Source: Chrysophaeum taylorii (Eukaryota > Sar > Pelagophyceae > Pelagomonadales > Pelagomonadaceae). From it: 64,000 nucleotides of DNA. Below are positions 1 through 64,000 of this stretch, piece after piece (positions within the stretch are counted from its first letter, which is position 1; every line of letters begins with the position of its first letter). Made by a program: the position numbers and the translations under genes. The stretch lies in assembly GCA_029834535.1 (NCBI GenBank), contig JAQMWT010000441.1:62001-126000 (forward strand). The letters are read 5' to 3'. The notes under the pieces were generated by a model. It was given only the letters and a program-made list of their open reading frames with translations, was not told the DNA's origin and did no database searches.

Positions 1-1828
1 AGCCAATTTCATCGGATCCTTTTCAGGATCTTCTTCCTCGTCTTCCGGCAGTTCGGTCGTAATAAACGACATTATGAAGTGGCAGCCGGAGGCGGGAACT
101 CCTCGGTCATCAACAGGTCGGGGAAGCTCTTGGAACACCAAATAAGCGTGGTTCAAAGGTTCTCCAAACTCGTCAGTCTCGATGACATGATCTATCGGAT
201 TGTGGGAGAGACAGTCAGGGATACTCATTCCCGGTGACTTTCCCGGCTTGTAACCAAGTTCAGGGTCAAAATTGGCGAGGCGCATCGCCCAACGAGCAAG
301 CTGCCCCGACGAGTGCGTCGCCTTACATAAAAACGTCAAATTTCGGTGATCGGTCTCCAAAACAGTCCTGTGCCCTTCGATGTAGGCTCGAAAGGGCTGT
401 AGAGAAAGTATAACTGCCAGTAGCTCTAGCCGACGGGGCTCGTAATTGCGCATCTCCTTCGGCACAGCTCGGCTCCAATATTCAATCACTCGTTCTTCTC
501 GAGTCACTCTTCCTGCATCGTCCTTGACTTCGACAATCTGGAAGAGATATGCTCCAAGTCCATCCTTGGAAGCATCGGATCGGATCTGAAAAGGCAGATC
601 ATAATCGGGGTGGTAGACTCCACGGGAATCTACCAAAGCTTCAATAATCGTATCCCAAGCTTTCTGACACTCGGGCGTCCACTCGAACTTTACACCTTCG
701 AGGCATAATCGTCTCAGCGGTTCCACGATCTTCGAGTAGCCCTTCACATATCGCCGGCAGTAATTACTCATGCCGATGAAAGAGCGTATCTGGGTCTTCG
801 GGGAAGTATTCGGTAAAATACCTGGAATCGGCATCTTCTGCAGTGCTTCCAGCGTCTTCGGATTCGGCTTCAAGCCTCCTGGGGTAGAAATGTGTCCCAG
901 AAATTCTATATCATCCTTGAGAAGGTGGAACTTCGCGGTTCTACCGCTGTACCCTCTCTGTGCCAAATGACACATCACTTCGATCAAAACTTGTAAATGT
1001 CGATGAAGATCGTCGGATCCCATCATAATATCGTCAACAAACGCAACCAAGTCTCGATACATCCATTTCGAAAGGTCGCTCGCCATTTGCTTGCAGAAAA
1101 GAGCTCCGGCCGTCTTCACACCTAGAGGTAATCGCAAGAAACTATGAGCGCCAAGTGGGCTAACCATCGTGACAGCGTCTTGCGCTGCCGGATCCAGACG
1201 AAGGTTGTGGTATCCCCATCTAATATCAATGCATGTCCGTCATCGTCGCATAGCGAGAAAAGCTAGAGCATCATCTTGTCGAATGTTCGGCCAACTGTCA
1301 TTGACCAATTGATCGTTGAGCTGACGTAAGTCAACTGCAGCACGGAACGCGTTTGACGTTCCAATCTCAGCTCCTTTCTTCGGAAGCATCAACACAGGAA
1401 AGCCCCAAGGTGAGTTGGGCCGGACGAATGACTCCATCCCGGCACCACTCGCTGATCTGCTTGCGGAGACAATCGAGCTTCGCAGGCGTCAATCGGTAGG
1501 GCGTCATCTTAATCGGTCGCGGATTCGCGTCTTTGAATCGTAGAGACACAGGAGGCGAGTCCACAGGTCTCATAATCGGGTCGAAAAAGGCCCAAGAATA
1601 CTGCACACAGTGACGGAGCATCCGTTTCGCCTCGTCATCTAAGTGCGGATTGTCAGGAATTCCTAACTCCTGAACAATCCTATCAACTTCTTCCTTCGTA
1701 GGAATTTGAACTTTCATGGCTTCGTTGTCCTTGACATGCTCGGGAGTTTGCGGCAGCGGTGCACCCTCAGCATCGCGCGGCGCATCTTTCCATGGCATAT
1801 CGAACTTTTTCTCATATTTTAGTCTCAC
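1..1828 (-). mobile_element. gypsy copy A: reverse transcriptase and RNase H region (fossil)
   Basis: The minus strand encodes a Ty3-type RT: an N-terminal segment with PIKMTPYRLTPAK, then palm segments like SPWGFPVLMLPKKG. An RNase H region follows toward position 200, with the LETDHRNLTFL type motif. The corresponding plus-strand copy is at 60,648-62,345. Part of a broken element. Confidence 0.9.
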
Positions 1829-4800
1829 TTCCGGGTGGCTTTTGTTGATCCTCTCGCCTTTGACACGAACACTCGGCTCGCTCTTAATCTTCGGTTCCCG
1901 ATCTCGCTCAGGATCTGGCGGAACATCCAGATTTGGTTGTCGGGGGCAGCAAAAGAAGCATGAGACGTCCCCGGCTCATCTGTTGCAGGCGGAATCAACG
2001 GTACCTCTGGAGGTTTCCATTTAGTGCGATCTTGGAGATCATCAGTCGACACCCATCTTACGACACGTGTGCGCGTGTTTAACAGCGGAACTTGTACGTG
2101 ACGCAGGGTGGTTTCATCAATTTGCAAATAATAATCAAACGGTCGGTCTGGCGGACTTAACGCCGACGGCAAAGCTTCGCCGCTCAGGTGAAAATCCTTG
2201 ATCACAGAGTTGTGCAGATCGAGTACTAATAAGGTCATCGTGTCTGGTGGCACGACGGACGCCAATTGTTTCAACGAGGTCGTCCTGGAGAAGCCGGCCC
2301 AATCAAAATCAAGGGGCATCGTCAGCAACTCTGAAGTCATTTTCAGATTCAGAGATCTGTAATCGGAACGGTTCTGTCCTACGTGAAGCGGGACACGCGC
2401 AACTGTATAAGCTGCGTCTGTCGCGGCTCGTGATGATCCTAGATTGTTCATCTGAAGCAAATGTCGTTCGTCGGCGTAGCCAAGTGCTGCGGCGAACTGT
2501 TGCTGCATATTCTTGCAAGTCTTCGGAACTGCGCGCAAATGGAGCGGATGGCTGGAAACCAACAATCGCACGCGACAGCTCATCAAACTGGGCGTTATGT
2601 CGTAAAAATTGACTACGTACACGTAAGGGTGCAAACGCGCAACGTAAGAAATAATCGAGGCCTCCTGCTCTATCAACCACATGAAGAAACCAGCCATCTT
2701 GCATAATTTCATCGTCCAGTGGGTAGCGGTGACTCCCTTGCCAACATCTCTGGAAGTCAAGTTGCACAGAGCGGAGTGTACGCAGGGTGGCGACGCGATA
2801 CACATCGACGACGACCATTCCGCGTTGGGTAAATAAGATTCGATCAACCGTAAGGTTGTAACATAGCGACCACACAGTGTGTGCTGCACCACGGGAAGGT
2901 TCGGAAAATTCTTATGGCGGATCTGGTTGGCGGTGTCCGACGCGTCGAGTGCTAGCACGACTCGAAACGACGTCCCACACATTTCGTTGGCTCGTAGGAG
3001 ACCTAAAGTACTGCCTCCGGCTCCACTGAACAGCATCACAACCTTGCGATAAGTGATTGGAAGCCATTGAACCTTTTCGTATCGGCGGCGGATCTCCGCT
3101 TCGGTGATCTCGCGGCATTTCTTTTCATCTTCTTCTGACCTTCGAGCGAAATCGTCGCTGCCGTCGGGTCGTTTGAGGGTGGACTTGTCCGCCATAGCGG
3201 TCGTAGCGTCCTTCTGCACCGTGCTCAGCAGCATCGGCGGGGGAGATTCGTCGCATCGCGTCAAGTGACTAGCGACAGAAACGGTGAAAGAAAGGTTCCC
3301 CTTGTCGTATCCTTCTTCACATTCTTTCGTAAGTTCGTTGATCGTAGAGACGTTCAACTCATCTTCGTACCTAACGATACCGCCAATCGCAAGGACTTCG
3401 CCTTGAGTGACGACCGTCGGCACTTCTTCCGCGGCAGTAACCGCAATCCGAGCAGTGGACCGGTCGTGCTCTTCGCAAGAAGAACACATTCCTTCGACAA
3501 CTCCCAACTGCTCGTTCTCAGCAAACGTAGCGACGAAAACCTGTCCCACTTCCATAGGTTTCAACAAAATAACCGGTAGATTGTAAGTTCGACCGGGCTT
3601 GATTTGAAGCGTGCGCGCAGCGTAAGCCACTACTCCTCGCGCGTCTTCTCCTGGAGCTCGGGAGAGTTTGGTCGTAGCATGTCCCCGCGTAGCCAAGGCT
3701 ACCGTACGTTCCGGCAGCGGGCGTCGGAGATCTTTAATCGTGCTCAAACGAGCGTAAACTCGAGTCTTGACCAGGTCGAGACTCTTCCGAAAGGCATCGT
3801 GTTGATGATTGTAAATCGGTGCGGTTGTCGGATCTCGATCGTAAATAGATCGAAAGGTCACGATTGGTGCATCGATTCGTTCATCCTTGAACTTAATCTT
3901 CTTGCGCCCGTAGACGACTTGGGTTCGATAAAAACAGATTCGATCGTGGGGGTAGTCCACGACGGCTCCTAAAACTCGTATATAGCGCCCTCCCAACAGG
4001 AACAGATAGTTCGTATCGGCCACAATAGCGACAATGGGGGCGGCGATATAGTCGGCGAGGGCGATCCGAATCGCGATCCAACGAAAGATCGTCGTCGTAT
4101 TCAACCCTGATCCGTACAGCTTGCGCTTAATCGGAAGTTCGCCTTCATCGAAAATCAACTGATTTTTGGCCAGCTTTCTGACCATTTCTCGGCAAATATA
4201 AGAAACATCTGCCATTCCATCGACACCGATGGTCGTCGAGAATTTCGGTCCGTCACGATTCCTGTAGATGTGACAGGCCATAAACGTAAGAGTACCCGTA
4301 TCTAAACAACTGAGGGTAACCAAATCATCTTCGATCGTCTTGCCATCTCGCGGCGTCAACGAAGTGTGAGCACATCGGGCTCTGACTCGCTCATCTCCGG
4401 GGTTGGGCATTGATACCGCGGCTTGAGCTTTCGTATCATCTGTTGTTGGCGTCATCGACATAACGCTCGCGGCAGCCTCTTTATCTGGCGGCTTCCGCTC
4501 TTCCTCCAAGACAATCTCAGAGGGAATCAGTGCTGGTAGGGGATCCCGATCTTCGCTATTCTCGGAAGTAAAGGACCTCTCCCATAACTCATTCATTTCG
4601 TCTTTCCAAAACGCATCCGTATATTCATTCGTCGTTGGTTGATCATCACCATCATCGGCGATCGGTTCCGTGTCGGCTGCGGATTCGAGTCCGTAGCTGA
4701 GCGGTTGTTCTGGTGGCTTCTTTAGCAAGAAGTTCCGAGTTCTCGTCCACCAATCCTGCAGGTTCCACGTCGGCTCATCTTCGTCCCACTCGAGAACGCT

Positions 4801-6554
4801 GCTAATCTTCTTCTTAAATCTATCCTTTTCTTCCGGCGGCGTGTCCGTGGCTCGATCCGTAGTGGCCGAAACCGTGTCGGGGGGGTCCGCAGGAAAAGAT
4901 GGCGTCGTCCCCGACGTCAACTCTATCGTAAGATCGTCGTCTGCATCACTCGCGATGGTCATCGTCTCGTCCGTCGAATGATCGCACGAGCTATCACTGC
5001 AGAAACCCATGTCTGGCTCACAGCCAGTTCGGTCGCCAAAGGTCGTCTCTGGAAGGTCCAAAGATAAGCCGATAGCGTCGAGGGCTTCCTCGTCAAAAAC
5101 AAACGGTGCGTCGTCAGTGGACGACTCGTCAAATAACGTTATCGCGGACACTGGTTCACAAGGTGTAGCTTCTTCTTCTTCCAAGTCTGAATCGCCTTCC
5201 CAGTATCGTGGAGCTTCGAGGTCATCGCTCGAATCTTCGAGTTCATCGCTCGACATCTCCTCATAAATCTGTGCCAAAGACCGACGATTGGTCAGCACGT
5301 CGTTGGGTGGCTCGTCCATCGGGGGGCGAGCAAGATCTTCGAATGCGGCCGCGGCAAGGGCGTCGGCTGCGTCGTCGGTGCGGGTGTCCGTGTTCGGGTA
5401 CACCATCACTCCTAATAGTAACTGCTGACCGCAAGGGGTCGTAAACGAGAATGTTGCAGATGAATGTCCCGAGTCTTCCCGGTAACGACCGTCGTCCGAA
5501 TTTCGATCGCGAGATCTTCGTTGCCGGCGGCGGCGTGAATGTCTGCTAGAACTCCGGCTGTCTTTCCGCCGGCGCCGCTGGCGCGAGCTACTACGGCTCT
5601 TGTCGCGGCGTCGGGGGCTCCGGCTATCTCGACGGCTCGATCGTGTCGAAGACGATCGGCCGTGTCCATCTTTCAATTGCTTCACGGAATCCATAACCGT
5701 GGTCAGCTGCGTGCCCATATCATTGAGTCTGCACTGAATATCGTGAGCAGCGCTCGAACCGAGGGTGGCATTAGAACTGCCGTCGTCACGCGAATGATTA
5801 TCTCTCCTTTGTCGGCTCTCCCATCGTCCTCGCGAGATGGGCTTTTCGCCGTTCTCGATGTATTTGCACATCGCCACGTAATAGTCATCAGGCTCGCGGT
5901 TGCAAATAACCCGGTTCCCGTGTTCATCTTTGTCGTGGGTCGTTAAGAAAAACCCACAATCCTTGCATGTCCTCTCGAACCACTTTTTCGGATTCTCTTC
6001 GAAGCGTAATGCTTCATATTTCGTTGCTTTATCTTTTGTTCCCGAGGCGAGCGCCCGTCCTCCGCGTCCAAATGGTGGCTTCTGCGGCTTCCCGCCCGAT
6101 GGGTTCGTTGAATTTCGGCTGTTCTTCTCCGCCATGGCTGTCGCGAAATCGTTCTCGAGCCGTGTAATCAATGACAACGTAGACGTAAGCGTCTTATACG
6201 TCGTCGGGTGTCCGCTGCGCATCGTTCGCACGCGGGATTTCAATTCGCTGGACTCCAGTCCGCGTATCAAGTAAGAAATGATCTCCACATCGTTGAGATC
6301 TCGGTTGGCCACAGAACAGTACGCCATGGCCTCTTGCTGAAATTTGATGCAATACTTATGCACGTGGCGTTCCCCAGAGCGTTTCGGAAAGGTCGCTTGG
6401 GTCGTGCATTGCAACTTTCGTAGCGATTCCTCTGCCGTCACCGGCAGTGGGCAACTCTCTCGGAAATATTTCAAAATCTTGAGGCAATATTTCTCATTCA
6501 ATCGTCGTAACCGTCGTACCACGGAACCGCACTCCTCATCGTCGATATCCCGAC
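1825..6554 (-). mobile_element. gypsy copy A: gag remainder, protease-like and DNA C5-methyltransferase-like polyprotein region (fossil)
   Basis: This is a long open stretch of about 1,590 codons. Going 5' to 3' on the minus strand it holds a gag segment (about 6,550-5,900), an Arg/Ser-rich stretch (about 5,650-5,450), an acidic linker (about 5,330-4,500), and a retropepsin-like segment containing TIGVDGMADVSYI near 4,220. A region of about 2,150-3,070 follows that reads like a DNA cytosine-5 methyltransferase. Its motifs are motif I LFSGAGGSTLGL near 3,045-3,005, a motif IV-like SPPC near 2,782-2,793, a motif VIII-like CRVRLLV near 2,560, and a motif X-like VVPPDT near 2,250. Gag-pol with an inserted methyltransferase is not standard for Ty3, but the second copy in this window has the same order. 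Confidence 0.85.
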
Positions 6555-6958
6555 TCCAGAGAGCCACACTATTATGTGTAAGACACTGGAAAATTTTCAC
6601 ACCTATCTCTACACGAGGGGTTTCTCTCCGTAATACGGCTTTCCCTCGTTCCTCCTTTTTTTCCCTTACCCTTCCGCAATTAATTATTCATGACTATGAA
6701 GAACCCAGTCTGAAGCTCTTTTCCAACATGGAGTAGGCCTCCAGGTGCGTACCGTCAGGTACGGGGTTTTCTGTTTAATTAACAGAGGCTTCGTTCCTCG
6801 TTGTCAGTGTAAACGCTTCAATGGGACCTAATGTCCTTAAGGAGTTAGGGCCTAAATCCCTACCTTGCGTAGTAGCATGTGACAAGCGGAATGGTCTGTA
6901 CACGCCTAAGACTGCACACAGTCTCTACCATGTACCCGGAGAGGGTCAAATCTCTCCA
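6555..6958 (+). repeat. copia 1 5' LTR
   Basis: This 404-bp LTR matches 18,392-18,789 over its whole length. It begins TCCAGAGAGC, immediately after target duplication CCGAC, and ends AATCTCTCCA, immediately before the primer binding site. Confidence 0.93.
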
Positions 6959-6972
6959 GGTTATGGGCCCAG
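6959..6972 (+). promoter_or_regulatory. copia 1 primer binding site (initiator tRNA-Met anticodon type)
   Basis: GGTTATGGGCCCAG directly follows the 5' LTR. It is complementary to the anticodon stem-loop of initiator tRNA-Met, not to the tRNA 3' end. Drosophila copia is known to use the same internal site with a half-tRNA primer. Confidence 0.85.
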
Positions 6973-7368
6973 ATGCGTAGGTGTGTCAGCCCAACTGTGT
7001 TGTACGTCTAAATCGAATGATCAATTTACGCCTGATTACGAGTACAATGCGACAATGTGTTTGGCGGTGGTCTACTGTACATATTTGTTGTGTGACGGTA
7101 TGTGCCCACCAGTTAAATTGGTTTGTGACCGAGTTGGGTCGGTCACTGGTCACATGCACTCGCATAACCAATAAAATTAAAATTTTTCCTATACAAGCCG
7201 CGGAAACTTGTACGGGTTTTTACTTCCATTCCCCAACAAAAGACTGACTGCTCGAGAACTAATCCACTCTTCAGTCTCAAGTCACCCTGTTTTAAATAGC
7301 ATGTTGATTTGTTTGGTCTTGTCAATAAGCCCACGTTTAAAATAGCGTACTGTACATAGAACCCGCAC

Positions 7369-9275
7369 TTGAGAAGCCCTTCATTCTTATGTGTCGAATC
7401 TGTCTATCAATCCTCTAGCCTATCCCTTAATAGGTCACAATCATGTCAAAACGAAAAAACAATATCTACCACGGATATCTACAAACAAGCACAAATCCTC
7501 GTTGATAAAATTAACGCAGGATTGCGTTTCCAAGATAATTCAACCAAGGTGAGCTTGCAAATTGAAGCGCTTCGCAGGCATATGACAAGTCCATATGTGG
7601 ACGCGTTATTCTGCTTCGATTCATATGAAGCTTACACCCGGAATGCTCCGGAATATAATCAACTTCTTGAACAAGAAGTTGATATCATCTTCGCTCAATG
7701 GAAAGCTGAACAAAGTAATGATTTAAACTTACCTGATGAAGATGCCCTGCCCGAACATTTAAAGACTTGGCACGTCAACTCTTCCCATCAACTAACAGTT
7801 GATGCCCGTAATAATCTTGAACGACTTTACTACCAAGAGTCGTACAATCTCGTCCGTCCTGAATTAAATGAGGATGTTAAACATGTCCACACTTTATTAG
7901 ATACCCGATTTCCTAAATCAATTGTATATGATTCATCTTTAACTAACATATCCTTTACAGGTCTCTCTAATGCCAATTGGATCAAACACTGCGAAACTTA
8001 TGCTGGTTTCTTGTAAACATTCTTTAACCTTGAGTCCCAGGAAAAGCCCGCTCTCGCTATGTGGCCTCAACTAAAGAAAATTTATGCAATTACTGCACAT
8101 CCCAATAAATTACGTGCTGTAACGCTTTTAGCCTATCATTACTATGAGACAGTGTCTTGTACAGATGTAACTGAGCTTAAATCTCAGTTTAATCGAATGT
8201 CTCTAAATGTTAATTGGTATGCCCATGTATTTGTCGAACAACTCCTTGCCTTTCAATCTCAGGCAAAGCAATTAAATACTGATGAAGCATCAATCCAATT
8301 TAATAACTCCATAGTCACTCTTAAAGCTCACGAGGAGATCTACCGTCTATATGCTAATCCCTCGGATCACGAGCGCTATTCTCAATCTTTATTGGAATGG
8401 TGTAAACTCTACGAGACACGCTCTAGTAACAACTCGAATCACGATCCCGAATTGTTAAAGCTAGTTGATCCTAACGACGTTCGTCCACTATTGGAATTCT
8501 TGTTAAAGATATATAATGAGACAAAGTTTTCTTCTAACCGACGCTTGGATAAACCCGCTTCCTGGATCCTTTACATCCCTGGTACTACCGCTACCAAGCC
8601 ACCTAAAGTATTATTGATGGATACTATTAATCAATCCCACGACCCTCTAAACAATGTTTACTCGATGTTAGCTACTGAACCTTTATAGTCTGGCTTCAAC
8701 GCTCGTAAGCTTCGTAATGCAAAAGACAAAGCATCGACAATTTTACCTCGTGACACATCGTACTATCGTCCACCCTCAAATTATAACACCAAAGGTACCG
8801 GCTTCGATCGTCCTGTCTACTCATCTTCCTCTAACCGCAATGCACGCTCTAATATGTCTCTTATGGGCCGGGCTACTTATCAAGTTGATCGTCTTCGCCA
8901 CCTGTTTGGTAAATTACAGGAAGCGAATCCCAGTCCTTCCACTGACTCTAAAATGGTACAGGAGGAAATGAAAAGCTTATTGAGTACTCTCTGGACAACC
9001 GCTTCTCAAGCTTCGACACAGTCCTTAGATCCTGATGAATTTATCTCTACTTATCTCGAGTTGATACTATGTCCAATACCATATCGAACCTCTTGGAAGC
9101 CGATAAGGAATCTCTTGTTTCAGAAGAAAAGTATCAAACTGAAACATCTGCTCCTGAAGCGTCCCCCAGTGATGCGGAGCAGAGGGGGACTGCTGATACA
9201 GAGAAAATGTTCCACACGTTCCTGTCCATTAAAGATGATGAAATCGATAACATCCCTCAGCCGCTATTGCAGCAC
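7369..9275 (+). mobile_element. copia 1: gag-like region (fossil)
   Basis: Open stretches encode a helical, retrotransposon gag-like protein (for example 7,369-8,016 and 8,059-8,688) upstream of the protease motif. No zinc knuckle was recognised. Assignment is by position between the primer binding site and the protease. Confidence 0.6.
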
Positions 9276-10175
9276 ATAAATGCTAAAGATCAGAATGCTA
9301 TCGTTCGTCGTCAAGCTCGGGAAACTTCCTCGCACTCTGAGCTCCCCAATAATCTACCCAACGAAGATAATGAAGATGGCACAGATCCCCCTGTGTTGCT
9401 ACCAAAATTAAATACTGGTTTTACACTCGTCGTTGTGCCTTCCGAACAAACGCAAAGTTTCATGACACAGTGCGTGTTTGGTCAAAGCTCAACACATGCC
9501 TGTTATGCAACAATGCTTAAACTGTACAACGAGTACAATTTGCCGCTAATGACTACGCCAGGATATGCTGACACATGTGCTTCTCAACATGTAATTAACT
9601 TTAAACGTTATGCTGATCCTATCCACATCGTAAAGCTACCCGAGTTTTTATCACCTGCTATCCAGACTGCTACGGATACGCAGAGAATCACACATGCTAT
9701 GATTATAAGGACCGTCATTCCCGCTCTGCCAAAGCATCCAAATGTGGGATATGTAAAGCTAGACGTTGCGCTTTTTCTACCCAAGCAAAACGACCATAAC
9801 GATCCCGATCTGCACATCATCAGTATGACTCAATGGGGAGAAGATAAACTTGGTATACATCTTTATGGAGTTGAATTTAAAGGACAATCATCTATCCAGA
9901 GTAAAATTGATGATAATGTCAAGATTACTTTGTTTAGACTCAGTAACCTGTTGCCAACTCTACCAATTTACTCGCTACAACAAGCAAAAGCGCGTAAAAT
10001 GGAACTTCGCTCACTACAGTTCAGACTATGTGCTTTTAATGAACAACGCGAAATGCTCAAACTATATTCCACCCTCATGGAACGAGTAATTTACGTCCCA
10101 TGGCTTAAAACCATCCTGGAGTCAATGCATTCGCAGCTGCCTTACATACGCAAGCATTTCCCACCTCCTGTATGA
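9069..10175 (+). mobile_element. copia 1: protease-containing region (fossil)
   Basis: The reading stretch contains GYADTCASQHVI near 9,560-9,600, which matches the copia-type aspartic protease signature (D-T/S-G/C-A-S followed by H). It lies between gag and the methyltransferase-like region. Confidence 0.65.
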
Positions 10176-10960
10176 CGCAAGGTTACAACACGTTTGCTCC
10201 CACAGTAACTTCATCTCCTAGCCCACGAATACCTACAGTAACTTTACTTTGCTCTGGGATGTCCACTCCTGCATTCTTGGCTAGCGCTTCTAATGACTTG
10301 CAAATCAACATCAACGTTAAAGTTCTTGTTGAGAGCGACGACAATATCACGCACATGCTACGAAGACGTTTTGGTAATTCCATCGAAGTTTTCCCATCCT
10401 TACCTAAGTTTTTGACATATCTCCATCGAGCATCGGACGTTGAACGTGCACGATATTACACTGACATAGTGGAATTGACATCACCATGCACAAATCGCAA
10501 CATAATCAATGGGAGATCCATTTCCACCTTCGAGCGTGATATGGATGATTCCTTGTTCCCAAGTGCTCTAAGTGTACTTGAGCTTTTAAAGCCGCTTGTT
10601 CTCTTCATGGAAATGACTCCACCACACTCCGCATCATACGAAGATCATATACGAGTTGCCAATCTCATCTTCTCAACGATGCACTATACGGTGGACATAT
10701 GTGATGTGACCGATTTCCATGCTATTTACGTGGAGATTATCAAGCCAAAGAAAGATGGATCCTCGTCGCACGCAAATATAACACCGCCCCTCTTGATCTG
10801 CTTTCATGGCCTAATAAACTAGTCACTTCCTTTCTGGATATTGCAGACCACGCTAACTCCATCAGTCGCAAGTTAATAGTCGACGAACCTTGGACGCAGG
10901 TCTTTCCTGACATACCATTTGTGTCCACACCTAAAACCTACAATATTTTCAGTCGTACAG
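10172..10960 (+). mobile_element. copia 1: DNA cytosine-5 methyltransferase-like region (fossil)
   Basis: The motifs of a C5 methyltransferase appear in order: motif I-like TLLCSGMSTPAFLAS (about 10,241-10,285), an acidic motif II segment, motif IV-like TSPCTN (about 10,477-10,494), motif VI-like LFMEMTPP (about 10,600-10,623), and a motif VIII-like segment with RWILVAR near 10,755-10,780. A separate homologous piece lies at 55,304-55,531 on the minus strand. It is inserted between protease and integrase. The methyltransferase here is only distantly like that of the gypsy copies, which suggests a separate acquisition (inference). Confidence 0.75.
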
Positions 10961-12399
10961 GATCCGTGCGCTTAACTGTGACTGAGCTTGAAACCTTAAC
11001 TATGCTGTTCCTTCGTCTGCACTCTAATAAAACAGTCGAACATCCCAGTCAAGATGAAATGGAGGGCATTTCTAACTCTCGCCTAGGATTCTTGACTAAT
11101 TCAAGAAAACCACTTGCTTGCATGAGATCCCCTATTGAACTCAAAGCCTTCGTGCTCCTCTGTAATATTATGGGACGATTATTCCCTAAATCCATCACGT
11201 TACCTGTGTCCTTTCGTATTACAACTATCGAACCTAACCAACCATCTCACAGGTTATTCTTAAATTAATCCTCTACTTCATCCATCATTTACATCACTGG
11301 TGGAAGACATACAGGCGGAGACATAACAGTTTCCAACTCTTCCTCTAAATACCAGACACACGTAAATGCTTTTGGCGAAACCTACGCTCTTTTAACACAC
11401 GATGCCGGAATCGATAAGACTGCTTCTCTCGAACCTGTCACCGGTTTTCTTTGGCTTTGCCAAGCATACCATCATAATGAAAATCAAGACACGCGTCGTC
11501 TAGTACAAGCACTGGTTTCATATACCTCTCCTGTATTTCACGATTCTTTTGTCTTCTACCCTCAGGAAAATCGTCTTGAATTTATCGACAAAATATTTGC
11601 TTTAAGTGACATGCACTTGTCCCAAAGCAGATATTTGGGCTTTATAACATCAAGCGATAGGAAAATGGGTGCCAAAGTTCACTCTATATATACTCCAACT
11701 CCTACCATTCGTGGATTTGCTAATATGCCCGTGTACGATCCACGACTCGATCGCATCCGACACTACTCAACTCGCGAATTGGCACGCGCCAATAACTTCA
11801 CAGCGTACCAAATCAATTTTCTTTTGTCTTTGTCCTCGGACCTATGCTGTGATATCATCGCAAATGCTATTCCAGCTGGAACATATCATACAAATTTAAA
11901 TTTTAAATTTATAAACATTTGTGTCAGCTTGTCTATGACTTGCGTATATTAACGCTATCACCATCGTTTGACCCTGATCACGCTCCTCTAACCAAAAACT
12001 ATAGGTCAACCTTCTTCACAAATATATTCCCAACAGATACATCTTTAACATTACACCAGAGTTCCATTACTATGTTCTACATCTCCAATAAAAAACTCTT
12101 ATGTTGTGATACTATCACTTCTAACCACGAACTTACTTCTTTTCATACTGATTCAGTAGCTCATGCTTTCCTCTCTAACATCTTATCCGCAGATATATCA
12201 TCTCCTACTAAAGAAAAACAAATACCCCTTATAACGCCAAGACAGCTCCATGAGAAGCATGCACCCTTCGATAAGAAAGTCCATGCCAGGGATCCATCCA
12301 GGGACACCCTTGCATTTCGAGATGCGCAACAGCGAGGTACCAATTTTCACAACATTCACCATTCCAGTGATTCTCAAGCCATAAAAGCTGTTCAGGTTA

Positions 12400-13250
12400 T
12401 TGCCAGTCCTGGACACCACCCATCTGACGTACCCTACCGTAAGTTCTGTGTGGATTGTACGATTCATAAAAAACGCTTTCCTCATCCACACCACCTTATC
12501 AAGCAACCATCATTCGAAAAAATTTTCAACCTGGTGAAGCTTGGGCATGTGACGGTGGTTGTCTCTGTGCTCTCGGAATGGGGATCCTTTCGACATATCA
12601 TTGTTTTCAAGTGTCTCATTTCTAAATTTCTGTTAGTGTACTTTTGTCGTAGCACTAACTCCAGCGAATTTTGTAACGCCCTTGAGTTTGTCCGCAATTT
12701 TGCTCTACTTATGTTCATGTACAACTAAAACAAATCTATTGTGATTCCTTTAAACCCTATTTATCTCAGCATGTTACAACCCCCTTCCGTGTGGAACATG
12801 GTATTAATATGTCCGCGTTTCCCCCTTACTTACATGTCTTTAATCATGAAGTCGAAGCCGCTGTTGGTCACATAGCCACTGCCGCGTCTACACGACTCCG
12901 GCATATGCTTAATGTATCCTATAAAGGTCACCCCCTAACAGATCCGGCACCACACTACCCGTGGGCTGTTATACATGCTATCCAATCATATAATCTCCTC
13001 CCTAACGTTTCCCTCGAACGTATTTACAATAAAGTCCTAAGCCCCCAACAAGTTTTGTTAGACCAATGTAATGTTCCCCAACAGGACTACCTCAAACCTT
13101 TTGGTTCTGTTTGTTATCTGCATTTGGAACCTAACGAATTTCATAAATATGAACCCCGATGCCGTCCCTACATCTACTTATGTGGTGCTAACGTTATAAA
13201 CCCTTTAATAACACCCCATGTTAATCATTTAGCCGATGTTGTCCTTAATC
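12400..13250 (+). mobile_element. copia 1: integrase region (fossil)
   Basis: There is a zinc-binding N-terminal segment with the paired cysteines FCVDC near 12,445. Core and C-terminal segments typical of copia integrase follow, such as HEVEAAVGHI near 12,850 and FGSVCYLH near 13,100. Confidence 0.8.
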
Positions 13251-14279
13251 CTGAAAACGGTCAAGTCCGTGTTTCCTCTAAACTGACTTTTCCTCATCTT
13301 ATTTCTAAATCTCCTCCTGATTATGAACAGCATCCACCTCCCGCACCTTCACCCGACATTCCCTTCTCTGTTCACAGCACCCCCAATGATGCGGCGCAGA
13401 GGGGGAATGCTATGCCAACCGACACTGACCATGAAAGGGAGACTCCTTCTTCTCATCTCCATGCTCCCTCTCCCGCTCCCGCATTTACTCCAGCTGCTGC
13501 TCCTGCGCCCGCTACTTCCGCCACCACACGTACATCTGAAGTGTCTCCCGACACTCTGCCACTTTTACCATCTTATCGGTCTCTTTGTTCCCAGGATGTC
13601 TTCCGTCTCACCCGTGGCCCTCATCACCCTCAGCCTCGTCGCAAAACCAATTTCAAGGATGTTCTTACTCGTATTGCTTCGCTTACTGTTGCCGCTTATA
13701 AACAAGCCGGTGGTACGCTTGCCGACTTCAAGTATGACCTCTCCAAGCAGTACATAACGCTCTGCGACCCCACCCTCCACTCCCTTCATATCGCTCATGG
13801 CATCCACTGGACGGCTATACCTCCAGAGGGGGAATTTACACCACCCCTTCATCACCATGTGCACCAAGCGATCTCACAGTCCTCTTCACTTATGTGTCAT
13901 AGGAGCCATAGCCACCCATCGCCTGATACTCCTCATGTTCACTTCTGCGACGACGTCAACCCTGCAGACTTTCACCTTCCTCAAGCTCTCGTTCATTTAA
14001 TTTCTGAACATGCTCACGCCTTTCAAGTTCCTCCCGCTCAATATGTTTATGCTTTGCTCACGCCCCACTCCATTTTGGATCATAATGACGCTTCTTATGG
14101 TGCCTCCGAACCTCATCTCTCCGCAATCGAAGACTATATCACCGTGCAATCACATTACATTGAAGTCCACCTTGGTGATGCTCCTCTACTAGTCGTTCAA
14201 CTCATCGAAGATCCCGATCACGCTCATCTGCTCGATAATGTCGCTTCCTACGCAATTACTCATCTGACGACGACTCATG

Positions 14280-16118
14280 ACCCCAGCACGGTTGGTTCGG
14301 ACGAATACAAGATTCAAGCCAAAGATATCAAAATTGATGAATTTGAATTGAATTGCCTCAAAGGTCTCTCAGACGCTGATCGCAAAGCTTATGTTGCTGC
14401 CATCTCCAAAGAGATTTTTGACATTGTTAAGTTTGGCTGCTTTAAACTAGCGCTGCCAATGGTCAACTCAAAGCCTATTGACACCCGTCTCGTCCTACGC
14501 ATAAAAACCAACGCTGCTGGTCAGTACATTAAACATAAAGCACGCCTGGTACTACTAAGCCTCTCTGGGCACCGATTTTTTCAACACATTCAGCCCTATG
14601 GCACAGCTTACCGGCATCCGTTGTGTTTTGGCGCTAGCAGCTCATCTGCGACTTCCCGTCTATCATGTCGACGTCCCTAACGCTTTTGTTCAAGCTCCCA
14701 TCGATTCGCATGTCTATGTTAAACTGCCACAAGGCATTTACCTTCTCGATCCCGAAGATACTAAATATCAAGGCCGCCGTCTCCCAAAGCTATTTTCTAT
14801 GGATTGCGTCAGAGCCCTGCCCTTTGGAATCAAACCATAAACAGCTTCTTTGATTCATTAGGCTACACACGATTTCGAACAGACACATGCATTTACGCTA
14901 AAGTCCAAGCTGACGCTACGTTTCTAATTTGCACGCTCTCAGTAGACGACGTCGTCATTACTTGTACTTCGGAAACTCTACGTCGTGAGTCCCAGCAGGC
15001 CCTGAAAAAGGAATACTCAGTTGACACCTTCGAGGAAGTCCATACTCTCCTAGTCATGCGCATAACGCGTACAACAGATGGCTCTATATCACTGGATTGT
15101 CAGGCTAAACTTGACGCATTGTTCGAAGAGTACCCCATTTTAATGCAGTTACGTCCCACTTCTACACCGATGTCACCATCAACCACGTATAAAACTGGAG
15201 AGCCATCTTCTGATATGGACAAGTTCATCTTTCATACCTTCTCTACGCTACTCGGCAAGCTCACGTTTGTTCAATTGACCTGTCGCCCTGATTTATCCCA
15301 AAGCCTTAGTCGTTGCTCTCGAGGAATGCATAATCCAGCATTTCTGCATGTTCAAGTACTAACAGGAACGCTCCGCTACTTGCGTAAGCCCGAAAATCGC
15401 AATCTTCGCCTCTGGTACTACTCTGGTTCTTCCGCTCTAATGGACCATCTTCGACTTCTTATCGGTAATCGTACTGACATGGCCACCATGTTGGACTACA
15501 CTAAAGAACAAGTTAATCCAGGTAATTTTGATCCACTGGTCGCATTCGTTGATGCCGATAATGCACCTTCTTATGAACAAGACCGCAAATCTACAACCGG
15601 CTATGCTATCTTTTTGTTTGGTTCTCTCATCACTTGGAAGTCTAAGCTACAGCCTATAACAGCTACTTCTACGCATGAGAGTGAACTTATCGCCCTCAAT
15701 ATGTGTGCCGATGATGTGGTTTGGTTACGCAAATTGCTAACGGAAATGGCATTCGTTATAAATCCTCACTCCTATCTCCACCAACCTTTCAGGGAAAGGT
15801 CTGCTACTAGATTATGATGCTCACGACAATCCCCTCCCATCGGGCATGTCGTTCATACGTAACAGTCCTATACTGGGAGATTCTGCCTCTGCTATTCATC
15901 CTTCCAACAATCCCGACAGTGCGACTAAGGCCAAAGCTATCAGCACACGCTGGTTCCGTATACGCGACTACGTACAGTTAAAACGAATACGCCTACATCA
16001 TGTTTCCGGTACCCATAATATCGCCGATGGATTTACCAAACCCTTTGGAGCTCCACTCTTCAGCAGATTTCGCACGTTACTCGGCTTACAACAACCCATA
16101 GCTCAACAAGATGGTTAA
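14280..16118 (+). mobile_element. copia 1: reverse transcriptase and RNase H region (fossil)
   Basis: RT segments include DVPNAFVQAPID near 14,670 and a VDDVVI catalytic box near 14,945. RNase H follows with DADNAPSYEQDRKSTTGY near 15,550 and STHESELIAL near 15,670. The typical C-terminal tail HHVSGTHNIADGFTKPF ends near 16,050. This is clear Ty1/copia type. Confidence 0.92.
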
Positions 16119-16273
16119 TCATTACCCTCCATTATGTCCGAAATGACTTTAAACTAACCCTGCTATGCGCAGGATACTGGCTTGCTAAAATGTGAAATGC
16201 TACATAAAATGTGATGTGGAGATTCCTCTCATGATGAATCCCACTAAAAACAAAGATGCTGCGAGATGACGCC

Positions 16274-16324
16274 ACTCTACCATGTACCCGGAGAGGGTCA
16301 AATCCCTCCAGGTTATGGGCCCAG
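16274..16324 (+). repeat. internal second copy of copia 1 LTR tail plus primer binding site
   Basis: Positions 16,274-16,310 repeat the last ~37 bp of the LTR, and 16,311-16,324 repeat the primer binding site GGTTATGGGCCCAG. This lies inside the element, 150 bp after RNase H. It suggests a composite or recombined element. Confidence 0.85.
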
Positions 16325-16345
16325 GTGGTCGCGGTGGTGGTATAC

Positions 16346-18274
16346 TGTCACTGTCTCCACCTTTTAATGCTCTAACTCCAAGCGTTGCACCGACTAGTTC
16401 CCCTAATCGGAAACATCAAACCTATTTGTCGGTGGCGCAAGGACATCAATCTACGCCCGTGACGCCCAAGGCGCCCAAGACAGCTGCCCAACAACAGTCT
16501 AAATCGCAAGCAGCAAAGTCTGAGTATTTCCTGCTCAAACACTGTAAATTTGACGTATTAGCGATGATGTCCGGGAACGTTAATGCTCTTGGTTCATCAC
16601 CACCCAGCTTTCTTATTCCGCAACACAAGGACCCCCAGTGCTGGCTTAAGTCTTTGCAGCAGCTGCTTACGGAAGCACAACAGACAGAGTTTGTAGACAA
16701 CGTACAAGTGTTCATTATTGTGTGTCAAGACAAAGCGTATCCGAAACGCCCCCGCAATATCTCCTAACGAGGGAATACGTCTGCATCGCTTCCCGCCCAT
16801 CAAAGGGGTTGTCAAAGTACATGTGACGTGTACAAAGTGCTACAATAAAACTGATATGCCAGGCACACCAGTCATGCTCATCATATGTAATGAAGGTGAA
16901 CTTAAAACTGACAGGATTCGCCAAATTATTGAGGATCATCTCGCGTCTGAGCAACACGCATCCCACTGCTTTGACGTACCGCGCCCTTTCTTTTTGTTGA
17001 TTTGTGCGCTGTGCGATCGGTCACACCATGGGATACCCTTAATTCGCAACAGTCAGCAGCCATTCCAACTGTCTTGTTTTAATGATCCGGCTGCTCACAC
17101 CAGAGCTATAATCCTCCGCCTTGGAAAGTCAATTGCTATTAATAAGCAGCTCAAAGAGGCAATCATGCAGACTGCGACATCCCTTAAACTTGATGCCTCT
17201 AAAATCATTGTTAACCTTGATGATAGCACCATGCTTTTACTTCAGTTGCCCTTTATCTCGAGTTTAAATCTTGAGATTCTTGTAGCAGCTTGGTCTTTGT
17301 TACATTCTGTTGAAGATAAAGTATGTGTAGTAACCAACCCGGATGAGCTGCTTAACGTGCTTGTCGAACACTTCGTTAACGATGTTTCCCACCAATTTAA
17401 CGCAATCTCCTCCGAAACGTTACCGCCAATGCTTAATTATTTTCGTCAACTATCACCTGTACAGCAAACTGCCTTTAAAAATGTGCTAATCCAGGTTGGC
17501 TACCCTTCGGACATAATTGAAGTCTTTTCAGATGATATTTCTTCTGAAGATGTTTCACCAGCGCCGATCGACAATCCACCCGCTGAACCCACGCCAGATA
17601 AAGCTAACGACGATATGGCTGAATCTTTACATCAATTAAAAGAAGAGGTTCGGTCTTTATCCTTACGTCTCACTAATACCGAACAGCAATTGATGGCGCG
17701 AGATCAACAACTATCGCTTGCATTAACATCTCTCACACAGATGCAAGAGACTTACGAAAATTTAAACACTCAAGTGATTGAGAACATCAAGCATGTGTCT
17801 CTATTAGACAACATCTTGTCAAGTCTTCAGATGCATCAGGACACCACAATCCCGTCCTCTGCTGTATTTGTACATATCATTTCTCGGTCACTTATCTCCT
17901 CTATTGGGCAGCTCCCTCCAGATACGTATAATGAGGCTCAGCAAGTTCAAATCGACGCAGCAGCTCATCACCTCCACACAGCTATGTCTGATGCAAATGA
18001 TCGTGTTATTCCTGCATTGGATCTACACGCTCTTACACCCGATGCTGCTATGTCTTTCCTTTCGTCTGTCATATCACCCTTGGTCACCTTGAGTGATGCA
18101 ATGACTACGCACAATACTAACACTACTAACGACCTACCCTCTGATGTTCATAATTCGTCTTCTCCAGAGTTAAAGGAACTGGACGATAATAGCGAAGATG
18201 AATTGGACCATACATCTGATGTGGATACTGATACAGCTTCTTTGCGTAACATTACAACACGCTCGACATCATAA
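16346..18274 (+). mobile_element. copia 1: extra 3' coding region with coiled coil (fossil)
   Basis: Long open stretches (16,346-16,767 and 16,718-18,274) follow the internal primer binding site and end just before the polypurine tract. The larger one predicts an alpha-helical protein. A heptad-like coiled coil lies around 17,630-17,820 (LHQLKEEVRSLSLRLTNTEQ type), followed by a Ser/Asp-rich acidic tail. It resembles a gag-like or structural protein, but I do not recognise its family. Its position after RNase H is unusual for copia. Confidence 0.6.
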
Positions 18275-18382
18275 TTAATTTGTCCTGTTCTGTTGTTGTT
18301 TGTTCCATTGTCCACTGTTTCCATGTATATTGCACAAGTTCCGCCTCAAGAACGTCTGAAATGCATAAACCGTTTCCACACG

Positions 18383-18391
18383 TTGAGGGGG
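18383..18391 (+). promoter_or_regulatory. copia 1 polypurine tract
   Basis: TTGAGGGGG lies immediately 5' of the 3' LTR. This is the expected place and composition for the plus-strand primer. Confidence 0.75.
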
Positions 18392-18789
18392 TCCAGAGAG
18401 CTACACTATTATGTGTGCGACACTGGAACATTTTCACACCTATCTCTACACGAGGGTTTTCTCTCCGTAGTACGGCTTTCCATCTTTCTTTCCTTCCGTA
18501 CCCTTCCGCCCTTTTATTTCATGGCTATGAAGAACCCAGTCTGAAGCTCTTTTCCAACATGGAGTAGGCCTCCAGGTGCGTAACGTCGGGTACGGGGTTT
18601 TCTGTTTAATTAACAGAGACTTCGTTCTCCGTTGTCAGTGTAAACGCTTCTATGGGACTTAATGTCCTTAAGGAGTTAGGGCCTAAATCCCTACCTTGTG
18701 TAGTAGCATGTGACAAGCGGAATGGTCTGTACACGCCTAAGACTGCACGCAGTCTCTACCATGTACCCGGAGAGGGTCAAATCTCTCCA
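18392..18789 (+). repeat. copia 1 3' LTR
   Basis: This 398-bp LTR is followed by target duplication CCGAC. It pairs with 6,555-6,958. Confidence 0.93.
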
Positions 18790-20301
18790 CCGACGTAAGT
18801 AAAAAGACGCTGGTTGATCGAGATCTTTACACAGGTCTTCGTACTTCTTTAAGTGTTCTCGAAAAATCGGTGCGACTGTGTCGCGCAGGGTCGCGGGTAG
18901 CAGGTACCGTAGTTTCTCCAAGCCTAAATGGTCTTCGGCTAACGTACTCATCACCGCGCCCGCATCTAAATCGAACTGGTCCTGATCGCGTCCATCGAGA
19001 ACCAGTTTAAAGGTTTCGGTCTTTAATCCGGAGGTTGATCGCCGCTCCTTGTTGCGATCGTGTTTAGCTAACGCGCTGGCGAATCGATCCGTGAAACCCA
19101 TAAAGAACTCTTGGGTGTCGATCCTTCCGTCGCCACGCGTCTCCTCCATTTCTTCGTCATCGTCGTCTTCATAGCGCGGCTTCCTAGCTTTCGCGCGTGA
19201 TCGTGTAGTTGGCGGCTCCTCCTCAGCTCGGGACCCCGGGCTGCTCGCTCGCCTTGATCGACTCGGCGTACGCAACTCGTCTCTTTCACGTGTCAACGAG
19301 CTTACTTGATCTTGGAGGTCGTCTGCTCGAGCGTTGGCCCTACGCACTTGCTCTCTTAATTCTTCGGCCTCCTTCCGTCGTAGCCGCTCTTTTCGTTCGT
19401 TTTCTTCTTCTATTTGTTTTAAAAGTCGTTCCTGCGCGCGTTCGTTCTCTTCGCGTAATGCCCGCAAGTGAGCCTCGTAGAACTCATTCATTCCCGTTAC
19501 ATCCGGGGGTCGTGCACGCGTTGACGGAGCTGTCGATCGTCCTCCCGGCGGTCCCTCCGCGGGCTCGCCGTTGTTGTAGTCTAGCTCTTCTTCCTCGTCG
19601 TCAACTTCCGTGTCGTGCTCTTCTTCATCGTCATCATTATCATTATCGTCATTCCGCTCGCTCGTCTCATCCTGACGGCTTGGCGGTTCTTCATATCGCA
19701 TCTGCTCGACGGCAGCATCATCGTCTTCCATATCGGCTCTGGCTCGTTCTAGTCGGCCGAGATCAGAGCGGGTCCAAAATGATTGAGTCGTCGTCGTTCT
19801 CGTGCTCCTTCGACTCTTGGACTTCTACTCGTCCACGACACGCCTAATATCGTCGTTGCGTGCGTCTTCCGCCGACAAATCTATCAGTCAGGTGGGCGGC
19901 AGAATTCGTCTCTGCAATCAATGCCTCAGTGAGTTGCGATCTCACTCCGCTCGCCTGCGGCAGCGGTACCCGGGTTGCGCGTCGGCTAGCACCGAATCGC
20001 GCGTCGTCACTTCCGACGACTAACGTATCCGGCCGGGGAACTTTCCCACGGCAGTGGTCCTTCTGGAATTTCTTGTCGGCGCGCTTGATCAGGGCGTGCA
20101 CGGCTTGTCCGGACCGTGTAGAGAATGCAAGATGCACTCGTTCGCTGCGACCGATATAGTCGCTCGAATCTCGTATTCCTCCACCACCTGTGGCGTAAGG
20201 AGAATTTTGGGGCTACCTGGCGTGCCTTCGAATCCTGGCTCGCCGCTCGCGTCCGTGCCCTTGGTGGAGTCACTGGACGAGAGTGGCCGTTCTCCCGCCA
20301 C
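18790..20301 (-). mobile_element. gypsy copy A: gag N-terminal region (fossil)
   Basis: On the minus strand the gag region starts near 20,301 (MAGERPLSSSDSTKG). It continues through an acidic and then a charged coiled-coil stretch (REENERAQERLLKQIEEEN type, about 19,470-19,330) to the copia insertion point. The downstream part of the same gag resumes at 6,554. The leader and first gag residues also match the palindrome at 55,546-56,253. It is part of a broken element. Confidence 0.8.
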
Positions 20302-20523
20302 ACAACCACAAACAACCTCCGTGCCTGGTCCTCACAACTTGAGGATCGGCTGTTGCTTTATGATTAAGATATTATCGAAACACAGAAATCAGGGTGACAC
20401 ATGTCACAGAAAAGAAAGATGATGTCATAGAGATAACTGACATCATCAGAACGGAGTAGGGTGACCCTGATAAGGGGGGGGGCTATAGAAGAGGGGTATG
20501 CCTTAGGAGGCGGGAGTTGCCGC
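20302..20523 (-). repeat. gypsy copy A 5' LTR and leader
   Basis: On the minus strand it starts near 20,523 with a GCGGCAACTCC segment shared with the palindrome arms at 55,546 and 56,253, and leads into gag. The exact LTR end could not be fixed because the 3' LTR is outside the window. It contains a 10-bp perfect inverted repeat (20,418-20,427 and 20,438-20,447), GATGATGTCA/TGACATCATC, which could form a hairpin or a pair of CRE-like sites. An outer inverted pair, ATCAGGGT/ACCCTGAT, lies at 20,388 and 20,464. Confidence 0.65.
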
Positions 20524-21700
20524 CGCAAGACAGACAGACAGACAGACAGACAGACATTTGCCGATTAGTAGTAAGGAAATAAATAAAATAGACACGAGGA
20601 GACGACGCTAAGCGACGGTTGCAGCATGATGCCAGACCTCCCAAACAGGCCTCCATAATTTGGTCCGGGCGAGGCGGCCAAATGTCGCGAGAAGACGAGA
20701 TAACCACACGTCATCAGCATCGACGTCACGAGCAACAAGGATGTCAATAAGCGCCGCCGGCAAACGACCGCGCACGAGGTCATAAGCAGCGTCGGTGCCA
20801 TATGCGAAGGGCAGGGCAGACGAACGTCGTGGTCGTAGATCAAGCAACAGGGCAGTGTGGGAAGCAGAGAGACGTGAAGACAACCAGTCCTGTAAAGTCA
20901 AGCTGGCAATACAAGCGGATCGAGTAGCAGAGCAGCCACATTACCCTGTCTCGCCGTCGTCAAAGTGGGATGTGGGCAGGTAGTCAGAAGATGGAGAAGG
21001 GACTCGGAAGAACCAGGGCGGCGACAACAGCGACACGTGTGATCAGGGACAACAAATCCCCAGGCAGCAGAGCGCGGTCGGGTGGCTAATATTGCTCCAT
21101 GAGGAACTTTACCTGCATGGCACGCGACATGAATGACTTGCACGGGCCGACAAAAGATGTCCGGAAGAGCAAACTGAGAGGACGGACGTCGGCAGGCTCT
21201 TAAGCACGAAGGCGCGCAATGCCAAGTTGCGTCAGCAAAGTGGGGCTAACCCCATCAAACAGACGGCGGCGCTGGAAGGTGACAAACCAACGTCGGCCAT
21301 GGCAGAAATGCGTGCAAGAAGGGTCATCCGCAACCGCTCCACACCGGCCACGCGCCGCAAGGCCATCAGCAAGATGTTGGAGAGACTCGACAGAGGTGAA
21401 CTGGGAAGAAGATCTGCGACGCTTCGGGTGGCCTTGTACCCACTCGAAATCAAATGAACCAAAATGTGTCGTTAAGCGTGGAGTGAAGTGCGCAAGCTCA
21501 TCCCGAATATCGCTGGATGTGACTGGCATGCGTTGCGAGAGGCCAGAATGTGCGAGCACAGCACGTTTATGGTCAAGAACAGCTTTCACAGGTAACCGAG
21601 GGAGTACATCACGTAGGGACCAAAGTGCAGCTTGTGCGGCATAGATGCCCATGACCCCAGCACGATACGCAGATAGAGTTCCAGGACCGGGAGCGGCCCG
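20524..21700 (-). mobile_element. LINE (non-LTR retrotransposon) 3' fragment with RNase H-like and zinc-knuckle regions
   Basis: Minus-strand reading stretches from 21,652 to about 20,600 look like the C-terminal part of a LINE ORF2. An RNase H-like segment has GIYAAQAALWSLR near 21,650 and WVQGHPKRR near 21,400. It is followed by a Cys/His cluster, CRCCRRPG..LLTTCPH, at about 21,045-20,990, then a helical tail. The coding is spread over three frames, so it is decayed. The element lacks its RT and is 5'-truncated. On the minus strand it ends with a TACTACTAATCGGCAAATG segment and a (TGTC)n tail at 20,525-20,556. The tail type is shared with the repeats further right. The clade was not determined. 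Confidence 0.65.
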
Positions 21701-22051
21701 CTAAGAGAAAGTGTAGAGGCGAGGGGCCAAAGGATCGAAAATGGCTGGCTACAGCAGCTCCGCCCTATATTATGTCTTTTGTCTTTGTCAATATAATATA
21801 GCGCTGGTCTTTAAACGCAACTGTCTTTTGAGGGGGAACAAGCTGCTTTGCATTGGAACTTTCTTTGTCCACTCCAACCCTCCTGACTTCGCCTGCCCGC
21901 GGCTCGGGAGTGACCTCTCCCGACTAGGCCTCGCGGCACATCCGACCATCCACTGGGTATCTGTATCCGACCATTCCCAAATCCCTTCGCGCTGACCCCA
22001 TTTTATTGGCAGTCGCCTCGAAATAACTCCGCTCCGTCCACACGCGCAGAA
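21701..22051. other. no gene recognised
   Basis: This stretch lies between the LINE fragment and the first Helitron-type repeat. I see no convincing coding region, RNA gene or element ends. Confidence 0.4.
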
Positions 22052-22780
22052 GCTGAATTATCCTAACTACTAATCGACAGATGTTTGTCTGTTTGTCTGT
22101 TTGTCTGTTTGTTTGTTTGTTTGTCTTTAAATGTCGACTGCTAAGAGGGGGGTGAATGTGGGGAGCATGAAGGATGTGGGTGGGTTTGTGGGGTATGAGG
22201 GATGTGCCTGACGGGCGTTTGTTTGTCCCCCGATTTAGGGTAAGGATCATGTAGGCCCGCGAGCCACACATTGATCCTCCAAGCCGTCTACATACGGCGA
22301 CCTCGCAGTCTATTTCCACGACCCGCGGCGGCTCTTTCAGCGCGCCATTCTCACGCCCCGTCGAAACGATGTTGTCGATGCTGACAACGCGCGCATGACC
22401 GCGGCATTTTTTTCCCGGAGACGAGGCGTCGGAGTTCTTTTCGGCCGACTAGGTTGGGTCGGAAGACGACGCCTCGCTCTTTACAGTCTAGGTGAATATA
22501 GTGACCAGGTGAACTTACTGGGACCAGGTGAACTTACTGGGGGTTTTAGAGTAAACTCAAAGATTAGCGGCGTGTGCGGATCGAAGCAGCTTAGATTGGC
22601 GGAGGCGACAGCGACGAGCTCGAAGGATGGTGTGAGCACGAGTGGGTTTACGCCGAACTTACTGGGGTTAGAGATTTGGACTAGGTGAACTTACTGACCA
22701 GGTGAACTTACTGGGACCAGGTGAACTTACTGGGGTTAGAGATTGGGACTAGGTGAACTTACTGGCGAACTTACTGGCCT
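22052..22780 (+). mobile_element. Helitron-derived repeat unit A (plus orientation)
   Basis: The unit starts with CCTAACTACTAATCGACAG and a (TGTC/TGTT)n run. A ~95-bp segment shared with other tails follows (22,122-22,218, CTTTAAATGTCGACTGCTAA start). Next is a short piece of Pif1/Helitron helicase (22,270-22,485, protein segment RAILTPRRNDVVDADNARM) and a minisatellite of GTGAACTTACTGG-type repeats (22,495-22,780). It is decayed. The young copia element 2 is inserted at its right end. Confidence 0.75.
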
Positions 22781-22876
22781 TGTGAAGAAGCTATGACACT
22801 TACCCCTGCACCACGTATCCAGTATCCTTACGTCTTTCTCTTATCGCTAGTCTAACGCCTCATACCATTCGTCACA
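22781..22876 (+). repeat. copia 2 5' LTR
   Basis: This 96-bp LTR, TGTGAAGAAG to TTCGTCACA, is identical to 26,725-26,820. Confidence 0.95.
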
Positions 22877-22926
22877 TGGTAGCAGGTGTTCGTTTCGATC
22901 GAACGACCTCTGGGTTATGGGCCCAG
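22877..22926 (-). other. copia 2 primer binding site extended into a 50-nt copy of the 3' part of initiator tRNA-Met
   Basis: Read on the minus strand, this is the anticodon stem-loop CTGGGCCCATAACCCAG, variable loop AGGTC, a T-arm with loop-type GATCGAAA, then the acceptor strand ending in CCA. It abuts the 5' LTR exactly where a primer binding site belongs. It reads through 50 nt of tRNA complement where about 12-18 nt is normal. No tRNA 5' half is present, so it is not a tRNA gene. Confidence 0.85.
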
Positions 22927-22980
22927 CTAGTCTAACGCCTCATACCATTCGTCACATGGTACCTGGTGTCCAAGGTCGAA
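22927..22980 (+). repeat. repeat of copia 2 LTR tail and primer binding site start
   Basis: Positions 22,927-22,956 repeat the last 30 bp of the LTR (same as 22,847-22,876). A second, diverged TGGTACCTGGTG primer-site-like sequence follows. Confidence 0.85.
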
Positions 22981-25667
22981 CGCCCTGAGCTTGACTTCAC
23001 GGACAACAGCGACTCCTCCTCGGCTTCAGTTCATTGCTACGTGTTCGGTTCGTTATCGTTTATCATGTCCTCGATCGAAATTAAGGATACCAAGATTTCG
23101 CAAAAACTCGATGCTTTCAGTGGTGAGCGACATCTTTTTCACCAATGGACCCGGCGCCTGGAAAACATGATCATTTCCACCGGTGATCGCATTATCTTGA
23201 CCACTGACACTTGGACTAGCATTTCCGCTTCTGGCTGCTCTGAAGAAGACTTTCGCGTCAAGCAACAACGTTGATATCCATGACAACCGCGACATGAACT
23301 TCACGCGACTTTACAAGCGCATTACCGATGTCCACATGGGCCGTGGGGATTGCGTAGTGAACTTCCTCAACAAGTTCATCATCGGAGTATACAAGTTGCT
23401 CAGCATTGTACCTATCACCGGCGTTCAAGTTGCTCGGCATTTTACCTATCACCGGAGTTCAAGTTGCTCGGCATTGTACCTGATCCGACGCACCCTCGAG
23501 TGTGTCCTCGCATTTGACTACGTGCATCGTGCTTCAAGCCTTACTGGCTTTGTTTTATCGTCTTGCGTTTCGTACCGATGAATGTGGTTCTACCCTTGAG
23601 AAGTTAGTTCAACAACAACCAATTTCGATGGCATGCACAACCACTTCCGCCGCGCTATCCGCCGCGTCGTCAGCCACGACTTCAGACTCTTCCAACTGAC
23701 CTACCCTAGACGCTCCCCTTTCCCAACAACCTGGCTCTACTCGATTCCGACGCACTACCCGATGTCCTTTTGGCGGCTGCAAGGATCACTTTAAGGGGGA
23801 CTGCCGCAAGTTTCAAAGTTCCGAGCTATTCCACGACAACGCCCTACCCACCATCGCCGTTTTTCTCAACAGCGCAGCACTTTCAAGATAATTCCAAGTC
23901 AGCGTGTGTACCGCCGAATGTATGCAAGCACATCAACAGCCCCATCCCACGGAAGCCCCTCGTTTTTGTTTTTAGCTCCCATTGCACAGGCGCCTCGTTC
24001 TCTATTTTCCGCTATTCGTTGCTCCCCTCCTCGTTCTGTATTTCGCCTATTCGTTGATCCACTCCCCGTTGTGCATTTTCAGCTATTCGTTGACCCACTC
24101 CTCGTTGTGCTTGTCGGTTTTGGTAAAACCAGCGAATCACGTTCCATCGCGCATTCACCTGCCACAACTAAGCTGTGCCTGTCAATTTTTCGCGTGCGCA
24201 GTTTTCGTGCTTCCTATGTGGTTGGATCGCTCATCTTCAGGATCCTGGACAGACGCTTCTTTGCTGTGTGATTTATGGTTCTCCTTCACGCACTATCGCT
24301 TTTTCGCCGTTTTTCTGACCTTTAAAATTCGGTTTTGCTATCGACGTGAATTCCGTGCTCAGCACTCGCGACGCTATCTGCAATGTTCTTACGTGCCACT
24401 GCGACGCTATCTGCAACGTTCTTACGTGCCACAACTGTTTTGCCACTGTCGCCAACTTCTACCGCAGCCTATTCGAGTATGACGAGCGAAGCTCGCCGCT
24501 TGCTCCTCCAACGTTGGCCCATATGGCAACTTCGTTCTTCCGAATGCGAAAACGGGCCACTTTCTTATCTGTCACAGCAGGCTGGCATACAGCAGCCTGG
24601 TCTACCTGTGTTCGTTCCTTACACCGCAGGCGCGTCCGAAGTCTTCCATTTTCGCGTACAGGACGCGGTCGTGCCCATGGCAACTTGCTCGCACCACAAC
24701 AACCAAACACCCACGTTCGTATCAAACCTGCTTACGCCTGTTTTTGCTTCTGTCGACTCCAACCATCGTCATAACCTGGTCACCATGCACCATGCAACCT
24801 ATCTGCCCAAAGGCAACGTTCTCATCAGACGTCTGGTACACCGCCATCATATGTACCAGCCTGTGTTTCCGCTATCTTTGCCCCGCTGCGACAATCGTCT
24901 AACGCTCGTCTAAGGCACGTCATCCCAGGCACTTTTGTCGCTATTGTTCTTCAGACCTCGATTTTGCTGACAGTTTCACTTACCGATTTCCTGCAATGTC
25001 AACCACCGAAGGAACTTCAACGTTGTTCTGACTTTCTCGAATCACGCTTCCAAGCTCTCGTCTATTGTTCCCCCATTGTCCGCTGTTCTTCCACTGTTGC
25101 CCCCTTGTCCGCTGTTGCCCCCTTGCCCCCTGTGTTTGATGAGAATGCGCCGGTTTCACTGGGACTGATCACCCCATCACGTGAACCGACCATTCTACGA
25201 GCTCGAGAGAAAAGTACAAAAGAGCACCAAAGAGAGAAAACAACAGAAAGTGCAAAACAAAGTCGCGCCAAACGGAGCCGACCGCGCAAAGTCGACCAAC
25301 CAACAAACTTTTTTTACGGGCCATTCTGTTTCATCCTGTCACAATGTTGATACGGGCCATTCTGATGTTGATACGGGCCATTCTGATGTTGATACGGGCC
25401 ATTCTGATGTCGATACGGGCCATTCTGTTTCCTCCTGTCGCGATGTTGATTCTGTTTCCTCTGTCGCTTCTGTTTCCCCCTGTAACTCCTTGTATGTCTC
25501 TTCTGTTAGCTTTTGTTTGTTAGTTCATTAGGTCTTCCTTCCCCTTTGTTTAGCTAACACCCTTGTTGATCCTCATGCACACGTTTATTACTCTGCTTCC
25601 GAAGAAATGTCTCAGTATCAGACCTTGACGAAACGACTATCCGACCAATCCTAAGCGTCCTGGCTGG

Positions 25668-26468
25668 TTGCAAGCCATCGCTAAAGAATACAGCTCTCTT
25701 GGTCAGCTTGGTTGCTGGGATGTTATGCGCCTTCCTTCGACGTTTTCTGGCAACATTTGTACCCTCAAGTGGATCCTCCGCAAGAAGTATGACTCTGGCC
25801 GCTTCAAATCGTACAAGGCCCGCCTTGTCGTCCGCGGTTACACCCAGGTTCACGGCATTGATTATCATGACACCTACTCACCGGTTGCCAACATCGTCAC
25901 GATCCGTTTCTTTCTGACCTTTGTCGCTGTTCATGACTGGGATTTGCACAAGTTGGATGTCAGCTCCGCTTTTATTCAAGCTCCCATTGACGAAGACATC
26001 TATGTCTGGCCACCCGAAGGCTATGCTCCTCGCCAACCCACCAATGGTTCCAAAATCGTTTACAAGCTCCGTCGCTCTTGGTATGGTTGCAAACAAGCTT
26101 GTCGCAATTGGTGGCTTTATTTGGAACGCTTCCTTCTAAATGATTGTGGCTTCGTCCGCGGATCTGGTGAAACTTGCCATTACAAGCTCGTCCTCAATTC
26201 TACCGTGGTCCTCCGTCTTGTTTTAGTCGTTGATGATCTTCTTGTGGCGCACCCTCGTCATTGCATTGGCCATTACCAAGCCTTTTTCCTCCGTTTCCGC
26301 GCTTTCACTGACGTCAGTGAACTCGATCTCACCTCCTACGTTGGTCTTCGCATTACGCGTGTCCCTTTTCGCCGTATTGTTGGCTGTGTCCTCTTCATCT
26401 CCATCATGACTCGCCCTGATATCACTTGGTCCGTCAATCAGTGTGCGTTTCCCCCACAATCCTGGTAA
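25668..26468 (+). mobile_element. copia 2: reverse transcriptase region (fossil)
   Basis: It encodes copia RT segments: KARLVVRGYTQVHGIDYHDT near 25,820, DVSSAFIQAPIDEDIYVW near 25,960, and a VDDLLVAHP catalytic box near 26,230. RNase H-like DSSWADDPDDRHSTTGF follows near 26,580. Confidence 0.9.
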
Positions 26469-26625
26469 ACCCCACTGGCACGCTTTATCCCACACTCTGC
26501 GTTATCTCAACGGTACTCAGGATCTTGCCCTTGTTCTTGGTCGCGATTCTACCCTTCATCTCTGTGGTTATTCCGACTCCAGCTGGGCCGACGACCCTGA
26601 TGACCGCCACTCTACAACTGGGTTT

Positions 26626-26727
26626 GAGGACCTCACTTACCCCTTTTTCCTTTTCCTTCTTTTCCAGCACCTGTGTGAGGACCTCACTTACCCCTTTTTC
26701 CTTTTCCTTCTTTTCCAACACCTGTGT
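26626..26727 (+). repeat. 51-bp tandem duplication before copia 2 3' LTR
   Basis: Two near-identical copies start at 26,626 and 26,677. Each contains a pyrimidine-rich CCCTTTTTCCTTTTCCTTC run just before the 3' LTR. Confidence 0.85.
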
Positions 26728-26820
26728 GAAGAAGCTATGACACTTACCCCTGCACCACGTATCCAGTATCCTTACGTCTTTCTCTTATCGCTAGTCTAAC
26801 GCCTCATACCATTCGTCACA
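26725..26820 (+). repeat. copia 2 3' LTR
   Basis: Identical to the 5' LTR over 96 bp and followed by target duplication GGCCT. Confidence 0.95.
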
Positions 26821-26825
26821 GGCCT

Positions 26826-27957
26826 GGACTTGTCCTAACTACTAATCGACAGATGTTTGTTTGTCTGTTTGTCTGTCTGTTTGTCTTTAAATGTCGACTG
26901 CTAAGAGGGGGGGGTGTGTGTGGGGAGCATGAAGGATGTGGGTGGGTTTGTGGGGTATGAGGGATGTGTCTGTCTGTTTGTCCCTCGATTTAGGGTAAGG
27001 ATCAGGTAGGCGCGAGAGTAAGGATCAGGTAGGCGCGAGAGCCAGAGTGATCCTCCAAGCCGTCTACGGCGACCTCGCAGACTATTTCCACGACCCGCGG
27101 CGGCTCTTTCAGCGCGCCATTCTCACGCCCCGTCGAAACGATGTTGTCGATGTTGACAACGCGCGCATGACCGCGGCCTTTTTTTCCCGGAGACGAGGCG
27201 TCGGAGTTCTTTTCGGCTGACTAGGCTGGGTCGGAAGACGACGCCTCGCTCTTTACAGTAGAGTTTTCAACTCCCTGACAACCAACGGCATGCTGACTTT
27301 GATCGCGAGCTTAATGTCTTCGCAATCTCGACCCGTCGCACGGCCACTGCAACGGTACCAGATACATGATCGATCGTGTCGTTGTCACCGAGGCTCCTCC
27401 AACCTGTATCCCTTAAGGCCCGCCTACGCCAAACGATCAACAAGAGCCAGGGCCAGACGCCCCGCGAGGTCGGCGTCCTCTTTCCCAAGCCCGTCTTCTG
27501 CCACGTCCAGCTCTACGTGGCTCTCTGTCGATCGGCATCCCCGAGGATATACTCATCTGGGTCGACGACTCCACCCTACCCCACACGTGCTGCGCAATAC
27601 CGATAAGCCCCCTCCCGGCGTCTGCACGTGCACTGTAGGTGAACTTACTGGGACCAGGTGAACTTACTGGGGTTGGAGATTGGGACTAGGTGAGCTGAGT
27701 GACCAGGTGAACTTACTGGGACCAGGTGAACATACTGGGGCTTTTAGAGTAAAGGGTTTTTAGAGTAAACTCAAAGGTTGGCGGCGCGTGCGGATCAAAG
27801 CAGCTTAGATTGGCGGAGGCGAGAGCGACGAGCTCAAAGGAGTTGGTGTGAGCTAGGTGAACTTCCTGACCAGGTGAACTTATATGAAACTTACTGGGAC
27901 CAGGTGAACTTACTGGGGTTAGAGCTAGGTGAACTTACTGGCGAACTTACTGGCCTG
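26826..27957 (+). mobile_element. Helitron-derived repeat unit B (plus orientation)
   Basis: This is the clearest plus-strand unit. After the tetranucleotide run and shared tail piece (26,880-26,975), positions 27,049-27,600 encode the C-terminal part of a Pif1/Helitron-type helicase. The segments are RAILTPRRNDVVDVDNARM near 27,115, LRNLD..CNGTRY near 27,330-27,365, and TINKSQGQTPREVGVLFPKP near 27,435, with LYVALCRSASPR near 27,510. The segments lie in different frames, so it is a pseudogene. A minisatellite of GTGAACTTACTGG repeats (27,640-27,955) ends the unit with GGCCTGCACTTGT. Confidence 0.85.
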
Positions 27958-29086
27958 CACTTGTATACGACTCTAACCCGAAAGATGTTTTGAACGGATA
28001 TTAGAACTAACTGTGGTGGAAAAAAGTCACAAGAACTGACATGACACCAAAAAAGTGCGAGGTTTGCTGTTTAAACTGATGATGATGAGGTTTTTGGTGA
28101 AATGTTCGAAAAATTCGAAAAAATCGTTCTAAAAAAGCGTGTGTTCGTCGACGGCCGTTTGTATTTTTCTGGAATGGCACTTCTCAATACACACTCGTCA
28201 ATAAACCCTCGTACGTCGACGAAACAAAAAACTCATCCAAAGCCGATGTCCTCTTTTCGGGAGGCAGGCAGCCAGCCACAGACGCCCACTTTCCCTCACG
28301 GCACTTTCCGAGGCTCCCGTACTCCCCTTCGGACTACATGTAGCTATTGGAGCCAAATTCCGTTCCGTTCCTTCCTCCCAAAGCCGCTTGTTTGTTTTAG
28401 AGAAGAAGCAGGTTGTCATAAGTATCGGTGCCTAGATTCTCCCTTTGTTGTTGTTCTTGCTTCGGAATCGGGGTACGCTGAGACCGACCGTCCGTCCGGA
28501 GGAGAGATTCAACGTGCAAATAAATTCTTTACGGGGCATGCCGGGGGCACGACCAGTAGCACGCACACTGGGAGAAAAGAGGTCTGCTGCCACCCTCGTG
28601 TTGGTGGCGGTCCACACCCCCTCCTGCCCTGTCCTGCATCAGGACCCGCCCGAGCACATACTGGTGCCCTCCTGGCCGAAGAATTGTGATCACACAATGA
28701 TGATGATGTCATTGATGAAAAAGTTGTTTGTTGGGCACACCCAGAAAACGCAGGGAAGGTCGGGCTCGAGAGGATGAGGTGTTGTAGTTGCATATAGGAC
28801 GTGTCGTCTATTCTTTCTGAAAAAACAGATTTTTTTTGAAGTAAGTGGAGTTTAGGGTGTTCGAAACCGTTAAGAGGTGAGAAAATGTGACGAGGAGATT
28901 GTTTGAAGTGGAGTTGAGGATAAAAATTTTGGTGTTCGCATCCGTTACGAGGTGTTGGCATTTCCGCTCACGAGGCAGCGGGTTTCGGCGAAAATTGTAA
29001 AGTTGTTGCCACAACCGTTAGACAACAAGAACGAATTGTTAATTTTGACACGATCCAAAATTTGTTGTTCACACATCAGATTCGAA
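27958..29086. other. no gene recognised
   Basis: Intergenic stretch between the repeat and the first host gene. An open stretch at 28,102-28,689 (plus) has low-complexity composition and no recognisable motif, so I do not call it. Several short T/A-rich runs are present, and the last ~200 bp may contain the promoter and 5' UTR of the gene at 29,087. Confidence 0.4.
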
Positions 29087-29785
29087 ATGATACGCGACAT
29101 GATGCAGCCTCCGCGAGACAACGTTGCCGCGGCTGCGCTCCTGAATCTAGTCGACTCGGGGTCCGAGTCCGAGAAACCTCGCAAGGCGAGATGGCCTTCG
29201 CCGGCGTCGATCATGCAGACGCCGCGGGACGACCAGCAAGATTACTATCAAGGGCAACGCATGATACCCTTCGGGCCGCAGTTCGAGCAGCAGTACCCCC
29301 AGTTCTGGCCCTACGACATGTACTGTCGGGAGGCGTATCCCTACGCGGCGCCCCCGCCGATGATGCCGCCGTTCGCGGCGGCGGCGCCGCCTCCGCCACC
29401 GCCGCCTTACGTCGTTTTCGTCGATTCCAAAACGAGAGTTCCGATCGATTTCCGGACCCATCAGAACTACCCATACGCGCGCGGACCCTACCGCTGTCGG
29501 CGGTGCGGCCAGATGAAGCGGCTCCACCGATGCACCTTCAACATTCACCAGAGATCAATGTCGACGCAGACGTTTCCGGTCGTCCTGACGCCCGCGTCGA
29601 AGATGCTCGCGGTCACACCCAAGAAGCGGACGCAAAGGGTCTACGATGCCGACGACGAGTGCACGCTCCCGAGCGACGACGCCGCCGCCGCCGCCGCCGC
29701 CGCCGGCACCGAGACGGACCCCTTCGACCGATCGCCGTTGAAGAAGCAGCGTCGTAAAATCGACCCGCGCGCCACAATCATCTGA
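29087..29785 (+). CDS. Pro/Ala-rich protein with a short C-C-H-C zinc motif
   Basis: A 232-residue protein of unknown specific function. The start chosen is the ATG at 29,087 (MIRDMMQPP); the frame stays open upstream but without an ATG. The N-terminal third is acidic/basic. Residues about 75-105 are Tyr/Pro/Met-rich with a run of prolines. Residues about 133-148 contain RCRRCGQMKRLHRC, a C-x2-C-G-x2-K-x2-H-x-C pattern like the small zinc motif common in stramenopile regulatory proteins. The C-terminus has an alanine run coded by a GCC repeat and a basic KKQRRK stretch that could be a nuclear localisation signal. A nuclear regulatory role is inference. It is GC-rich like its neighbours, apparently intronless and followed by the 3' end of dnaJ. 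Confidence 0.75.
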   Translation: MIRDMMQPPRDNVAAAALLNLVDSGSESEKPRKARWPSPASIMQTPRDDQQDYYQGQRMIPFGPQFEQQYPQFWPYDMYCREAYPYAAPPPMMPPFAAAAPPPPPPPYVVFVDSKTRVPIDFRTHQNYPYARGPYRCRRCGQMKRLHRCTFNIHQRSMSTQTFPVVLTPASKMLAVTPKKRTQRVYDADDECTLPSDDAAAAAAAAGTETDPFDRSPLKKQRRKIDPRATII

Positions 29786-29940
29786 TCTGACCAGACTGCC
29801 GGAGTCGTCGCCGCGCCGGGCGTTTTTCCTTCCTCCGTGCCTGCATGCCTGTCATGTCACCCCTCGTGTAAAATCATCGTGATTTTAATAATGAAGCGCG
29901 GGGCATCATTTTCCCAAACCACTTGTTTTCTTTTTAATAT

Positions 29941-29974
29941 CCACCACCACCACCACCACCACCACCACCACCAG
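29941..29974 (+). repeat. (CCA)n microsatellite
   Basis: About eleven CCA units lie between the convergent 3' ends of the zinc-motif gene and the DnaJ gene. Confidence 0.9.
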
Positions 29975-29999
29975 GAGAAAAAAAAAAGGCGGGTGTGAG

Positions 30000-31082
30000 T
30001 TAATTCGTGCCGTAGGAAGAGGATTTCTTGGTGGTACTGCCGCGGAAAAAGTCCGCGAGGCGCGAAAAGGCCGACTTCGCGGCGGATTTGTCCGACCGCC
30101 GGGGGTCCTCGAGCTCGCGGAGGATCTGCTCCTGCCTGGAGGTGAGGGTGGTCGGAATCGTCACGTTGACGTGGACGATCTGGTGCCCCCTCCCGTGGCC
30201 CGTCATGGTCGGGAGGCCCTGGTTCCGGAGCCTGAGCTGCGCGTTGGGCTGCGTGCCCTTGGGGACCTTGAGTTCGACGAGGCCGTCGACGGTCAGGACG
30301 TCGATCGTCGCCCCCAAGGCCGCCTGTGCGACGGTGACGTCGACGCTGACGTGAACGTCGGCGCCGTCGCGTTGAAAATAGTCGTCGGGCTCGACCTCGA
30401 TCTGGAGGTAGAGGTCTCCGCGGGGCGCGCCCGGGTCGCCCTTGCCCCCTTTCCCGGCGAGGCGGATCTGCATCCCCGTGTCGACGCCCGGCGGAATGTC
30501 GGCCTTGAAGCTCGTGCGTTCGCCGCGACGACCGTCCCTCAAGATCTCCGACCATTCGACGTCCTTGTTCTCGACTCCGCGCGCGGCTTCCATGAACGAC
30601 AACCTGAGACCGAGCTGGACGTCGTGGCCGCGCCGCGGGCCCCGCGGCCGGCGCCTCGCGCCGCCCCCGAAAAAATCGTGGAGGAGGTCCTCGAACTCGT
30701 CGCGGCCGGCTCGCTGACTCCCGAACGCCTGCCGGAACGCCTCGAACGGGTCCACGTGTTCCTGTCCCCCCATGTCGGTCGCCGCGTGGCCGTATCTGTC
30801 GTAGAGTCCTCGCTTCTCGTCGTCGCTCAAGACTTCGTACGCCTCGCCCGCCTCGACAAACTTATCCGAATCGGGCTCGCTCGACGTGTCGGGGTGATAC
30901 TTCTTTGCGAGCTTGAGGTACGCCTTTTTGATCTCGGATTTCGAGGCTCCGCGCGGCACGCCGAGGACCTCGTAGTAGTCTCGCTTCAAGGCAACGCTCG
31001 TGCTCCGGAACCCCATCGCCGCGGGTCTCCCCCAGGAGGGCCCCCGCCGGAGGGCGACCACCGCACTCCGACGCAGCATCAT
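30000..31082 (-). CDS. DnaJ/Hsp40 co-chaperone, probably mitochondrial, without the zinc-finger repeats
   Basis: A 360-residue J-domain protein that would stimulate an Hsp70 ATPase. The start is ATG at 31,082 ([14 protein letters not shown]). The first ~30 residues are Arg/Ala/Ser-rich and lack acidic residues, as in a mitochondrial presequence. The J domain covers about residues 34-96, with DYYEVLGV and the essential HPD at 63-65. It is followed by a G/F-like segment ([10 protein letters not shown]) and two substrate-binding beta domains ([53 protein letters not shown]). The CxxCxGxG zinc-finger repeats of type I DnaJ are absent between about 165 and 190, where [15 protein letters not shown] is found instead. 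The overall layout otherwise matches bacterial DnaJ. It shares a 57-bp bidirectional gap with the fucosyltransferase-like gene. Confidence 0.93.
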
Positions 31083-31139
31083 TTCATAAAAAGTGTGGGC
31101 GATGTCGTCGTCGAAAGCAGGAGGGTTTAGGACTGACTG
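31083..31139. promoter_or_regulatory. 57-bp bidirectional intergenic region
   Basis: The start codons of the DnaJ gene (minus) and the fucosyltransferase-like gene (plus) are only 57 bp apart, so both promoters must overlap each other or the coding regions. No TATA box was seen. Confidence 0.6.
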
Positions 31140-32198
31140 ATGAAGAAGAACTACTACTTGGTGCCTATCTTGTTGTACGGACCGAACAACCAGTTCAGCG
31201 GGCTCCTCGAGGGCGCCGCCATCGCTAAACTGACGAACCGGACCTTGGTCGTGCCGCGGTTCTTCGGTCGGTGGTACCGCGACAACGCGAGCGCTGCGAC
31301 CGCGAGCTTCGACGACGTTTTCGACCTCGCAGCCCTCGCAGCGTACGTCGACGTGTCGCGCGCCGAAGACGTGCAGTACGCGGCAGCGCTCCTCGCCGCG
31401 CCAGTCCCCAAGGACCGGCTTCGGCACGCGATGGCCCTCATTCCGTTGCCGTGCTGCCCGTCGCGGAAGCTCGAGCCGCCGCTGCGGTCGCACTCGCGCG
31501 CGACGGCCGTCGCTAAAGCCCTCGACGTCTCGGCGACCTTCGTCGCCATCGCGCCGCTCTTTGTGCTCGACGGCGAGCGCCGTGTGCTCGTCGAAGCGGC
31601 CAAGTTCCGCGTGCGGGCGCCGGAAATTCGAGCGCTCGCGGCTAAGGCCGAGGCGCGTTTTTTCGGCACGGACGACCGCGTCCTCGCCGTCCACGTGCGC
31701 CGCGAGTCGACGGATCTGGGCTGCGACGACCGCCGCCGGTATGTCGTGTGTCCGCGGCCCCGCGACCGGATCGAGACCTCCGAAATTCTCGCGGCGATCG
31801 CGGCTTCGGCTCGCGAGGTCGGCGCCACTTCTGTCTACATCGCGCACGCCCCCAACGGCCCCCCCGACCTCCGAGGCGAGCGCGACGAGCTCCTCGCTGC
31901 GCTCCAGCAGAATCACTCAATTTCTGCGCGCTCGGCGAGCCGCGGAGACGAGATGCGCCGAGCGACGCGAACGCAAGGCCTCGACCCCTTTCGCATTTCC
32001 CTGATCGAGCAGGAAATATGCGCCACCGCCTACGCCTTCCTCCCCTCGGCCCGTTCCACCTGGTCCGCCACTGTCACCTTCGACCGCGAAGCGCGGCACC
32101 GCCGCGTCCTGCAGCCCATCGACGACCTCGCCACCACCCGACGACGACGACGACGACGACGACGATCCGTGCCCCAAAACCACCGTGTTGTTTACTAG
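31140..32198 (+). CDS. GDP-fucose protein O-fucosyltransferase-like glycosyltransferase
   Basis: A 352-residue protein that probably transfers fucose from GDP-fucose to protein or glycan in the secretory pathway. The N-terminal [20 protein letters not shown] at about residues 14-33, followed by RTLVVPRF, is the family's typical first strand-helix. HVRRES at about 185-190 corresponds to the conserved H-x-R nucleotide-sugar site. [20 protein letters not shown] at about 288-307 matches the C-terminal E-Q..A..F.....S/T-x-S motif. No signal anchor is visible at the N-terminus ([11 protein letters not shown] is only weakly hydrophobic), so a missing upstream exon or a non-secretory location is possible. 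The C-terminus ends in an Arg run coded by a CGA repeat (about 32,139-32,166). The stop overlaps the stop of the convergent neighbour. Confidence 0.8.
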
Positions 32199-33035
32199 CA
32201 ACGTCTTCTTCTTCTTCTTCTTCTTCTTCGAACCGCCGAGTAGTAATAAAAGTCGGAACAGGAGTTGTCGATTTTGACGAGGTCTGCCGGGTCGACGTCC
32301 GCGATGGCGAGGGCGGCTCGAACGGCGGCGCGCGCTTCCCCCGTCGGCTCGGCCGACGGACCGCGTATAGACGTTGAGCCCGCCATATCCGGCACAGGCC
32401 GCATTGGTCCCGTGATACCTCACGACAAACCACGGATCGGGCGCCGAAACGTCGGCTCCGAGGATGAGCCAGTCGTCAACGTAGTCGAGATACGGCGGAT
32501 CCAATCTCAATCGGAGCCGATGGGGCTCGCCCAGCTGCTCCAGGACCTTGCCTCCCGCGCGCGCGAACCAGGACCCGTCCTCGCGCCTAACCCGATAACG
32601 AAAAACGGCACTCCCGTCCTCGCGAAATTCGTGGACCTGGCAATCGAAGCAGTCGAACGCGGGATTCAACCCGAGCGCGACCTTCCAGGTCCCGCGCAGC
32701 AGCTCCGGCGGCACCTTGGGCGGCGACCGCCGCACCGCCGCGACGGCGCGCTCGAAGGACTTCAACTCGGTCGCGTCGGCTGGAAGCGGCGCCAGACATT
32801 CGTTTTCTGTCATCGCGCAGTCGGCGAATCGACGCATTAATTCGTTTTCGTAAAGGTCCATGCATCGAACTTGGCCCGTCGGACTCGCCGCCTGGCTCCC
32901 CGCGCACGCGAGACCCCTGCCGCACGTCGGCGAAGCGACGCACGCGACTAGCTCTTCCTTGCACTTCTCGGCGATGCACGCCATGCCCCCCGACGCAGGG
33001 AGCACCTTCACCTGCGGCGATCCAAGACCAACCAT
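32195..33035 (-). CDS. violaxanthin de-epoxidase-like protein, with one apparent frame change near its 3' end
   Basis: A member of the violaxanthin de-epoxidase (VDE/VDL) family. These lipocalin-fold enzymes act on xanthophyll epoxides in the thylakoid lumen in photoprotection or fucoxanthin synthesis. The N-terminal Cys-rich domain has CIAEKCKEELVACVASPTC at about residues 19-37 and CMDLYENELMRRFADCAM. The lipocalin-type domain starts with LRGTWKVALGLNPAFDCFDC, followed by YLDYVDDWLI and GYGGLNVYTRS. The expected C-terminal segment, with ADLVKIDNSCS, is found in a different frame. Reading one G fewer in the run of five G (plus 32,338-32,342, as C) makes the two meet, so either a sequence error or a mutation lies there. 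The start is the first in-frame ATG (33,035). No plastid-targeting leader is visible, so an upstream exon may be missing. The hAT element begins only ~120 bp upstream. Confidence 0.85.
32203..32231 (+). repeat. (CTT)n microsatellite
   Basis: The trinucleotide run overlaps the 3' end of the de-epoxidase-like gene, where it codes an Arg run. Confidence 0.85.
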
Positions 33036-33153
33036 CACCCACGCGACCAACTGCCGGGCGTCCTCCTCGATTGTTCAAACATCATAATTTCGTCCTCAAC
33101 TCAAGAGTGTTGTTTGTTTACCACTCGAGTCATAAATCTGCATAATAATAATA

Positions 33154-36079
33154 CAGCGTTGGGAATTCATTCAGCAAGTGAACGTGAACCACTTCACCAC
33201 CAGCCACGCAATATTGGTGAAGTGATTTGAAGTGAACACGTCAGTGCCCATCGTGAAGTGAACGCCACTTTTTTTTTTAACGCCAGCGCCGGTCCCTGCC
33301 GCGCCCCGTCAGTTCCGTGCCCCCCGCGCGCTATTGCCGAAGTCTGGTGCTCTTAGATTAATTCGCGTTTCGGGACGAAGGAGGAGTTACCGTGGATGGG
33401 GTTCAGTGTTTCTTACTCACTTACTTTAGGCGATGTGAGCGAACGACCGACCTCGGCATCTTCGTCTGGTTCTTCCTCATCAACCTCCATCTCCAAAGAG
33501 CCTTCGGGGAATTGATCATGGTGCTCCCGGCGTTTTTGAAAAAAAACTCGGTCTCGTGTCCGAGGTCCCTGTACTTAACCCGGGCCGCCGCCGCAATGAA
33601 GAAATTCTTGTTCATGCGCAGTAGGGCAACTTTGTCCGTCTCGTCCGCGCCGAGCAACGTGTTTCCCTCGGTCAGGGCAGGATTTCCAATGCGATTTCCA
33701 ATGCCCAGGCAGCGCTCGCAGTAGCTCTGCGCGCCGCCATGTGTACTACCAATTGAAAAAACCCTTAGAGGCTCTCGCTATGTCCGGAAGGAACCCATAC
33801 TGCTCCTTGGTGAGCGGTCGATACAGCTTTTTCCAACGTCGAGCCAGATCTGTGAAGCCGACTTCAGCCTTCTTCTCAAGTTCAGGATAATGCTCTTTCC
33901 AGTTGAGCGATCTCGAGAGCCTGATCCATTGAGTGAAGACCTGTTCAAACTAACTCCACATTGAAATCGGGCATCTGGTTCTCAGGCATAGCAAAAGAAG
34001 GCACGTGGCCACTACTGTCGTCGTCCCAAGCGCCGGGTGCGTCGAGTGCCGCCAACAGACTGCGGGCGCCTGCGCAGGCTCGGAGGGCGGCGCAGACTCG
34101 GAGAAAGTCTTTGCCTTTTCGTGGTGGAATGCAGTCCGTGCGTAAATCAAATATTCTTCCTTGAGCAACTTCCTGGCCTGCGCTCTCTGATTGGACGACG
34201 GGTGCCGGCAGTTGATAGTCCGAAATTCAAGAAGGAAGGCAGTCAGCTCGCGATCGTTGAATTCGTAGTCGAAGTGATGCACGTAGTTTTCATTATTCCC
34301 GCAAAACCGACGCTCGCATTCGAGTATAGCCCGCTGAAGACAGGTTTTGCCGGTCTCGCTGAGGTCGTCAGCATCGAGACAGTCTTACGTGGCATGGATT
34401 TCGCAGTTATTTATGTTCGGGAGATCAATGACTTCTAGCGTCGCAGCTCGCAGAGACTCGATCATGTTGTGCCTGATCAATGCGGCGCACGCCCCCAGGT
34501 ATAAGTGTTCATGTTGCACGAAAACAACGGGGTCATCCATCCGTTCTAGCAAAAATTGCCTCGAATTCAGCCAACGCCACCCATTGCTCATCACTGATTG
34601 TCCAGGGGAGTCCAATGTTGGTAGCCGCGTACAGTTTGAGCACGTGGTGCATACGCAGCAAGGAACGAATAAGTTGGTATCGCGCCCGGAACCTCGTCTT
34701 ATTGAGGTCGAGCTTGAGCTTCGGCGATTTATTTCCCCGGCTGTAATGGCAAAAGCGCATGCAGATCCTTCAAACGTGTGCCGTAAGAAAAGTACTTGGC
34801 TCCGTCGTGGCCACCACTGTTCAGCAGCTCCTGGCCAGCTGGGAATGGATTGATCACCTGCTTGCCTCTGGATCGTGTCAAGTCGCCGCATGCCGCTGCC
34901 GAGATTTTTGAGATATCATGCATGTCACACGCTTCGACCTCAACAAAAACTTCTTCGGCGACGCCAATTGCAGCCCGGTCTTGAACAATGGTTGCGGCCG
35001 CCAAATCGATATCGATTCTCGCACGCTCCGCGACCACAGAACGGAGCAGAGAAGCCTTGCCGGAATCGGTTCCGTCGTCAGCTGGAACAAGGCCCACGCA
35101 CACCGTCTCAACGCCACTCCAATCGGGCCAGATGAAGGATAGGCCAATGGCCTGTCGCTTGAACTTCTTATCCTCGAGTGTCCCGCCGTCATGCAGCACC
35201 TGGGCGAATGGATTGCCGAAAGCCGCTTCATAAATAACACTCCGTAACGACGTGCTTCAAGATTCGAACAACAAAACAACGATATTCAGCGTCCACCCAT
35301 TCATCAAACAGCGCCTTTCGAGTCATGAACGAGGGCGCTTGCCTTTCCCGCCACCGCCGCGGTAATACTACGCCTCGATTAGGTTGCGATGATCTTCGTC
35401 GTCAGTCAAAGGTGCGGCGCTTGGAAAAAATCCGCTGCGACGTGTACACGTAGTGCCGAGCCGAAAACGTCGCCATCAGGGAAGAGTGCTTTGCCTGGCT
35501 GGGCATGGCCATGAAGTATCTCGTAATATCCGATTTACCCTTCGAGGCTGCCAGAACGCCCACGGCCGTCATAAAAAACGCCCTCCTTTTCTTGGCTGTC
35601 TTCTGTTTCTTGGTGAGCTGTTGATGTCCCAGCTCGTCGAATCCTCCTCCTCCGGATGCGCAGCCTTGAAGTGGGCCCCAAGAGGGCTTGGTCGTCTGCC
35701 ACGTGCCTTTCTTGAAGTCTCTCGTCACCTTCAGGCGCTCCCAGCACCGGATACACACATGCGTCGCCTTCCCACTGGTCAACGCGGCCAGGATGATTTT
35801 TCTTCAGTCGACGCACGCAGTCCCACCACACCTTGGAAAAACCTGGTTGTTCGTCCACTTTTGTTGCCGGGTGCCTTCTGTTCCGCGTTTACATTCCTCC
35901 TCATCATCAACATTGTCCTCCACCTCCAGGTAGCGCAAGTTCGCTCATCAGACTTGGCCGTCAGCCAAAGTGAATAAACGCGAAGTGAACATTGGACTTC
36001 GGACGAAAATTTTCGGTGAGGTGAAGCGAAGTGAAGTGGACCAAATTCAGTGAGCCCAGTGAGTTAATTCCCAACGCTG
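33154..36079 (-). mobile_element. hAT DNA transposon with intact ends and decayed transposase
   Basis: This 2,926-bp element has terminal inverted repeats CAGCGTTGGGAATT (33,154-33,167 and the complement at 36,066-36,079) and an 8-bp target duplication TAATAATA (33,146-33,153 and 36,080-36,087), diagnostic for hAT. Subterminal copies of AAGTGAA/TTCACTT motifs occupy ~100 bp at each end. The minus strand carries transposase-like pieces, in several frames, between 35,860 and 33,950. They include a Cys-containing N-terminal part (about 35,860-35,680), a segment with GGHDGAKYFSYG near 34,815 and ISDEQWVALAEFEAIF near 34,580. It is thus inactive or heavily spliced, and decay is more likely. It sits between the de-epoxidase-like gene start and the DENN gene stop. 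Confidence 0.93.
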
Positions 36080-36122
36080 TAATAATATGTTGTCAGTAGG
36101 CAACAAGTGGAAGCAGAATCCG

Positions 36123-38558
36123 TCATCGGCGCGGCGGGAGCGGGGGTGGCTTGTTTTTGCGCGGGGGAAGGTCGGGGGGGGGTCGGCGCGGGGGGGGTGG
36201 GGGGGGTGGTCGGCGAGGCGGCGTTGCCGGCTTGGGGGGGGGCGGATCGAGGTCGAGCAGCGAGTTACTATTATTGTGCTGCTCGATGCGGGGAGGTAGC
36301 GGCGGCGGCGGGTCGCGGACCGAGGGGATGTTGTCGCGCGGGACCACCAATCGTGTGGCAGAATCGCCGTCGTCGTCGTCGTCGTCGTCGTCGCTCGAGG
36401 AGAAGGCGAGGAGCGCCGCGTTCGTCGTCGTGGTCGGGACTTGGTGCTTGCTGAAAGCATCGTCGTCGTAAAGGCCCAAGAGATCCGCCTCGAGCGGAGA
36501 GGGGCAGGCCCGGGGCTGCTGTTCGTAGGCGAGGCGGAGTCTCGCGTCGGAGAGGGTCGCGCGGGGGGCGTTTGCCTCGTGCAGAGAGGCAAAGGCGGGA
36601 AACGAGCACCGGCCGAGGAGGTCGTCGACTCGCGGTTGCCGGTGTGGCGGAGGGTATTGCTTGGCGATGTCGTCGAAGTGGTCGCGCGCAGAAAGTAAGG
36701 CCCGGCGGTCCGAGGCGAGGGCGAGGACGACGGCCGCCGTGTCGCGGAGGTCGGGATCGTCGTCGCGCGCGGCTCTCGTTAGCGGCATCCCGAGCTCGTT
36801 CACGACTGTCGCGACGCAGGCGGGGGGTCCCCGGAGGAGGGCCGCCAAAGCGAGGCGCGCCGCCGCAAGGCGCGAGTTCTTGTCATCGCGGTCGAGGCGG
36901 CGGCGCTTGCGTCGGCGGCGGCTCGCGTCGTCGTCCATAAGGACGGCGGCCGCGCGAACGAGCGCGGAGCGAGGAGTCGACGTCGCGCGGTCGAAGAGCG
37001 CGACGGCGAGGTCGGTCGCCGCCCGGGTGGGCTGGAGCGCGAGCGCGCGGCACGCGGCGCCGTACTCGGCGAAAGCCGCGTCGAGCGCGGGCCCGGGCCT
37101 ACTGCTCGTAACTGATTGGTCGTTCTTGGCGAGGGCCGAGAGGACGAACGGAACGTCGTCGGGCGGGGGCGTCGCCCAGGCGGGGGGGGGGCGGCGAGTC
37201 GGGGGTTTCGTGAGAACGCCGAGGGCCCAGGCGGCGAACATCTGGGTCTGGGCGAACTCGCGCGCGAAGGCCTCCAAAGAAGGGGCTTTGTCGGCGCGAT
37301 CTGCGACGAAGAGACGCCTCGCGTCGTCGAGAGACGCGGGGGGCACGAGGCGCGGTCGGCCGAGCAATGCTCGCACGAGGGCGCCGATCGCCGCCGCGAC
37401 CGCCGCGTCGACGCGCGCACACTCGACGACATCGTCCTCCTCCTCGAAGTAGTGGTCGAAAAAAAATCTTTCGGGATCCTCTTCGGAATCGGAATCGGAA
37501 TCGGAATCGGAATCGATAGCCCTCGGCTCGTCGCGCAGGATGATGTCGTCGTTTTTGAGGTGGGGCTTGCGAAAGAAGCGCTTTTTCGCAGAGGAGAGGG
37601 CCTGTTTGGTGCGGCGGCCGAGCTCCTCCACCTTGGCGCGGCGCGCGCGGTCGCGGCGGCGTCTGTCGTCGCGCCGGCGAGCTACCGTCGCGTCCGAGGG
37701 CTCGGCGCGCTTCACTACGGCCCCGACCTCCTTCGCGAACCGGATCTCCCCGAGATCGTCGGATGGAAGAAGACACTTCGTCTCTCCGCCGGCGAGAAGA
37801 GGGGTGACGAGGCCGGCATCGACGTCGACGACGACGACGTCGGAACGATTTTCTCCCAAGAAATCGTCGGACGCGTCGAGACGCGACGACCGGATCCCCA
37901 GTATGTAGGGCGAGGGGGACCCGACGTAGGCGAGGGTCGAGGCCCCCAGCATCGCGAGGACGTGAGGCCAGCAGAGAACGTCGGCGCCAAAGGCCAGCTC
38001 GGGCAGCGCGGCCGCGCCCGCGACGCATCTCGAAACGTCGATTTCTCGTCGACCGAAAAACAGAACGCGTCGCTCGCAGAGGACGGCCCCCAAAAGCTTC
38101 CGGAGCTCGTTGATCGACCGGAGCCGCCGCACGAGGGCACCCACCTCGCGCGCGTCGACCCACCCGGGCCGCAGGAGGCTAGAAATCGACGTCGTCTCCG
38201 AGCAGCGAACGATCGCTTCTTCGAGATCGTCCGACCCCAGCAAGAGCTCGCCCTCGAGCCGTGCGAGGAGGTCCATGGCCCCGCGCCCGTCGGCGTGCCG
38301 CGTCACGCAGCACGCGACGACCGTCTCGGGAGACCCGACGTCGTACCGACCCATCGCTCGCGGTGGCACTCTGAGATTGCGCGAAAACGCGAACCTACGC
38401 CCTTCGACGACCGACGACGTGCTCGTCGTCTTCGGCGTCAGGACCAGCATCGGCGCGCCAGAATAGCACAGAGTCCCGACCTGCGCGGCGTCGATGAACG
38501 GGGGCACCCGCGCCGCGACGACACCACCATTCGACCCAACGATGATGACCCCCTCCAT
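36123..38558 (-). CDS. DENN-domain protein (probable Rab GTPase exchange factor)
   Basis: An 811-residue protein. The start is ATG at 38,558 (MEGVIIVGSNGG). DENN domains usually act as guanine nucleotide exchange factors for Rab GTPases in membrane traffic. The upstream-DENN part covers about residues 1-130 (GTLCYSGAPMLVLTPK; FAFSRNLRVPP). The core DENN motif ELRKLLGAVLCERRVLFFG lies at about 153-171, followed by WPHVLAMLGASTLAYVGSPS and PYILGI. A basic linker (RRRDDRRRRDRARR, about 295) and a DSDSDSDSDSE stretch coded by a GGAATC hexamer repeat (about 37,485-37,515) follow. The C-terminal ~60 residues are very Pro-rich (PPPPPRRPPPDLPPRK) and could bind SH3 or profilin-type partners. No stop interrupts it. 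The hAT element ends 43 bp past its stop codon. Confidence 0.85.
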   Translation of the reverse strand: MEGVIIVGSNGGVVAARVPPFIDAAQVGTLCYSGAPMLVLTPKTTSTSSVVEGRRFAFSRNLRVPPRAMGRYDVGSPETVVACCVTRHADGRGAMDLLARLEGELLLGSDDLEEAIVRCSETTSISSLLRPGWVDAREVGALVRRLRSINELRKLLGAVLCERRVLFFGRREIDVSRCVAGAAALPELAFGADVLCWPHVLAMLGASTLAYVGSPSPYILGIRSSRLDASDDFLGENRSDVVVVDVDAGLVTPLLAGGETKCLLPSDDLGEIRFAKEVGAVVKRAEPSDATVARRRDDRRRRDRARRAKVEELGRRTKQALSSAKKRFFRKPHLKNDDIILRDEPRAIDSDSDSDSDSEEDPERFFFDHYFEEEDDVVECARVDAAVAAAIGALVRALLGRPRLVPPASLDDARRLFVADRADKAPSLEAFAREFAQTQMFAAWALGVLTKPPTRRPPPAWATPPPDDVPFVLSALAKNDQSVTSSRPGPALDAAFAEYGAACRALALQPTRAATDLAVALFDRATSTPRSALVRAAAVLMDDDASRRRRKRRRLDRDDKNSRLAAARLALAALLRGPPACVATVVNELGMPLTRAARDDDPDLRDTAAVVLALASDRRALLSARDHFDDIAKQYPPPHRQPRVDDLLGRCSFPAFASLHEANAPRATLSDARLRLAYEQQPRACPSPLEADLLGLYDDDAFSKHQVPTTTTNAALLAFSSSDDDDDDDDGDSATRLVVPRDNIPSVRDPPPPLPPRIEQHNNSNSLLDLDPPPPKPATPPRRPPPPPPPRRPPPDLPPRKNKPPPLPPRR

Positions 38559-38627
38559 CACACTTTACTAGTATCTAGGCCACGTGGCCAACACAACTAA
38601 ACCTCTCGTCGTCATTCGGTGTAGTGG
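38559..38627. promoter_or_regulatory. 69-bp bidirectional intergenic region
   Basis: It separates the divergent starts of the DENN gene and the ankyrin gene, the second such very short divergent gap in this island. No clear core-promoter motif was seen. Confidence 0.55.
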
Positions 38628-39536
38628 ATGATGCTGCGCTTGCGGAGCCTCGCGAGGCATGCGGTCGCCGTCGTCGGGGTCTCCGCCGCCTGCGAGCCGC
38701 GCCTCGACACCCCACCCCTCTTCGACGCCATCGAGAGGAGAGATCTGAGCGAAGTCCGGCGACTCGTCGACGACGACGGCGGGGTCGTCGAGGCCCGGAA
38801 CAAGGAGGGCCTCACGCCCCTCCTCGTGGCGGCCCGGTCCCGGGACGGCGCCCCCATCATCAAGGTCCTCGTCGGCGCGGGGGCTGAGCTCGACGCCGCC
38901 GACAAACTCGGTCGAACAGCCCTGCACTTTTCGTGCTTGGGCGGGCACGCCGTATCGACTCGGCTCCTCATCCAGGGCGGCGCAGACATCTCGCAGAGGG
39001 ACGCGCGCCGCGGCGCGACCCCCGCGCACTACGCGGCCGCCTTCGCGCGCGTCGAGGTCTTGAGGCTCCTCGTGTCCGCCGCCCGCGACGAGGCCGGCGT
39101 TGCCAACAATCTCGTCGACGAACGCGACAATCTCGGCCGCTCGCCCCTCCACTGGTCCGCCCTCTCTGCGCACCGCGACTGGGCCCAGGACCGCAGCGTC
39201 GACGTTGCCAGACTCCTCATCGATGCGGGGGCCCTCGCGACGGCACGCGACAAGACGGGGGCCACGCCCGCCCACACCGCCGCCCAACTCGGCGCCGCCG
39301 CCTTCCTCGACGTTCTTGTCCGCCACGGCCAGGCCTCCGAGACCCCCATCATGCACGAGGCCGACAATAGAGGCCTCACCCCCCTCGACATCGCCGCCGC
39401 CAAGTACGACCGCACGCGCCTCTCCCTCAAGTGCCACCTTCCCCTCCCCGCTTTTACCGGCTTCTCCTTCGACCTCGCCTTCTCCCTCCCAAAACCCCTC
39501 GCCCAGGCCCCCCCCAGAAAACAACAAGGCTCCTAG
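38628..39536 (+). CDS. ankyrin-repeat protein
   Basis: A 302-residue protein starting MMLRLRSLARHAVAVVGVSA, an Arg-rich amphipathic leader that may target it to mitochondria. About six ankyrin repeats run from residue ~28 to ~275. They are recognised by G.TPL/ALH...A and LL..GA consensus pieces, for example NKEGLTPLLVAARS, KLGRTALHFSCLGGH, DNLGRSPLHWSALS and DKTGATPAHTAAQLG. Ankyrin repeats bind proteins, and no enzymatic domain accompanies them. The C-terminal ~45 residues are Pro/Phe/Leu-rich and not ankyrin. It is GC-rich and intronless, divergent from the DENN gene. Confidence 0.88.
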   Translation: MMLRLRSLARHAVAVVGVSAACEPRLDTPPLFDAIERRDLSEVRRLVDDDGGVVEARNKEGLTPLLVAARSRDGAPIIKVLVGAGAELDAADKLGRTALHFSCLGGHAVSTRLLIQGGADISQRDARRGATPAHYAAAFARVEVLRLLVSAARDEAGVANNLVDERDNLGRSPLHWSALSAHRDWAQDRSVDVARLLIDAGALATARDKTGATPAHTAAQLGAAAFLDVLVRHGQASETPIMHEADNRGLTPLDIAAAKYDRTRLSLKCHLPLPAFTGFSFDLAFSLPKPLAQAPPRKQQGS

Positions 39537-39610
39537 GATCAAGGCAGGGGGGAAAAAAATTTTTACCCTCGACGTAGAATAGATCTACAATTAAGAACCA
39601 CCACCTAAGC

Positions 39611-39822
39611 GCGCCGAAATTCAGGGGCCGGGGTGTGTGAGCCAGCAACAGGTGGCTTTTATGTGCGCAAACGATGCGTTGTCTTGGTTGGGCCCCTCTA
39701 CGTGCAGGGGAAAAAAAATCGCGCCGAAATTCAGGGGCCGGGGTGTGTGAGCAAGCAACAGGTGGCTTTTATGTGCGCGAACGATGCGTTGTCTTGGTTG
39801 GGCCCCTAAAAGCGCAGGGGGG
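39611..39822 (+). repeat. 110-bp tandem duplication
   Basis: Two near-identical copies start at 39,611 and 39,721 (GCGCCGAAATTCAGGGGCCG). They differ at a handful of positions and carry no coding sense. Confidence 0.9.
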
Positions 39823-39897
39823 ATCGCGAAGATCCCCAATTCGACGGTGTTTGAAAGTTGTTTGTAGAGCACACGACGAAATTCGCCTTGTCAGAAG

Positions 39898-39928
39898 TAA
39901 TTAATTAATTAATTAATTAATTAATTAT
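39898..39928 (+). repeat. (AATT)n microsatellite
   Basis: About seven TTAA/AATT units, striking against the GC-rich surroundings. Confidence 0.9.
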
Positions 39929-40110
39929 AGACTCAAATTAAGAACTCCCCATAATGACTTCTAGAGGTGAGTAGACCGTCGCAGGCTCGTGTCCGTGTGA
40001 GGTCCCCATGCTACCGCCACACTGGCGGCAGCGCCCAGGGCGATCTTGGACCTTATTTTCATACCACCCCCGCCCGGGACCGACGGTGGACGTTGTAATA
40101 ATTTTGAATC

Positions 40111-40731
40111 ATGTATGGGTACATGTCTTCTGCTCTGGACATCGTCGCTGCGCGAGCAAAGCTGATGCCGGAAGTGCGGGACAATGACGGGGGCGTTTGT
40201 GGATGCGCGCAGCGCTTTATTCGGCATTTCGAGCGGAGGTGCGCCGAGGAAAGCGCTGCGTGCGAACTAACAGACATGGAGAAGGCTGCTTTCGTGTTGC
40301 TCCAGTGCCCGATCCCGTCGGACGCTGATCTTGTCGTCCAGGCCGCGCATATCGACGGGTCCAATCGCGCTGCGGCCGGCGACGACGACGAAGAGGTGAT
40401 TAGAGGCGAGGAAGACACCAATTGCCTCGACGACGACTCAGACGACGACGACGACACGCTGGCCGAGGCGCGCAAAGTAGGCAGACCGTCGAAGAAGTTC
40501 AAAAGCGCGACAGCCGCGAAGGCCTCCGGTAACTCGTTGATTACGAGCTTTTTCAAGCCCAAGATCAAGCTGGGTCGTCCGAAGGGGTCGACGACGAAGA
40601 AGTCGAAGCGCGGCAGGCCGCTTACAACCGCAGAAGCCGTCGCGAACGACGCGTTGCCGAACACCAACGCCGCGCCGCCCCCCACGACGCCCGCTCGGCC
40701 AGGACGCCGAGCCCGACGACGACGACGATAA
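40111..40731 (+). CDS. AT-hook protein inside the inverted-repeat element
   Basis: A 206-residue ORF, or 202 residues if started at the second ATG (MSSALDIVAAR). The N-terminal ~85 residues are mixed, with a CGCAQRF segment. The middle is acidic (DDDSDDDDD). Three AT-hook-like cores follow: KVGRPSKK at about 123, LGRPKGS at about 154 and KRGRPLT at about 167. AT-hooks bind the minor groove of AT-rich DNA, which fits the AT-rich ends of the element. An accessory DNA-binding protein of the transposon is inferred. A captured host gene is the alternative. Confidence 0.6.
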   Translation: MYGYMSSALDIVAARAKLMPEVRDNDGGVCGCAQRFIRHFERRCAEESAACELTDMEKAAFVLLQCPIPSDADLVVQAAHIDGSNRAAAGDDDEEVIRGEEDTNCLDDDSDDDDDTLAEARKVGRPSKKFKSATAAKASGNSLITSFFKPKIKLGRPKGSTTKKSKRGRPLTTAEAVANDALPNTNAAPPPTTPARPGRRARRRRR

Positions 40732-41116
40732 CGACGAAAAAAGAAAACGCCGGTTCTTAATTAGGTCTGGTTCTTAATTGTAGACAAGTGCAGGCCAGTA
40801 AGTTCGCCAGTAAGTTCACCTGGTCCCAATCTCTAACCCCAGTAAGTTCACCTGGTCCCAGTAAGTTCACCTAGTCCCAATCTCTAACCCCAGTAAGTTC
40901 GGCGTAAGCCCACTCGTGCTCACATCCACTCACCCCACTCTCCTTCGAGCTCGTCGCTCTCACCTCCGCCAATCTAAGCTGCTTTGATCCGTACACGCCG
41001 CTAGCCGTTCACTCTAAAAACCCCATAAGTTCACTTGGTCCAGTAAGTTCACCTGGTCACTAAGTTCACCTAGTCCCAATCTCAAACCCCAGTAAGTTCA
41101 CCTGGTCCCAGTAAGT

Positions 41117-41707
41117 TCACCTACAGTGCGCGTGTAGACGCCGGGAGGGCTTATCGGTATTGCGCAGCACGTGTGGGTAGGGTGGAGTCGTCGACCCAGA
41201 AGAGTATTCTCGGGGTTGCCGATCGACAGAGAGCCACGTAGAGCTGGACGTGGCAGAAGACGGGCTTGGGAAAGAGGACGCCGACCTCGCGGGGCGTCTG
41301 GCCCTGGCTCTTGTTGATCGTTTGGCGTAGGCGGGCCTTGAGGGATACAGGTTGGAGGAGCCTCGGTGACAACGACACGATCGATCATGTATCTGGTACC
41401 GTTGCAGTGGCCGTGCGACGGGTCGAGGTTGCGAAGACTTTAAGCTCGCGATCAAAGTCAGCATGCCGTTGGTTGTCAGGGAGTTGAAAACTCTACTGTA
41501 AAGAGCGAGGCGTCGTCTTCCGACCCAACCTAGTCGGCCGAAAAGAACTCCGACGCCTCGTCTCCGGGAAAAAAAGGCCGCGGTCATGCGCGCGTTGTCA
41601 GCATCGACAACATCGTTTCGACGGGGCGTGAGAATGGCGCGCTGAAAGAGCCGCCGCGGGTCGTGGAAATAGTCTGCGAGGTCGCCGTAGACGGCTTGGA
41701 GGATCAC
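41117..41707 (-). pseudogene. Pif1/Helitron helicase C-terminal remnant, unit C
   Basis: This is the best preserved minus-strand copy. ILQAVYGDLADYFHD leads to RAILTPRRNDVVDADNARM, as in Pif1-family helicases. Then come LRNLD..CNGTRY and TINKSQGQTPREVGVLFPKP with VQLYVALCRSA, all canonical for Helitron/Pif1 C-termini. These segments occupy different frames. Only the last ~190 residues of a helicase are represented, and no Rep domain is seen anywhere in the window. Confidence 0.85.
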
Positions 41708-42137
41708 TGTCTGGCTCTCGCGCCTACCTGATCCTTACTCTCGCGCCTACCTGATCCTTACCCTAAATCGAGGGACAAACAAACAGACAAACAAACAGAC
41801 AGACAAACATCTGTCGATTAGTAGTTAGGACAAGTGCAGGCCAGTAAGTTCACCTAGTCCCAATCTCTAACCCTAGTAAGTTCACCTCGGCTCGGTCAGT
41901 TAGTTCACTTAGTCCCAATCTCTAACCCGGCGTAAACCCACTCGTGCTCACACCCACTCACCCCACTCTCATTTGAGCTCGTCGCTCTCACCCCCGCCAA
42001 TCCAAGCTGCTTTGATCCGCACGCGCCGCCAACCTTTGAGTTTGAGTTGTCAAAAAAAACCCAGTAAGTTCACCTGGTCCCAGTAAGTTCACCTGGTCAC
42101 TCAGTTCACCTAGTCCCAATCTCAAACCCCAGTAAGT

Positions 42138-42745
42138 TCACCTGGTCCCAGTAAGTTCACCTACAGTGCGCGTGTAGACGCCGGGAGGGGGCTTATCGGT
42201 ATTGCGCAGCACGTGTGGGGTAGGGTGGAGTCGTCGACTCAGAAGAGCATATCCTCGGGGTTGCCGATCGACAGAGAGCCACGTAGAGCTGGACGTGGCA
42301 GAAGACGGGCTTGGGCAAGAGGACGCCGACCTCGCGGGGCGTCTGGCCCTGGCTCTTGTTGATCGTTTGGCGTCGGCGGGCCTTAGGGATACAGGTTGGA
42401 GGAGCCTCGGTGACACGACACGATCGATCATGTATCTGGTACCGTTGCAGTGGCCGTGCGACGGGTCGAGGTTGCGAAGACTTTAAGCTCGCGATCAAAG
42501 TCAGCATGCCGTTGGTTGTCAGGGAGTTCAAAACTCGACTGTAAAGAGCGAGGCGTCGTCTTCCGACCCAACCTAGTCGGCCGAAAAGAACTCCGACGCC
42601 TCGTCTCCGGGAAGGCCGCGGTCACGCGCGCGTTGTCAGCATCGACAACATCGTTTCGACGGGGCGTGAGAATGGCGCGCTGAAAGAGCCGCCGCGGGTC
42701 GTGGAAATAGTCTGCGAGGTCGCCGTAGACGGCTTGGAGGATCAC
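42138..42745 (-). pseudogene. Pif1/Helitron helicase C-terminal remnant, unit D
   Basis: Same segments as unit C at the same spacing. The poly-A stretch before the AAF segment is shorter. Its right-hand tetranucleotide run is where the tyrosine-recombinase element begins. Confidence 0.82.
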
Positions 42746-42854
42746 TGTCTGGCTCTCGCGACTACCTGATCCTTACTCTCGCGGCTACATGATCCTTACC
42801 CTAAATCGAGGGACAGACAGAAAAACGGACGTTTCCGGACCCCCCGTGCCGGAA

Positions 42855-43250
42855 AAAAAAGTACCGGCGCCGGAGGCGCCGGCGCCGAAGGCGCCGAAAA
42901 GGTGGCGAAAAGGCGCCGAAGGCGCCGAAGGCGCCGAAGGCGCCGAAAAGGTGGCGAAAAGGCGCCGAAGCGCCGAAGGCGCCGAAGGCCCCAAAGCGCC
43001 GAAGCGCCGAAGGCGCCGAAGGAGGCGCCGAAGCCTTCGGGGCCGGCGCTGGAGGCGCCAAAGGCGCCGAAGGCGCCAGCGGCTTTGGCGGCGCCGGTGA
43101 CGCCGCCGCCGGAGGCCCCGGCGGCTTTGGCGGCGCCGAAGGCTTTAGTGGCGCCCTCCAGCGCCGTGGCGGCTTCTCCGACGCCGCTGGCGGCTTTAGT
43201 GGAGCCCTCCGGCGTCTCGGCACCTCCGCGCCGCTAAAGCCGCTTCTTCG
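42855..43250 (+). repeat. GGCGCC/GGCGCCGAA low-complexity tract
   Basis: Dozens of short GGCGCCGAA-type repeats, each containing the palindrome GGCGCC, form a GC-rich tract with strong potential for secondary structure at the 3' side of the recombinase gene. Confidence 0.85.
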
Positions 43251-43435
43251 ACACCGGCGGCTCGCGCCGCGTAGAAGGACCCTTTCGCGGCCTTCTGGCA
43301 CGAGGCTACGGGGTCGGCCCGAGGTTGCTAACCGATGGGTGATGCTTTTCTTACTTGTTAATGTCAGCTTGTTCCCCCGGCCGCGGACGGCCGGCGGCTT
43401 AGGGGCGGTTCCAGGGCGTGCTCGCGGTGTTCGGA

Positions 43436-45937
43436 TTAGTTGCTGCTCGCGATGCGCGGCCGTTTGGCAGCGGGGGCGAAATCGGGGTCGAACGTGTCGT
43501 CGATCTCCTTTCGGAAATTGTGGAAGTTTGCTCTTGAGATTGGGAAATTCCGGCGGGAGATTCCGGGGAGTTTGGAGATCTGACTGACTCGGTCGTCGAT
43601 GTAGTTGGCCTTCATGCCGCCCTTCGCTTCGAAGGCCTTGGGCATCGGATCCGATGGGTTCTTGTGCTTCATGTACAACATCGCAAGGTAGCGGCGTACG
43701 AAGCCGAGGAGTTTGGTGGCAAGTGCGCGCTTTTTGCCAATTTCCATGTTCGACGATGCCAATCCCTTGATTTCGGCGTCGGTTCCCATAAACCTGACAT
43801 ACTTGAGCAGATTCTCGCAGCGTCTCTTGTCCTGGCGTGTCATGGTGGGAGGCAATTTATGTCCTAACCACCCGACAACGACATCCACGGCGGCGACGCC
43901 ACTGAGTTTGTCGAGGTCGAATGAGGGTGCTGCGCTGGAACGCACGAGCATGTTGTTGGCTGTTGGAGGAGCGGTCGCGTGAGTGCAGGCCGGGAAGACG
44001 GAGGGTGGGAGAGGGCCTCGAGATTGCATGACCAAAGGCGGCATGACTGCCGCCGGCGTGGGCGGGGGCACGACAACGGCTGTGGGCGCCGGTGCGGGGA
44101 TTGGTGCATTCGCGATCCGCTCGGGCTGAGGCACGACAGGGGCCGGGGCCAAGGCCGGGACCGACGCCGATGCCATCGCGGGAGGCGGCGGCGGTGGTGG
44201 AAGCGGAGCGACGGGGTTGTGCGCTGCTGGAGGCGGCAGCGCCGGTGGAGGCGGCAGGAGTGGCTGCTCCGGTGGCTCGATTGGCTGCAGTTGCGGTGGT
44301 TGGGCTGGCTGCGCGACTCCAAAGTTATCGAGCAGGCACCGAACCATCATCTGCAGCTGATCGAACTTTCCGTGGAGTTGATCGACCTTTCCGTGGAGCT
44401 CGCGGTTTTCGTTGCGCTGGCGAGCCATCTCACGATCCTCATCGCCCGAGATCCAGCGGCCTGTGAGGTGAAGGTTGGCCTCGTCGAACGCAGAGCGAAT
44501 TTTGCGGCTCCATTGGCGAAGGACGGCGTCGGGCGCGCCGTACTGCGTACTAAAGATATGATTGACGGCGTCTCGAAGCTTAAGGTTAACGAACAGGAAA
44601 TAATTGCCGTCCTGCCGCTCGGGGTAGTACATGACGATGCTGGCGAAGGCCGCCGTGATGAGGCTCCACAGCTTCCCGTCGCGTTGATATTCTTCGGGGT
44701 ACTGGGTGTCGATCTGAAGCACGGCTTTTATGACATCGACGAGCTTGTCGGGGTCAACGCCGAGGGCGAGGATGACGTCGATGGACGCCGGCACGGGACC
44801 GCGGGGTATTTGGCCCCAAGCCGGCTTGCGCCAGCCCGCGAGGATGATAGCGCCCGGCATGACTTGGCAGTTCAACTTCCGGAAGTATTCGAAGAATGCT
44901 GAGACAGAGCGAAGCTCGTGTCCCGTCACCATTACGCAGTGCTCGAGGGCCAACGAGCCGGCAAGATACTCGCAGACACCGTGGCGGAAGCTAGCCGCGG
45001 AGGCGTTGTCGGGAGGCTTGTCGTCGCCGCCAGTAATTTCGACGGCTTCGAAGCTGCGAGCACGCGAGCCTCGGGCCGCCGTTGAGGAATGCGGCAACAG
45101 GTCCTTGACGTATCGCCCGATCCTCTTCGCGGAGCTGTCGGTGTTGACGAGGTCGGGGAAGAGCCAGCGAGTGCCGTCGTCCTCCTGGACTTCGAGGCGA
45201 TTGAGGACCATGTTGTCGGCAAACGACGTAAGAATGCAGCGTTCCCACCCGTTCCCCGCAATCCAGGCAGTGAGCTTGGTCTTCGAGACCTTGGACTGCG
45301 GCACCGTGATGAACCACGCGTTGAACTGGACGTCGAAGCGTCCCACGTTTCCTAGCGCCATCCACCTGGGCTCGCTCGATCGAGCCCCTGCCATCCAGAG
45401 GCCGTGGATCGTGTGGATGCGCTTGGCGGATTCCTGGCTGCCCTTCCGAGCGTAGGCCCGGACAATGCGGTCAATTTGGCAAGGGTAGATAGCTGGAGCC
45501 GTGTGGTCCTCATCTTCGCCCGCCGCCATCGAGCGTTGAGACTTGATGCGCTGGATGTTGTGGCGTATACCACGATACCAGACGGCCCATTCCGAGCGCG
45601 AATCCGAGTTGAGACACATGAAGAAGTCTTTGACGTCCGCCGCCGCTCCCCGAACGTCGAACCTGGTCTTGGCGGCCCGGAGGACGATGCCCAAAATGTC
45701 GAGGATGCTCGTCGTTCCGAGGCTCGTTTCCTCGACGAGATAGAAGGCGAAGCGTTCCCAAACCCTGGGCGTCGCCAAGACCGCAACGTCCACATCGCTG
45801 AAGGGGCCCCGGGGCCGGTCGCCTTTGCCGTTGGCGAAAGCATTGAAGTGCCGAATCGCGTTCGTTCGAGCTCGGTCGCGGTCTCCAGACATTCCTGCGC
45901 TCCCGATGGTTCCGCTGGGAACCGCGGCGCCGCTCAT
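43436..45937 (-). CDS. tyrosine recombinase-like protein with coiled-coil, Pro-rich linker and C-terminal domain
   Basis: An 833-residue uninterrupted protein (ATG at 45,937). Such enzymes cut and rejoin DNA through a tyrosine nucleophile. The core-binding-like N-terminal part covers about residues 20-160. The catalytic part has GARSSEP (Arg ~186), QSKVSKT (Lys ~216), FRHGVCEYLAG (His ~319), MVTGHELRS (His ~340) and FFEYFR (Tyr ~351). The second Arg of the usual H-x-x-R is a Cys (~322) in this alignment. A coiled coil follows at about 505-550 (ENRELHGKVDQLHGKFDQLQ), a Pro/Ala-rich linker at about 550-670 and a basic C-terminal domain ending near KRPRIASSN, a likely nuclear signal. It is the only long intact ORF in the repeat array. 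I do not recognise the C-terminal domain. Confidence 0.7.
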   Translation of the reverse strand: MSGAAVPSGTIGSAGMSGDRDRARTNAIRHFNAFANGKGDRPRGPFSDVDVAVLATPRVWERFAFYLVEETSLGTTSILDILGIVLRAAKTRFDVRGAAADVKDFFMCLNSDSRSEWAVWYRGIRHNIQRIKSQRSMAAGEDEDHTAPAIYPCQIDRIVRAYARKGSQESAKRIHTIHGLWMAGARSSEPRWMALGNVGRFDVQFNAWFITVPQSKVSKTKLTAWIAGNGWERCILTSFADNMVLNRLEVQEDDGTRWLFPDLVNTDSSAKRIGRYVKDLLPHSSTAARGSRARSFEAVEITGGDDKPPDNASAASFRHGVCEYLAGSLALEHCVMVTGHELRSVSAFFEYFRKLNCQVMPGAIILAGWRKPAWGQIPRGPVPASIDVILALGVDPDKLVDVIKAVLQIDTQYPEEYQRDGKLWSLITAAFASIVMYYPERQDGNYFLFVNLKLRDAVNHIFSTQYGAPDAVLRQWSRKIRSAFDEANLHLTGRWISGDEDREMARQRNENRELHGKVDQLHGKFDQLQMMVRCLLDNFGVAQPAQPPQLQPIEPPEQPLLPPPPALPPPAAHNPVAPLPPPPPPPAMASASVPALAPAPVVPQPERIANAPIPAPAPTAVVVPPPTPAAVMPPLVMQSRGPLPPSVFPACTHATAPPTANNMLVRSSAAPSFDLDKLSGVAAVDVVVGWLGHKLPPTMTRQDKRRCENLLKYVRFMGTDAEIKGLASSNMEIGKKRALATKLLGFVRRYLAMLYMKHKNPSDPMPKAFEAKGGMKANYIDDRVSQISKLPGISRRNFPISRANFHNFRKEIDDTFDPDFAPAAKRPRIASSN

Positions 45938-45984
45938 GTTTTGTCGATCCGCGTATATATATAGACTACGTCCGTCGACTCACC

Positions 45985-46112
45985 CCGCGTTCGACTTGGC
46001 GACCTCCACGACTTGGTCGTCCACGACTTGGTCGTCCACGACTTGGTCGCACCCCGCGTTCGACTTGGCGACCTCCTCGACTTGGTCGTGCACGACTTGG
46101 TCGTGTCCTACG
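45985..46112 (+). repeat. CGACTTGGTCGTCCA minisatellite
   Basis: Several diverged copies of a 15-bp unit built on CGACTTGG lie upstream of the recombinase gene, between its start and the right end. They are a candidate recombinase binding or promoter region. Confidence 0.75.
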
Positions 46113-46654
46113 ACTTTGGGGCGTCGGACGTTTGGCTCGGCTTTGGCTTTGTCGTCGCATCTATATCCAATATATATTTCCAATATCCCTATACTTTGGT
46201 TTGAAAATGCCGCGAACGTTGGGCTTCTCGACTCTTCCCCCGGTCCTTCCCCTCTGGTCTTCCGCGTGTAGGAAGCAAGCACTTCTAACGTACCGTCCGG
46301 AAACGTCCGCCCAAGACAGAGACAAACAGACAAACAAACAGACAAACACAAGTGCAGGCCAGTAAGTTCACCCCAATCTCAAACCCCAGTAAGTTCACCT
46401 GGTCAGTAAGTTCACCTAGTCCAAAGCTCTAACCCCAGTAAGTTCGGCGTAAACCCACTCGTGCTCACACCACTTCGAGCTCGTCGCTCTCGCCTCCGCC
46501 AATCTAAGCTGCTTTGACCCGCACACGCCGCGAACCTTGAGTTTACTCTAAAATCCCTGTAAGCTCACCTGGTCCCAGTAAGTTCACCTGGTCACTATAT
46601 TCACCTATCCCAATCTCAAACCCCGGTAAGTTCACCTGGTCCCAGTAAGTTCAC

Positions 46655-47215
46655 CTACAGTGCGCGTGTAGACGCCGGGAGGGGCTTATCGGTATTGCGC
46701 AGCACGTGTGGGGTAGGGCGGAGTCGTCGACTCAGAAGAGCATATTCTCGGGGTTGCCGATCGACAGAGAGCCACGTAGAGCTGGACGTGACAGAAGACG
46801 GGCTTGTGGGCAAGAGGACGCCGACCTCGCGGGGCGTCTGGCCCTGGCTCTTGGTGATCGTTTGGCGTCGGCGGGCCTTACGGGATACAGATTGGAGGAG
46901 TCTCGGTGACAACGACACGATCGATCATGTATCTGGTACCGTTGCAGTGGCCGTGCGACGGGTCGAGGTTGCGAAGACTTTAAGCTCGCGATCAAAGTCA
47001 GCATGCCGTTGGTTGTCAGGGAGTTGAAAACTCGACTGTAAAGAGCGAGGCGTCGTCTTCCGACCCAGCCTAGTCAGCCGAAAAGAACTCCGACGCCTCG
47101 TCTCCGGGAAAAAAAGGCCGCGGTCATGCGCGCGTTGTCAGCATCGACAACATCGTTTCGATGGGGCGTGGAAACAGTCTGCGAGGTCGCCGTAGACGGC
47201 TTGGAGGATCAATGC
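46655..47215 (-). pseudogene. Pif1/Helitron helicase C-terminal remnant, unit E
   Basis: Same helicase segments as unit C, with TITKSQGQTPREVGVL at the C-terminal motif. Several small indels are present. Confidence 0.8.
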
Positions 47216-47681
47216 CTGGCTCGTGGGCCTACCTGATCCTTACTCTCGCGCCTATCTGATCCTTACCCTAAATCGAGGGACAGACAGACAAACAAACAGA
47301 CAGACAAATATCTGTCGATTAGTAGTTAGGATCCGTCGATTAGTAGTTAGGAAGAAGACACAAGTGCAGGCCAGTAAGTTCGCCAGTAAGTTCACCTAGT
47401 CCCAATCTCTAACCCCAGTAAGTTCACCTGGTCCCAGTAAGTTCACCTAGTCCCAATCTCTAACCCCAGTAAGTTCGCCGTAAGCCCACTCGTGCTCACA
47501 TCCACTCACCCCACTCTCCTTCGAGCTCGTCGCTCTCACCTCCGCCAATCTAAGCTGCGTTGATCCGCAGGCGCCGCCAACCTTTGAGTTTACTCTAAAA
47601 GCCCCAGTAAGTTCACACTTGGTCTCAGTAAGTTCACCTGGTCACTAAGTTCACCTAGTCCCAATCTCAACCCCAGTAAGT

Positions 47682-48157
47682 TCACCTGGTTAACATAGTG
47701 CGCGTGTAGACGCCGGGAGGGGGCTTATCGGTATTGCGCAGCACGTGTGAGTAGGGTGGAGTCGTCGACCCAGATGAGTATATCCTCGGAGATGCCGATC
47801 GACAGAGAGCCACGTAGAGCTGGACGTGGCAGAAGACGGGCTTCGCCAAGAGGACGCCGACCTCGCGGGGCGTCTGGCCTTGGCTCTTGGTGATCGTTTG
47901 GCGTCGGCGGGCCTTACGGGATACAGGTTGGAGGAGCCTCGGTGACAACGACACGATCGATCATGTATCTGGTACCGTTGCAGTGGCCATGCGACGGGTC
48001 GAGGTTGCGAAGACTTTAAGCTCGCGATCAAAGTCAGCATGCCGTTGGTTGTCAGGGAGTTCAAAACTCGACTCTTGAGAGCGAGGCGTCGTCTTCCGAC
48101 CCAACCTGGGTCGTGGAAATAGTCTGCGAGGTCGCCGTAGACGGCTTGGAGGATCAA
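47682..48157 (-). pseudogene. Pif1/Helitron helicase C-terminal remnant, unit F
   Basis: Same segments, but the part around RAILTP is missing through an internal deletion relative to units C and G. Confidence 0.78.
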
Positions 48158-48518
48158 TGTGTGGCTCGCGGGCCCACATGATCCTTACCCTAAATCGAGG
48201 GACAAACAGACAGACAGACAGACACACAAACAGACAAACATCTGTCGATTAGTAGTTACAAGTGCAGGCCAGTAAGTTCACCAATCTCTAACCCCAGTAA
48301 GTTCACCTGGTCCCAGTAAGTTTCATATAAGTTCACCTGGTCAGTAAGTTCACCTATCTAAGCTGCTTCGATCCGCACGCGCCGCCAACCTTTGAGTGAG
48401 TTTGTCAAAACCCTTTGCCTAAACCCCAGTATGTTCACCTGGTCCCAGTTTCGCCTGGTCACTCAGTTCACCTCCAATCTCAAACCCCAGTAAGTTCACC
48501 TGGTCCCAGTAAGTTCAC

Positions 48519-49110
48519 CTACAGTGCGCGTGTAGACGCCGGGAGGGGGCTTATCGGTATTGCGCAGCACGTGTGGGGTAGGGTGGAGTCGTCGACCCAG
48601 ATGAGTATATCCTCGGGATGCCGATCGACAGAGAGCCACGTAGAGCTGGACGTGGCAGAAGACGGGCTTGGGAAAGAGGACGCCGACCTCGCGGGGCGTC
48701 TGGCCTGGCTCTTGTTGATCGTTTGGCGTAGGCGGGCCTTAAGGGATACAGGTTGGAGGAGCCTCGGTGACAACGACACGATCGATCATGTATCTGGTAC
48801 CGTTGCAGTGGCCGTGCGACGGGTCGAGGTTGCGAAGACTTTAAGCTCGCGATCAAAGTCAGCATGCCGTTGGTTGTCAGGGTTGAAAACTCTACTGTAA
48901 AGAGCGAGGCGTCGTCTTCCGACCCAGCCTAGTCAGCCGAAAAGAACTCCGACGCCTCGTCTCCGGGAAAAAAGGCCGCGGTCATGCGCGCGTTGTCAGC
49001 ATCGACAACATCGTTTCGACGGGGCGTGAGAATGGCGCGCTGAAAGAGCCGCCGCGGGTCGTGGAAATAGTCTGCGAGGTCGCCGTAGACGGCTTGGATG
49101 ATCACTGGCT
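48519..49110 (-). pseudogene. Pif1/Helitron helicase C-terminal remnant, unit G
   Basis: Nearly full-length remnant comparable to unit C, in mixed frames. Confidence 0.8.
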
Positions 49111-49506
49111 GCCTCGCGGGCCTACATGATCCTTACTCTCGCGCCTATCTGATCCTTACCCTAAATCGAGGGACAAACAAACAAACAGACAAACAGACAG
49201 ACAGACAAACATCTGTCGATTAGTAGTTAGGACAAGTGCAGGCCAGTAAGTTCACCTTGTCAATCTCATTTATTTCGCCTGTTGGTTTGTGCGCCCGCCC
49301 TCAGTGCTGCACTCCACTCTTTAAAAGCTTTTCTGTCTCGAGCCGTCCCTCACCTCCGCCAATCTAAGCTGCTTTGATCCGTACACGCCGCTAATTGCGC
49401 GTTCACTCTAAAGCCCTGGTAAGTTACTTGGTGCGTGAGTTCACTGGTGCTCAGCTCACCTGATACCCAATGCCCAACCCCAGTAATGGCGGTGCAGTAA
49501 GTTCAC

Positions 49507-49755
49507 CTACAGTGCGCGTGTAGACGCGGGAGGGCTTATCGGTATTGCGCAGCACGTGTGGGGTAGGGTGGAGTCGTCGACCCAGATGAGTATATCCTTG
49601 GGGATGCCGATCGACGAGAGCCACGTAGAGCTGGACGTGGCAGAAGACGGGCTTGGAAGAAGGACGCCGACCTCGCGGGGCGTCTGGCTCTTGCGACAGC
49701 CGCCGCGGGTCGTGGAAATAGATGCGAGGTCGCCGTGAGACGGCTTTGGAATCAC
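49507..49755 (-). pseudogene. Pif1/Helitron helicase remnant, unit H, short
   Basis: It retains only the LYVALCR-side segment fused by deletion to the DLADYFHD-side segment. It is strongly reduced. Confidence 0.7.
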
Positions 49756-49884
49756 TGTCGGCTCTCGCGCCTACCTGATCCTTACTCTCGCGCCTACCTG
49801 ATCCTTACCCTAAATCGAGGGACAAACAGACAGACAGACAAACAGACAGACAAACATCTGTCGATTAGTAGTTAGGAAGAAGAC

Positions 49885-50945
49885 AGACAGACACATCACC
49901 GAAGCACTTCGAGTAGCGGCGTCCTCATGGGATCTCGACGCTCACGGCAAGGTGCTTCTCACGCAGGCCAACCTTGTCAACCGCGGAGGAGCGCGGACCA
50001 CCGGCATGACGGCCAGCTCGACTGCGTACGGCAGCGTCAAAGAGGCCGGCATCCCAGCCTGTCAGGTTTTCGCATCTTTGCTGACGTCGTCGCCCTACCA
50101 TTCGCACGCGCCTCTACGGCCGGTACCGAGCAATCTCGCCCGACGTCAAGTCGTCCAGACATCCCACCACGCTCGACAACAAGGACAACTCCACGACATC
50201 AAACCGCAGGGTTCGTTGTACACCGCCCGCCCTCCATCTCCCACCGTCGCCTGTCGATCGGCGCGCAGGCAAGTCCACTCAATACCTCGCTCACGCCCGC
50301 GGCATCGACGCCATCATCCCCAGCCGGGTACAGCACCACCGCCTGGCTTCTTGGGCCTGTCGAACAGCGGCGCGTAGCTACGGCACCGTCGCCGGCCTCG
50401 TCTTTGGTGCCTTCGGTGAGGCCAGCGCGGCGTGCGCTGCCGCAAACATGCGCAGAGCGCATGGCGCGCGAACCTGGGTGACAAGCGGCGCGCCAACTTC
50501 ACAGAGGCAAAGGCGGCCCAAACTCGCCGCATCTACCGTGAGTGGGGGATCGCCAACGCATTAGCCGGGCTCGCTGACCCTCACCGCCCTCACCCGTCGC
50601 CGCCTCGGGGAACCCGCACAGGCCGCCCGATCCCAGCAGGACGTCACCCTTCGTCGCACGTACGTCCGGCGGCAGCATGCGTACACGCGGGCGGGGCCGT
50701 CCTCTAGCGCCTGCCCGCGCAAGCGATGAACCGACTAGGTCCCGCGTGCCATCTCCGCCCGTCAGGCATCCGCCATACCCCACAAACCCACCCACATCGC
50801 CCATGCTCCCCACACCCCCTCTTAGCAGTCGACATTTAAAGACAGACAGACAGACACACGCCCCCTCTTAGCGTCGACATTTAGAACAGACAAACAAATA
50901 CCACACCCCCTCTTAGCAGTCGACGTTTAGGAGCAGACAAACAAA
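49885..50945 (+). mobile_element. LINE-like 3' fragment with GACA tail (uncertain)
   Basis: This insertion in the array ends in ATACCCCACAAACCCACCCA, then CCCCTCTTAGCAGTCGACAT and a (GACA)n tail. The same ~95-bp tail occurs reversed at 22,122-22,218 and 26,880-26,975. Two further copies of the CCCCTCTTAGCAGTCGAC piece follow at 50,863 and 50,910. The body (49,890-50,700) encodes an Ala/Arg-rich stretch in shifting frames without a recognisable catalytic motif. A truncated non-LTR retroelement is inferred from the shared 3' tail and simple repeat. Confidence 0.45.
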
Positions 50946-51480
50946 CAAACATTTCAGCATATCAGATCTAGTTGGGTTACATTTTGAAGTGACTCAGCTT
51001 ACCTATTTAATCTATTCACTAATTCTTTGCCAACTCCCAATGGGCTTACGATAATTAAAGTGCCCAGTACGATCGCTGCGGCTAAACAGTACGGCGTGCT
51101 GACTCACGCCCACTCGCTGAGCTCGTCATCTCCCCCGACAATCAACTGCTGATCCGCACGCGCCGCCAGCAGGGTCGGATAAAGGTTCGTATGACAGTGC
51201 CGACATGTTTCAGTTGGCGCTACTAAGACATGTATAACGGATCGTGACTATGTTCATTTTGGCGCTCAACGTGTAGCCGCCACGCCGCTTGTGAGATCAT
51301 GCGCGGTGGAACTAGTACATAGTGAAGCCGTCGCTTTCGCCCCCTCACGCAAAAAAAAGAAAAAGCCCACGCGTTGTAGGACCCGTCGTTGCGGCGCGGG
51401 CTAGTCACGTTTTCTTATCCGACCCTACCGCCAACCCTTGAGTTTACTCTAAAAAACCACAAGTTCATTGCCAGTAGGTT
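50946..51480. other. diverged array sequence, no gene
   Basis: Strongly diverged remains of the minisatellite/spacer part of a unit (CCGCACGCGCCGCCA near 51,153), split by the MITE at 51,171-51,426. I see nothing coding. Confidence 0.5.
51171..51426. mobile_element. hAT-like MITE, 256 bp
   Basis: Perfect 12-bp inverted ends AGGGTCGGATAA (51,171-51,182 and the complement at 51,415-51,426) surround a non-coding 256-bp segment. It splits the array motif CGCCGCCAACCTTTGAG. The flanks CCGCCAGC and CCGCCAAC look like an 8-bp target duplication with one mismatch, so a non-autonomous hAT-type element fits. Confidence 0.75.
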
Positions 51481-51508
51481 CACCTGGTATGAACACCTAA
51501 TCCCAATC

Positions 51509-52085
51509 TCAAGCCCAATAAGTTACCACGAACACCAGTAGCTCACCTACCGTGCGCGTGTAGACGCCGGGAGGAGCATCGGTATTGCACAGCACGGTGG
51601 GGTGGAGTCGTCGACCCAGATGAGTATATCCTCGGGGATGCCGATCGACAGAGAGCCACGTAGAGCTGGACGTGGCAGAAGACGGGCTTGGGAAAGAGGA
51701 CGCCGACCTCGCGGGCGTCTGGCCCTGGCTCTTGTTGATCGTTCGGCGTAGGCGGGCCTTAAGGGATACAGGTTGGAGGAGCCTCGGTGACAACGACACG
51801 ATCGATCATGTATCTGGTACCGTTGCAGTGGCCGTGCGACGGGTCGAGGTTGCGAAGACATTAAGCTCGCGATCAAAGTCAGCATGCCGTTGGTTGTCAG
51901 CCTAGTCTGCCGAAAAGAACTCCGACGCCTCGTCTCCGGGAAAAAAAGGCCGCGGTCATTCATGCGCGCGTTGTCAGCATCGACAACATCGTTTCGACGG
52001 GGCCTGAGAATGGCGCGCTGGCTAAAAGAGCCGCCGCGGGTCGTGGAAATAGTCTGCGAGGTCGCCGTAGACGGCTTGGAGGATC
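51509..52085 (-). pseudogene. Pif1/Helitron helicase C-terminal remnant, unit I
   Basis: It has the same TINKSQGQTP, LRNLD and RAILTP-side segments, with a deletion in the middle. Confidence 0.75.
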
Positions 52086-52559
52086 ACTGTCTGGCTCTCG
52101 CGCCTACCTGATCCTTACTCTCGCGCCTACCTGTTCCTTACCCTAAATCGAGGGACAGGCAGACAAACAGACAAACATCTGTCGATTAGTAGTTAGGAAG
52201 ACAAGTGCAGGCCAGTAAGTTCACCTACTCCCAATCTCTAACCCCAGTAAGTTCACCTGGTCCCAGTAAGTTTCATATAAGTTCACCTGGTCAGTAAGTT
52301 CACCACAAGCTCACACCAATAAGCTTTGAGCTCGTCCTCTTAACGCCATAATCTCAGCTGGCTTTGATCCGCACGCGCCGCCAGCAGCTGGTTACTCCTA
52401 AAACCTTACTCTAAGACCCCAGTAGCGACACCTGGTCCCAGTTTCTGGTCACTCAGTTCACCGTACCGTGGCCCAGTATGAACCCATACGTTCCCGACCC
52501 AGAACTTTCGCGTTGCGCATTGTGGGTTGTAGACGCGGGAGGGGGCTTATCGGTAGCCA

Positions 52560-53066
52560 GCACGTGTGGGTAGGGTGAGTCGTCGACTCAGAAGAGCATA
52601 TTTCCGGGGTTGCCGATCGACAGAGAACCACGTAAACTGGACGTGACAGAAGACGGGCTTGTGGGCAAGAGGACGCCGACCTCGCGGGGCGTCTGCCCCT
52701 GGCTCTTGTTGATCGTTTGGCGTAGGCGGGCCTTAAGGGATACAGGTTGGAGGAGCCTCGGTGACAACGACGATCGATCGTATCTGGTACCGTTGCAGTG
52801 GCCGTGCGACGGGTCGAGGTTTCGAAGACCTTAAGCTCGCGATCAAAGTCAGCATGCCGTTGGTTGTCAGGGAGTTGAAAACTCTACTGTAAAAGCGAGC
52901 GTCGTCTTCGACAGCCGAAGAACTCCGACATCGTCTCCGGGAAAAAGGCCGCGGTCATGCGCGATGTCAGCATCGACAACATCGTTTCGACAGGGCGTGA
53001 GATGGCGTGAAAGAGCGCTGCGGCTCGCGGAATAGTCTGCGGGTTAGATGGGCTTCGGAGGATCAT
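52560..53066 (-). pseudogene. Pif1/Helitron helicase C-terminal remnant, unit J
   Basis: A diverged remnant with many small deletions compared with unit C. The following unit (53,180-53,660) is barely recognisable. Confidence 0.65.
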
Positions 53067-53740
53067 CTTTCTCGCGGCTATACGATCCTTTCTTACCGAT
53101 CCTTACTGTCGAGGATTGGACAAACAGACATAAGCTATATTCATACCCCACTTCTTAGCAGTCGACATTTAAAGACAGACAAGTGCAGGCCAGTAAGTTC
53201 GCCAGTAGTTCACGATTTTCTGTGTTTGACGACACTCAGTGCCATTCTAAGCTAGTAATACTGGTCCTACCTGACAGTAAGTCAGCGGCTGCTGTCACTC
53301 CACTCACCTCTTGAGGATTCACAGGGCTGCTCTTTGATCCGTCTTTACATTGGTTGGTTGTCAGGGAGCACTCTACTAGGCGAGCGTCGTCTGATCCATA
53401 ATAGGCTGGAAAGAACTCCGCGCCTCGTCTCCAGGAAAAAAAGCGCGTCATGCGCGCGGCGTTGTCAGCCTGACAACATCGTTTAACGAGCGTGAAGAAT
53501 GGCTAAGCTCCACCGGCTAAAAACGGAAATCGTGAAAGGTCGTGTAGGCTGGCGGGGATCACATCGTCTACCCGTTAATCCACCTAGATATGCTCTAAAA
53601 TCGAGATCAGCTACAAATGGAACAGACAGACAGCAAAGACAAACATCTGTCGATTATGTAGTTGGTTGAACAAAACAAACATATCATCGATCAACAATTG
53701 GTTTAGACAGACAGCAACAAATCATGGATTGAGTATAATA

Positions 53741-54527
53741 CTAATCGACAGATGTTTGTTATCTGTTTGTTTGTTTCTGTCTGTCCCTCGACGGGTAAGG
53801 ATCGAATGTTACGAAACACGAGAACCAGACAGCATCCCAATCTGCTATTTTCTCGCGCCATTCTCGTCGAAACTGTGTTGTCCTGTACATGACTACGACC
53901 TTCGGCTGGGGAAATTCGCTTTGTTCACCTCGTCGAGCTCCTGACAAAACATTTTAACTCTCACGCCCTGCAACGGTACCAGATACATGATCGATCGTGT
54001 GTCGTTGTCACCGGAGCTCCTCCAACCTGTATCGCTTAAGGCCCACCTACGCCAAACGATCAACCAGAGCCAGGGCCAGACGCCCCGCGAGCGTCGGCGT
54101 CCTCTCAAGCCCGTCTTCTGCCGTCAGCTCTTACGTGGCTCTGTCGATCGGCATCCCCGAGGATATACTGGGTCAGACGACGCCCTACCGACAGCCGCAG
54201 CTGCCGATAAACACCATACCGCCTTGCAGGTGTTTCTGCGGACCAGGTGATACTGGTTTGGGAGAGTTGGGACTGAAGGGCCAGTGATCGGTGGCCAGGT
54301 GGTGATTTTGGGTTTTGAGCGGGTTTTTAGAGTAAACTCAAAGGTTGGTGGCGCGTGCGGATCAAAGCAGCTTAGATTGGCGGAGGCGAGAGCGACGAGC
54401 TCAAAGGAGTTGGCGTGAGCTGGGTGAACTTACTGACCAGGTGAACTTATACGAAACTTACTGGGACCAGGTGAACTTGCTGGGGTTAGAGATTGGGACT
54501 AGGTGAACTTACTGGCCTGCACTTGTT
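53741..54527 (+). mobile_element. Helitron-derived repeat unit L, inverted relative to the array
   Basis: This plus-strand unit starts at CTAATCGACAGATG with a tetranucleotide run. It carries a reduced helicase remnant (about 53,970-54,170, TINQSQGQTPRE) and ends with GTGAACTTACTGG repeats and GGCCTGCACTTGT. It closes the array in opposite orientation. Confidence 0.7.
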
Positions 54528-55303
54528 AAGATTATAATCCTGTTGAACAGCACCCTTTAGTTTCTTTGACCCAACTTTGACGTGACGCGAGTGCGTGCTT
54601 ACTAGATTTTTTTTTAATATTGATTTTGAGCAAAAATTATTGGGCGACTGACTCATTATGATTCCAAAAATAATTAAGTTTTGGAAGGATGGCGCATATT
54701 CGAGTTGTTTGGAGAACCTTGCCTTGCAGCACAGGGGGGTCCCTTGGGTGATCTACGATGGAGTTGAGACCACGAAAACGGCGCTTTTTAACTTTTTTTT
54801 CGAGCAGGCGGTGAATGAAGACTGGTGGGAAACCCCAGACGGGACTTAAGGTCTCATCGCGCCTCAAACAACCGTGCGCCGCGAAGATTGGATCACCGGG
54901 AGGGAGGGAGGGAGGTCAGTGGTGGCCCCTGCGACTTTTCGTTGCAGCCTCCGCCGCTGAGCCCAATCTCGCGACTACACCGAGCCTTCGATTGTAGACA
55001 TGCTATTCCGAGAACTAACTAGACCCCCAACCCCCGCGCGAGGGCGCTCTTCCTTTGAACTAATAGTGGGACGGGCGCTGCCCGTCCGACCCCATCCGCC
55101 GGCTTCTGCCCGCCGACGACCCGTTGAAGACGGACCAAAGACGGCGGGCGACCCCGACAACAACACCACGGTGTTCAAATCCCGCTACGGCATGGAGCTC
55201 CGCAGGTTTGTCTGCAGCTGGGCAAAATTGTACCGCATCGCTCCCGACCACGACGAGCTCACCGGTGCGTCGTGATTTCGCGAATCCAATCTTTGGCTAA
55301 GGT
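54528..55303. other. fragments of unknown coding sequence
   Basis: Two short plus-strand open stretches stand out. 54,658-54,849 reads MIPKIIKFWKDGAYSSCLEN and on, which recalls the IPKIIH.W start of sugar-binding-region glycosyltransferases. 55,000-55,275 contains KSRYGMELRRFVCSWAKLYR. Both could be exons or relics of host genes, since each ends without a domain being complete. Not assigned. Confidence 0.3.
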
Positions 55304-55531
55304 CTAAGACTGCCAAAGCGTTTTAGCGATGAAGTGAATGTCGTCTGCAATGTCCAGGAAACGCTTGGGGTGTTGGTTCGGCCAGGACAACATATCAATG
55401 GGGCTTGTGTTGTACCTGCGAGCAATGCAGATCCACCGTTCCCGGGATTGGTAATCGCCACAAAGGTAAGTAGGGAAGCGGTCGACTACATCAACGGTAT
55501 ACTCAAGTGTGGCGTGGATGAGATTAGCCAC
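55304..55531 (-). mobile_element. DNA cytosine-5 methyltransferase-like fragment (probably from a copia relative, fossil)
   Basis: 75 residues of minus-strand coding resemble the motif VII-VIII part of the copia 1 methyltransferase region. They include ANLIHATLEYTVDVVD, then SRERWICIARRYNTSP and DMLSWPN. Nothing else of an element is visible next to it, except the gypsy palindrome starting at 55,546. A relic of a host gene is the alternative. Confidence 0.6.
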
Positions 55532-55545
55532 TGCGATGTGGTCCC

Positions 55546-56253
55546 TGTGACGGCAACTCCTGACCGTTAAGGCTCACCCTCCCTTCTCGAGGCTTGATAC
55601 CCGTTCAACGAGACGCCTTTTCCTACTTTCCTAGTGACATCATACCTCTCCCTCGTGAGAAGCGTATCTTGCAGCATTCTTGTAGCATTCTTGCTATCAT
55701 ATACCATCTCTCCGTCTTGTTGGGAGGCTTGGTGAGCGTGAGCAAGGTGTATGGCGAGCATATCCGACCCCGAGTCCGTGTTTTCCTCGTTCAGTGAGGT
55801 CTAGGACGAGTCGGTGAGTACCCCCTTTGTCACCCGGGGGTCGGGAGTGGTTTTTCTGTGCCGCCATACGTGGTGGAGTACACGAGATCGTGCGACTATA
55901 TCGGTCGCCAACGAACGAGTGCCGCCGTACGTATGGCGGCACAGAAAAAACACTCCCGACCCCCGGGTGACAAAGGGGGTACTCACCGACTCGTCCTAGA
56001 CCTTACTGAACGAGGGAAACTCGGATTCGGGGTCGGATATGCTCGCCACACACCTTGCTCACGCTCACCAAGCCCCTCAACAAGATGGAGAGATGGTATA
56101 TGATAGCAAGACTGCTACAAGAATACTGCAAGAATGCTTCTCACAAGAGAGAGGTATGATGTCACTAGGAATGAGGGAAATGCGTCCCGTTGAACGGGTA
56201 TCAAGCCTCGAGAAAGGGAGGGTGGGCCTTAGCGGTCAGGAGTTGCCGCCACA
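55546..56253. repeat. 708-bp palindrome of gypsy LTR/leader/gag-start sequence
   Basis: Left arm 55,546-55,871 and right arm 55,929-56,253 are inverted copies, roughly 90% alike by eye, around a 57-bp spacer. Each arm starts from its outer end with TGTG(A/G)CGGCAACTCC, the same start as the gypsy copy A leader at 20,523. The inner ends and spacer match the first gag codons (ATISVANE segment). It lies at the 3' end of gypsy copy C. Confidence 0.85.
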
Positions 56254-57420
56254 GGACTCCCCTGGTGAGAACACGAGCTGCCCTCAGCGAGTCCGGCGAG
56301 AAGCACGAGCCTTGGCTGAATGAGCGTCTCGGGGACGAATCTTCTTGTAGACACCTTCAACGACAGGTTCAGGAACGCGTCCACTACGCAAAATGAACTT
56401 AGGAATCAACACATCGATCTCATGCGGGGCGAAGTCGGTGACACAAGGAGTGGTACTGTTGTTGACCTTGGTCTTGTCGGTGAAACTGCGACCGTCCACG
56501 TCCTTGTATTCCGGCTTAAGCTTGCGAGCAGAGAGATGTGAGGTAGGCTTGTAATAAGAAACCTTGTCATGGGGACCAAGATCAACATAGAAATGCAGAG
56601 CGACTTGATCATTCACAAAATCATAGGGTTCATAAACTTCAGCGACGTAAATCTTCTTTCGCCAATCGGACCGTTTGTTTTCCGGAATCCGAAAGATAAC
56701 GAACTTACCATGCTTGTAATCATCCCGAAAGGTCTCCTTGGGCTTGGGCACAGCTCGATCGACCACTGGAGAAACCATCACAGGGGTTATCTGGCTAACA
56801 TGAACACAACGGCGTTCAGAAGGAGGATCAAGAGACTCAATCCTGTAAGTGGCCGGGGACAAGCGCTCCAAAATAACGAATGGACCGAGCCATTCCGGTC
56901 GAAGCTTGTTCTGAAGAAAAGGGATGTAGAGCAGAACATGTGAACCTTCTTCATACTCCACATCAACATGGTCCGCATTGTAAGCGAGACGTTGTTTACG
57001 AAGAGCCTTCTCGCGAGCTTCGTTCACCGTAGCGGTATAGAACTTCAGCCTCTCGCGAGTCTCTGCCACAACATCGGAGCGAGTTTTCGGCAGGCGGCGA
57101 ACGTCAAGATCCATGATCGTGTAATCGGTTGGCAATAAAGGCTGCCTGTTAAGACGAAGCATGAAAGGTGAGATCTGAGTTCCCGGAATAAACTTACGAT
57201 TGTAGCAAAAAGCAATGTACTCCGCGAATTCGGGCCATTCCGTGATCTTGCGGTTTTGAAGGCACGCACGGAGGAAAGCCTTGATAAAGCGGTTGATCCT
57301 TTCCGCAGGATTAGCCTGAGCATGATGTGGAATCGTGGTACTATACCGAACATTGAAGAGATGTGCAGAGCATTTAGCATGCAGTGGTAAGTCACCCGGG
57401 AAACCATCCCGTCTCATCAT
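55929..57420 (-). mobile_element. Ty3/gypsy copy C: integrase C-terminal part and 3' end (fossil)
   Basis: The minus strand encodes the integrase core end and C-terminal region: HAQANPAERINRFIKAFLRA near 57,330, a GPFVILERLSPATYRIES segment near 56,850, then a long basic tail to 56,284. It runs into the right palindrome arm. The sequence is very close to the plus-strand copy B integrase at 63,290-64,000. Only this 3' part is present. Confidence 0.85.
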
Positions 57421-57908
57421 GAACGTCTGGAAGGTTAATTCGGGGAATGAAAGGTATGTTCCCTATATCCTCAGAACACGACAGGCGGCATCTAGAACTA
57501 TACGAGAAAGGTTAAATGTATAGTGCTACATACCTCGGGACGCGCTAGACCGTGATGATGAGCTTGAGCACAAAATACCACCAACGCTCGGATCGTTGGG
57601 TGGCCTTCTACATCGTATGTGGAAGCAATATCAGATGCAACTTTGGATTCTCCGCGCTACTGGGAAGACTCAGACTCGGAGACCGACGAACCCATGCCGC
57701 AGGTTCCAGTGTCCCACCATTCTTCAATGTGCATGTCTTGCAGGGCAGTTCACGATGATGACGTTAGACCTTTTGAGTTGACGTCGGGGACGACGTCTTC
57801 TTTTCCTACGCCCCCCCCCGAAACCGAAACTGTTTTAGCCGATGTTTTAGCCGATACAGTTTTGGTCGCAGCAGAGCAGGCCACAGCGGCGCCGATGGAG
57901 GAGGAGTT

Positions 57909-60611
57909 TTGACGGGAATGTCCGATTTGATGGACGAGAAACGACGATTGCTAGAAGAGATAAATGAGGAAGTATATGTGCCTCCGATTAAGAAGCGTCA
58001 GAATTTGTTGTCAGCGAAACTGGGGAATGAGGAAGCAGCCGAAGCGGCGAGCGCCAATATAGATTCAGAGGCGAGATGTGGAACGCCAGATGTGGCAGCG
58101 GTGACGATGCAGATGCCAGGCGATGCGAAACCGGAGATACGATGTCATCACACTGCACTTTCGCCGAGCGATGGGGAAAAGATCGAGCAAGGCCTCATCA
58201 CCATCGGCTGCCTAGACCCTGGTACGCTTACGTTTATAGTTGGTCATATTTATAGACGACGAGACGGGCCGAAGTACGCAACGACTTTAGGCGTGGATGG
58301 AATGGCTGATGTCTCCTATATTTGTCGTGGGATGGTCGAAAAACTGGCAAAGGATAGCATCATCCTTGACCGGGGCGATCTTCCAGTCGAGCGCACCCTG
58401 TACGGGTCAGGATTGGATAAGACGACTATCCACAAATGGGTCGCATTGCGGATTGCGCTTGCGGACGACGTGGCCGTTCCAGTTGTTGCTATTGTGGCCG
58501 ATACTAATCATATATTTTTGCTGGGAGCGCGCGATATTAGGGTGTTGGGAGCCATAGTGGACTACCCGCGAAGTCGCATGGCGTTTCTCCGCACACAAGT
58601 CGCTTATGGGCGCAAGAAGTTAAAGGTGCAGGATCGACGAGTCGATTCTCCGATTTTGACGTTCAGAACAACTTATGACGAGCGCAATCCCGTGGTAGTT
58701 CAGGTTTATGGGCAACAGCACCATGCGATGCAAAAGAGCCTGAGCACGCACCGAGTCTACGCTCGCTTGTGCAAGATTGAAGACCTCCAGCGTCCACCGC
58801 CGAAACGAGCGGGAGCTTCGACGACTTGGGGAGTCCCTCCAGTTACGCCTTCTCAAAGTTCGAACAGCGATGCCTATGAAGTGATAGCCTATGCTGCGCG
58901 CACGATGAAGGTCGAGCCTGGGCGCACCTACTGCGTGCCAGTCGCTCTTTCAGAGCCCATGGAAACCGGGCAAGTTTTTGTTGCTACGTCCTCTGGGTAC
59001 GAGCAACTCGGGGTAGTCGATGGAATGTGTTCTTCTCCTGAGGATCATGATAAGTTCGCAGCTCGAGTGGCGATATCCTCTACCCAGGATGCGCCGACCG
59101 TGATTACTCAAGGTGAAGTCCTTGCTTTTGGCGATATTGTTCGTTTTGATGACGAGCTGAATGATGAGACGGTCGACGATTTAACGAAGGATGGTGAAGC
59201 CGAATCTAACAAGGCTAACCTATCATTCACTGTTTCGGTCGCAAGCCATCTGACTCAAGGCGATGCGGCTCCCGAACCGATGCTTTTGAGCTCGGTGCAG
59301 AAGGCGTCTCCTTCTGCCGATCAGAAGAAGAATTCTCGTCGAGAATCGCTCGGTGACGACGATTTCGACCGACGAACTGACGAGGAGGAAAAGAAATGCC
59401 GAGAAGTTACAGAAGGCGAGATTCGCCGAAGGTTTGAAAAGGTCCATTGGGTGCCGATCACGTATCGCAAGGTTGTGATGCTCTTTAGCGGCGCCGGAGG
59501 AAGTACTTTAGGACTGCAACGAGCGAACGAGTTGTGCGGGATGTCGTTTCGAGTCGTCCTTGCTCTTGACTCTTCAACAGCTGCCAACAAGGTTCATCTG
59601 AAGAATTTTCCGAAGATACCTGTGGTTCAGCACACGCTCTGCGGACGATATGACTCGACCCTCCGATTGATCAAGGCTTATTTGCCTGAAGCAGAATGGT
59701 CATCGTCGATGTGTGTAGCGTCTCCACCCTGCGTTCTTTCAGCACTCTGCAACTTGACATCCGGAGATGTTGGCAGGGGTGTTACGGCCACTAACTGGAC
59801 GATGAAGCTGTGCAAAATGGCTGGCTTCATGATGCGGCTGATCGAACAGGAGGCGTCCATTGTTTCTTATATAGCGCGTTTACACCCTTACGTGTACGTT
59901 GTCAATTTTCATGATATCACGCCCACTCTGATGAGCTCTCGCGTGCGATTGTTGGTTTCCAGTCACCCACTGCACTTGCAGGAGGCTCCGAAGACATGTG
60001 TGAACATGCAACAAAAAATTGCTGCAGCTTTAGGTTATGCTCATGAACGCCACCTGCTCCAGCTGAATAATCTTGGCTCGTCCCGAGAAGCAACAGATAC
60101 GGCTTACACCGTTGCGCGAGTTCCTCTTCGTTTGGGACCGCATCGCTCGAACACTCAGCCTTTGACTCTCGAGATGACGGCCGAGTTGCTCACGATGCCG
60201 GTGGACCATGATTGGGCTAGCTTGTCTAAGACAGATTCGTTCAAACATTTAGCGTCTGTCGTCCCTCCAGACACTCTTGCGATTTTAGCAGTCGATCTGC
60301 CCAACTCCGTGACCAGAGGTTTCCGCCAAAGTGGCGAAGTCCTGCCGACCGCGTCGAGCCCGACAGATCGATCCTTTGAGCAGTATTTGCGAATCTCCGA
60401 CACCACCATTCGTCACGTACAGATTCCGCTGTTAAATACGCGTACTCGTGTCGTCAAGTGGGTGTCAAAAGATGATCTCCAGGGTCCCACTAAATGGGAA
60501 CCGCCAGAAGTCCCTATGCTTCCGCTTCCAACAGATGCGCCGGGGACGGCTCATGCTTTTTCTGCTGCCCCCCCCCCGACAATCAAAAGTGGACGTTCCG
60601 CCGGATCCTGA
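57909..60611 (+). mobile_element. gypsy copy B: protease-like and DNA C5-methyltransferase-like region (fossil)
   Basis: This 900-codon stretch contains TLGVDGMADVSYI (protease-like, near 58,285). A region at about 59,440-60,310 has C5 methyltransferase motifs in order: LFSGAGGSTLGL (motif I, about 59,480-59,515), ASPPCVLSALC (motif IV, about 59,718-59,750), SSRVRLLVSSHP (motif VIII, near 59,935) and LASVVPPDT (motif X, near 60,250). The spacing and residues match copy A closely. Confidence 0.87.
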
Positions 60612-60647
60612 ACCTGAACAGGAGCCGAAGTAAGGAGCGAGCCGAAT

Positions 60648-62345
60648 GTGCGCGTCAAAGGTGAAAAGATCAATAAGAGCCACCCTGAGGTGAGGTTCAA
60701 ATACGAAGAAAAGTTGGATGTGCCATGGAAGGATGCGCCGCGCGACGCGGACGGTGTACCGTTACCGCAGACTCCGGAGCACGTCAAGGACAATGAAGCG
60801 ATGAAAGTCGTAACTCCGACGAAGGAAGAAGTCGAAAAGGCTGTTCGAGAACTGGGAATTCCCGGCAAACCGCATCTGGATGAGGATGCGGAGATGATGT
60901 TGAGCCACTGCGTGCAATACGCGTGGGCCTTTTTTGATCCGATTATGAGACCCGTGGACTCGCCACCGGTTTCTCTACGATTTGAAGACGCAAACCCACG
61001 ACCGATCAAGATGACGCCTTACAGGTTGACGCCAGCAAAGCTCGAGTGTCTCAGAAAGCAGATCACTGAGTGGTGTCGCGATGGAGTCATCCGACCGGCG
61101 AACTCTCCGTGGGGATTCCCTGTACTGATGCTGCCTAAGAAGGGAGCAGATGCCGGGACGTCGAATGTTTTTTGTGCTGCAGTTGACTTGCGTCAGCTCA
61201 ATGATCAGCTGGTCAATGACAGTCGGCCGAATATTCGTCAAGATGATGCTTTGGCTTTTCTTGCCATGCGCCGTTGGCGGACGTGCATTGATATTCGATG
61301 GGGTTATCATAACCTACGTTTGGACGCCGCCGCTCAGGACGCCGTTACGATGGTTAGTCCACTTGGAGCCCATAGTTTCTTGCGCTTGCCTCTGGGAGTA
61401 AAAACAGCAGGAGCTCGCTTCTGTAAGCAGATGGCTAGCGATTTGTCCACATGGATGTATAAGGACTTGGTCGCGTTTGTCGACGATATTGTGATGGGAT
61501 CGGATGAACTCCACCGACATTTACAAGTCTTGATTCAAGTACTGTGCCATTTAGCGCAGCGAGGATATAGTGGACGAACTTCGAAGTTCCACCTCCTCAA
61601 AGATGAAATCGAGTTTTTGGGACACATTTCGACTCCGGAAGGCTTGAAGCCGAATCCCAAGACGTTAGAAGCGTTGCAGCAGATGCCGATTCCTGGTACG
61701 TTGGCCGATACGTCCCCAAAGACCCAGATTCGATCTTTCATCGGCATGAGCAACTATTGCCGCCGATATGTGAAGAATTATTCGAAGATTGTGGAGCCGC
61801 TGAGGCGATTGTGTCTTGAAGGCGTTAAGTTTGAGTGGACGCCTGAGTGCCAAAAGGCATGGGACACGATCATCGAAGCTTTGGTGGACTCTCGCGGAGT
61901 TTATCATCCTGACTACGATCTTCCTTTTCAGATCCGCTCGGATGCTTCCAAGGATGGTCTGGGCGCGTATCTTTTTCAGCTCGTGGAAGTCAAGGACGAA
62001 ACCGGCAAGGTGACACGAGAGGAACGAGTAATTGAGTATTGGAGCCGAGCTGTGCCGAAAGAGATGCGGAACTATGAGCCTCGCCGGCTAGAGCTACTGG
62101 CAGTTATTCTTTCTCTTGAGCATTTCCGCTCTTATATCGAAGGTCACAAGACGATCCTTGAAACGGATCATCGCAACTTGACGTTTTTACGAAAGGCGAA
62201 GCACTCGTCTGGGCAGTTGGCTCGATGGGCGATGCGGCTCGCCAATTTTGATCCTGAATTGGGTTACAAACCAGGAAAGTCGCCGGGAATGAGTATCCCT
62301 GACTGTCTCTCGCAATCCTATAGATCATGTCATCGAGACGGATGA
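60648..62345 (+). mobile_element. gypsy copy B: reverse transcriptase and RNase H (fossil)
   Basis: Ty3-type RT with SPWGFPVLMLPKKG near 61,105, the FVDDIVMG catalytic box near 61,478 and FLGHISTPEGL near 61,615. RNase H has SDASKDGLGAYLF near 61,940 and ETDHRNLTFL near 62,165. Confidence 0.95.
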
Positions 62346-62358
62346 GTTTGGTGAACCC

Positions 62359-64000
62359 TTGAACCACGCGTATCTAGTGTGCCAAGAACTTCCTCGCCCT
62401 GTCGATGATGAAGGAGTACCTTTACCTGGGTGCCATGTCATTCTGTCGTTTGTTACGACTGAGTTGCCTGTGGAGGAAGAAGAAGAGGATCTCGATGATC
62501 CGATGCAATTGGTCACGTCTCATGCTACGAGACAACGTCAGAAGCAACGTCTGCAGACCCAAACTAGTAATTTTCGTGATGCGGATGATTACCAAGAGTA
62601 CATCGACAAGATCGCGGATAATTTGACTTTGGAAGAGATAGCCAAAGAGCAGATCACTGATGCTACTTGCGAGGACATTCGTTATCGCATGGCTCAGGGC
62701 CATTCTCTTCGTCGGTACGGAGCCAATTATCGCTATCAAGTGGTGAAAGGAGTTCTCTACCGTGCCGCACCTGACTTGCACCCGATGATAGTCGCACCCC
62801 GAACTTTACGGACGCGCATCATCCGATTGTACCATGACACACCTCTCAATGGTGGTCACATGGGTCGTCAAAGTACAGTGCAGTCGATACTTGAACGTTT
62901 TTGGTGGCCCCACATGTCTAATGAGGTGGGTGCTTATATTGCTGGTTGCATAGTGTGCAAGAAAGCTCGTACGCCTGAACCAAAGAGAGCAGGTCTTCTT
63001 CAGCAACCTGTGTATGATGGTGATTGCGCCGTCCTGTGTGTGGATTTGTTCGGACCCTTGCCCAGTGCTGCTCCCGAGACGTATCTGATCATCTTTTTGA
63101 TCCATTTTCTCATTTCTTGATTCTTGACGTACTACACCATAAGACTGCTGAGTCAATCCTCGAGTCTTTTGTCGCGAATATATTACTCAAAGGTTATCTA
63201 CCTCAGAGGATTCGTACCGACAATGGGAAAGAGTTCGTCAACAAATTGATGGAAGAGTTTTGTCATCTCTTCAATGTTCGGTAGTACCACGATTCCGTAT
63301 CATGCTCAGGCTAATCCTGCGGAAAGGGTCAACCGCTTTATCAAGGCTTTCCTCCGAGCGTGTCTTCAAAACCGCAAGATCACGGACTGGCCCGAATTCG
63401 CGGAGTACATTGCTTTTTGCTACAATCGTAAGTTTATTCCGGGAACTCAGATCTCACCTTTCATGCTTCGTCTCAACCGGCAGCCTCTATTGCCAACAGA
63501 TTACACGATCATGGATCTTGATGTCCGCCGCCTGCCGAAAACTCGCTCCGATGTTGTGGCAGAGACTCGCGAGAGGTTGAAATTCTATACCGCTACGGTG
63601 AACGAAGCTCGCGAGAAGGCTCTTCGTAAACAACGTCTCGCCTACAATGCGGACCATGTCGATGTGGAGTATGAAGAAGGTTCACATGTTCTGCTCTACA
63701 TCCCTTTTCTTCAGAACAAGCTTCGACCGGAATGGCGCGGTCCATTCGTTATTTTGGAGCGCTTGTCTCCGGTCACTTACAGGATTGAGTCTCTTGATTC
63801 TCCTCCTGAACGCCGTTGTGTTCATGTTAGTCAGATCACCCCTGTGATGGTTTCTCCAGTGGTCGATCGAGCTGTGCCCAAGCCCAAGGAGACCTTTCGG
63901 GATGATTACAAGCACGGTAAGTTCGTTGTCTTTCGGATTCCGGATAACAAACGGTCCGATTGGCGAAAGAAGATTTACGTCGCTGAAGTTTATGAGCCCT
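62359..64000 (+). mobile_element. gypsy copy B: integrase region (fossil)
   Basis: The zinc-binding H-H-C-C segment (HDTPLNGGHMGRQSTV near 62,835 to GCIVCKKAR near 62,950) is followed by the start of the catalytic core (CVDLFGPLP near 63,040). The C-terminal part at 63,290-64,000 matches copy C and continues past the window edge. Confidence 0.9.

Follow-up and report, generated by a model that had tools for sequence, protein, structure and literature searches.

C5-cytosine methyltransferases (MTs) borne by retrotransposons are already known (PMC5890265). In the charophyte Klebsormidium nitens, KnitGypsy-Dnmt3 carries a Dnmt3-class MT within the Pol open reading frame (ORF) of an LTR Gypsy element; it has expanded in copy number, its repeats are described as DIRS-like, and purifying selection on it has been reported (de Mendoza et al. 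2018, PMC5890265). In Symbiodinium, SymbioLINE-Dnmt and SymbioDIRS-Dnmt3 are likewise many-copy retrotransposon MTs under selection; SymbioLINE-Dnmts are CG-depleted, and SymbioLINE-Dnmt left DNA unmethylated in a yeast assay, RNA being proposed as its substrate (PMC5890265). These systems, described in that source from dinoflagellates and a charophyte, present a paradox, i.e., retrotransposons bearing an enzyme thought to silence them (PMC5890265). One sentence of PMC12344493 places DNMT3 members in "LTR Copia and DIRS families," whereas the 2018 paper cited there names its streptophyte element Gypsy (PMC5890265); the available text of PMC12344493 contains 0 occurrences of "stramenopiles" or "pelagophyte."

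Herein, we analysed 64,000 nucleotides (the window) of contig JAQMWT010000441.1 from the pelagophyte Chrysophaeum taylorii. An original prediction had described a Ty3/gypsy family with an MT-like domain between protease and reverse transcriptase (RT), which would represent a further lineage were the host a stramenopile; the host is indeed a stramenopile, and the trait is thus placed in another major lineage. In contrast to KnitGypsy-Dnmt3 (PMC5890265), the Chrysophaeum gypsy elements have ordinary direct LTRs, and their MT scores best against DNMT2 among the classes tested. The carrier is an LTR gypsy element, as opposed to the LINE and DIRS classes of another host group, and does not display absolute CG depletion, unlike SymbioLINE-Dnmts (PMC5890265). 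A copia-borne MT from the same genome is Dcm-like in a test set that lay outside DNMT3, whereas the "LTR Copia" MT of PMC12344493 is assigned to DNMT3. What is new relative to the known cases is therefore (i) the host lineage, (ii) the enzyme affinities, (iii) the copia carrier, and (iv) the occurrence of several families in one genome.

A Ty3/gypsy family with a methyltransferase module

Elements of the gypsy family are ~10.3 kb in length, with LTRs of ~336 bases, and run from gag through a protease region to MT, RT, RNase H, and finally integrase. An uninterrupted relative has MT, RT, RNase H, and integrase together in a single 3063-codon frame, with the protease region (by-eye motifs) ahead of the MT, bearing out the predicted element type and domain order. 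Pfam matches in the L047 polyprotein place RT and RNase H ahead of integrase within one Pol, as in Ty3/gypsy elements (RVT_1 1997-2161, RT_RNaseH 2256-2368, H2C2 2552-2610, rve 2628-2721). The copy designated C5 has direct LTRs of ~336 bases (pair identity 98.2%) with TG...CA ends. No target site duplication was found in its flanks, and those of window copy A sit in TGTC-like repeats. Upstream of RT, the retropepsin-like motifs GVDGMAD and LLG...GAVVDY were recognized by eye, with no Pfam protease match. A genome search with the gypsy MT returned at least 120 matches (the best 120 of 1030 candidates scored).

Copy A (subfamily A) lies on the minus strand and is interrupted by a nested copia element. 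Its MT domain (2119..3120), supported by profile matches and motif positions, is encoded in an open frame (1825..6554) together with part of gag and the protease region (3598..4422; GVDGMAD at 4227-4207, by eye, without Pfam match). This frame runs on to 6687, such that its ~44 starting codons (6555-6687) belong to the copia LTR. The remaining N-terminal gag part and the 5' LTR are on the far side of the insertion (~18706-20527): the 5' leader and gag part occupy 18790..20188 (minus strand), by homology to L047 and L048, with DNA homology to the L047 5' part at 19160-20144 and gag homology to L048 reaching down to 18706. The 5' LTR (20189..20527, minus strand) is 95.9% identical to the 3' LTR outside the window (L045:4301-4639), and the integrase is also in L045, beyond the left window edge. 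RT and RNase H (1..1720, minus strand) are in frames other than that of the MT because copy A is frameshifted; the original prediction is corrected accordingly, the frame holding the gag part, protease region, and MT, but not RT. Apparent 1.09-kb "inverted repeats" flanking copy A are two opposed copies of the copia 5' end, not the ends of copy A.

Copy B (subfamily B) is on the plus strand, with protease region (58077..58916; GVDGMAD at 58290-58310, by eye), MT domain (59394..60395, supported by profile matches), RT and RNase H (60798..62249), and frameshift-split integrase parts, i.e., an H2C2 zinc finger and a C-terminal domain (62797..63999). It too is broken by frameshifts. Its homology to the subfamily-B copy L048 begins at 57571, downstream of the L048 gag frames; copy B is hence without gag.

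Evidence for a C5-methyltransferase domain

The MT lies between the protease region and RT in both window copies, and its motifs are located where originally predicted. On the minus strand of copy A these are LFSGAGGSTLGL (3033-2998), SPPC (2793-2782), RVRLLV (2574-2557), and VVPPDT (2256-2239), and the same order is found on the plus strand of copy B (59481-59516, 59721-59732, 59940-59957, and 60258-60275, respectively). The putative catalytic Cys of SPPC (motif IV) is present in 44/44 gypsy copies. Motif VI retains its Glu in 43/44, but as EQE instead of ENV; both Arg of motif VIII (R-V-R; canonical form QxRxR) are present in 44/44, with the canonical Gln absent. Each Pro of VVPP is found in 43/44 copies, though no profile reaches this stretch, and its assignment by eye to motif X (canonical form GNxxP) is presumptive.

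Profile matches were obtained in all 30 scanned copies (of 44) for PF00145 (E<=0.1, best E 1.2e-6), aligning only to motif I and the stretch following it, and for a DNMT2 profile from motif I through SPPC (28-40 bits). TIGR00675 (dcm) matched 29/30 at E<=1 (best 5.7e-4), far below the model cut-off of 100.65 bits. Aligned to DNMT2 by hhalign, the gypsy MT gave a probability of 96.8 (E 2e-10). No profile matched the C-terminal half past SPPC. Chance motifs within an unrelated polyprotein stretch would be compatible with whole-ORF PF00145 scores under the curated cut-off of 22 in both window copies (17.3 and 19.8 bits for A and B), yet we deem this reading highly improbable, given that several profiles match throughout the scanned copies, that the copy B domain by itself attains 23.9 bits, and that the region is constrained (see below). 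The proposed profile check thus succeeds at the level of the domain but not of the whole ORF. By its sequence, then, the gypsy polyprotein encodes a predicted C5-cytosine methyltransferase domain as a module.

Homologue searches were negative within their scope: among 3880 candidates, none matched the copy B MT at E<=1e-3, the length window of 0.55-1.75 x 944 aa having placed long polyproteins outside this search, and viral contigs gave no match to the gypsy or copia MT alignments.

Affinity to DNMT2

Class scoring covered DNMT2, Dcm, and DNMT5, with DNMT1 and DNMT3 outside the profile set. Within it, the gypsy MT was closest to DNMT2 (median best-domain score 32.7 bits, 30/30 rows) over Dcm (16.6 bits, 30/30 rows) and a single DNMT5 sequence (-1.8 bits, 19/30 rows reported). 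When solved structures were searched with gypsy profile A1, DNMT2 entries were the sole C5-MTs at E 1 or better, alongside three unrelated proteins (E 0.42-0.55); no DNMT3 entry was recovered at E 1. The likeness to DNMT2, a tRNA cytosine-38 C5-methyltransferase, extends over the motif I-IV stretch, including D-x-S-T-x-x-N and SPPC. However, the CFT motif of the DNMT2 target-recognition part is present in 29/29 DNMT2 rows and 0/30 gypsy rows, and the gypsy MT is therefore not classed as DNMT2. A tree built on 77 columns places the gypsy rows next to DNMT2 but outside it, and the copia MT described below is on a long branch; the join of DNMT2, gypsy, and copia is weak (85/86), and the tree does not settle MT origin. 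Models by AlphaFold were poor, whether from the gypsy copies only (mean pLDDT 36.5) or with DNMT2 rows added (41.8; residues ~21-110 better). Foldseek ranked human DNMT2 first for the latter model (E 5.3e-4, TM 0.22), a match that is not independent since DNMT2 rows were in the model's alignment, with a Streptomyces methyltransferase (7.2e-4) and plant DRM close behind. Altogether, the N-terminal half of the putative gypsy MT resembles DNMT2.

Selection on the module

Between subfamilies A and B, dN/dS was 0.055 for the MT (410/420 pairs), 0.037 for RT (154/154 pairs), and 0.134 for the protease region (147/180 pairs), all resting on saturated dS (~2.2). The proposed comparison of the two regions accordingly places the MT far under 1 and near RT, and these dN/dS values show the putative module to have been retained by selection during element multiplication. 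The MT minimum (0.019, 121/420 pairs usable) falls at codons 113-168, containing the Cys and motif VI. Such a module could conceivably serve a structural role, its fold being retained for nucleic-acid binding or polyprotein folding and not for catalysis; the non-canonical motifs VI and VIII and the C-terminal half unrecognised by profiles would fit. We regard this as unlikely, as a binding-only role would not obviously preserve the invariant Cys, and constraint is strongest near motifs IV-VI.

A copia family with a methyltransferase, and a probable second

In the same genome, a Ty1/copia family (L049/L050) encodes a different C5-MT between a protease motif and integrase. L049 matches PF00145 at 349-475 (32.1 bits, cut-off 22) and RVT_2 at 1686-1933; a weak rve match under cut-off (1016-1110, E 0.006) gives the copia order of integrase before RVT_2. 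L050 matches PF00145 (29.9 bits) and RVT_2, with rve not listed. At least 155 stretches matched this MT genome-wide (the best 150 of 623 candidates scored), some being pieces of one copy. Its dN/dS was 0.11-0.21 in 25/28 pairs; for the close pair L049-L050, it was 0.49 vs 0.13 for protease and 0.17 for integrase. Bacterial and phage Dcm-type C5-MTs were the closest class tested (median 38.4 bits vs 3.4 for DNMT2, with DNMT3 outside the set), but unlike these enzymes the copia MT is set in a polyprotein, in the order protease, MT, integrase. No homologue was found among 7996 candidates scored. The gypsy and copia MTs could not be mutually aligned. The two likely represent separate captures.

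The copia nested in copy A (6555..18789, plus strand; LTRs at 6555-6958 and 18392-18789; RVT_2 match) is bounded by a 5-base target duplication, CCGAC, identified by eye. Between a protease-like motif (9555-9587) and its integrase region is a third MT-like domain (10109..11949, plus strand), lying in three frames in the window copy and open in four other copies. This domain is fainter but under strong constraint. Pfam returned 0 families for 3/3 copies at E<=10, short of the PF00145 cut-off, and custom Dcm, DNMT2, and DNMT5 HMMs gave no significant match; its support consists of motif order and an hhalign score above shuffles. A third LTR family thus probably carries an MT domain.

That a single genome contains two or more unrelated LTR families whose MTs differ in affinity and occupy the same polyprotein position suggests that the trait is selected and not accidental, and a separately acquired C5-MT beside the protease in Ty1/copia would make it probably of general benefit to LTR elements here. 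We propose that the MT is carried in the particle alongside protease, RT, and integrase, where it would methylate cytosines of the element's own replication intermediate, either RNA template or cDNA. Such methylation could conceal a newly made copy from silencing or sensing by the host, or fix its chromatin state after insertion. To this account as a whole (a selected module, self-directed methylation, and general benefit) we assign a roughly even chance. A more specific proposal is that a gypsy family and two copia families, none of these LTR families related to the others, have each taken up a C5-MT immediately downstream of protease, and that the gypsy enzyme, descended from a DNMT2-like ancestor, modifies particle RNA (tRNA primer or genomic RNA) and not DNA. 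This is in our estimation quite doubtful; if true, it would describe a retrotransposon with its own RNA-modifying enzyme.

Host methylation and CpG traces

Self-directed methylation can be set against host-directed action, in which the MT would methylate the host chromosomes where elements integrate, or close by, or would compete with a host DNMT5 system. A DNMT5 is indeed present (L002; PDB 7r76, E 3e-143), and published retrotransposon Dnmt3 domains can methylate CG in yeast DNA (PMC5890265). Nonetheless, we find this reading improbable, as neither gypsy elements nor sampled host loci display absolute CpG depletion: observed/expected CpG was 1.10-1.21 for subfamily B (30 loci), 1.22-1.32 for subfamily A (12 loci), and 1.25-1.46 for the host (six loci), subfamily B being below the host loci. 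The copia elements were also below all six (L049, 1.05; L050, 1.00; nested copia, 0.93), with TpG/CpA of 1.10-1.17 vs a lower 0.70-0.88 in host loci; because composition and coding differ, no conclusion is drawn from these differences. Ratios of transition rates at CpG vs GpC spanned 0.70-1.76 with no consistent direction. The CpG traces are, in sum, weak and mixed.

C. taylorii is in culture as strain NIES-1699 (PMC10366177). Besides the elements, only two other C5-MTs were among the 57 PF00145 matches listed (the best 123 of 474 candidates scored), and native methylation may therefore be studied against a simple background.

Identity and Constraint of the Gypsy Methyltransferase Domain

The domain lying between the protease region and RT of the Ty3/gypsy elements, read in the original prediction as a C5 methyltransferase (MT), is recognized as such by profile searches: 30 of the 44 gypsy MT copies collected were aligned, and PF00145 hits every one of these at E ≤ 0.1 (best 1.2e-6), with TIGR00675 hitting 29/30 at E ≤ 1 (best 5.7e-4). 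A DNMT2 profile of 29 proteins yields 28–40 bits on 30/30 copies, with alignment from motif I to SPPC (motif IV), and hhalign comparison of gypsy MT with DNMT2 gives a probability of 96.8 (E 2e-10). Past SPPC, none of the profiles used aligns; motifs VI, VIII, and X are thus assigned from position and conservation, i.e., Glu (43/44), Arg-x-Arg (44/44), and Pro-Pro (43/44 each), respectively, under the names and canonical forms used for C5 MTs. AlphaFold gave no usable model for the C-terminal half. In a single BLASTP comparison of copy B with host Dnmt2, the alignment continues beyond motif IV (E 4e-5).

An MT dN/dS near 1 beside a constrained RT, named in the original prediction as contrary to it, was not what the comparison of 14 subfamily A with 30 subfamily B MT copies returned: summed A–B ratios are 0.055 for MT (410/420 pairs usable), 0.037 for RT (154/154 pairs), and 0.134 for the protease region (147/180 pairs), absolute values that are rough given an A–B dS of ~2. 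Corresponding values for MT, RT, and the protease region are 0.17, 0.22, and 0.32 within A, and 0.21, 0.32, and 0.47 within B. Inside the MT, the A–B ratio is lowest (0.019; 121/420 pairs usable) at codons 113–168, the stretch with the Cys and motif VI, and highest (0.148) at codons 281–334, where putative motif X lies. The domain is present at a defined position, under constraint, and in many copies, with a genome search returning at least 120 matches (best 120 of 1030 candidates scored, all 120 matching). The 5′ flank of an uninterrupted relative on contig C5 has at least 40 matches (best 40 of 197 candidates) at 99–100% identity, indicating that subfamily A spread recently.

Anatomy of the Gypsy Elements

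The contig C5 relative (L047) has a single open frame of 3063 codons, with PF00145 at residues 1443–1498 (18.4 bits, under the cut-off when the whole protein is scanned), RT at 1997–2161, RNase H at 2256–2368, and integrase at 2552–2721; the element spans ~10.3 kb and is bounded by direct LTRs of ~336 bases with TG...CA ends and 98.2% identity. Copy A is an element of this type on the minus strand, running from its 5′ LTR (20189–20527) through part of gag to a 12.2-kb copia insertion (6555–18789; target duplication CCGAC), and beyond it through gag, the protease region, and the MT down to 1825. Its RT sits in frames other than that of the MT, and its integrase and 3′ LTR are located left of the window. 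Copy B, on the plus strand, is without gag, its homology beginning at 57571, and is split by frameshifts.

LTR identity is 92.1% for the nested copia (6555–6958 versus 18392–18789) and 95.9% for copy A; the LTRs of the insertion are more diverged than those of its target, although the insertion would be expected to be the younger of the two. Repeats of the TGTC/TGTT type border copy A on either side (20528–20540, and 4286–4300 of L045, the stretch holding its remainder), with like repeats near other elements, possibly reflecting an insertion preference.

A Second Carrier and a Candidate Third

Among the 57 PF00145 matches listed in the genome (best 123 of 474 candidates scored), one is Dnmt2 (contig C634), one is DNMT5 (L002, contig C621), and the other 55 belong to a Ty1/copia family, as assigned by recurrence of their positions in the copia-MT match list, compared by eye. 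In L049, a locus of this family, PF00145 occupies residues 349–475 (32.1 bits), followed by a weak rve match (1016–1110) and RVT_2 (1686–1933). Its MT finds at least 155 matched stretches in the genome (best 150 of 623 candidates), some being pieces of one copy. Across eight copies, pairwise MT dN/dS is 0.11–0.21 in 25/28 pairs. Two pairs of close copies give 0.27 and 0.30, and L049–L050 gives 0.49, a pair in which protease (0.13) and integrase (0.17) are both tighter than the MT.

Median best-domain bits for DNMT2, Dcm (profile built on 13 proteins of phages and bacteria), and DNMT5 (profile from one sequence) are 32.7, 16.6, and −1.8 for gypsy MT, versus 3.4, 38.4, and −0.5 for copia MT, DNMT5 being reported for 19/30 and 1/8 rows, respectively. 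Against solved structures, the only C5 MT found by the gypsy profile is DNMT2 (three entries, E 0.036–0.61), alongside three unrelated proteins (E 0.42–0.55), and the copia profile finds two cytosine methyltransferases, one of them M.HhaI (best E 0.019); none of these MT matches reaches significance by itself. The gypsy and copia MTs could not be aligned with one another. From these sequence comparisons, whose class profiles are those of DNMT2, Dcm, and DNMT5, we infer separate captures; an MT tree on 77 columns is weak.

The copia nested in copy A, its RT 26% identical to that of L049, is likely a third carrier, as a candidate rather than a demonstration. Its MT-like domain (10109–11949; also in four other copies, L079–L082, where the frame is open) holds CSG, SPC, EM, QARER, TREL, and NAIP in order between a protease-like motif and the integrase region. 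Pfam recognized no family in this domain, and purpose-built HMMs gave nothing significant; hhalign against Dcm scores 25.4 at a probability of only 5%, a score reached in 0/300 column shuffles (maximum 24.7). The first four motifs occur in order in 4/100,000 shuffles and all five in none, for a pattern chosen after seeing the sequence; the four-motif form fits 9/13 known Dcm rows and the five-motif form 0/13, with neither fitting any gypsy (0/30), copia (0/8), or DNMT5 (0/1) row. A search with part of the domain gave at least 150 matches (best 150 of 1153 candidates), and dN/dS of 0.01–0.10 over 179 codons in 6/6 pairs of four copies indicates strong constraint.

Methylation Traces and Proposed Mechanism

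CpG observed/expected exceeds 1 in the gypsy loci (B, 1.10–1.21; A, 1.22–1.32; six host loci, 1.25–1.46), and CpG transitions show no consistent excess over GpC, with ratios (A, B) of 0.70 and 1.08 in MT, 1.61 and 1.07 in RT, and 1.76 and 1.22 in protease. L049 (1.05) and L050 (1.00) fall below the host loci, and the copia loci together (L049, L050, and window 7300–18300) combine a CpG of 0.93–1.05 with a TpG/CpA of 1.10–1.17, higher than in the six host loci, which may be old methylation decay or composition. Together, these figures leave no clear CG-methylation trace, although such methylation may still occur.

The gypsy module is under selection and probably catalytic; its activity, substrate, and benefit we infer. 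It would act where Pol acts, inside the particle, on the element's own RNA or cDNA; given the DNMT2-like N-terminal half, its substrate may be RNA. Self-methylation of cDNA was proposed for dinoflagellate and charophyte elements by the 2018 authors, who also proposed RNA for the LINE type, in which the MT left DNA unmethylated in yeast (PMC5890265). Retroelements carrying C5 MTs are already known; a search of open-licence PMC papers yielded no report of such LTR elements in a pelagophyte.

Host and Genomic Surroundings

The further lineage envisaged in the original prediction, should the host be a stramenopile, is borne out by the taxonomy of Chrysophaeum taylorii (Stramenopiles, Ochrophyta, Pelagophyceae). 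The genome searched comprises 70.8 Mb in 697 contigs, the window being positions 62001–126000 of contig C441; the genome paper reports 71 Mb in 702 contigs, and its main text has 0 words starting with "retro" or "transpos" (PMC10366177). The free-standing Dnmt2 gene (L001) encodes 360 residues with 100% identity over 100% to a C. taylorii protein. GC-rich host genes occupy 30003–39542 (DnaJ, violaxanthin de-epoxidase lipocalin domain, and DENN domain), the second of these fitting a photosynthetic host. An array of diverged repeats at 40784–52893 (families D1–D20, CCAGTAAGTTCACCTGG-like units) has several at ~0.8–1 kb spacing, with related pieces at 22–28 kb. Finally, at 55667–56133 and 56284–57462, a 205-base inverted repeat adjoins an opposite-strand gypsy integrase fragment that is 96% identical to the integrase of copy B.
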